This document shows positions 1 through 28,281 of a stretch of DNA of 28,281 bases, piece after piece. Position numbers and translations under genes: made by a program. The notes under the pieces are model-generated. The model searched no databases. It was given only the letters and a program-made list of their open reading frames with translations, and was not told the DNA's origin. This DNA comes from a virus. Numbering within the stretch: the first letter of the stretch is position 1; the number at the start of each line of letters is the position of its first letter. The stretch covers positions 1 through 28,281 of IMG/VR virus record IMGVR_UViG_3300004460_000008; one strand, given 5' to 3'.

Positions 1-120
1 TGGACAAAAGAAAAAGTACTAAATACATTTGATAATAACTTATCAATAACACTTCGGGAGCTTTCTCAGCTTTCGGGGTGGTCAGTCGTAGAGTTAAAAG
101 AAGCTCTCCTAAGTGATTAA
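1..120 (+). CDS. 3' end of an unidentified early protein (partial)
   Basis: The frame is open from the first base to a TAA at 118-120 and encodes the last 39 residues of a protein whose start lies outside the window. The tail contains LRELSQLSGWSVVELKEALL, which could be a small helix-turn-helix, but the fragment is too short to assign. The final codons lie inside the left arm of the first composite palindrome (110-181), as in other operons of this region. It is real coding sequence by composition and by its position at the head of a forward gene series. Confidence 0.55.
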   Translation, partial: WTKEKVLNTFDNNLSITLRELSQLSGWSVVELKEALLSD

Positions 121-181
121 CAGTCAAGCACTTAGGTGCCTGGCCGCCGAACCACGTAACTGCTTGGTTGTCAACGATTTA
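110..181. repeat. Composite palindrome copy 1 (72 bp)
   Basis: Two 25-bp dyads flank a 22-bp GC-rich core. Dyad 1 is TAAGT-N15-ACTTA (110-134). Dyad 2 is the degenerate TAACT-N15-ATTTA (157-181). The core contains GGCCGCC. The left arm overlaps the stop codon of the gene ending at 120. It belongs to a family of seven copies that all have the same 15-nt spacings. Confidence 0.85.
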
Positions 182-207
182 AAGATGCATTTAATTGAAG
201 TTTTTTC

Positions 208-236
208 TTGCTATTGTTGGGTAAGAGGCTTATTAT
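208..236 (+). promoter_or_regulatory. Sigma-70-like early promoter
   Basis: A -35 box TTGCTA (208-213) and a -10 box TATTAT (231-236) are separated by 17 bp. The ATG at 247 follows the -10 box by 10 nt, so the leader would be only a few bases. It drives the small genes at 247-722. Confidence 0.55.
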
Positions 237-246
237 GTATTATATT

Positions 247-375
247 ATGACAGACAACAACCAACAACTCGCAGGGAATGATTTACTCATGTATCTTATG
301 TCTCGATTCAACATGACAAAGCCTGAAGCTCTCAACTCAATGAGAAGAGCAGGACATAACACCTCTAACCTCTAA
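247..375 (+). CDS. Small hypothetical early protein, 42 aa
   Basis: The short ORF starts MTDNNQQLAGNDLLMYLM and contains SRFNMTKPEALNSMRRAGH, a helical segment that could be a small DNA- or protein-binding helix pair. There is an in-frame upstream ATG at 235, but it lies across the -10 box, so 247 is preferred. The gene is followed after 7 nt by the next ORF and sits directly behind a good promoter. No function can be assigned. Being so short, it rests on promoter position and tight packing with its neighbours. Confidence 0.55.
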   Translation: MTDNNQQLAGNDLLMYLMSRFNMTKPEALNSMRRAGHNTSNL

Positions 376-382
376 GAATATT

Positions 383-556
383 ATGACAAAAACAATAGAT
401 ATCACACCAACTTGGGCTTCCTTAGTTCTTCCTATGATTGAGGTTCTTAAAAACCCTAAAGCATCAAGAGAATCCAAAACCATGATTGCTGACGAATTTA
501 TTCGCCTTGCAAAGATCGTAGACGATCAAAACAGAAAGATAAAACAAAATGGATAA
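383..556 (+). CDS. Small hypothetical protein, 57 aa
   Basis: The product begins MTKTIDITPTWASLVLPMIE and ends in a helical, charged stretch (ADEFIRLAKIVDDQNRKI). The 'DITPTW...LP' opening followed by an amphipathic helix matches a type of small protein I have seen in phages and plasmids, without known function. It overlaps the next ORF by 8 nt, which suggests translational coupling in the 247-722 operon. Confidence 0.65.
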   Translation: MTKTIDITPTWASLVLPMIEVLKNPKASRESKTMIADEFIRLAKIVDDQNRKIKQNG

Positions 557-722
557 CTTTACTAAAAAAGAATTAAAAGCTATTTTTGATGTAGTTAATG
601 TTTATGAGCCCGAAGATATATCTCATGTATACCCTGAAATGGCAAGCGATGAATTTATGAAAGATGTCATATCCGCATGGAAGAAACTGTGCAAAATGCT
701 TGACACTAATAACAAAAACTGA
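549..722 (+). CDS. Small hypothetical protein, 57 aa
   Basis: The ORF starts inside the end of the preceding gene (8-nt overlap) and gives MDNFTKKELKAIFDVVNVYE, then an acidic middle and a lysine-rich end. It is predicted helical with no recognised domain. Its last codons contain the -35 box of the next promoter (TTGACA at 700-705), a compact arrangement repeated several times in this region. An ORF on the opposite strand here (573-755) is a shadow. Confidence 0.6.
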   Translation: MDNFTKKELKAIFDVVNVYEPEDISHVYPEMASDEFMKDVISAWKKLCKMLDTNNKN

Positions 723-728
723 GATAAT
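700..728 (+). promoter_or_regulatory. Leaderless early promoter for the 735 gene
   Basis: A perfect -35 TTGACA (700-705), a 17-bp spacer and a -10 GATAAT (723-728). The ATG at 735 begins exactly 6 nt after the -10 box, where transcription would start. The -35 box is embedded in the last codons of the preceding gene. Confidence 0.75.
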
Positions 729-734
729 ACTATT

Positions 735-1049
735 ATGCACGAAAAAGTACAACAACCCGTAAATTCCTACACCGAGTTTGAGAAGCTAGCGTGGGCATCA
801 GATCAAACCATACCTGCCGTAGGCTCAGAAGTTGATGTAAAAATCAATGGCATTGGCAGGTCGAAAGTTTTAAAGTATTTTGTGGAATATGGTTTCATTG
901 GATTAGTCGTCCAACCATTTGACCCACCTGCTTGGTATGTAAAGCAAAATGGGGCAGACGAGCCTTGTCATGTTTTCCCTTCTGAGACTGAAGAGCTTAG
1001 GGTTGAGAGTAAAGGCTTCTACGAGTCTTTACATAACAGTATGGCATAA
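735..1049 (+). CDS. Hypothetical phage protein, 104 aa
   Basis: This soluble protein has a central beta-rich stretch (VDVKINGIGRSKVLKYFVEY, then a GLVVQPFDPPAWY segment). The pattern resembles small phage accessory proteins I have seen before, but no function is known. It is read from its own promoter with the ATG 6 nt after the -10 box, so the mRNA is probably leaderless. The stop codon TAA (1047-1049) is also the first bases of composite palindrome copy 2. Confidence 0.8.
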   Translation: MHEKVQQPVNSYTEFEKLAWASDQTIPAVGSEVDVKINGIGRSKVLKYFVEYGFIGLVVQPFDPPAWYVKQNGADEPCHVFPSETEELRVESKGFYESLHNSMA

Positions 1050-1118
1050 ACCCCTAACTACCAAGCACTTAGGTGCCTGGCCGCCGAGCGACGCAACTGA
1101 CTGACCATCAGTAACTTG
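1047..1118. repeat. Composite palindrome copy 2 (72 bp)
   Basis: This is the most degenerate copy. The left half-site is TAAAC instead of TAAGT, followed by N15 and ACTTA (1067-1071). The right dyad is AACT-N15-ACTTG, ending at 1118. The core includes TGGCCGCC. It starts on the stop codon of the upstream gene and lies between that gene and the next promoter (1155). Confidence 0.8.
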
Positions 1119-1154
1119 CGTAACAACTTTTTTTCATTTTAATTCATTTTTTCC

Positions 1155-1183
1155 TTGTGTTATATTAAAAAATCGCTTATTGT
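1155..1183 (+). promoter_or_regulatory. Leaderless early promoter for the 1190 gene
   Basis: A -35 TTGTGT (1155-1160), 17 bp, and a -10 TATTGT (1178-1183); the ATG at 1190 is 6 nt downstream. A T-rich tract precedes the -35 box (CATTTTTTCC), as in the reverse-strand promoters at 5741 and 8141. Confidence 0.65.
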
Positions 1184-1189
1184 ATTTAT

Positions 1190-1546
1190 ATGATGACAAA
1201 ACAACAACTACTCGACTTCGACAATCTCGCTTTCCATACTCACCCTTCTTGCTCAGAGGGAATTATGGCTCAACTAAAGTTTGGCGACTTTATGATTTCT
1301 GTCGTTGCTAACACTGGAAATGGTCGTGGTCTTTATGGTCATGTTGACGATAATGAATATGAAGTTTTAATGACTTTTAAAGATGGAACAATTCCTCTTG
1401 CAGTATGTGGCGATGTTCTCGCAGGTCAATCTCCTGCTCAAATCAGTAGACACATGAGAGATGCTCAACTTAATGGATTTGTATGGGTTGACTTATTAAG
1501 AAAGATAAAATTAAACAACGACAAAGAATTAGGGCTTGACGACTAA
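1190..1546 (+). CDS. Hypothetical protein, 118 aa
   Basis: A small globular protein starting MMTKQQLLDFDNLAFHTHPS. The middle (FGDFMISVVANTGNGRGLYG) looks beta-rich and the C terminus is helical (AQISRHMRDAQLNG, then a lysine-rich end). No known family is recognised. The first of two adjacent ATG codons (1190) fits the 6-nt rule of its promoter; 1193 is possible. The -35 box of the next promoter lies in its last codons. Confidence 0.8.
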   Translation: MMTKQQLLDFDNLAFHTHPSCSEGIMAQLKFGDFMISVVANTGNGRGLYGHVDDNEYEVLMTFKDGTIPLAVCGDVLAGQSPAQISRHMRDAQLNGFVWVDLLRKIKLNNDKELGLDD

Positions 1547-1564
1547 TTACAACTAAACTATATT
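1536..1564 (+). promoter_or_regulatory. Leaderless early promoter for the 1571 gene
   Basis: A -35 TTGACG (1536-1541), 17 bp, and a -10 TATATT (1559-1564); the ATG at 1571 is 6 nt after the -10. The -35 overlaps the end of the previous gene. Confidence 0.75.
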
Positions 1565-1570
1565 AAAGAT

Positions 1571-1768
1571 ATGAAAATACAAATTGAAGATTATTACGGA
1601 AACGACATTTGTTCGTTTAAAGTTAACACTTTTGCAGACAACAATGGCTTGCAAGATATTGGTGATTTTGTGGATTGTAGTTATGCAGATATGGAAGTAG
1701 ACGAATATTCTGAGCCATATGTTCGCATACAATTAGAAAAAGAAGACTTGACATTATACTCAAACTAA
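1571..1768 (+). CDS. Small acidic hypothetical protein, 65 aa
   Basis: A small acidic protein (MKIQIEDYYGNDICSFKVNT; later YADMEVDEYSEPYVRIQLEK), probably an all-beta fold. It has no recognised family. It is transcribed from its own promoter and carries the -35 box of the next promoter in its last codons. Small acidic early phage proteins sometimes act as host-protein inhibitors, but nothing here shows that. Confidence 0.75.
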   Translation: MKIQIEDYYGNDICSFKVNTFADNNGLQDIGDFVDCSYADMEVDEYSEPYVRIQLEKEDLTLYSN

Positions 1769-1776
1769 ACTATATT
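1748..1776 (+). promoter_or_regulatory. Early promoter for the 1784 gene
   Basis: A -35 TTGACA (1748-1753), 17 bp, and a -10 TATATT (1771-1776); the ATG at 1784 follows after 7 nt. The string AACTAAACTATATTA around the -10 is shared with the promoter at 1536-1564, suggesting the two promoters are duplicates. Confidence 0.75.
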
Positions 1777-1783
1777 ATATATT

Positions 1784-2059
1784 ATGACACAACAACTAAC
1801 ATCAGATCAACGCATTTCGATCATTCGTCATGCTCATCAAAATTCCCAATCCATTTCCTCAGTTCAGTCTGTAGAAGACTTCGTTGCCGAGGTTAAGATG
1901 GAAGACATTGTTTGCGAGCATGGAGTTCTTAATGCTCAGAAGAATGACTTAGAAGACGAATCTCAATATCTATCTAGTGATTCAGCAGAAGAGATTGACG
2001 AAGAAGATCAAGACTTCGGAATCAGTGCTGAAATGCAAGAAGTACAAAAACAAAACTAA
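1784..2059 (+). CDS. Acidic hypothetical protein, 91 aa
   Basis: The protein starts MTQQLTSDQRISIIRHAHQN, a helical region. It then becomes strongly acidic and probably disordered (DLEDESQYLSSDSAEEIDEE). No family is recognised. It heads a three-gene unit with the 2073 and 2326 genes. The frame overlapping its end (from 1977) is only an upstream extension of the 2073 gene. Confidence 0.75.
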   Translation: MTQQLTSDQRISIIRHAHQNSQSISSVQSVEDFVAEVKMEDIVCEHGVLNAQKNDLEDESQYLSSDSAEEIDEEDQDFGISAEMQEVQKQN

Positions 2060-2072
2060 CAAAAGAAAAATT

Positions 2073-2321
2073 ATGCAATCAGAATTCTCATTCACCAATC
2101 AAGTAAAAGCAGTAGAGGCTTATAAGCCTTTGCAAGTAAATCGTCAAGGCAATAAAATGTGGTTCTCTTATAAGAACGCAGTCGGTACAATCGTTAACGC
2201 GTACTATGATTATGCGACTCGTTCGTTTAAATCAGTAGTTAAAGGCAGTCAGTACGGAGATGGAGTTGCGATTCGCAATCTTGTCGCTCGCCCTGTCGTA
2301 GAGTCCGTTTTAAAAGGATAA
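2073..2321 (+). CDS. Small basic hypothetical protein, 82 aa
   Basis: The frame is open from 1977, but that part overlaps the preceding gene, and the ATG at 2073 (MQSEFSFTNQVKAVEAYKPL) lies 13 nt after its stop. The middle, NKMWFSYKNAVGTIVNAYYD, suggests a small beta-sheet protein, followed by a basic segment (TRSFKSVVKGSQYG). Net basic, no family recognised. It is followed closely by a tiny membrane-peptide ORF. Confidence 0.7.
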   Translation: MQSEFSFTNQVKAVEAYKPLQVNRQGNKMWFSYKNAVGTIVNAYYDYATRSFKSVVKGSQYGDGVAIRNLVARPVVESVLKG

Positions 2322-2325
2322 GAAA

Positions 2326-2409
2326 ATGAGTTGGGATATACTTTTATTTTTACCTTGGGTTGGGGTTTTCTACATAATGTTTTCTGATCTATGGAATTAT
2401 CATTATTAA
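2326..2409 (+). CDS. 27-aa hydrophobic membrane peptide
   Basis: A short ORF MSWDILLFLPWVGVFYIMFS plus seven residues, a single predicted membrane span. An AAAGGA sequence 8 nt upstream is a convincing ribosome-binding site, which is rare in this region. It is the last forward gene before composite palindrome copy 3 and the convergent reverse block. It could be a small inner-membrane effector; function unknown. Confidence 0.5.
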   Translation: MSWDILLFLPWVGVFYIMFSDLWNYHY

Positions 2410-2467
2410 TTGTATTGTCGTTTGTTCTATTTTTCATTATTAGCTAAAGTCCTTTAAAACCTCGTCC

Positions 2468-2539
2468 TAAGTCTTTGTAGTTGAAGCACTTAGGGCGGGC
2501 GGCGGCCAGCCACCTAAGTGACTGAGATTCAACAACTTA
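2468..2539. repeat. Composite palindrome copy 3 (72 bp)
   Basis: Dyads TAAGT-N15-ACTTA at 2468-2492 and 2515-2539 around a 22-bp GC-rich core (GGCGGCGGCC). It sits where the forward and reverse gene blocks converge, and the stop codon of the reverse gene (2529-2531) lies inside the right dyad. Confidence 0.9.
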
Positions 2540-2780
2540 CAGAACCATTTAGTTCGTTTATAAGCTCGTTAAGTCTTGGGGTGTCAAGCCCCGAATCGTT
2601 CCAAGCCACACCATCGGGTGTTCGGTATCCAATTGAGGAGTCCCCGCTAGTGTCTTTAATGTCATCAACGAATTGTTGATAATTTTGGCAATCTCTTGCG
2701 AAGTGATAAAGCCCCTCATCGTTTTGAATCCAAAGGGCGACATTCCATGTCTGACGATTTTTCCATCCGTTATAACTCAT
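2529..2780 (-). CDS. Phage hypothetical protein with NGWKNRQTWN motif, 83 aa
   Basis: The product begins MSYNGWKNRQTWNVALWI. The N-terminal 'NGWKNxxTWNVxLWI' signature marks a family common in phages of aquatic and other bacteria, with no established function. I start it at 2780 because the family begins at this motif. The in-frame ATG at 2795 would overlap the upstream gene by 13 nt. It is the last gene of the operon read leftwards from 3201. Confidence 0.8.
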   Translation of the reverse strand: MSYNGWKNRQTWNVALWIQNDEGLYHFARDCQNYQQFVDDIKDTSGDSSIGYRTPDGVAWNDSGLDTPRLNELINELNGSVSC

Positions 2781-2782
2781 AA

Positions 2783-3019
2783 TTATTTTTCCCATTCGTT
2801 AGAGACTTGTATCCAATAGCAGATATTAGATGAGTCTTGGTTAATCTCTTCAGCTTGGCTAGTAATCACACCTTTTTTTACGAGAGAGCTAACTACCCCA
2901 CTGAGTTCTTTGCCTTCAAAAGGTGCGATCTCGTGGAGCCAACCTTCGTTTGGTGCGTCCATTCCTTCTTGAAAAGCTTCGAGTGCAATTTTTTCTTTTT
3001 CTGTAAGTTCCATAATCAT
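2783..3019 (-). CDS. Small hypothetical protein, 78 aa
   Basis: The sequence (ELTEKEKIALEAFQEGMDAP, then LSGVVSSLVKKGVITSQAEE) has the layout of a winged-helix-like domain: helices, a 'VxSLVKKGVI' recognition-like helix and a beta end. A DNA-binding role is possible but unproven. The ATG at 3019 overlaps the TAA of the upstream gene; a second ATG at 3013 is equally plausible. Middle gene of the 3201-to-2529 operon. Confidence 0.75.
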   Translation of the reverse strand: MIMELTEKEKIALEAFQEGMDAPNEGWLHEIAPFEGKELSGVVSSLVKKGVITSQAEEINQDSSNICYWIQVSNEWEK

Positions 3020-3201
3020 TATACTAGGCAGTTTAAAATTGCGAGTTCATCAATTTTTTCCATATTTCGTTCTATTTCCATTTCAGCATTAATTACTAAT
3101 TGGCGAGAACGAGTATTACCTAAGTCGGCATATTCGGATTCTGAATCAATAATTTGCTGAAGGGCGTTAATATTTTCGTGAAGTTGTTTTAATGTTATCA
3201 T
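3019..3201 (-). CDS. Small helical hypothetical protein, 60 aa
   Basis: The protein (MITLKQLHENINALQQIIDS, then VINAEMEIERNMEKIDELAI) is predicted to be a helical hairpin or coiled coil. No family is recognised. It is the first gene of a three-gene leftward operon, and its ATG sits exactly 6 nt after a perfect promoter. Its TAA overlaps the next start codon. Confidence 0.75.
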   Translation of the reverse strand: MITLKQLHENINALQQIIDSESEYADLGNTRSRQLVINAEMEIERNMEKIDELAILNCLV

Positions 3202-3207
3202 TTTATA

Positions 3208-3236
3208 ATTATCTTATATTTATTCCTCTGTGTCAA
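3208..3236 (-). promoter_or_regulatory. Leaderless early promoter for the 3201 gene
   Basis: Read leftwards: -35 TTGACA (3231-3236), 17 bp, -10 GATAAT (3208-3213), then 6 nt to the ATG at 3201. The -35 lies in the final codons of the 3220-3399 gene. Confidence 0.75.
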
Positions 3237-3399
3237 GGATATTACCAAGGAAATTTACTTTATTTATTTCGTAACCTTTAGCTTCTGACTTTGCAATTCT
3301 TAAAGCTTTCGCTTGACCTCTTACTTCATCAACTAACCTACCAAAGGAAAAGATTTGAAAAAATTGTACAAAGTTTGGGTTTCGTCTTACTGATATCAT
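3220..3399 (-). CDS. Small paralogous early protein, 59 aa (copy A)
   Basis: The ORF encodes MISVRRNPNFVQFFQIFSFG, then RLVDEVRGQAKALRIAKSEA. It is clearly related to the gene at 5932-6126, sharing the pattern MIS(V/I)-x3-N-x-NF-x3-F-x-I-x2-FG-(R/K)-L-(V/I)-D and an ALR-(I/V)-A segment. The gene at 4837-4992 is a more distant relative. The ATG is 1 nt after the stop of the upstream gene (3401-3625), so translation is probably coupled. Function unknown. Confidence 0.75.
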   Translation of the reverse strand: MISVRRNPNFVQFFQIFSFGRLVDEVRGQAKALRIAKSEAKGYEINKVNFLGNILDTEE

Positions 3400-3400
3400 A

Positions 3401-3625
3401 TTAACTCCATTTTAGGTTTTTTAGACTTGTGTATTTTTTTAACCATCTGCGTAAGTGATGGAAACCATTACTTGACCAATGATTAGCAAAAGGGTCAATC
3501 TTATTATCGATTAATACAACTTTGTATCCGTTTGCAGTTTCGATAATGTTCTTGATTTCTTTGCATTTTTTCATCTGTTTGAATACTTTACGATTTTCTT
3601 TACCCGAATGTCCTCCTTTAGCCAT
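3401..3625 (-). CDS. Small basic hypothetical protein, 74 aa
   Basis: A lysine-rich N terminus (MAKGGHSGKENRKVFKQMKK) precedes a compact domain with VVLIDNKIDPFANHW and HHLRRWLKKY. This gene has the clearest Shine-Dalgarno of the region: AAGGAG 9 nt before the ATG, in contrast to the leaderless first genes of operons. It is therefore an internal gene of the 3759-to-3220 operon. No family is recognised. Confidence 0.75.
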   Translation of the reverse strand: MAKGGHSGKENRKVFKQMKKCKEIKNIIETANGYKVVLIDNKIDPFANHWSSNGFHHLRRWLKKYTSLKNLKWS

Positions 3626-3642
3626 AATATTTTTCTCCTTGT

Positions 3643-3759
3643 TTAGAATGAGAGAGCTTGCTTATGCTTAACTCTGCGTGAATATTTAGACTTATCCTTC
3701 ATTGGTCGAGCCTTTGTGAAAAGAATTGGGATTCTTGCTTTGATCTTTTTTGTTTTCAT
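3643..3759 (-). CDS. 38-aa strongly basic peptide
   Basis: The ORF MKTKKIKARIPILFTKARPM plus 18 residues is rich in Lys and Arg (KDKSKYSRRVKHK). Tiny basic proteins of this 'KARxPxxxxxRPxKxKxxYxR' style occur in many phages and may bind nucleic acid or the ribosome, but none is assigned here. The ATG is again 6 nt after a plausible -10 box. It heads the operon running to 3220. Confidence 0.6.
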   Translation of the reverse strand: MKTKKIKARIPILFTKARPMKDKSKYSRRVKHKQALSF

Positions 3760-3765
3760 ATATAA

Positions 3766-3794
3766 AGACTAAGGCACTTACCAAGTAATAGCGA
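3766..3794 (-). promoter_or_regulatory. Probable leaderless promoter for the 3759 gene
   Basis: Read leftwards: -35 TCGCTA (3789-3794), 17 bp, -10 TAGTCT (3766-3771), 6 nt, ATG. The -35 is weak, but the spacings match the stronger promoters exactly and the 4632 promoter has a similar TCGCAA. Confidence 0.45.
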
Positions 3795-3919
3795 GAAAAA
3801 AATTCACTAAATACAACTTTTAAATCTATCTAATAATAATTGATAAGGGGGGCTAATAAATAGGAACAAATACATAATACTATAAATACATTGACTTATA
3901 CTATATAAAAGCTTTATTG

Positions 3920-3990
3920 TAAGTTATTGATTATCAAGCACTTACGGAATCGGCGGCCGCCCGCCTAAGTGCCTAACTATCAGCGACTTA
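3920..3990. repeat. Composite palindrome copy 4 (71 bp)
   Basis: Dyads TAAGT-N15-ACTTA at 3920-3944 and 3966-3990 flank a 21-bp core containing the 8-bp palindrome GCGGCCGC. It lies in the 272-base gap between the operon ending at 4032 and the gene starting at 3759. The rest of that gap is AT-rich and shows no other convincing gene. Confidence 0.9.
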
Positions 3991-4031
3991 GGGGATTGAC
4001 TTATTTTACTATTTAATTATTATACAAAGTT

Positions 4032-4361
4032 TTAGTAGCAAGAAGAATAGTCAACTTTGCAAGAGGTTTCGTCAAGTTCAAATTCTTCATCTTTAAGTAT
4101 TTTTTTGACTCTTTCAACTTCATCAAGCTTGATAAAGTCAACTTTTTTACCATTTAAGTCGAAAGCTTCAACTTGTTCAACTTTTTCAAAGTATCCAATT
4201 AATGAAATTGAAGAGACTTGATCTCCCCAAAGGTTTTCAATTTCGTCAGTCCATAAAGAGCAAGTCAATTCGATATAAGATCCGTCTTCGTCCGAGTAAG
4301 AACAAGTCAAGGTTTCTTCGTCTATTTCGTAAAGCTCAAAAGCAGCATCTAAATTTTTCAT
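4032..4361 (-). CDS. Acidic hypothetical protein, 109 aa
   Basis: A strongly acidic protein (MKNLDAAFELYEIDEETLTC, then YSDEDGSYIELTCSLW) with alternating polar/hydrophobic strands and a helical C-terminal third (DEVERVKKILKDEEFELDE). It ends in a cysteine-containing tail (CKVDYSSCY). No family is recognised. It is the second gene of the 4632 operon, 13 nt behind the preceding stop. Confidence 0.75.
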   Translation of the reverse strand: MKNLDAAFELYEIDEETLTCSYSDEDGSYIELTCSLWTDEIENLWGDQVSSISLIGYFEKVEQVEAFDLNGKKVDFIKLDEVERVKKILKDEEFELDETSCKVDYSSCY

Positions 4362-4374
4362 AGTTATTTTTTCC

Positions 4375-4632
4375 TTATAGTTTTTCGGTCAACATTTCTT
4401 CGCGAACAGCTTTATTTGCAATAGTAACCATCTCTTCCATCCAATCATTGACATTTTCAATTGAGGTCATTCCGTTTTTTCTGATATCGTGACTAACCGA
4501 GAATTTTATTGATCTTGCCAAAGTAGCAACTTCTAAAAGAGCTTTTGATAAATTATAAGCCTTTTCGTTCTTATATGCGTTATTGTCGATCACATCAAAG
4601 AGTGAGATTTTGTCTGTAGTATTATTTTCCAT
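4375..4632 (-). CDS. Helical hypothetical protein, 85 aa
   Basis: The product starts MENNTTDKISLFDVIDNNAY and is predicted mostly helical (YNLSKALLEVATLARSIKF, then VNDWMEEMVTIANKAVREEM). No family is recognised. It is the first gene of a two-gene leftward operon with its own promoter, the ATG 6 nt behind the -10 box. Confidence 0.75.
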   Translation of the reverse strand: MENNTTDKISLFDVIDNNAYKNEKAYNLSKALLEVATLARSIKFSVSHDIRKNGMTSIENVNDWMEEMVTIANKAVREEMLTEKL

Positions 4633-4638
4633 ATATAT

Positions 4639-4667
4639 AAAGTAAACTATGTTTTAATTAATTGCGA
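4639..4667 (-). promoter_or_regulatory. Leaderless early promoter for the 4632 gene
   Basis: Read leftwards: -35 TCGCAA (4662-4667), 17 bp, -10 TACTTT (4639-4644), 6 nt, ATG at 4632. The boxes are weaker than average, but the geometry is the standard one for this region. Confidence 0.55.
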
Positions 4668-4679
4668 ATTTTATTTTAG

Positions 4680-4823
4680 TTATTTTATTGCTTGCTCAAT
4701 CATTTCAAAACTCCACACATGACCACCGAGACACTCCCAAAGGTCAAAGGATTCAGTCATAGGACTTGCTTGGATACGAACAAGGTTATTATCTTGAATG
4801 AATTTTTTCATTTCTTCTGTCAT
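4680..4823 (-). CDS. Small hypothetical protein, 47 aa
   Basis: The ORF MTEEMKKFIQDNNLVRIQAS continues with PMTESFDLWECLGGHVWSFE and ends in a short helix. It begins 13 nt after the stop of the upstream gene (4837-4992), the same gap seen between the 4375 and 4032 genes, so it is probably the second gene of that operon. The 'LWECLGGHVWS' stretch is distinctive but unknown to me. Confidence 0.6.
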   Translation of the reverse strand: MTEEMKKFIQDNNLVRIQASPMTESFDLWECLGGHVWSFEMIEQAIK

Positions 4824-4836
4824 TATATTTTTTTCT

Positions 4837-4992
4837 TTAGTTATTTTCTAGTAAAAGGAAAGAGCTTGTAATTTTAATTCCATGGCTTTGAGCTTCCTTG
4901 AAAGAATCAAATGATCCTGCGTAACTGCTTCCGATATATAAATCGAAAACGACATTTGACCAAGTGGCGAGAGATTTAATCTTAATGACCAT
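4837..4992 (-). CDS. Small paralogous early protein, 51 aa (copy C, divergent)
   Basis: I start the gene at the internal ATG at 4992 (MVIKIKSLATWSNVVFDLYI), because an upstream ATG at 5019 lies inside the promoter spacer. From 4992 the ATG falls exactly 6 nt after the -10 box. The layout (FD-x-(Y/R)-x-x-G-x-x-x-x-(S/N)-x-x-x-EAQ) resembles the 5932-6126 product, and more weakly the 3220-3399 product, so it may be a third family member. Function unknown. Confidence 0.7.
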   Translation of the reverse strand: MVIKIKSLATWSNVVFDLYIGSSYAGSFDSFKEAQSHGIKITSSFLLLENN

Positions 4993-4998
4993 ATATAG

Positions 4999-5027
4999 AA
5001 TATAAAGGCTAAGAGTCATTAAGTCAA
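4999..5027 (-). promoter_or_regulatory. Leaderless early promoter for the 4992 gene
   Basis: Read leftwards: -35 TTGACT (5022-5027), 17 bp, -10 TATATT (4999-5004), 6 nt, ATG at 4992. This geometry decides the start codon of the downstream gene. Confidence 0.75.
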
Positions 5028-5069
5028 GGCATTAGCGTTTTATTTTAAAGAAAGTTTTAACAAATTAAA

Positions 5070-5158
5070 TTGTATAAGTTATATAAATTTATAAACTATA
5101 CTTTTATTATTTATATAATGTATAAGAGTTATATTTATTTAATGTATAAAAGTTAGAT
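5070..5158. repeat. AT-rich short direct repeats beside palindrome copy 5
   Basis: Two near-identical 15-mers, AATGTATAAGAGTTA (5117-5131) and AATGTATAAAAGTTA (5141-5155), lie 24 bp apart start to start. A related TTGTATAAGTTATA lies near 5071. The stretch is almost pure A/T and non-coding, between the 4992 promoter and palindrome copy 5. Confidence 0.5.
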
Positions 5159-5185
5159 TGGCATAGTATGTGAACAGGCACTTCG

Positions 5186-5256
5186 TAAGTCATTGAGTAC
5201 CAAACACTTACGAGGGCGGCGGCCGCGCTCCTAAGTGCCTGAGGAGCAACAACTTA
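5186..5256. repeat. Composite palindrome copy 5 (71 bp)
   Basis: Dyads TAAGT-N15-ACTTA at 5186-5210 and 5232-5256 around a 21-bp core containing GCGGCCGC. It ends 4 bases from the stop codon of the gene at 5260-5409. The flank (AGATTGGCAT at 5155-5164) is shared with copy 6, so the homology extends leftwards. Confidence 0.9.
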
Positions 5257-5259
5257 CGG

Positions 5260-5409
5260 CTAGGCTGTAAACAAGCCGTATCGACGGGTACCGTCACTGT
5301 TTGCGATGCGACGACGCAAGAGCTTTTCAGCATCTTTTTTTCGCATTGCGATTGTTTCGACTTTCCAAACGGATCCCGCTTGATTGAGAATTGATTTTAG
5401 AATTAGCAT
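5260..5409 (-). CDS. Small basic hypothetical protein, 49 aa
   Basis: The ORF MLILKSILNQAGSVWKVETI continues with AMRKKDAEKLLRRRIANSDG and ends RRYGLFTA. It is a basic helix with a short beta end, possibly nucleic-acid binding. GC-richer codons (CGT, CGC, GTC) indicate real coding. It is the second gene of the 5695 operon, with the next palindrome copy directly behind its stop. Confidence 0.65.
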   Translation of the reverse strand: MLILKSILNQAGSVWKVETIAMRKKDAEKLLRRRIANSDGTRRYGLFTA

Positions 5410-5479
5410 AATTTTTGTTGTTAACTTTGTTTGTGATAGAGAAAGAAAGAGTGAGTTTATTTTATGTTAGTGTTAAAGC

Positions 5480-5695
5480 TTAAGCGAATTCGGAGATACC
5501 GATTGCTTCGATTCTGAAATCGTTAACGGTTTCGAGATACGCTTCGCGTTCTGCGTGTTCTTCGGATCCTTCCTCCATATTCATTAAGGAAAGACGAGCA
5601 AGGGTAAACTCGTGGTTCAACTCGGCAAGTGTTAGAGCTTGGAGTACCAAGTCAGCGTTAGGATTAGAGGCGAATTTAGGTTGTGATAATTTCAT
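5480..5695 (-). CDS. Helical hypothetical protein, 71 aa
   Basis: I start at the ATG at 5695 (MKLSQPKFASNPNADLVLQA). The ATG at 5746 would begin on the -35 box of the promoter. The product is a helical hairpin (LTLAELNHEFTLARLSLMN, then EEHAEREAYLETVNDFRIEA). No family is recognised. Here the leader is short but not absent (about 15-18 nt). It heads a two-gene leftward operon with 5260-5409. Confidence 0.75.
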   Translation of the reverse strand: MKLSQPKFASNPNADLVLQALTLAELNHEFTLARLSLMNMEEGSEEHAEREAYLETVNDFRIEAIGISEFA

Positions 5696-5718
5696 AATGT
5701 TTAATTTACTATATATAC

Positions 5719-5786
5719 AATCTAACACATTTCGACCAAAACACAAGGAAAAAGCGAAAAAAGATTCAACTATCTTTATGCACTAT
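5719..5786 (-). promoter_or_regulatory. Early promoter for 5695 with conserved upstream element
   Basis: Read leftwards: ATAGTGCAT (5778-5786), then a T-rich tract, -35 TTGTGT (5741-5746), 16 bp, -10 TAGATT (5719-5724). The GTGCA begins exactly 37 nt before the -35 box, as in the promoters at 6929 and 8118. About 45 bp upstream of the -35 is nearly identical to the 8118 promoter. Confidence 0.65.
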
Positions 5787-5827
5787 ACTACTGCATAGAT
5801 TGGCATGGTATCTGTACGAGTCTTTTG

Positions 5828-5898
5828 TAAGTTGTTGTTTATTAGGTACTTATGGAAGCGGCGGCCGCCCGCCTAAGTGCCTGACTATCAGCGACTTG
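5828..5898. repeat. Composite palindrome copy 6 (71 bp)
   Basis: Dyads TAAGT-N15-ACTTA (5828-5852) and TAAGT-N15-ACTTG (5874-5898) flank a 21-bp core with GCGGCCGC. The element is enclosed by longer inverted arms: ATACTACTGCATAG (5785-5798) pairs with a TAGCGTAGTAGTAT-type arm at about 5909-5922. A roughly 135-bp stem with interruptions is therefore possible. Confidence 0.9.
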
Positions 5899-5931
5899 CG
5901 AGGCTATGTAGCGTAGTAGTATAAGATAAAA

Positions 5932-6126
5932 CTACAGAGTATTACGACAATCAAGATCTTTTTCTGTTATAATTGTGACCTTTTCGCCCTTAGAGTATAG
6001 CTCTTTCTTTTTCATATTAGCAACTCTTAAAGCTTGAGCTTCTGTCTTTGTGTTATCAATCAATTTGCCGAAAAGTCTAATGTCGAACCATTCGGAAAAG
6101 TTTACGTTTTTTATTATTGAGATCAT
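5932..6126 (-). CDS. Small paralogous early protein, 64 aa (copy B)
   Basis: The product MISIIKNVNFSEWFDIRLFG, then KLIDNTKTEAQALRVANMKK, is the closest relative of the 3220-3399 product, sharing MIS, NF, FG-x-L, D and ALR-x-A positions. After this domain it has a unique tail (VTIITEKDLDCRNTL). It is a single-gene transcription unit with a strong promoter and palindrome copy 6 behind it. Function unknown. Confidence 0.8.
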   Translation of the reverse strand: MISIIKNVNFSEWFDIRLFGKLIDNTKTEAQALRVANMKKKELYSKGEKVTIITEKDLDCRNTL

Positions 6127-6132
6127 ATTTAT

Positions 6133-6161
6133 AATGTAAAGCCTTATTTACTTATTGTCAA
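6133..6161 (-). promoter_or_regulatory. Leaderless early promoter for the 6126 gene
   Basis: Read leftwards: -35 TTGACA (6156-6161), 17 bp, -10 TACATT (6133-6138), 6 nt, ATG at 6126. It lies in the gap just behind the 6165 gene. Confidence 0.75.
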
Positions 6162-6164
6162 GGG

Positions 6165-6425
6165 TTATTTCACGAAGATTTGATTAATGTATTTTGTGGC
6201 TTGCTTGTCATGTCCGAGCGTTACCTTTGATTGAAGATTGTTGGCAATCTTGTTTATTTTTGTTCTTGCTTCGTTTTTGTTTTCAGCTTGAACTTCGATT
6301 ACATTGTTAGTCATTACCGAGTTAATGAATGTATTAGTGTTAGTATTAAACAAAGGAAGTTTTGAATCATCGTTTGAATAGATGTGAACATTACCTGTGA
6401 AAGTTTTAGTTTTAGTATTTATCAT
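6165..6425 (-). CDS. Hypothetical protein, 86 aa
   Basis: The product begins MINTKTKTFTGNVHIYSNDD. It is rich in Asn and Thr, with an alpha/beta pattern: strands, then ENKNEARTKINKIANNLQSK as a long helix. The Asn/Thr-rich middle (NTNTNTFINSVMTNN) may be a flexible loop. No family is recognised. It has its own leaderless promoter. Confidence 0.75.
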   Translation of the reverse strand: MINTKTKTFTGNVHIYSNDDSKLPLFNTNTNTFINSVMTNNVIEVQAENKNEARTKINKIANNLQSKVTLGHDKQATKYINQIFVK

Positions 6426-6431
6426 ATTATT

Positions 6432-6460
6432 AATCTAGTGGATTATTAGGCAAAAGTCAA
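6432..6460 (-). promoter_or_regulatory. Leaderless early promoter for the 6425 gene
   Basis: Read leftwards: -35 TTGACT (6455-6460), 17 bp, -10 TAGATT (6432-6437), 6 nt, ATG at 6425. Confidence 0.75.
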
Positions 6461-6485
6461 ACTTTATTTTACTTTTTTTTTCTTA

Positions 6486-6674
6486 TTATTGAAAGACGAC
6501 ATTAAAGCGAAATTGATTTAGACCTTCGTCTCTCATAATCTTATCAAGATGTGATTGACTCGATGCAGTGCGAACCCGTGGGCGATCATTGCCCTGTGAG
6601 TCGATGCCTTGATCGAAGATCTTTACTGATGTATGGGTTGACCATTTTTTTATTATAACTTGTATTTTATTCAT
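6486..6674 (-). CDS. Small hypothetical protein, 62 aa
   Basis: The frame is open to 6737, but the part before the ATG at 6674 overlaps the upstream gene. I therefore start at 6674 (MNKIQVIIKKWSTHTSVKIF), 20 nt behind the upstream stop. The product looks like a small beta-alpha domain with a conserved-looking RVRTASSQSHLDKIM segment. Function unknown. Second gene of the 6879 operon. Confidence 0.7.
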   Translation of the reverse strand: MNKIQVIIKKWSTHTSVKIFDQGIDSQGNDRPRVRTASSQSHLDKIMRDEGLNQFRFNVVFQ

Positions 6675-6693
6675 ATTATTTATTTTTAAAAAA

Positions 6694-6879
6694 TTAAGCA
6701 TTACGCTCCATTGATCTAAAACCCACTCTTTCTTCAAGCTCGATCATTTCGGCATTGTGCAAATGAAGTTTCCACTCTTTGAGATCTTTCTCAAGTCGGG
6801 CGATTTCTAAGGAATCGGTAGCGTTACGGATGTCCGTTTCAGTTTCTATGATACGGAATTTTATTGATGTTGGACTCAT
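6694..6879 (-). CDS. Small coiled-coil protein, 61 aa
   Basis: Almost the whole protein (MSPTSIKFRIIETETDIRNA, then SLEIARLEKDLKEWKLHLHN) has heptad-like spacing of Ile/Leu, so a helical coiled coil is likely. It ends in a basic tail (RVGFRSMERNA). It is the first gene of a two-gene operon. Its promoter lies farther upstream than usual, leaving an A/T-rich leader of about 43 nt. Confidence 0.75.
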   Translation of the reverse strand: MSPTSIKFRIIETETDIRNATDSLEIARLEKDLKEWKLHLHNAEMIELEERVGFRSMERNA

Positions 6880-6928
6880 ATTTTTATTTTGTTATTTTTT
6901 AAAGTGTTTTAATTAATCTTATATATAC

Positions 6929-6997
6929 AATGTAGCACCAAGGGCGACTAATTGCAAGTTTTTTCTCACTTACCTTTCAACTATGTTTTTGCACAAT
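6929..6997 (-). promoter_or_regulatory. Early promoter for 6879 with conserved upstream element
   Basis: Read leftwards: ATTGTGCAA (6989-6997), 37 nt from GTGCA to the -35 TTGCAA (6952-6957), 17 bp, -10 TACATT (6929-6934). An ATAGTTGAA string inside the upstream region is shared with the 5719 promoter at the same distance. The 440-base gap 6880-7319 also holds palindrome copy 7, further TTGCACTAT-type motifs and a terminator, but no gene. Confidence 0.65.
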
Positions 6998-7094
6998 GCT
7001 ATTGAGCGAGCGAGTTATAGTGCAAACTTTAAAGCTGTACTATTCAACTGCAAGGCAGTTTGATGAGTTACTTTTTTAGTGATCACACCCCTCG

Positions 7095-7165
7095 TAAGTC
7101 GTTGTTTACCAAACACTTATGGAAGCGGCGGCCGCCCGCGTAAGTGCCTGACTATCAGTGACTTA
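7095..7165. repeat. Composite palindrome copy 7 (71 bp)
   Basis: Dyads TAAGT-N15-ACTTA at 7095-7119 and 7141-7165 around a 21-bp core with GCGGCCGC. It lies between the terminator of the 8111-7320 genes and the promoter of the 6879 operon. Together with copy 6 it is the best-conserved member. Confidence 0.9.
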
Positions 7166-7227
7166 GGGAGGTATTTTGGTAGTGACTACTATTTTCTTGC
7201 ACTATGCTCTTGTGACTTATTCGGGCA

Positions 7228-7260
7228 TAAAAAAGCCCTATCCAATTAGTCGGATAAGGC
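7228..7260 (-). terminator. Rho-independent terminator of the 7843-7320 operon
   Basis: Read leftwards: GCCTTATCC, an 8-nt loop, GGATAGGGC (one G-T wobble), then TTTTTT (7229-7234). It stands about 60 bases behind the stop at 7320. It is the only conventional terminator in the early region, where other operons end only in a composite palindrome. Confidence 0.8.
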
Positions 7261-7319
7261 AAGTTTATTAGGTTATGAGTTGTAGTAGTATAGTGCAACA
7301 CTTAAGAGCATTAAGACAA

Positions 7320-7616
7320 TCATACACCTACCTCCTCGGTAACACTTATCCAATCGAATGAATCAATTTCTTGATTGTTTAGCATAGGAACAAAGTTGGA
7401 TTGATGAATGCCTAATCCTGTTATGCCATTGACTCTTTCTCTTGTGGTCGGAGTGTTCCAACCTGCAAGCGTTGCCATAACTAGTCCCGAAGGGTCACGC
7501 TTGACAATTTCGTTGCCATGAAGAAAAACGCTTGTGCCGTTTGTCCTTGTGTTGCCTATTTTTAAAGATGTGCCTTGTTCAAAGGCTTTTTTAATTTGTT
7601 GTGTGACTTTTCTCAT
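7320..7616 (-). CDS. Conserved phage hypothetical protein, 98 aa
   Basis: The product starts MRKVTQQIKKAFEQGTSLKI, then has NTRTNGTSVFLHGNEI, GWNTPTTRERVNGI and GIHQSNFVPMLNNQEI. This arrangement (N-terminal helix, 'GNTxTxGxxxxLHGNxI', 'GWxTPTTxERxNG', 'IHQ') matches a widespread small phage/plasmid protein family of unknown function. It lies 11 nt behind the 7628 gene and is followed by the only intrinsic terminator of the early block. Confidence 0.85.
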   Translation of the reverse strand: MRKVTQQIKKAFEQGTSLKIGNTRTNGTSVFLHGNEIVKRDPSGLVMATLAGWNTPTTRERVNGITGLGIHQSNFVPMLNNQEIDSFDWISVTEEVGV

Positions 7617-7627
7617 GATTTTATAGG

Positions 7628-7843
7628 TTAACGGCTAAAGTAAGAAGCGACTTGATCAGAGGTTGCTTTACCAAGATCAGAGGCATAAACTTCTGATTGG
7701 AACAAGTGATCCTGTCCGTGGTGTTTGATAGTAGCAACTTTAAGACCACCCTTGATCCTGTCAAGTGAGACAAGTCTCACGGCTTTATTATTTTGTGAGG
7801 AGTGATAAATTCCTCCGACTTTTAATCCTTTTTCAATTTTCAT
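7628..7843 (-). CDS. Small SH3-like hypothetical protein, 71 aa
   Basis: The sequence (MKIEKGLKVGGIYHSSQNNK, then AVRLVSLDRIKGGLKVATIK) is beta-rich, with the KVGGIYHS-type turn of small SH3/KOW-like barrels. Such domains may bind nucleic acid or protein; the role is unknown. It heads a two-gene operon with 7320-7616. The ATG lies 9 nt behind the -10 box. Confidence 0.75.
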   Translation of the reverse strand: MKIEKGLKVGGIYHSSQNNKAVRLVSLDRIKGGLKVATIKHHGQDHLFQSEVYASDLGKATSDQVASYFSR

Positions 7844-7852
7844 TATATGTAT

Positions 7853-7881
7853 ATACTAAGCTAGTTTTTCTGTGGTGTCAA
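7853..7881 (-). promoter_or_regulatory. Early promoter for the 7843 gene
   Basis: Read leftwards: -35 TTGACA (7876-7881), 17 bp, -10 TAGTAT (7853-7858), then 9 nt to the ATG at 7843. Confidence 0.75.
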
Positions 7882-7883
7882 GG

Positions 7884-8111
7884 TTATTTAACTTTATTTA
7901 ACTTTATTTCTTGGAAAGCTTTTCTTGCTTTTTGCACTGCGTTTAACGCATCGAGAATTGTTATGCCTTGCGTAATTGTACCCTGCCAATCGGATGAATT
8001 TGATTCACGGGCTAAGTGGTTTAAGTTTCCCTCTGCCTTAGCTAATGCCAAGCCAAGGTCGAGATCTAAATCCAATTCGTATCTTGTTTGTTCTAATGTA
8101 TTCTTTATCAT
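7884..8111 (-). CDS. Small helical hypothetical protein, 75 aa
   Basis: The product (MIKNTLEQTRYELDLDLDLG, then ALAKAEGNLNHLARESNSSD) is helical with a central polar linker, and its second helix (LDALNAVQKARKAFQEIKL) is amphipathic. A helical hairpin is likely. No family is recognised. It is the first reverse-strand gene next to the divergent spacer and has a leaderless promoter. Confidence 0.75.
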   Translation of the reverse strand: MIKNTLEQTRYELDLDLDLGLALAKAEGNLNHLARESNSSDWQGTITQGITILDALNAVQKARKAFQEIKLNKVK

Positions 8112-8117
8112 ATATAC

Positions 8118-8186
8118 AATGTAAGGTATTTTTTACCGAAACACAAGGAAAAAGTGAAAAAAGATTCGTTTATTTTATTGCACTAT
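8118..8186 (-). promoter_or_regulatory. Leaderless early promoter for 8111 with conserved upstream element
   Basis: Read leftwards: ATAGTGCAA (8178-8186), 37 nt from GTGCA to the -35 TTGTGT (8141-8146), 17 bp, -10 TACATT (8118-8123), 6 nt, ATG. The T-rich block between the motif and the -35 is nearly identical to that of the 5719 promoter. Confidence 0.65.
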
Positions 8187-8247
8187 CCCTCCCCCGTTTT
8201 TTGAATTTTTTAGAGTAGGACTACTGCTGATATCGGCGGGGGGTGGG
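8187..8247. other. GC-rich inverted arms in the divergent early/late spacer
   Basis: CCCTCCCCCG (8187-8196) faces CGGGGGGTGGG (8237-8247) across about 40 bp, in a genome that is otherwise AT-rich. This is the boundary between leftward small genes and rightward replication/structural genes. It could be a structured regulatory site or an origin-linked element. No gene is seen between 8112 and 8341. Confidence 0.45.
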
Positions 8248-8328
8248 TTTTCTCAAAATCTGAGACGCTTGATTCCTAGGGAAATATATGTTTTTTAAAA
8301 AAAAATCAGGACATTAGCAAAAACAACT

Positions 8329-8336
8329 GTATATAT
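8329..8336 (+). promoter_or_regulatory. Candidate late promoter box TGTATATA
   Basis: TGTATATA begins 13 nt before the ATG at 8342 and is followed by AAGTA directly before the start codon. There is no TTGACA-like -35. Similar boxes precede the genes at 15355, 17437 and 18172. Confidence 0.4.
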
Positions 8337-8341
8337 AAGTA

Positions 8342-9070
8342 ATGCCAAAACGAAAAAGAGCTGACATACAAGACGCTCAGGAAATAGAAAAAATTATTAC
8401 TTCTTTAGAAAAGACTAAAGTAAAATTAAAGAAAATCGACTTCTCCGATAAGCAGCAAGAACTGCTCAGGATAATGTTTGATAAGAGTACGAAGGTGGTA
8501 TTCATAAGTGGGCCTGCAGGAACAAGCAAGACATTTATGGCCATCTATGGCGCGCTACAATTGTTCAACATGGATAATAAATACAGCATTAGCTATATTA
8601 GAACTATAATAGAAAGCGCTGACAGAGGGATGGGGTCATTGCCTGGAAATATCGATGAAAAATTTGATCCATTTATGATGCCTTTAAACGACAAGTTGTT
8701 TGAGCTGATGTCGGCGTCTGACGCCAGAGCACTAACCGATCAAAGCACTATATCAGCTATACCTATCAACTATCTTAGAGGGGCTAGCCTTAATGATCAG
8801 ATAGTAATTGCTGACGAGTCTCAAAACTTCAGCGTAAAAGAATTAATTACTCTTATAACAAGAATAGGAGAAAACACAAAGATGTTTATCTGTGGCGATG
8901 CAATGCAAAGTGATATCAACGGCAAAAGCGGATTTAATAAAATTAAGCAGTTATTTAATGATGATGATAGCGCTAAACAAGGAATACACAATTTCGAATT
9001 CACTTATAAAGATATAAAAAGAAGTGAAATATTAAAATATATAGTTAAAAGACTAGAAGAGTTGAATTAA
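8342..9070 (+). CDS. phoH: PhoH-family P-loop ATPase
   Basis: The protein (242 aa) shows the PhoH pattern: Walker A GPAGTSKT (57-64), Walker B with ADESQN (157-162), sensor-like CGDAMQSD (184-191) and an arginine in DIKRSEIL (224-231). PhoH-like proteins are P-loop ATPases, some of which act as RNA helicases or in RNA turnover. They are very common in aquatic phages, where their role is unsettled. The N-terminal 30 residues are basic and charged, an extension before the ATPase core. It is the first rightward gene after the divergent spacer. Confidence 0.9.
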   Translation: MPKRKRADIQDAQEIEKIITSLEKTKVKLKKIDFSDKQQELLRIMFDKSTKVVFISGPAGTSKTFMAIYGALQLFNMDNKYSISYIRTIIESADRGMGSLPGNIDEKFDPFMMPLNDKLFELMSASDARALTDQSTISAIPINYLRGASLNDQIVIADESQNFSVKELITLITRIGENTKMFICGDAMQSDINGKSGFNKIKQLFNDDDSAKQGIHNFEFTYKDIKRSEILKYIVKRLEELN

Positions 9071-9089
9071 TAAAAGTGTATTACATGAT

Positions 9090-9284
9090 ATGAACGAAGG
9101 CGATCATATTATATTCTTATTCGATAACAAAAGAACATCAGGGACAATAATTAAGATCTTCACTCAAATAGGTTTCGAGGATCACGGTAAAAAGTTTGTA
9201 ATTATTATGCCTATTGATTCTAAGGGTTTATTTAACGATGATGCAATTAAGATAGAAAAGAATAAATTAAAAATAATTAATTGA
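9090..9284 (+). CDS. Small hypothetical protein, 64 aa
   Basis: A beta-rich sequence (MNEGDHIIFLFDNKRTSGTI, then a GFEDHGKKFVIIMPIDSKG stretch) looks like a small SH3-like barrel, followed by a lysine-rich end. No family is recognised. It sits 19 nt behind phoH and 33 nt before the thioredoxin gene, and is probably cotranscribed with phoH. The function cannot be stated. Confidence 0.7.
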   Translation: MNEGDHIIFLFDNKRTSGTIIKIFTQIGFEDHGKKFVIIMPIDSKGLFNDDAIKIEKNKLKIIN

Positions 9285-9317
9285 ATTAACTAACACTTAT
9301 TATATAATAATAAGTAT

Positions 9318-9563
9318 ATGAAAAAGTTAAAATATTTTACAGCTAGTTGGTGCGGACCATGTAGGAACTTTAAGCCGTATATACTTGAGCTCGTTAAGAG
9401 TGGAGAGAATATAGAAATGGTTGATATAGACGCTAACCCAAAAGAAAGTGAAAAATATCAAATAATGTCAGTTCCAACATTAATCTTTGAAGATGACGGG
9501 AAAATCTTTGCGAAGGTTAACGGGCCTATAGACCCAAGTGAAATAAAAGAGATTCTCAAATAA
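9318..9563 (+). CDS. Thioredoxin/glutaredoxin-like protein
   Basis: The 81-residue protein carries the active site WCGPC (W11-C15) after the first strand, and the cis-proline motif SVPT (51-54). It then ends in a short strand-helix (KVNGPIDPSEIKEIL). It is shorter than typical bacterial thioredoxin (about 105 aa) but complete in its key residues. Such phage thioredoxins reduce disulfides, often for ribonucleotide reductase or as polymerase cofactors. Neither partner is in this window. An ATAAGTATATG sequence at its start resembles other late starts. Confidence 0.9.
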   Translation: MKKLKYFTASWCGPCRNFKPYILELVKSGENIEMVDIDANPKESEKYQIMSVPTLIFEDDGKIFAKVNGPIDPSEIKEILK

Positions 9564-9564
9564 G

Positions 9565-9798
9565 ATGGAAATAGTAATATCTTCCCTAGTCGGCGCTGTA
9601 GGAGCTATATTGGTTGCTTATATTAATTCTAAATTTAAAGAGAAGAAGAAAGAAGCTCTAGTAGATGAAATAACAAAAAAATTACACATAGACGGTGAAA
9701 ATGTGTACATAATAAATACTAAAAAAAATGAAATTAAAAATTTTAAGTATGAATCTAAAGCTTCAACTGAAAAACCTTTAATCTTCTTTATTAAATAA
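9565..9798 (+). CDS. Membrane-anchored small protein, 77 aa
   Basis: A single N-terminal membrane span (MEIVISSLVGAVGAILVAYI) is followed by a lysine-rich stretch (NSKFKEKKK) and a small soluble domain. By the positive-inside rule the C terminus lies in the cytoplasm. The start is 1 nt after the thioredoxin stop, and the stop overlaps the ATG of the zinc-ribbon gene by 1 nt, so the three are translationally coupled. Function unknown; a membrane tether for the neighbouring redox protein is only a guess. Confidence 0.75.
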   Translation: MEIVISSLVGAVGAILVAYINSKFKEKKKEALVDEITKKLHIDGENVYIINTKKNEIKNFKYESKASTEKPLIFFIK

Positions 9799-10088
9799 TG
9801 AGAATTAAATATTGTAAATCATGCGGTCATAAAAACCAGTTTATAGGGCTGGAGCCGAAGTTTTGTTCGCATTGTGGGGAAAGCTTAAACGTAGTAACTC
9901 CTCAAAGCGCAAGATCTAAAATTGCCAGTAAGCAGAAACTTAACCCCGACGAAACAGATGTTGATTTCGTCCCTAGTATAGCTAGCTTGCAGTATAGCGT
10001 ATCTCCATTCGAAAAGAAAACTTTTAAGATGGAAGAGATTTTTGATCTTGAGGATAATGACAGAAGCCCCCAAAAGAAAAAGAGGTAG
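9798..10088 (+). CDS. Zinc-ribbon protein, 96 aa
   Basis: Two CxxC pairs, CKSC (C6, C9) and CSHC (C23, C26), form a classical zinc ribbon in the first 30 residues (YCKSCGHKN, then FCSHCGES). The rest is charged and probably flexible, with a conserved-looking VPSIASLQYSVSPFEKKTF segment. Zinc ribbons of this sort bind nucleic acid or protein, often in transcription complexes. Its end overlaps the start of the sigma-like gene by 32 nt, so the two are probably coexpressed and may act together. Confidence 0.8.
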   Translation: MRIKYCKSCGHKNQFIGLEPKFCSHCGESLNVVTPQSARSKIASKQKLNPDETDVDFVPSIASLQYSVSPFEKKTFKMEEIFDLEDNDRSPQKKKR

Positions 10089-10788
10089 ACCAAAAAAGGT
10101 AAAGTTTGAGGATAAATATGAAATTATTGACACTCAAATTGCAAAAAGAAAAGGGAGATGGTTTCTTAGGGCTATATCATGGATAAGTTGGGAAGATGTT
10201 GGGCAAATAATAAGATCTCACATATATAATAAATGGCACTTATGGGATCAAAAAAGACCCCTTGAACCTTGGCTAAATAGAATCATATCTAACCAGATAA
10301 AAAATGTATTAAGAAATCACTATGGCAACTTTATAAGACCTTGCGCTCAATGTCCATTTAACTCCTCTGGTTCTATAGATAACATACATGATGCTAATTT
10401 TTGTAGTTGGACTAAAACAGGTAAGCAAGACGGCTCATGCCCTTTATTTTCTAAATGGGAAAAGACTAAAAAAAGCTCCTTTCAGATAAACATGGCTTCA
10501 AGTATAGATGCTAATGAAAATATAAACGTTGGGTTATGTAAACATTTTGACATTGACCACTCTAAGGATAAATTAAACAAAGTAATGAAAAACACTCTAA
10601 CAGAGAAACAATATCATATATATGAAATGTTATACATAAAAGATTTAGATATTGCAGAGGCTGCTGAGAAACTTGGATACAAAAGTAATGAGAAAGGTCG
10701 CAAGGCGGGATATAAGCAAATAAAAAACTTTGAAAAATTATTTAAAGATACTGCTAAAAAAATAATATCCGAACACGATATAGTATGA
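10057..10788 (+). CDS. Sigma-like transcription factor with AT-hook and cysteine-rich insert
   Basis: From the ATG at 10057 (preceded by TTGAGG) the protein has 243 residues; a TTG at 10042 is the alternative start. Order: an AT-hook-like KRGRPKK (8-14); a sigma region 2-like helix bundle (about 35-90, RPLEPWLNRIISNQIKNVLR); an insert with C96, C99, C116, C128 and C161 that could bind zinc; and a region 4-like helix-turn-helix (181-223, LTEKQYHIYEMLYIKDLDIA). I infer a phage sigma factor for late transcription, like the T4 gp55 type in role. It stands at the head of the packaging and structural genes and overlaps the next gene by 4 nt. Confidence 0.6.
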   Translation: MTEAPKRKRGRPKKVKFEDKYEIIDTQIAKRKGRWFLRAISWISWEDVGQIIRSHIYNKWHLWDQKRPLEPWLNRIISNQIKNVLRNHYGNFIRPCAQCPFNSSGSIDNIHDANFCSWTKTGKQDGSCPLFSKWEKTKKSSFQINMASSIDANENINVGLCKHFDIDHSKDKLNKVMKNTLTEKQYHIYEMLYIKDLDIAEAAEKLGYKSNEKGRKAGYKQIKNFEKLFKDTAKKIISEHDIV

Positions 10789-11834
10789 AATTAACTGACA
10801 AACAAAAAACCTTAATACAGGAAAAGTATCAAGACTTTCCAGATTTAATAGAATTAACCAGGATGGTATTTGAAGATGATTCTCTAGACGGTCGAACAAA
10901 AGAAGGTCGCGCTGTCAGGGAGTTCTTGGTTGATAATTCTATCGATTATACGACAACAAAAAAAGAAAAGAAAGATGATATTGAGTTTTCTGAAGAACAA
11001 GGCGAATTTATATTGCAATATGCTAAAGAAGGTATGTCTGCTTATGAAATTTCTAAAATATTATTTCCAGACGTAAATGTAACAAATTTAAGTAAAGAAG
11101 TGATAGAATTAGCTGAACATATAAAAAATATAGACCCAGCTTTATTAGCTCCATCAGAAAACGCGCTTAATAACACCTACTTTCCTCCTAGAGCTATATC
11201 AAGGGTAATTAAGAAGATTAATGATTATTGCGCTATAAATTTAGAAGAAAAAGCGTTAAATAGAGAAGAAATTGATAATATAGAAAGTGCAATAAGATTT
11301 CTTGCTGCGCCTAGATTTGTTCAGGTCATGAATACTTATAGCGCCATGGACGATAGGAATTTATTCGAAGCAGAGTTTATTCGTTCTGTTTGGGACAAGC
11401 CTGACTTAACAAGTGATGAGCTTAACTTGTATATTAACGTATGTATGGATTATATACATTTAAAAAATATTAGCAAAGCAATTGATAAATTAAATAGAAT
11501 GTTTGAGGAGTGTGAAGATCAAAGGGATATGACTGTTAGGCTAGCAGAGTTGTTAAAAACTAAAAGTGAAGAATATAACCAATGTGAAAAACGTCAAGAG
11601 ACTTTAATAGCTAGATTGAATGGTGATAGAAAAGAAAGAGTTAAAAATAGACATAAAGATAATGCTTCAATAATATCTTTGGTTAGAGTATTTCAAAATG
11701 AAACAGATAGAAAACGAATGGTTAATATGGCTGAAAAACAAAAATTATTAATAAAAGAAGAGGTTGACGGTCTAGAGAGAATGGATGTCTGGAAAGCTAG
11801 AGTTCTTGGAATTTCTAAAGATGAAGCAATATGA
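10785..11834 (+). CDS. Helical hypothetical protein, 349 aa (possible small terminase)
   Basis: The N-terminal third has two helix-turn-helix-like stretches (around 31-60 and 72-100, including GMSAYEISKILFPDVNVTNL). The C-terminal half is long helix, probably coiled coil (LNRMFEECEDQRDMTVRLAE and onward to about residue 325). DNA-binding N terminus plus oligomerising helices, just upstream of the packaging ATPase, would fit a small terminase subunit, but I do not recognise the family. It overlaps both neighbours by 4 nt (ATGA), so all three are translationally coupled. Confidence 0.7.
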   Translation: MKLTDKQKTLIQEKYQDFPDLIELTRMVFEDDSLDGRTKEGRAVREFLVDNSIDYTTTKKEKKDDIEFSEEQGEFILQYAKEGMSAYEISKILFPDVNVTNLSKEVIELAEHIKNIDPALLAPSENALNNTYFPPRAISRVIKKINDYCAINLEEKALNREEIDNIESAIRFLAAPRFVQVMNTYSAMDDRNLFEAEFIRSVWDKPDLTSDELNLYINVCMDYIHLKNISKAIDKLNRMFEECEDQRDMTVRLAELLKTKSEEYNQCEKRQETLIARLNGDRKERVKNRHKDNASIISLVRVFQNETDRKRMVNMAEKQKLLIKEEVDGLERMDVWKARVLGISKDEAI

Positions 11835-12520
11835 AACTAAAACACATCCACAAATCAGCTAGCAGCCTCGGACAGAGGTACTATACCATGTCTGCCGCAA
11901 TAAACGTTTTTACGCAGTCCTACGGGCATAATATCGTACAAATTGGATCTCAACCTAGGAACTCGGCGCATTCTAATTTTGATTTGTTTGATTTTTATGC
12001 TGAGTTAGTGAAAGATTGTCACAAAGTATCTTATACTATACTTCATGAGTCTGATAACATTACCCAACAAAGAAGAGAGAGAGATTTAAACAGTATAATA
12101 TATAATAAGTATAATAGCGAATCTGATAGAATAAGAATAAGAAATATAAAAGATAGTAACATACATGAAAAAACAGATAATATAGATTTATTAATATTAA
12201 ATGATATATACTTTCCTATAGAAGAACTTACCACAAGGGTTTGCCCGAGTGCAGATTACTTATCTGGTAGAAACATGCTATACTCATTAACGGATTCTGA
12301 AATGAGTCATTCTTACGGTGAAATCATCAATCCCTCAAAGGAAAGGTGTTTATACGAGTACAAGCTATTCAAGAATAAACTTGGTAGATCCTCAATCGTG
12401 ATCTTAGAAGGGAATGATTATCCTGGCGGCGCACAAACTTCCCTTGTTAAAAAACAACTGGGAAGTGATGGATTTATTTGTTTATTAGATTTACAACAAT
12501 CAGTGTGGATAAAAAGGTAA
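11831..12520 (+). CDS. SAM-dependent methyltransferase-like protein, 229 aa
   Basis: The order of motifs fits a class I methyltransferase fold: HNIVQIGS (34-41) as motif I; an acidic strand end in IDLLILND (118-125); and a late strand SSIVILEGNDYPGG (187-200) followed by helix and final strands (GFICLLDLQQSVWI). This resembles small methyltransferases of the Methyltransf_24 type. The canonical glycine-rich loop is reduced, so SAM binding is uncertain and the substrate is unknown. The gene sits between the 10785 gene and the nuclease/terminase pair. Confidence 0.45.
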   Translation: MKLKHIHKSASSLGQRYYTMSAAINVFTQSYGHNIVQIGSQPRNSAHSNFDLFDFYAELVKDCHKVSYTILHESDNITQQRRERDLNSIIYNKYNSESDRIRIRNIKDSNIHEKTDNIDLLILNDIYFPIEELTTRVCPSADYLSGRNMLYSLTDSEMSHSYGEIINPSKERCLYEYKLFKNKLGRSSIVILEGNDYPGGAQTSLVKKQLGSDGFICLLDLQQSVWIKR

Positions 12521-13446
12521 ATTTTAATTGTAAAATATGTGATGCTGAGTTTGATTCTGAACGATCACTACATGCACATATTAAGGCTCATAAAATATTA
12601 TTATCAGAATATTATATTACATACTATCCTAGATATAATTTATATACAAATGAGTTAATTCCTTTTAAGAATAAAGATCAATATTTTTCTACTTATTTTT
12701 CTAATAGTATTGAAATGGAAAAATGGGCGGCGACAGCCGATGGCGAGCATGTGCAACAAATATTACTTGACATATTAAATAAAAGAATAATTAGTAAAAA
12801 TTTACAATACGCGCCAAATCATTTAGAATTAATGCTACTTGAGCTTCCTACAATAGAGATATATAAAACATATTTCGGTTCATATAACGAAGCCTGTCGC
12901 AGGCTTCAGGTTGAGCCGTTATTAAATAAAAGTATAAAAGGTAAATTTTTAAACTTCGATGAAAATTTAAAGAATATGCAGATTATGATAGATACTAGAG
13001 AGCAAACGCCACTAAAATTCAAGAACAGTAAACCTCATAAACTAGATTTTGGTGATTATACAGCTGCGGGAGAATATTATAATAAGACCTATATAGATAG
13101 AAAAAGCGAAACCGACTTTAAAACAACAATGACTGTTGGGTACGAGAGGTTTAGAAGAGAATTGCAAAGAGCTAAAGAATTCGACTCATTCTTATATATT
13201 GTTACGGAGAGTTCTATTGACAAAATAATAAATAATAATAAGTATGGTCCGCATAGATCAAATCTAACATTCGTGTGGCATCAAATGAGAACTTTATCGC
13301 ATGACTTCGCTAGGAGTTGTCAATTTATATTTTCTGGAGGAAGGAATTGGTCACAAGAGTTAATTCCTACGTTACTTTATGCTGGTAGAGAAATATGGCA
13401 CTCCGATGTACAATACTATATAGATAAAAGAATTTTAAAACTATGA
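12478..13446 (+). CDS. C2H2 zinc finger / ERCC4-type nuclease
   Basis: Three modules are visible: a C2H2 zinc finger (C18, C21, H34, H38; CKICDAEF...HAHIKAH); a middle stretch NHLELMLLELPTIEIYKTYF then GSYNEACRR, like the repeat found next to HNH homing endonucleases; and an ERCC4-type nuclease core with IDTREQTP (171-178), DFGDY (190-194) and IDRKSETD (206-213), which holds the acidic and lysine catalytic residues. XPF/Mus81-like ERCC4 domains cut branched DNA. The start is uncertain: numbering is from TTG 12478, GTG 12505 is an alternative, and both overlap the upstream gene. Directly followed by the large terminase (4-nt overlap), it probably trims DNA branches before packaging. Confidence 0.75.
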   Translation: MFIRFTTISVDKKVNFNCKICDAEFDSERSLHAHIKAHKILLSEYYITYYPRYNLYTNELIPFKNKDQYFSTYFSNSIEMEKWAATADGEHVQQILLDILNKRIISKNLQYAPNHLELMLLELPTIEIYKTYFGSYNEACRRLQVEPLLNKSIKGKFLNFDENLKNMQIMIDTREQTPLKFKNSKPHKLDFGDYTAAGEYYNKTYIDRKSETDFKTTMTVGYERFRRELQRAKEFDSFLYIVTESSIDKIINNNKYGPHRSNLTFVWHQMRTLSHDFARSCQFIFSGGRNWSQELIPTLLYAGREIWHSDVQYYIDKRILKL

Positions 13447-15311
13447 CTTGGGAAGAAGGAAATCAAAAAAGAAACCCTAAAGAATATGACATAAATAAAT
13501 TGTTATTAGAAACAGAGGGTTTTATGGACGAAAGAGAGGCTAAGGTTAAGTTGTACGAATTTCTTAGAGAGAACATTACTTTTAGCACAAACCTTATAGC
13601 TGGAGTTGATTTATTTCCATTTCAGCATATGGCTATAAAGGCTATGTTTGAGAGTGATTATTTTTTAGGCATATGGTCTCGTGGTATGTCGAAATCTTGG
13701 ACTACTGGTATTTTTGCGTTCATGGATGCTATAATGAATCAAGGAGTTGAAATAGGCATATTATCAAAGTCCTTTCGTCAGGCTAAAATGATTTTTAAAA
13801 AAATTGAAGATATAGCTGCCAAGCCCGAAGCTAATTATCTAACTCAATGTATAACTAAAGTTACAAAAGCTAATGATGAATGGGTGATGCAGATAGGAGA
13901 GAGCTCAATAAGAGCTTTGCCTTTAGGTGATGGATCTAAACTTCGTGGTTTTAGGTTTCATAGAATAATCATCGATGAGATGCTTCTTATGCCTGAAAGA
14001 ATATATAATGAGGTTATAGTGCCATTCTTATCTGTCGTTCAGAATCCAAAAGAAAGGGAGGATTTGTTTAATTTTGAAAGTCAACTTATTGAGCAAGGAG
14101 AAATGAAGGAAGAGGATAGATTTATCTGGCCTAATAATAAACTTATAATGTTATCTTCCGCTAGTTATAAGTTTGAGTATTTATACAAATTGTATGAGAA
14201 TTTTGAAGGACTTATTAAGCAGGGAGAATCAGGAGGTAAAAATAAAGCTTCCAGAACAATAATGCATTTCTCTTACGATTGCGCACCCAAACAACTTTTT
14301 GATGTAAATCTTATTGAGCAAGCTAAATCAACAATGAGTCAAAGTCAGTATGACAGGGAGTTTGGCGCTATATTCACAGATGATAGCTCTGGGTATTTTA
14401 AAATATCTAAAATGAAAGAGTGTACGGTGGAAGAAGGCGTAGACCCATCAGTTGAAGTAAAAGGTGAAGAAGGAGCAGAATACTTATTGGCATTTGATCC
14501 CAGCTGGGCCGAGAGTGAAAGTTCCGATGATTTTGCGATGCAAGTATTCAAAATGAACAAAGAAACTAAACAAGGGGTTCTAGTGCATGTATACGCTATG
14601 GCTGGAGAAAGTTTGAAAAATCATATTAATTATTTTATTTATTTATTAGAAAATTTTAATATTGTATCTATTGTTGGAGATTATAATGGAGGAGTGCAAT
14701 TTTTAAACGCCGTAAAGGAAAGTTCTATATTTAAACATACCAAGCTTAATATTAATATAATCCAAACTGAATTTGACGATATCGAAAATTACCACAAATC
14801 ATTACGAATGGCTAAAGCTGAATTCTCTAAAGATGGTATACCATGTTGTTTAAGAAAGCCTACTTCTGGTTGGATTAGAAGAGCTAATGAACTGCTCCAG
14901 GCAAGCTTTGATCACAAAAGAATTTGGTTCGCTTCAAGAGCAATGGATGAAAGTTACCACAGACAAAGAAAGAAGAAGATACCAATTAAAAATTTAAAGT
15001 TCATGAATTTTGCTGACGATGAGGAAGAACAGAATGACGCAGCCAAAATGATTGACTTGGTAGAGCATCAGCACGATATGATGGATTATACAAAAGGTCA
15101 GTGTGCGTTAATAGAAGTAAAGTCATCTCCACAAGGAACTCAAACTTTTGACCTACCTTTAAATTTAAAAAAAACCACTGGACCGAGTAAAGTTAGAAAA
15201 GACTGCTACTCAGCTTTAATATTAGGCAACTGGATGATTAAAATATACAACGACGTTGAGGATTACAAAGATGAGGTTGTAAGTTCATTTGTTCCAATGT
15301 TTATAAAGTGA
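13443..15311 (+). CDS. terL: Large terminase subunit (packaging ATPase/nuclease)
   Basis: The 622-residue protein has the two-domain terminase layout. The ATPase has a phage-type Walker A, SRGMSKSWT (79-87), and Walker B RIIIDEM (174-180). The nuclease has FDPSW (D352) and GDYNGG (D413), with a further acidic site near NDAAKMIDLVEHQHDMMDY. The enzyme pumps DNA into proheads and cuts the concatemer. It overlaps the nuclease gene by 4 nt and is followed after 43 nt by the portal gene, which has its own putative promoter. Confidence 0.93.
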   Translation: MTWEEGNQKRNPKEYDINKLLLETEGFMDEREAKVKLYEFLRENITFSTNLIAGVDLFPFQHMAIKAMFESDYFLGIWSRGMSKSWTTGIFAFMDAIMNQGVEIGILSKSFRQAKMIFKKIEDIAAKPEANYLTQCITKVTKANDEWVMQIGESSIRALPLGDGSKLRGFRFHRIIIDEMLLMPERIYNEVIVPFLSVVQNPKEREDLFNFESQLIEQGEMKEEDRFIWPNNKLIMLSSASYKFEYLYKLYENFEGLIKQGESGGKNKASRTIMHFSYDCAPKQLFDVNLIEQAKSTMSQSQYDREFGAIFTDDSSGYFKISKMKECTVEEGVDPSVEVKGEEGAEYLLAFDPSWAESESSDDFAMQVFKMNKETKQGVLVHVYAMAGESLKNHINYFIYLLENFNIVSIVGDYNGGVQFLNAVKESSIFKHTKLNINIIQTEFDDIENYHKSLRMAKAEFSKDGIPCCLRKPTSGWIRRANELLQASFDHKRIWFASRAMDESYHRQRKKKIPIKNLKFMNFADDEEEQNDAAKMIDLVEHQHDMMDYTKGQCALIEVKSSPQGTQTFDLPLNLKKTTGPSKVRKDCYSALILGNWMIKIYNDVEDYKDEVVSSFVPMFIK

Positions 15312-15339
15312 CTTTAAAAGTGACATTTTAACTTTTTCG

Positions 15340-15347
15340 TGTATAAT
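15340..15347 (+). promoter_or_regulatory. Candidate late promoter box TGTATAAT
   Basis: TGTATAAT begins 15 nt before the portal ATG and is followed by ATAAGTA. A GTGACA 16 bp upstream of TATAAT may serve as a weak -35. It shares its pattern with 8329, 17424 and 18156. Confidence 0.45.
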
Positions 15348-15354
15348 ATAAGTA

Positions 15355-17415
15355 ATGAGCAAGCCTAAAAGAAAATATACAAAAAAATCATCTTATTGGA
15401 ATAACCTTTCCAGAAGAACTGAAGTAAATCTAGGTTCCGATGGTGATTCCGTAGAGCCAGTAATGTGTGGTGATAACTATTACGTTAGCAACTCAAGTGT
15501 AAAGAGCGTTAAGAATATTCCTCAAAACTCTTCAGTTGCGTCATCAATTTCAGATGCATTAAGGTCTGGAGGGTCATCTAGCACAGGAACTAGGTTTAAT
15601 AGAGCTAGCTCAAGCTCTAAAAGAGAGAAGTATAAAAACATTAGCGAGGGAATGTTGCCTTACGATGTGTCGGCGGAAGGTATTGATGTAAGGGAGTCTA
15701 TTGAGTTATGTCAAAAGGCTTACGCTAACATACCAATTTTCAGAAATGCTGTAGACGTCATGTCTGAGTTTTCTAATTCAGAAATATATTTAGAAGGAGG
15801 AAGTGAAAGCGCGAGAAGTTTTATTGAAAAATGGCTTGAGAAAGTCAATCTATGGAAACTTAAAGATCAATACTTTAGAGAATATTATAGGTCTGGAAAT
15901 GTATTTTTGTATAGAATAGATGGTAAATTCAAAAAAGAAGATGTGTCTAAATTTAATAAAATATACGGAAATTCAAAATTTTTAGACCCTGGGAAAATTC
16001 CCTTAAGATATATTTTATTAAATCCATACGATATAGTGTCCACTAAAAGTACATCTTTTGAAGGCGGTGTTTATAAAAAACTTTTATCTGAATACGAGTT
16101 AGAAAGATTAAGAACCCCCAAAACGCCTGAAGATCAAGAAATTTTTGACGCGCTAGATAAAAAAACCCAGAACTTAATTAAGCAGGGCGGATTTTCTACA
16201 AGAGGTCTTTCTGTTAATCTAGATGAAAAAAGATTAATTTATTCATTTTATAAAAAACAAGATTATGAGCCATTTGCTATTCCTTTTGGATATCCAGTAT
16301 TAGATGATCTAAATTGGAAGATAGAACTTAAGAAAATTGACCAGGCGGTTAGTAGAACAATCGAAAATGTAGTATTATTAATAACTATGGGAGCCGAGCC
16401 TGATAAAGGTGGAATTAATCCACATAGCCTTAGTGCAATGCAATGTTTATTTCAAAATGAAAGTGTCGGGAGGGTACTGGTTAGTGATTATACAACAAAA
16501 GCTGATTTTGTTATACCTGATATAAATAAAATTTTAGGCCCAAGCAAATATGAAATTGTAAATCAAGATATTAGAGAAGGTTTACAAAATATAATTGTCG
16601 GAAAAGAAAATTATTCAAGCACTCAGATTAAAGCTCAAATATTTTTAGAAAGATTAAAAGAAGCTAGGAACGCATTTTTAAATGACTTCCTAATGCCTCA
16701 AGTAAAAATTGTTTGCCAAGCATTAGGGTTTAGAAAATACCCGACAGTTAGATTTCAAGAAGTCGATATTAAGGATGAGATTCAATTCCAAAGAGTTGTT
16801 ACGAGATTGTTAGAAATTGGTATTATATCCCCAGAGCAAGGTTTATCAGCTATTAGAACTGGCTTATTTCCTCATCCAGATACAATGTCAGACGCTCAAA
16901 GAAAGTATGCAGAAGATAGAGGAGAAGGAATGTATAACCCTTTAATTGGTGGTGTTCCTCCTATCGAGCCCGCTGGCGCAGAAGAAGAAAGAGATTTAAG
17001 GGAGGATCAGTCCAAAAACCCAGATCCACCCAAACAAAATCAACAAGCTCCAAAAAAAGCGCCTAGTCAACCAGGTCGCCCAACAGGAGCTACGGCAGAA
17101 GATTTATATTCCAGGAAAGACTTGCAATCTATAATTTATAAAATAGAAAAGCTAAGGACTTCTGCTGCAAAAGAAGTGAAAGATAAATTCTCTGTAAAAA
17201 GATTAAATAAAAATCAAACGAAGATAGTTGATAGTTTAGTTGAAGCTATTGTAACTTCCACGGAAAAAGATTCTTGGGAAAAAGAATTAAAAGCTTGCGT
17301 AAAAGATAATGAAAAAATGGCTGATTTAAAAACTTTAAAAGAGATTTCGGATATTAGCTCGGATCATCAACTTCCTGACTACCCATCAGCTATATTATTT
17401 CATAGTAAAAAATAA
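15355..17415 (+). CDS. Portal protein
   Basis: At 686 residues with a long Ser/Asn-rich N terminus (about 1-95), the protein then shows the portal core: FRNAVDVMSEF, the FREYYRSGNVFLYR clip region and the helical IENVVLLITMGAEPDKGG segment. The C-terminal third is charged, with a Pro/Gln-rich linker (about 543-585). The position directly after the large terminase and before the head protease is that of a portal. It forms the dodecameric vertex through which DNA enters. A C-terminal tail of this length is larger than in many siphophage portals. Confidence 0.85.
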   Translation: MSKPKRKYTKKSSYWNNLSRRTEVNLGSDGDSVEPVMCGDNYYVSNSSVKSVKNIPQNSSVASSISDALRSGGSSSTGTRFNRASSSSKREKYKNISEGMLPYDVSAEGIDVRESIELCQKAYANIPIFRNAVDVMSEFSNSEIYLEGGSESARSFIEKWLEKVNLWKLKDQYFREYYRSGNVFLYRIDGKFKKEDVSKFNKIYGNSKFLDPGKIPLRYILLNPYDIVSTKSTSFEGGVYKKLLSEYELERLRTPKTPEDQEIFDALDKKTQNLIKQGGFSTRGLSVNLDEKRLIYSFYKKQDYEPFAIPFGYPVLDDLNWKIELKKIDQAVSRTIENVVLLITMGAEPDKGGINPHSLSAMQCLFQNESVGRVLVSDYTTKADFVIPDINKILGPSKYEIVNQDIREGLQNIIVGKENYSSTQIKAQIFLERLKEARNAFLNDFLMPQVKIVCQALGFRKYPTVRFQEVDIKDEIQFQRVVTRLLEIGIISPEQGLSAIRTGLFPHPDTMSDAQRKYAEDRGEGMYNPLIGGVPPIEPAGAEEERDLREDQSKNPDPPKQNQQAPKKAPSQPGRPTGATAEDLYSRKDLQSIIYKIEKLRTSAAKEVKDKFSVKRLNKNQTKIVDSLVEAIVTSTEKDSWEKELKACVKDNEKMADLKTLKEISDISSDHQLPDYPSAILFHSKK

Positions 17416-17423
17416 TTTTTTTG

Positions 17424-17431
17424 TGTATATG
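17424..17431 (+). promoter_or_regulatory. Candidate late promoter box TGTATATG
   Basis: TGTATATG begins 13 nt before the ATG at 17437, preceded by a T-tract (TTTTTTTG). It shares its pattern with the boxes at 8329, 15340 and 18156. Confidence 0.4.
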
Positions 17432-17436
17432 TATGC

Positions 17437-18147
17437 ATGCATAAACATATTATAGATCTATCAGATAAAATTAAATCTCACGAACTTTTTTGCGACTGTG
17501 GAGAAGGTGGAGTGGAAGACATTTCAAATGAGTCCTGGGCTGCAGAAAAAAATAAAGGCAAAAAACTAAACAAACCTTTTAGGACGTCAGGTGGTCCGAA
17601 GAAATTTTCGGTTTATGTTAAAAACGACAAGGGCAATATCGTGAAAGTAAATTTCGGCGACCCTGACATGTCAATTAAAAGAGATAACCCAGCAAGAAGA
17701 AAGTCCTTTAGGGCTAGGCATAACTGCGATAATCCTGGGCCAAAAACGAAAGCTAGATACTGGTCTTGTCGCCAATGGAGAGCTGGATCTAAAGTTGAGG
17801 GTTCAGATGTAGAATTTTCTCAAGAAGAGGTTGAAGATATTATATTGGATGAACTCGACGAGTCTGAAGCTAAAGGTAAGGGTTTATGGCACAACATTAG
17901 AGAAAAGAAAAAAAGAATGGGTAAAAATTATAAACCAGCAAAACCTGGAGATAAGGATTATCCAGACCCAAAATCTTTAAAAAAGGCTCAAAAACCCTCT
18001 AAAAAGAAAAAAGAGTCCAAAGGAGAATTAACAAAAGAACAAAAAACTCTTCCACCAGCTTTACAAAAAAAGATTTTACAGAAAAAAGGTAAGTCTCCAA
18101 AGAAGGAAGACGAGAAGACTGGTAAAAAAAATAAGAAAAGTAAATAA
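17437..18147 (+). CDS. Head-region protein with conserved Cys/Arg domain and basic tail, 236 aa
   Basis: Residues 51-114 (SGGPKKFSVYVKNDKGNIVK, VNFGDPDMSIKRDNPARRKS, FRARHNCDNPGPKTKARYWS) match a small domain seen in many phages and some large DNA viruses, usually next to head genes; its function is not established. Cysteines at 19, 21, 97 and 111 could bind a metal. The C-terminal 90 residues are almost all Lys, Pro and Glu (KKKRMGKNYKPAKPGDKDYP and similar). Between portal and protease it may be an internal head or core protein that contacts DNA. Confidence 0.75.
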   Translation: MHKHIIDLSDKIKSHELFCDCGEGGVEDISNESWAAEKNKGKKLNKPFRTSGGPKKFSVYVKNDKGNIVKVNFGDPDMSIKRDNPARRKSFRARHNCDNPGPKTKARYWSCRQWRAGSKVEGSDVEFSQEEVEDIILDELDESEAKGKGLWHNIREKKKRMGKNYKPAKPGDKDYPDPKSLKKAQKPSKKKKESKGELTKEQKTLPPALQKKILQKKGKSPKKEDEKTGKKNKKSK

Positions 18148-18155
18148 ATTCTTGG

Positions 18156-18163
18156 TGTATATA
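18156..18163 (+). promoter_or_regulatory. Candidate late promoter box TGTATATA
   Basis: TGTATATA begins 16 nt before the ATG at 18172, preceded by CTTGG. It shares its pattern with the boxes at 8329, 15340 and 17424. Confidence 0.4.
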
Positions 18164-18171
18164 TATAATAT

Positions 18172-19800
18172 ATGAAATTTAAATATAAAACTCAATTTTT
18201 GAATGAAGTGCAAGCTTCTGCAGAAAATATAAAAGACGGAAAGTTTGTATCTCAAGCTTCATTGGAACAATTAAGAAACCTTGTTCCTGAAGACATTGAT
18301 TTCGAAAAAAATATTGATTTAATCGGTGTAGCTTTTAATGCCGCAGTAATTAATCAATTTAATAAAAATCATGACGGTATAGATACAAAGACTGCGCTAG
18401 CTATAAAAGATTATTTTGTTCACAAACCTACTAATGTAGAACATAATAAAAAACAAATTGTAGGACATATTGTATCATCAGGATTTTCCAGAATGTACAA
18501 TGATGAATTATTAAGCTCTGTTAGCGAAGACACTAATCAACCGTTTAATTTAGCCCTTGGAGCAGTAGTTTATTCTGCAGCTAATAAAGAGTTCGCTGAA
18601 ATGGTATTAAGGTCAGTTGACTTAGAGGATGAAATGCATCAAGTGGTATCTGCAAGTTGGGAATTAGGTTTTAATGAATATGTAATTGCCGCTGGAAGTA
18701 GAAATTTAGAGGATGCAGAAATTATTTCAGATCCCAAACATGTAGAAGAGTTATCTCAGTATTTAAAAGCCTTTGATGGAGAAGGTAAGTTAAATGATGG
18801 TACTGAGGTATACAGGCTAGTTGTTGGAGATGTTTATCCATTAGGTATAGGATTCACTGCAAATCCAGCAGCTGACGTCAAAGGAATATACGTTTTTGAT
18901 GATAAAAAAAAAGAAGAACCTGAAGACGATTCTTCAAAAGCAAAACAGAGAATAGAAGTTGATAATAGAAATTATTTTTCAAAAAATGAAAATAATATTT
19001 CACAAAACGGAATTTTAGCTGTAAATAAATCTATAAACAATATTTCTACTATGGAAAAACAAAAATTATTCGAAGACTTTAAAGCTCTTCTTGAAGAAAA
19101 AATGCCTGGTCATGATTTCTCTCAAGAGACTGTAGCTAATGTTGGTCGTGTTATTGGAGATGCTATCAAATCCAAAAACGAACAATATGAAAAAGAACTC
19201 CTTGCTCTTGAGGAAGAGCGCCAAAAACTCACAGAAACTGAAGAAGGTATTAAGGCTGATCTCAAAGATCTTAAGTCTAAACTTGAAGCTGCTGAGAGTC
19301 AAGTCGCCACCCTGAGTGAGGAAATTGGTTCTCGCAAAAGCGAAGACGCTTTCAATGCTCGCATGGAAGATGTAGATGCGACTTACGATCTTTCAGAAGA
19401 AGACCGCAAGATTTTAGCCTCAGAAGTTGAAGCTATTAATCTTGACGAAGCTTCTTTTGAGGAATACAAGTCAAAACTTTCCGTCATGTGGGCTCATAAA
19501 AGTAAGGAATACTTAGCTGAACAAAACAAAGCTTTTGAAGAAAAGCTTGAAGCTGAACTCCAAAAACGCTTACAGAGCCTGGAAACATCTGGAACATCTG
19601 AAGCTTCCGACACTTCCGAAGAAACTGAGACTGAAGAATCCGAAGCTTCTGAAGAAGTTGAAGAGGCTCTCGAAAACGCTGAAACTGAAGAAGAAGAAGT
19701 TATTGCTAATAACAATACCGCTTCCGCAGTTGAAGAAGTTTCCTTAAAAGAAAAATTCGCAGAAGCTTTTGCGAAAGAAAATATTTCAATTAAATTCTAA
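18172..19800 (+). CDS. Head maturation protease fused to scaffold protein, 542 aa
   Basis: Residues 1 to about 240 form a prohead protease: NVEHNK with H91, and VVSASWELGF with S160/S162 as the likely nucleophile. A disordered linker follows (about 245-293). From Met294 the protein is a helical coiled coil with a very acidic end, the usual form of a scaffold, ending EKFAEAFAKENISIKF. Codon use changes sharply at Met294 (19051): before it there are 7 AGA/AGG and no CGN codons, after it 6 CGN and no AGA/AGG; ATA is frequent before and absent after. This suggests a separately and strongly translated scaffold, as with lambda C and Nu3. The start at 18172 follows a late promoter box. Confidence 0.85.
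   Translation: MKFKYKTQFLNEVQASAENIKDGKFVSQASLEQLRNLVPEDIDFEKNIDLIGVAFNAAVINQFNKNHDGIDTKTALAIKDYFVHKPTNVEHNKKQIVGHIVSSGFSRMYNDELLSSVSEDTNQPFNLALGAVVYSAANKEFAEMVLRSVDLEDEMHQVVSASWELGFNEYVIAAGSRNLEDAEIISDPKHVEELSQYLKAFDGEGKLNDGTEVYRLVVGDVYPLGIGFTANPAADVKGIYVFDDKKKEEPEDDSSKAKQRIEVDNRNYFSKNENNISQNGILAVNKSINNISTMEKQKLFEDFKALLEEKMPGHDFSQETVANVGRVIGDAIKSKNEQYEKELLALEEERQKLTETEEGIKADLKDLKSKLEAAESQVATLSEEIGSRKSEDAFNARMEDVDATYDLSEEDRKILASEVEAINLDEASFEEYKSKLSVMWAHKSKEYLAEQNKAFEEKLEAELQKRLQSLETSGTSEASDTSEETETEESEASEEVEEALENAETEEEEVIANNNTASAVEEVSLKEKFAEAFAKENISIKF
19051..19800 (+). CDS. Probable nested scaffold protein (internal start), 249 aa
   Basis: An in-frame ATG at 19051 begins a helical, acidic protein (MEKQKLFEDFKALLEEKMPG...) that would be the scaffold alone, without the protease. 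The codon switch at exactly this methionine, to the set used by the capsid and tube genes, is the main evidence. There is no Shine-Dalgarno before it, but the strongly expressed capsid, decoration and tube genes also lack one. Internal scaffold starts are known in lambda-like phages. It remains an inference until the protein is seen. Confidence 0.55.
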   Translation: MEKQKLFEDFKALLEEKMPGHDFSQETVANVGRVIGDAIKSKNEQYEKELLALEEERQKLTETEEGIKADLKDLKSKLEAAESQVATLSEEIGSRKSEDAFNARMEDVDATYDLSEEDRKILASEVEAINLDEASFEEYKSKLSVMWAHKSKEYLAEQNKAFEEKLEAELQKRLQSLETSGTSEASDTSEETETEESEASEEVEEALENAETEEEEVIANNNTASAVEEVSLKEKFAEAFAKENISIKF

Positions 19801-19815
19801 AACAAAAAAACTAAA

Positions 19816-20544
19816 ATGCATAAATTATTACCATTTAGACAATATGATGAAAAGGATGTTATCAACCTTTTCAAGTTGGATCTTAGCGGAGCCACTTTAA
19901 CATCGTTAAAGCCTGGCGATTCTACAGGATTCACCGAAAAGAACTGGAGTGGAACAGCCGTTGACGTGAAATCGACCAACGACTGGTACTCTACCGATCC
20001 TGCTGGTTTGCATACCGATAGTCACACTGCTCAATCGTACCTCGGTGCGATTGGAAGTAACGACCAAGGTAACGCTTCCAAATGGGGTAGCTTTTATCCC
20101 GAAGCTCCTATGGCTATAGAAGCCTCAACTGCTTCAAGTGGATTCCTCGGAATTACACTTAGACCAACGCTCGCTTATGATGAGAATGACGAAAAACTCT
20201 CGAGCTACCCCATAAAGAAAGACGAACTTCAGTGCGTACTTCCTGGTGAGGCTGTTCCTGTTGTTACTCGTGGATTCTTCACATTAACTGGTGACGCTGT
20301 TACAGGCACTGCTACTGTCGGAGATATTTTGACACTTGCTGCTGACGGTACATTCACTACTGCTGGTAAAACATCTATTACAGTTGATTCTTCGACTGAT
20401 ACAGGTAGTGACGGCAACGTCGATACTAGCACTGTTACCGCCACCTCCGATTTCGGAGTCGGTCGCGTACTTGCTGTTGGAGCCGCTGGCACAACTAAGC
20501 CTGCTGCTATCTTTGTCCAACTTCTTGGATCTGCTAGCGCTTAA
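19816..20544 (+). CDS. Probable head decoration / capsid-stabilising protein, 242 aa
   Basis: The N terminus (MHKLLPFRQYDEKDVINLFK) is of a type seen in phage proteins encoded between the head protease and the major capsid gene. The C-terminal half is a Thr/Gly/Ala-rich beta domain (DAVTGTATVGDILTLAADGT...). Codon use is of the high-expression type, fitting an abundant virion component. I infer a decoration protein that binds the capsid surface. It starts 15 nt after the scaffold stop, with an A-rich leader and no Shine-Dalgarno. Confidence 0.65.
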   Translation: MHKLLPFRQYDEKDVINLFKLDLSGATLTSLKPGDSTGFTEKNWSGTAVDVKSTNDWYSTDPAGLHTDSHTAQSYLGAIGSNDQGNASKWGSFYPEAPMAIEASTASSGFLGITLRPTLAYDENDEKLSSYPIKKDELQCVLPGEAVPVVTRGFFTLTGDAVTGTATVGDILTLAADGTFTTAGKTSITVDSSTDTGSDGNVDTSTVTATSDFGVGRVLAVGAAGTTKPAAIFVQLLGSASA

Positions 20545-20567
20545 TTATAGAAAGTAAATTTAAAAAA

Positions 20568-21770
20568 ATGAATATTACACTAAAACGAACCGAAGAACAA
20601 GTCGAGCTTATTAAAGCTATGGCTTCAAAAAATCGTAATGTTGCCTATGAGGCTCAAGCAGCTGCTGCTGAGTTTATTGGTCCCGTTCTTTCTGAAATAA
20701 TGAACAATGCTCCTACGTTGAGCAATATGTTCACTTCTTTCCAGTTTAACGATGATGATAATCCCTCGATTCCGTTGGATTTATATCACGACATTTCGGA
20801 TGAGGATTACCTCGAAGTATACAGTCAGTCAGTTCCTGGCGGAATGCCTTCGAATACAATCACACCTTTGCACAGTGAACTAAAATTCGCTACTTACCGT
20901 ATGGAAACAGCTGTTGACTTTGATCGTCGATATGCTGCTCGTTCCAGACTCGATGTAATTAGCAAGACTTTTAGCCGCATTGCACAAGAGTTGCTTCAAA
21001 AGCAAGAATACACCTCTGCAAATCTTTTGCTTGGAGTTCTTGCTAATGCCACAACTAATGGTAACCCCCATGTAGTTGCTTCTGCATCTGCTAATCAGTT
21101 CCTTATTGCTGACGTTAACACTCTTATCACTGCTGCTAAGAGATTAAACACATCTTGGAATGGTGGAACACCGATCTCTGGAACTCGTGGAGTTTCTGAT
21201 CTTCTTGTTTCTCCTGAAATTATGGGCGAAGTTCGCGCAATGGCTTATAACCCCATTAATACTCGTGGACTTGCTGGCGGCGGCACCTTAAGTGGCGCCT
21301 CAGTTAATACTGGTGACCCAGGTAGTAGTGCCGACCCCGTTGTTGGTGGTACAATTGGTACTGGAGCTGGAGTTATTCCTGCGACTGAATCAATGCGTAA
21401 CGACCTCTATAGCAATGCTGGAGCTTCCGAGCTTTATGGTATCGCTCTTACCGAGATCAATGAACTTGGTGTTGGTCAACGCTTCAACGACGTATTTAAG
21501 TCGATGGTTGCTTCTGGAACCAAATCAGGTAATGTCGGACACAGTAGCGGAGCCTTCGATACTTCTGGTGATGAAATCATCATTGGTCTTGATCGTGGAC
21601 GCGAGTCGCTCATGAGAGCTATCGCTGTTGATTCTGAGACAGGAGCCGAGTTAAATCTTGTAGCTGACGACCAGTATACTGCTCGTCAAAGCAAGATCGG
21701 ATACTTCGGATCTATCGAAGAAGGACGCATGGTCCTCGATAAACGCGCCGTTACAGGAATTGTGGTATAA
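20568..21770 (+). CDS. Major capsid protein
   Basis: The 400-residue protein follows scaffold and decoration genes and is ended by a strong terminator, the usual place for the major capsid gene. It has a helical N arm (TLKRTEEQVELIKAMASKNR), then mixed strands and helices with FATYRMETAVDFDRRYAARS, and a C-terminal RQSKIGYFGSIEEGRMVLDK that is typical of HK97-fold capsid ends. A Gly/Ser-rich loop occupies about residues 231-270 (LAGGGTLSGASVNTGDPGSS), probably a surface insertion. Codons are of the high-expression type. Confidence 0.85.
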   Translation: MNITLKRTEEQVELIKAMASKNRNVAYEAQAAAAEFIGPVLSEIMNNAPTLSNMFTSFQFNDDDNPSIPLDLYHDISDEDYLEVYSQSVPGGMPSNTITPLHSELKFATYRMETAVDFDRRYAARSRLDVISKTFSRIAQELLQKQEYTSANLLLGVLANATTNGNPHVVASASANQFLIADVNTLITAAKRLNTSWNGGTPISGTRGVSDLLVSPEIMGEVRAMAYNPINTRGLAGGGTLSGASVNTGDPGSSADPVVGGTIGTGAGVIPATESMRNDLYSNAGASELYGIALTEINELGVGQRFNDVFKSMVASGTKSGNVGHSSGAFDTSGDEIIIGLDRGRESLMRAIAVDSETGAELNLVADDQYTARQSKIGYFGSIEEGRMVLDKRAVTGIVV

Positions 21771-21796
21771 GGTAACTTATCCATACATATTGAGTT

Positions 21797-21828
21797 TAAA
21801 AAAATCCACCTACGGGTGGATTTTTTTA
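21797..21828. terminator. Intrinsic terminator after the major capsid gene
   Basis: ATCCACC-TACG-GGTGGAT with A7 on the left and T7 on the right gives a long perfect stem with a tetraloop and works in both directions. It closes the head operon 27 bases after the capsid stop. Confidence 0.93.
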
Positions 21829-21875
21829 TTCCCAGATTTAGTATATAGGTGTAAGATTTTAATACTACATAAACT

Positions 21876-22319
21876 ATGAAACCAAAAAAAAATTCAACAA
21901 AACCTGTTAAGGTTAAATCTAGGACGAGAAAAATAAAAACGGTTGCTAAAGCTCCCAGTAAAGAGAGAAAACTTTCATATATAGACGGTAAGACAGTTGA
22001 AACTGTTGAAGAAAAAGAGAGATTAAGAGATCTTGAGAAGTTGCTAAATCCATCTTCATTGCACAACCCATTTAAGGTTACTAACGCAGAAGACTTGGAT
22101 AGAAAATTAGGCGACATGAGTTTACCAGACTTACAGTCCCTGTCTGTTGAAGTTGGGGTTTTTCCTTCTGGAAGTAAGGTTACGCTTAAGAATAAATTAA
22201 AAAAAGAATTTAAAAATAGGTTTTTTCTTGGAAAAGGAAAAGTTGTCTCAACGACAAGTCCTGTAGCAGATTACTCGTCTATGACAGAAGAGCAAAAACG
22301 CCTCTTCTCAACCGAGTAA
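21876..22319 (+). CDS. Neck-region protein with SAP-like domain, 147 aa
   Basis: A very basic N terminus (MKPKKNSTKPVKVKSRTRKI) is followed at about residues 83-116 by LGDMSLPDLQSLSVEVGVFP then SGSKVTLKNKLKKEF. This is the helix-turn-helix layout of a SAP-like DNA-binding domain. Small phage proteins with this domain occur just after the capsid gene; it may contact the DNA end at the head-neck junction, but this is inference. It is the first gene after the capsid terminator, followed after 3 nt by the next gene. Confidence 0.7.
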   Translation: MKPKKNSTKPVKVKSRTRKIKTVAKAPSKERKLSYIDGKTVETVEEKERLRDLEKLLNPSSLHNPFKVTNAEDLDRKLGDMSLPDLQSLSVEVGVFPSGSKVTLKNKLKKEFKNRFFLGKGKVVSTTSPVADYSSMTEEQKRLFSTE

Positions 22320-22322
22320 TCA

Positions 22323-22979
22323 ATGGGACAAGTAGATTCAATTGCTGAAAGCATATTCAATACCGAATTCTATGAAGAGGTCGGCACTCCTGAATATATA
22401 CAACAAAGAAAAGTACAAATATCAGCCTGGCTAGAAACAAACATTGGTCAATTAAACATATTGATTAATGAAGGCTTTAGGGTTGATGATGGTAATGATG
22501 TGTGCCCAGTTCTTAAAAATGAAGAAATCGCAATATTTATTCAGCTCTATTTGAAGTATTACTATAAAAGACAAAGCCAGTCAATACTAAAGAATCTCAC
22601 TACCACTACTACTTCTGGAGAAGAATCTTCTTCATCGATGTCAGAGTGGACTGAATTAAGAGAAGGAGACTCTTCAATTAAAAGAGTGGCGCAAAACGCC
22701 TCCCCCCAACAAAAAGTTCAAGTCGCTCAAACTTATAAAACATTTGCTGAAGAAGCTGATATAAAATTGAGTGAATTAGTTCATTCTTATAACATGTACA
22801 AGTCTTCACCGAGGCAAGTTGCTGGAAACGAAGCTTCTTCTGAGGATTGTACGCCAGAAGCCTCTGGGTGCGATACAGAAAGTGTTCAAACCGAATCCCA
22901 GGTACAACCTCAAGTTACGAGTCAAGAAGAAGGGCAGAGTCAAGGTCAAGATATCACATTCTTTTCTCAGGATGAATAA
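22323..22979 (+). CDS. Probable head-tail connector (adaptor) protein, 218 aa
   Basis: Helical N-terminal part (about 1-90: FYEEVGTPEYIQQRKVQISA, WLETNIGQLNILINEGF, KNEEIAIFIQLYLKYYYKRQ) has the look of the helical adaptor proteins that dock under the portal. A Ser/Thr-rich linker, a second helical block (QQKVQVAQTYKTFAEEADIK) and an acidic Gln/Ser-rich, disordered tail of about 50 residues follow. The assignment rests on position between capsid and tail genes. It ends 2 nt before the next ATG. Confidence 0.55.
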   Translation: MGQVDSIAESIFNTEFYEEVGTPEYIQQRKVQISAWLETNIGQLNILINEGFRVDDGNDVCPVLKNEEIAIFIQLYLKYYYKRQSQSILKNLTTTTTSGEESSSSMSEWTELREGDSSIKRVAQNASPQQKVQVAQTYKTFAEEADIKLSELVHSYNMYKSSPRQVAGNEASSEDCTPEASGCDTESVQTESQVQPQVTSQEEGQSQGQDITFFSQDE

Positions 22980-22981
22980 TT

Positions 22982-23422
22982 ATGACCGACCTAATATCAA
23001 GCTCAGATAAGGAGGCTTATGAGTCTGTATTCAATCATATACATGATACTTTCTCCAGGGAAATAACGATATTTAAAAAAGCTCAGAAAGTATTTATATC
23101 TACAGATAATACATATAACGCTCTTTACTCTAGAGTTAAGAACCAAAAAGGTGGAGATAAAGTAGTTGAAGAAATAAAGATTAAAGCAAGGATACTTTAT
23201 CCTTCTAGTGCTTCAAGAGAAAATTCAGAAAACGAAATACTTGGAGTTGGTATTCCTGATGACCATATAAGAATAAAAGTTAATCAAGAGGGTTATAATT
23301 TTATTAGACAAGCCTCTGATGTTGAAATTGATGGAGAGTTATTTGAAATAGTATCAGACGCTTCTAAAGCTGGATTATTTTCTGTTAAATATTATAATAT
23401 ATTACTTAAAAGAAGGGGTTAA
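22982..23422 (+). CDS. Probable neck / head-closure protein, 146 aa
   Basis: A helical start (SDKEAYESVFNHIHDTFSRE) precedes a beta-rich region (KARILYPSS..., ILGVGIPDDHIRIKVNQEGY, EIDGELFEIVSDASKAG, FSVKYYNILLKRRG). That pattern and size fit head-closure ('stopper') proteins of the neck. The gene order adaptor, stopper, tail completion is usual in siphophages. No motif proves it. It is followed after 2 nt by the next gene. Confidence 0.5.
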   Translation: MTDLISSSDKEAYESVFNHIHDTFSREITIFKKAQKVFISTDNTYNALYSRVKNQKGGDKVVEEIKIKARILYPSSASRENSENEILGVGIPDDHIRIKVNQEGYNFIRQASDVEIDGELFEIVSDASKAGLFSVKYYNILLKRRG

Positions 23423-23424
23423 TA

Positions 23425-24021
23425 ATGAAGATCAGGATTAATAATAACGCCCTCAAGAAGATAGAAAGATCTAAAGTGGCTCCTATTGTTCATGCTCAAG
23501 CTAGGAAGAAGATAGAGAAATCCCTAAGAGAAGCTCAGAGGGAAATGTTACAACAATTTGAAGACCACCTTGTGACTCAAGAAATTGATATGGGGCCAGA
23601 TGGATATAATTCCAGTGGAACTCTTGATGGGTATGGAAATTTATATTCGTTCATTGGGTTTGAAGAAGGTATGGATCCCATAGCTCCAATAAGAGCTTTA
23701 TTAAAAAAAGCTTTAAAAATTAAAAATTCTCCAAATAGCCACAGGTCAATGATAACAAATTTCATAATAGAGCTTCCATCAAAAGAAGAAATTTTTTCAG
23801 CCACTCCAAACCCTTGGGCTTCAGGAAGAAGCTGGGCAGAAGGAATAGAAAAAGGTATATCTGGATTAGGTCAATACCTAAATACTCAGTCTTTCTCTAG
23901 TAGATCTGGAGAAGGTATTCAAACAAAGAAAAAGGTAAGAGGAGGAGGATTCTCTAATACAAAATATTTAAGTCAAATACTAAATGATTTAAAAAGTAAT
24001 ATACTTAGTAAAGTAAAATGA
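23425..24021 (+). CDS. Probable tail-completion / neck protein, 198 aa
   Basis: A basic helical N terminus (KKIERSKVAPIVHAQARKKI) precedes a conserved-looking domain (SFIGFEEGMDPIAPIRALLK, ATPNPWASGRSWAEGIEKGI) with an Arg-rich loop. The sequence 'NPWxSGRSWxxGIExGIxGLxxYL' resembles a phage neck protein type found after the head-closure gene, with no exact role known. It overlaps the next gene by 4 nt. I am sure it is a structural-cluster gene, not of the precise role. Confidence 0.55.
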   Translation: MKIRINNNALKKIERSKVAPIVHAQARKKIEKSLREAQREMLQQFEDHLVTQEIDMGPDGYNSSGTLDGYGNLYSFIGFEEGMDPIAPIRALLKKALKIKNSPNSHRSMITNFIIELPSKEEIFSATPNPWASGRSWAEGIEKGISGLGQYLNTQSFSSRSGEGIQTKKKVRGGGFSNTKYLSQILNDLKSNILSKVK

Positions 24022-24893
24022 AAATAGGATTTGATCATGAATTATTATCTAGTTTCTATCTCTGGTTTGATGATAGATTAAATTATTTCGCAGAAGCTTA
24101 TAAAGATCCTATTGAACATACATTTCAACAAGTTGATTCTATAGATATACCTTTAAACTATTTAGCTTATTATAGTCCTTATAGACAATTTGTGTGGGCT
24201 TCTGATAAAATATCAGTATCGAACCAAGTAACTATAGATGGAAACGTAGTGCAAGATCGAAACGGAATATATATAGATTATAATCAAGGAAGAGTATTAG
24301 TTGATACGGGTGTATTTGGAAACAATAAAAATTTAGATATCAAAGGCACTTTTGCATATAAAACAATTAATACTTATATAACAGACGAAACAGAAGAAGC
24401 TGTTATTGTAAATAGTGATTTTATTATATCTCCCCTTAATCAAACATACTTACAACAAAATGGAGGATTTAATGATAAGATATATACTATTCCTGCAGTA
24501 TTTTTAACTTTAGCGAATTCTGAAAATCATCCTTTTGCTTTTGGGGGATTAGATTGTACCGAATTAAATCTTCGGGCAGTGGTAGTTGCAGATTCAAATT
24601 ATACGCTTGATGGTATACTCTCTTTATTTAGAGATTCAGCAAGAACATGTTTTTCTTTAATTGATTTTGAAGATTTTCCATTTGGAGAGTTTTCGCACAT
24701 AAAAAGCCCTCCATATAAATATTCTGACCTAATAGCCTCTTCCACTAAGAAACCTTTTATTGAAAACGTTAGAGCGTCCAAGTTAACAGATCGGTCTAGA
24801 GAGAGGATTACCTCTTCAAAAGATTATAAGATAGGTTTTTTAGACTTTGAATTATCTAAAGTAAGAAACCCTAGAGAAAGTTTTTCTAGATAA
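24018..24893 (+). CDS. Probable tail-terminator or neck-associated protein, 291 aa
   Basis: The protein is beta-rich (VTIDGNVVQDRNGIYIDYNQ, FAYKTINTYITDETEEAVIV) with a C-terminal half containing AVVVADSNYTLDGILSLFRD and FCxFPFGEF-like turns. It sits directly before the tail-tube gene, where tail-terminator genes lie. At 291 residues it is longer than classical tail terminators, so a fused or different function is possible. AT-rich codons (TTA, AGA, ATA) contrast with the tube gene downstream. Confidence 0.5.
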   Translation: MKIGFDHELLSSFYLWFDDRLNYFAEAYKDPIEHTFQQVDSIDIPLNYLAYYSPYRQFVWASDKISVSNQVTIDGNVVQDRNGIYIDYNQGRVLVDTGVFGNNKNLDIKGTFAYKTINTYITDETEEAVIVNSDFIISPLNQTYLQQNGGFNDKIYTIPAVFLTLANSENHPFAFGGLDCTELNLRAVVVADSNYTLDGILSLFRDSARTCFSLIDFEDFPFGEFSHIKSPPYKYSDLIASSTKKPFIENVRASKLTDRSRERITSSKDYKIGFLDFELSKVRNPRESFSR

Positions 24894-24959
24894 AATTTCA
24901 CATTTAAGATTTTTTACTGTAATATAAAATATAAATTAACCCTTTAATATATAAAAATT

Positions 24960-26273
24960 ATGGCAACCGATAGAATTATTTACCAAAGTGAATCGTTATT
25001 CGTTAGTAAAATCGATGGAAGTGGTGATGTCACAAGTGGCACCGCAGCTAAAAACATTGATGTAGGCGACATTAGCGAGGTCAATCGCGTTCAGGACATG
25101 AGTTACAATATGGAAGTAACTCGTACTGATATCAATGAGTTTGGTCAACTTGCTGCTCTTTCGAGAGAAGTAACTGAACCCCCCACAGTAACATTAGACT
25201 TTTCTTACTACCTTACAAATGGTACTCAAGAAGAAAGTTTAGGATTCAAGCTTAATAAGGGGAATACATTTCCCGTTACTTCACCTGATTCTTTTACTTC
25301 CAACTTGCTTGCTGGAACAAGTGGTAAAGATGAATTAAATTACTATATAGTAACTTCGCCAGAAGGTGATGATACTCATGGTAGTACAATTGCTGCTGCT
25401 GATCACGGATGTATCGGTATCGGAAATGGATTCATTACAAGTTACGGAATTTCCGCAGCTGTTGGTGAACTTGCTACTGCAAGTGTTTCTGTAGAAGCTT
25501 CTAACATTCTTTTTAAGAATGGTTTAGAGACTACATCAAATGTCCCCGCTATGGCTAACCCTGCTATTGATATTAGCTCCTCAACTGGAGCAAAAATTGA
25601 TAGTAAAGTAAATTGGGCAAGTGTTGTATCTGCTGATGGAGATCATAAAGCTAATGACGGAACAGAAATTTTCGCTATTCGTCCTGGTGATATCACAGTT
25701 GACTTCGATGCCGCTGGATACATTGGCTCTACACAAGCTGGAGGTCTTCAAACTGGTGGAGCTATTCTTCCTGGTGAAGGAGCAACTGCTCCTTCAGGAA
25801 AGAGTGCCATTCACTTGCAGAACATATCAATTGATCTGCCTGTTGGTCGTAGCCCTCTTACAAGGCTTGGAAGCCACTATCCTTTCGCTCGTAAGGTTGA
25901 CTTCCCAGTGAACATGACATTGTCCGCTTCTGCTCTTATGACTGATATGGATGATGGTTCTCTTGACGCACTTATTTGTGGTGGCGAAACTCCTCGTGAT
26001 ATCGCTATTACTCTTAATACTCGTTGCGGAGGCACATCTGCAATGGTTTTTGTAATGCGTAATGCTATTCTTGACACCCAAGCGTTCTCCGCTTCGATTG
26101 GTGATAACAAGACCGTTGATCTTACATTCAGCAGCCAAGTTGGCGGTGCTAATGATTCAGACAATGGAGTATTCTGCTTTGCTAAAGCATTGAATAGCGT
26201 AGGAGAATATGCTGGTGGCACAGCTAGCGCAGCTATCACTCCTACTCCTGCTCCCCCAACCCCTACTCCGTAA
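24960..26273 (+). CDS. Major tail-tube protein
   Basis: A 437-residue protein of high-expression codon use, bounded by its own leader and terminator, after the neck genes and before tail-assembly genes: the place of the major tail-tube gene. The N part contains a conserved-looking VQDMSYNMEVTRTDINEFGQ segment and PPTVTLDFSYYLT strands typical of tube beta-barrels. A Gly-rich middle and a C-terminal proline repeat, TPTPAPPTPTP, follow. It is longer than most siphophage tubes, suggesting extra surface domains. No sheath gene follows, which argues against a contractile tail. Confidence 0.75.
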   Translation: MATDRIIYQSESLFVSKIDGSGDVTSGTAAKNIDVGDISEVNRVQDMSYNMEVTRTDINEFGQLAALSREVTEPPTVTLDFSYYLTNGTQEESLGFKLNKGNTFPVTSPDSFTSNLLAGTSGKDELNYYIVTSPEGDDTHGSTIAAADHGCIGIGNGFITSYGISAAVGELATASVSVEASNILFKNGLETTSNVPAMANPAIDISSSTGAKIDSKVNWASVVSADGDHKANDGTEIFAIRPGDITVDFDAAGYIGSTQAGGLQTGGAILPGEGATAPSGKSAIHLQNISIDLPVGRSPLTRLGSHYPFARKVDFPVNMTLSASALMTDMDDGSLDALICGGETPRDIAITLNTRCGGTSAMVFVMRNAILDTQAFSASIGDNKTVDLTFSSQVGGANDSDNGVFCFAKALNSVGEYAGGTASAAITPTPAPPTPTP

Positions 26274-26298
26274 GCTAAGAGTTAAAAGTAAACAACTT

Positions 26299-26333
26299 AA
26301 AAAAACCCCAGGTTTCACATCTGGGGTTTTTTT
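26299..26333. terminator. Intrinsic terminator after the tail-tube gene
   Basis: AAAAAAACCCCAG, a 9-nt loop, CTGGGGTTTTTTT. The stem is perfect with a T7 tract, and it works in both directions. It lies 25 bases after the tube stop and isolates this highly expressed gene from the tail-assembly genes. Confidence 0.93.
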
Positions 26334-26364
26334 GTGTATTTACACATAAGGTAAAAGGTAAAAT

Positions 26365-26649
26365 ATGAAATCAGAAAGAGAATTACTTGAGTTTCAAGTC
26401 CTTCGCTCTATCACTAATCTATATAAGTCATTCTTGACTCTTGTAGAAGATTTGAGCGAAGATCATAAAGAACAGTTTGAACGACTGAAAGAGGCTCTCC
26501 CAGAGAGCGAAGATATAATAAGACAGGCTGAATACCTCGATGAAGGTCAGCTTAATTATTTAAGAAAAAAAATACTTGATTCTGGCAACGATGTCAGAAG
26601 AGAACTTTTTGCATGTATGGAAAATTTTGATATCAAGTTTAAAAAATAA
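26365..26649 (+). CDS. Small helical protein, possible tail-assembly chaperone, 94 aa
   Basis: A helical protein (MKSERELLEFQVLRSITNLY, SFLTLVEDLSEDHKEQFERL) of a size seen for tail-assembly chaperones, and located between the tube and larger tail genes. AAGGTA repeats stand before the ATG (ATAAGGTAAAAGGTAAAAT) and act as a plausible ribosome-binding site, shared with the next gene. No domain is recognised, so the role rests on position. Confidence 0.6.
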   Translation: MKSERELLEFQVLRSITNLYKSFLTLVEDLSEDHKEQFERLKEALPESEDIIRQAEYLDEGQLNYLRKKILDSGNDVRRELFACMENFDIKFKK

Positions 26650-26695
26650 CTTTATTTATTATAATATATAATATAAACCAAGGTATAAGGTAACT

Positions 26696-27574
26696 ATGAA
26701 AATTGACGAAAAAAAAATATTATATTCTTTCGAGGTTAAAGTCGAGAAAGAAGTTGAAGAAACTGTCGAGAAAAAGAAAAAACGCAAGAATAAAGAGACT
26801 GGTAAAATGGAAGTTGTTACAACTAAAGAAACAACTATGGTTAAAAAAGATGTTCCTTTTAATATTGTAATTAAAAAACCAACCCGAACAGAACTTGAAG
26901 ACGGAGATATGTTTTACAGCTTAGAATTAAATAAGTTTATTAAAATGGGTCTTTTAACTAAAGCTATGCTTGCAAAGCAGTATGGCTCTCAAGGTGGAGT
27001 TTGGACAGAGAAAGAACAAACATTATATGCCGAATTGATATATAAGATGCATCAGAAGCAATTGGAAATTCAACAATTCTCAATTCTTGGTGATAGTGGG
27101 AAATTATCTGAAAGACAAAAATTAAAGCTTGACTTAGCTATTAAAGAAATGGCTGGATTAAAAAAAGAATTAACTGAATACGAAATGGTTCAAAATTCAT
27201 TATTTGACCATACCGCAGATATTAAAGCTAGAAACAGAACTATCATGTGGTATATTTTACACCTAACTAGTTTTGCCGAAGGCGAGGAGGAGAACGCGGT
27301 CTTAGAAGAAATGTTCCCAGGTGATGATTTTGAAGATAGGTTTTCTATTTATGAAGATAAAGAAGAGGCTGGAGACGAAGTCTACGAAAGAGCTATTGAT
27401 AAAATTTCTTCTGTAATAACTATTTGGTACATTAGCGGTAATCAAGAAAAAGAAAGCTTGGAAGAGTTCATGGAGCAAATGAAACAAGACTCGGAAGACC
27501 TGGAAGATTCAGGCGATTATCTGGAAGAAGATTTAGAGGAAGAGTCTGAAAAGACTGAGACTCAAAATGTCTGA
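26696..27574 (+). CDS. Tail-assembly region protein, 292 aa
   Basis: The N terminus is highly charged (KVEKEVEETVEKKKKRKNKE), the middle is helical (FSILGDSGKLSERQKLKLDL; YELELIYKMHQ-type turns) and the C terminus is strongly acidic (DLEDSGDYLEEDLEEESEKT). I see no known enzyme motif; the position fits a tail-assembly or chaperone gene. An A9 run near its start (26709-26717) is noted. It ends with an 8-nt overlap of the next ATG (27567), so both are coupled. SD-like AAGGTAACT precedes its start. Confidence 0.65.
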   Translation: MKIDEKKILYSFEVKVEKEVEETVEKKKKRKNKETGKMEVVTTKETTMVKKDVPFNIVIKKPTRTELEDGDMFYSLELNKFIKMGLLTKAMLAKQYGSQGGVWTEKEQTLYAELIYKMHQKQLEIQQFSILGDSGKLSERQKLKLDLAIKEMAGLKKELTEYEMVQNSLFDHTADIKARNRTIMWYILHLTSFAEGEEENAVLEEMFPGDDFEDRFSIYEDKEEAGDEVYERAIDKISSVITIWYISGNQEKESLEEFMEQMKQDSEDLEDSGDYLEEDLEEESEKTETQNV

Positions 27575-28281
27575 TGATAAACCAGATAAAAAACTTCTAG
27601 AAAAATTATTTAAAGAAATAAGGCAGGGATTTTCTTCTTTTATCTACGAAGGCGATGTGTGTTTTGTTAAACACGCCTCTTACTCTCAAACAGACGTCTT
27701 AAACGAGTCTTACGAAAAGTACTATGCCAAAGCTAAGTCAAAGGGTGTAATGACCGAGAAAGAGCTCCTTGAGACTTTGGAAGAACAAGGAGTATGGATG
27801 CAGGAAGACGAAGAGCTTTTTGAGAAAAAAGAAATTGAGATGGAAAATCTCAAGAAAACTTCCGCTAATCTAATTGTAAAGGCTCAAAAAAAATCTTTTG
27901 AAAAGAGGATAAAACAGCTAGAAGAAAAAGTATTAAGGCATAGAGAAAAAAGAAATTCTTTAGTTAGGAATACCGCCGAAGAATACGCTGGAAGAAGATC
28001 TAATGAGATTTTTATGTTTCATTCTTTATTTAAAGATGAAAATCTTAAAGAAGTATTTTTCTCCGAAGATGATTTTGATCATCTTGATAAGGTGAAGCTA
28101 AATAATATATTTATTAAGTATAATAACTCAATAGAGGAATTTAGCCAGCACAATATAAGACAAATGTCTATAGAAGCTTTCTTTACAAGTTTATTTAATT
28201 TATTTGATAAAGACGTTTCCAATTTTTACGGAAAGAACGTGTGCGAATTAACTTACTACCAAGTTAACTTATTGAATTACG
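27567..28281 (+). CDS. Tail-region protein, 5' part (partial)
   Basis: The frame starts at ATG 27567 inside the previous gene and is open to the window edge (238 full codons). The visible part is helical: MSDDKPDKKLLEKLFKEIRQ, then GFSSFIYEGDVCFVKHASYS, a coiled coil (about 100-135), RNTAEEYAGRRSNEIFMFHS and FNLFDKDVSNFYGK. It resembles a type of phage structural-cluster protein of unknown function. As the tape-measure protein has not yet appeared, it would lie further downstream. Confidence 0.7.
   Translation, partial: MSDDKPDKKLLEKLFKEIRQGFSSFIYEGDVCFVKHASYSQTDVLNESYEKYYAKAKSKGVMTEKELLETLEEQGVWMQEDEELFEKKEIEMENLKKTSANLIVKAQKKSFEKRIKQLEEKVLRHREKRNSLVRNTAEEYAGRRSNEIFMFHSLFKDENLKEVFFSEDDFDHLDKVKLNNIFIKYNNSIEEFSQHNIRQMSIEAFFTSLFNLFDKDVSNFYGKNVCELTYYQVNLLNY

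Follow-up and report, generated by a model that had tools for sequence, protein, structure and literature searches.

A paired inverted-repeat element lies between small, shuffled operons in the accessory region of uncultivated phages

We found a composite palindromic element that punctuates an accessory region in uncultivated tailed phages, in which each site lies between the 3′ end of an operon (or its terminator) and the next promoter, or between convergent 3′ ends. The operons that the sites bound are gained, lost and reshuffled, and some sites are chimeric, with the crossover inside the element itself. We give an even chance to the reading that, in this shuffling region, the element forms a DNA boundary that separates small transcription units, is read by a protein, insulates the units and serves as an exchange junction.

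The window analyzed here is in itself a 28,281-bp IMG/VR virus record, with an accessory cassette array of small genes at positions 1–8111 that are on the plus strand up to the third site and on the minus strand thereafter. All seven copies listed in an earlier note on this DNA are present, each comprising a dyad, a core and a second dyad, and the N15 spacing holds in both dyads of every copy. The first three have 22-bp cores. Site 1 (110–181) has two half-site mismatches, both in the right dyad, and is followed by a promoter-like sequence on the plus strand (208–236, by consensus match only). Site 2 (1047–1118) is the most degenerate copy, with five mismatches, and supplies the stop codon of the ORF at 735–1049 with its first TAA, while site 3 (2468–2539), between two convergent operons, includes the stop codon of the minus-strand ORF at 2529–2795; the claimed overlap with stop codons is thus seen at both. 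The remaining four have 21-bp cores and lie behind minus-strand units: site 4 (3920–3990) behind the operon at 4032–4992, site 5 (5186–5256) behind a 49-aa ORF read from its frame (about 5260–5409), site 6 (5828–5898) behind the operon at 5932–6879 and site 7 (7095–7165) about 70 bp past the intrinsic terminator of the operon at 7320–8111. That terminator (7235–7260, minus strand) is of the ordinary U-tract type and lies between the operon end and the site, so that site 7 is not the sole 3′ signal there. Another promoter-like sequence (4999–5027, minus strand, again by consensus match only) belongs to the cassette that sites 4 and 5 enclose. Four of the seven copies contain GCGGCCGC, as had been noted, and 22 of the 28 half-sites are exact matches to TAAGT/ACTTA. 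The repeats are nonrandom: 60 Markov-1 resamples of the window yielded no composite at three or fewer mismatches, against seven in the same scan of the real window, a count from which copy 2 is absent and in which one match is an overlapping, offset one.

The half-site is longer than had been noted: the consensus over about 1,550 half-sites is TAAGTNNTTG, in which TAAGT is followed by C/G at positions 6 and 7 and by a final TTG. The element consists of two inverted pairs of such half-sites, 25 bp each, around a G/C-rich core, and a de novo search of all 5-mer dyads in four site-bearing positive-control genomes ranked TAAGT/N15 with the correct gap at or near the top. Core length is nearly constant per genome (270 of 292 sites have the modal gap of their own locus) and characteristic of each virus, being 15–19, 21–24, 25 or 27–28 bp. 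Helical phasing of the two dyads was rejected on arithmetic only, as their centers are 40–53 bp apart, which is not a whole number of turns in every case.

The pattern TAAGT-N15-ACTTA-N16..30-TAAGT-N15-ACTTA is matched by at least 119 IMG/VR stretches, compared with four for the pattern read backwards, and recurs in 66 of 68 examined contigs, in which the reversed control is zero. The half-site spacing is conserved in relatives, so that the first refuting condition of the earlier note does not hold. Among the 84,980 species genomes of GTDB, the composite is found in only five, mostly in short MAG contigs that resemble the same phages (L212, L209, L211). Host-borne sites were considered and rejected: in the matching GTDB MAGs, the dyad is near control levels outside viral-looking contigs. 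Searches by blastn with two sites found none in known isolates, and we found no description of a TAAGT inverted-repeat element in the literature. The site-bearing contigs, which reach about 240 kb, share terminase, portal, major capsid, PhoH-like and sigma-like proteins; in the window, a sigma-like gene lies at 10042–10788, next to conserved coding sequence of unknown function at 10785–11834. Their nearest isolates are remote, at about 22–27% identity (Microcystis phage MaeS and Clostridioides phages for the terminase, Bacillus Stahl-type phages for the portal), and their capsid has no match; the terminase falls weakly in phrog_2, and none of these nearest isolates is T4-type by name. In the portal tree, the 21–24-bp gap classes mostly cluster (G007 stands apart), a very long branch carries G013 and G025, and the gaps 17, 25 and 28 are each scattered over separate lineages, so lineage is not a full explanation of the gap.

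The sites of each sampled genome form one array of about 5–20 kb, and operon ends elsewhere in the same genomes have no site. All exact dyads lie inside one 5–19 kb stretch in G013 (15/15), G020 (10/10) and G012 (7/7), as do 12 of 13 inside the array of G011; the arrays occupy 118–137 kb of the 223 kb of G013, 105–116 kb of the 170 kb of G020 and 85–93 kb of the 113 kb of G011. Array genes on either flank point towards a common meeting place; almost every operon has a site behind it, and the meeting place itself mostly has one too. Codirectional contexts dominate among 388 distinct sites, next to 32 convergent and 9 divergent ones, as assigned with a simple coding-potential caller that may err in single cases. 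Only one in about 150 sites lies inside a gene, so that the second refuting condition of the earlier note does not hold either. The stop codon is the site's own TAA in 31 of 378 cases, and tRNA genes can likewise abut the element (e.g., in L110, 6674 is the last position of tRNA-Tyr and 6675 the first of the site).

Of 326 sites, 172 have a strong sigma70-like promoter match in the 150 bp downstream (4 upstream, 5 in shuffled sequence), whose −35 box peaks 15–45 bp after the site. Conserved protein-type half-sites at this distance from the −35 box, restricted to one gene region, are what an operator of a phage regulator would look like, an activator or silencer controlling all units of the array (cf. 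the L5 stoperators); we give this a slim chance, as at convergent sites there is no promoter for it to act on, and most divergent promoters are without a site.

The G/C-rich core and the position at operon 3′ ends, convergent ones included, raise instead the idea of a phage-group-specific transcription terminator or mRNA 3′-end structure, and 135 of 303 sites lie within 20 nt of a stop codon, no further terminator being apparent. We nevertheless regard this as unlikely. U-tract terminators are found at the site itself in just 13 of 303 cases, which agrees with the earlier verdict that it is no plain terminator, and of the 69 sites that are 60–150 bp from the gene end, 43 have a U-tract terminator in that interval (17 when shuffled). 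Such separate terminators between gene and site imply that the site is not simply a terminator. Sites behind a terminator and sites abutting a stop codon are equally well conserved (1.04 versus 1.24 mismatches), and the other operon ends of the same genomes do without the element.

Covariation bears on the same question. No base-pair covariation was found between the half-site arms in several tests: the strongest mutual-information pairs in 142 non-redundant sites of gap class 28 are not base pairs between half-sites, and at half-site position 7, complementary partners are under-represented in most gap classes. Core pairs do covary as a hairpin would in gap class 17 (0.773 versus 0.584 with partners swapped) and weakly in class 25, a point in favor of the terminator, but not in the large class 28 (0.547 versus 0.549 with partners swapped). 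Rfam gave no match above the gathering score. With no covariation between the arms, the structured RNA 3′ end among the explanations offered earlier is not supported, while the other two, a protein-binding array and an insulator behind operons, are. Conserved half-site identity and fixed spacing, together with the lack of covariation, lead us to infer that the half-sites are read as protein-bound DNA rather than as RNA. For the boundary element that we favor, two protein dimers, or a core-bridging tetramer, would bind the four TAAGTNNTTG half-sites in the form of DNA, and the bound protein would isolate neighboring units from each other. Its repeated copies may double as junctions for cassette exchange.

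Movement of cassettes is visible in the arrays. As strings of gene families, the same site-bounded operons (e.g., [F11 F3], [F0 F1], [F4 F23 F24] and [F5 F14 F10 F20]) recur in other orders and on other strands across phages of different gap class. Genes that are neighbors in one cassette are again together in a cassette elsewhere in 736 of 1000 comparisons and neighbors across a site in 41 of 271, a ratio that is partly expected because every genome tends to keep the genes of an operon linked. At site edges, nucleotide homology ends about 2–4 fold more often than expected. In L116, two sites flank 883 bp, and L284 has a single chimeric site instead; another clean cassette indel (L194/L095/L259 versus L170) has an overlap of 75 bp, the length of a site, and further clean cases are L155/L281 versus L187, L010 versus L266, L179 versus L184 and L211 versus L093. 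Single-switch chimeric sites are seen in L116/L284, L211/L093 and L194/L170. A different class of insert adjoins the 5′ edge of the site (L110 versus L146; L140 versus L104, 97% identity).

These clean gains and losses with one site duplicated, the restriction of sites to the array, the direct abutment of stop codons and tRNA ends and the 10-bp arms with a spacer of about 5 bp, which as paired dyads resemble recombinase core sites, would also fit a dedicated site-specific cassette system like integron attC or pdif, in which an unrecognized phage or host recombinase binds the half-sites and moves operon cassettes. We hold this to be possible but doubtful. Of the three mapped crossovers, one falls where the core meets the right dyad, one within the left dyad and one in the middle of the core, so the crossover point is not fixed, and the spacers differ among sites. 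A phage-encoded recombinase as a common feature was searched for and not found: tyrosine recombinases were above the cut-off in 0 of 47 contigs, Y1 transposases were found in 0 of 40, and serine recombinases in 1 of 40, hence not a common feature; in clusters built by blastp and HMMs, no conserved protein family tracks the sites. Exchange between copies of the boundary element is more probably homology-driven recombination, given that the crossover position varies.

The same plan is found with other letters. In G106 and some of its relatives, AGCCC-N11-GGGCT dyads surround a G/C-rich core of about 30 bp and recur about 1 kb apart behind operons, a likeness that the site-specific system would also accommodate. 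At least one site of G073 has TAAAC inner halves, and G090, whose array has homologous genes, repeats a short hairpin (GGCACGAAATCG-GCAGG-CGATTT) behind its operons and also at the point of convergence. In G084, G112 and G113, whose contigs may be incomplete, no element of this kind came up. Recognition letters that change while position and plan stay would be expected if a trans-acting factor co-evolves with them. We tentatively entertain, at low probability, that the element is part of a previously unknown virus-specific cassette-exchange system. The paired TAAGTNNTTG dyads and the G/C-rich core that they enclose would then be read by an unrecognized recombinase or a DNA-bridging protein, and the plan would persist as lineages acquire other core lengths or entirely new half-sites (the AGCCC type of G106).

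Among known systems, the closest in function are PeSLs, reportedly the promoter-early stem-loop cassettes of T4-type phages. Both are boundary elements with a sigma70-like promoter between small accessory genes (here the downstream to upstream bias of 172 to 4 among 326 sites), are repeated within the genome, are confined to a variable region and are linked to modular shuffling. Unlike PeSLs (Arbiol 2010 and Comeau 2014, as cited in PMC4503421), the present element has no intrinsic-terminator stem-loop, judging from the rarity of U-tracts and the uncorrelated arms, is built of two protein-type dyads with four half-sites at fixed spacing and is carried by uncultivated phages only remotely related to isolates. 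Since the terminator feature failed, we do not file it as a PeSL; by analogy, it works most like one, with a new architecture that is probably read by a protein, and the likeness to such cassettes with a different architecture drawn in the earlier note is thereby supported. Integron attC sites similarly lie at the 3′ end of each cassette, with inverted core-site pairs around a variable middle, and attC clusters without an integrase have been described in phages (PMC9892861), resembling an array that has no integrase of its own; an attC-type associated tyrosine integrase is likewise above the cut-off in none of the 47 contigs, a host enzyme being still conceivable. However, the RYYYAAC/GTTRRRY boxes of attC are found in 0 of 388 sites (shuffled mean 0.8), the half-sites give no pairing signal, which does not favor attC-type recombination via a folded single strand, and the cassettes here have promoters and run in both directions towards one meeting site. 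In the shuffled pdif/dif modules of Acinetobacter plasmids (PMC13141974), small gene modules are also separated by inverted-arm sites, of about 28 bp, but the XerC/XerD core ATAA-N6-TTATGTTAA is absent here, with a best-mismatch distribution close to that of shuffled sequence, and each site has two dyads and a core rather than one dyad. Membership in either class was therefore rejected, and both are analogues only. The REP/BIME elements of bacteria are comparable as repeated extragenic palindromes behind genes, from which ours differs in its four half-sites, strict spacing and virus-only distribution, and from REPIN/RAYT also in that no RAYT-type Y1 transposase was found in any of 40 contigs.

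The single array per genome, the promoter that follows the site, the gap classes, the gain, loss and shuffling of cassettes and the confinement to viruses go beyond what the earlier note had described. Small phage genes of unknown function turn over fast, and their units of exchange and the junctions between them are seldom visible. Here, both are marked in the sequence by an element that can be found with a simple pattern, so that cassette turnover becomes directly countable. The element offers a means of delimiting the accessory modules of uncultivated phages, and it hints at a putative DNA-binding protein.

In G090, one of the phage genomes compared, the operon ends of an array homologous to those with composite sites are marked by a different element, a repeated short hairpin (GGCACGAAATCG-GCAGG-CGATTT; L295 10155, 11277, 12598, 14547, 16148 and 18568), exact copies of which turned up in just two IMG/VR contigs. 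The array of another genome, G106 (L296, about 1-17500), displays AGCCC-N11-GGGCT dyads flanking a G/C-rich core at its operon ends, an element that shares the plan of the TAAGT composite site but differs in its half-sites, and that is also found in a handful of further IMG/VR contigs.

Two minus-strand genes in cassettes of the window's array (3220-3399 and 5932-6126) encode small proteins, each about 60 aa long, that are paralogues of one another and turn up in several cassettes per array. DUF7249 (2529-2780, minus strand) and Kyano_Gp96 (7320-7616, minus strand) proteins are likewise present; both families have relatives among marine cyanophages, and DUF7249 additionally in Escherichia phages. 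Outside the array, a sigma-like protein with weak matches to Sigma70 regions 2 and 4 (10042-10788, plus strand) is kept across nearly all genomes of the phage group. The terminase gene lies directly downstream of a gene (12505-13446, plus strand) whose product carries a C2H2-like zinc finger at its N-terminus; a relative of this product in the genome G011 (L258 14328-15245) reads, by eye, like an ERCC4-type nuclease.

A lone perfect composite (gap between dyads 22, AT-rich core) occurs in a Candidatus Entotheonella chromosome of 60% GC (L208 2140-2211), apparently between convergent genes. Site-bearing contigs from GTDB MAGs labeled Flavobacteriaceae, Rhodobacteraceae and Alphaproteobacteria (L212, L209 and L211) look like pieces of these phages binned into MAGs. 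L212 features a single 25-gap site (1352-1426), unlike the gap of 18 otherwise seen in its genome, with dyads and core forming near-perfect hairpins.
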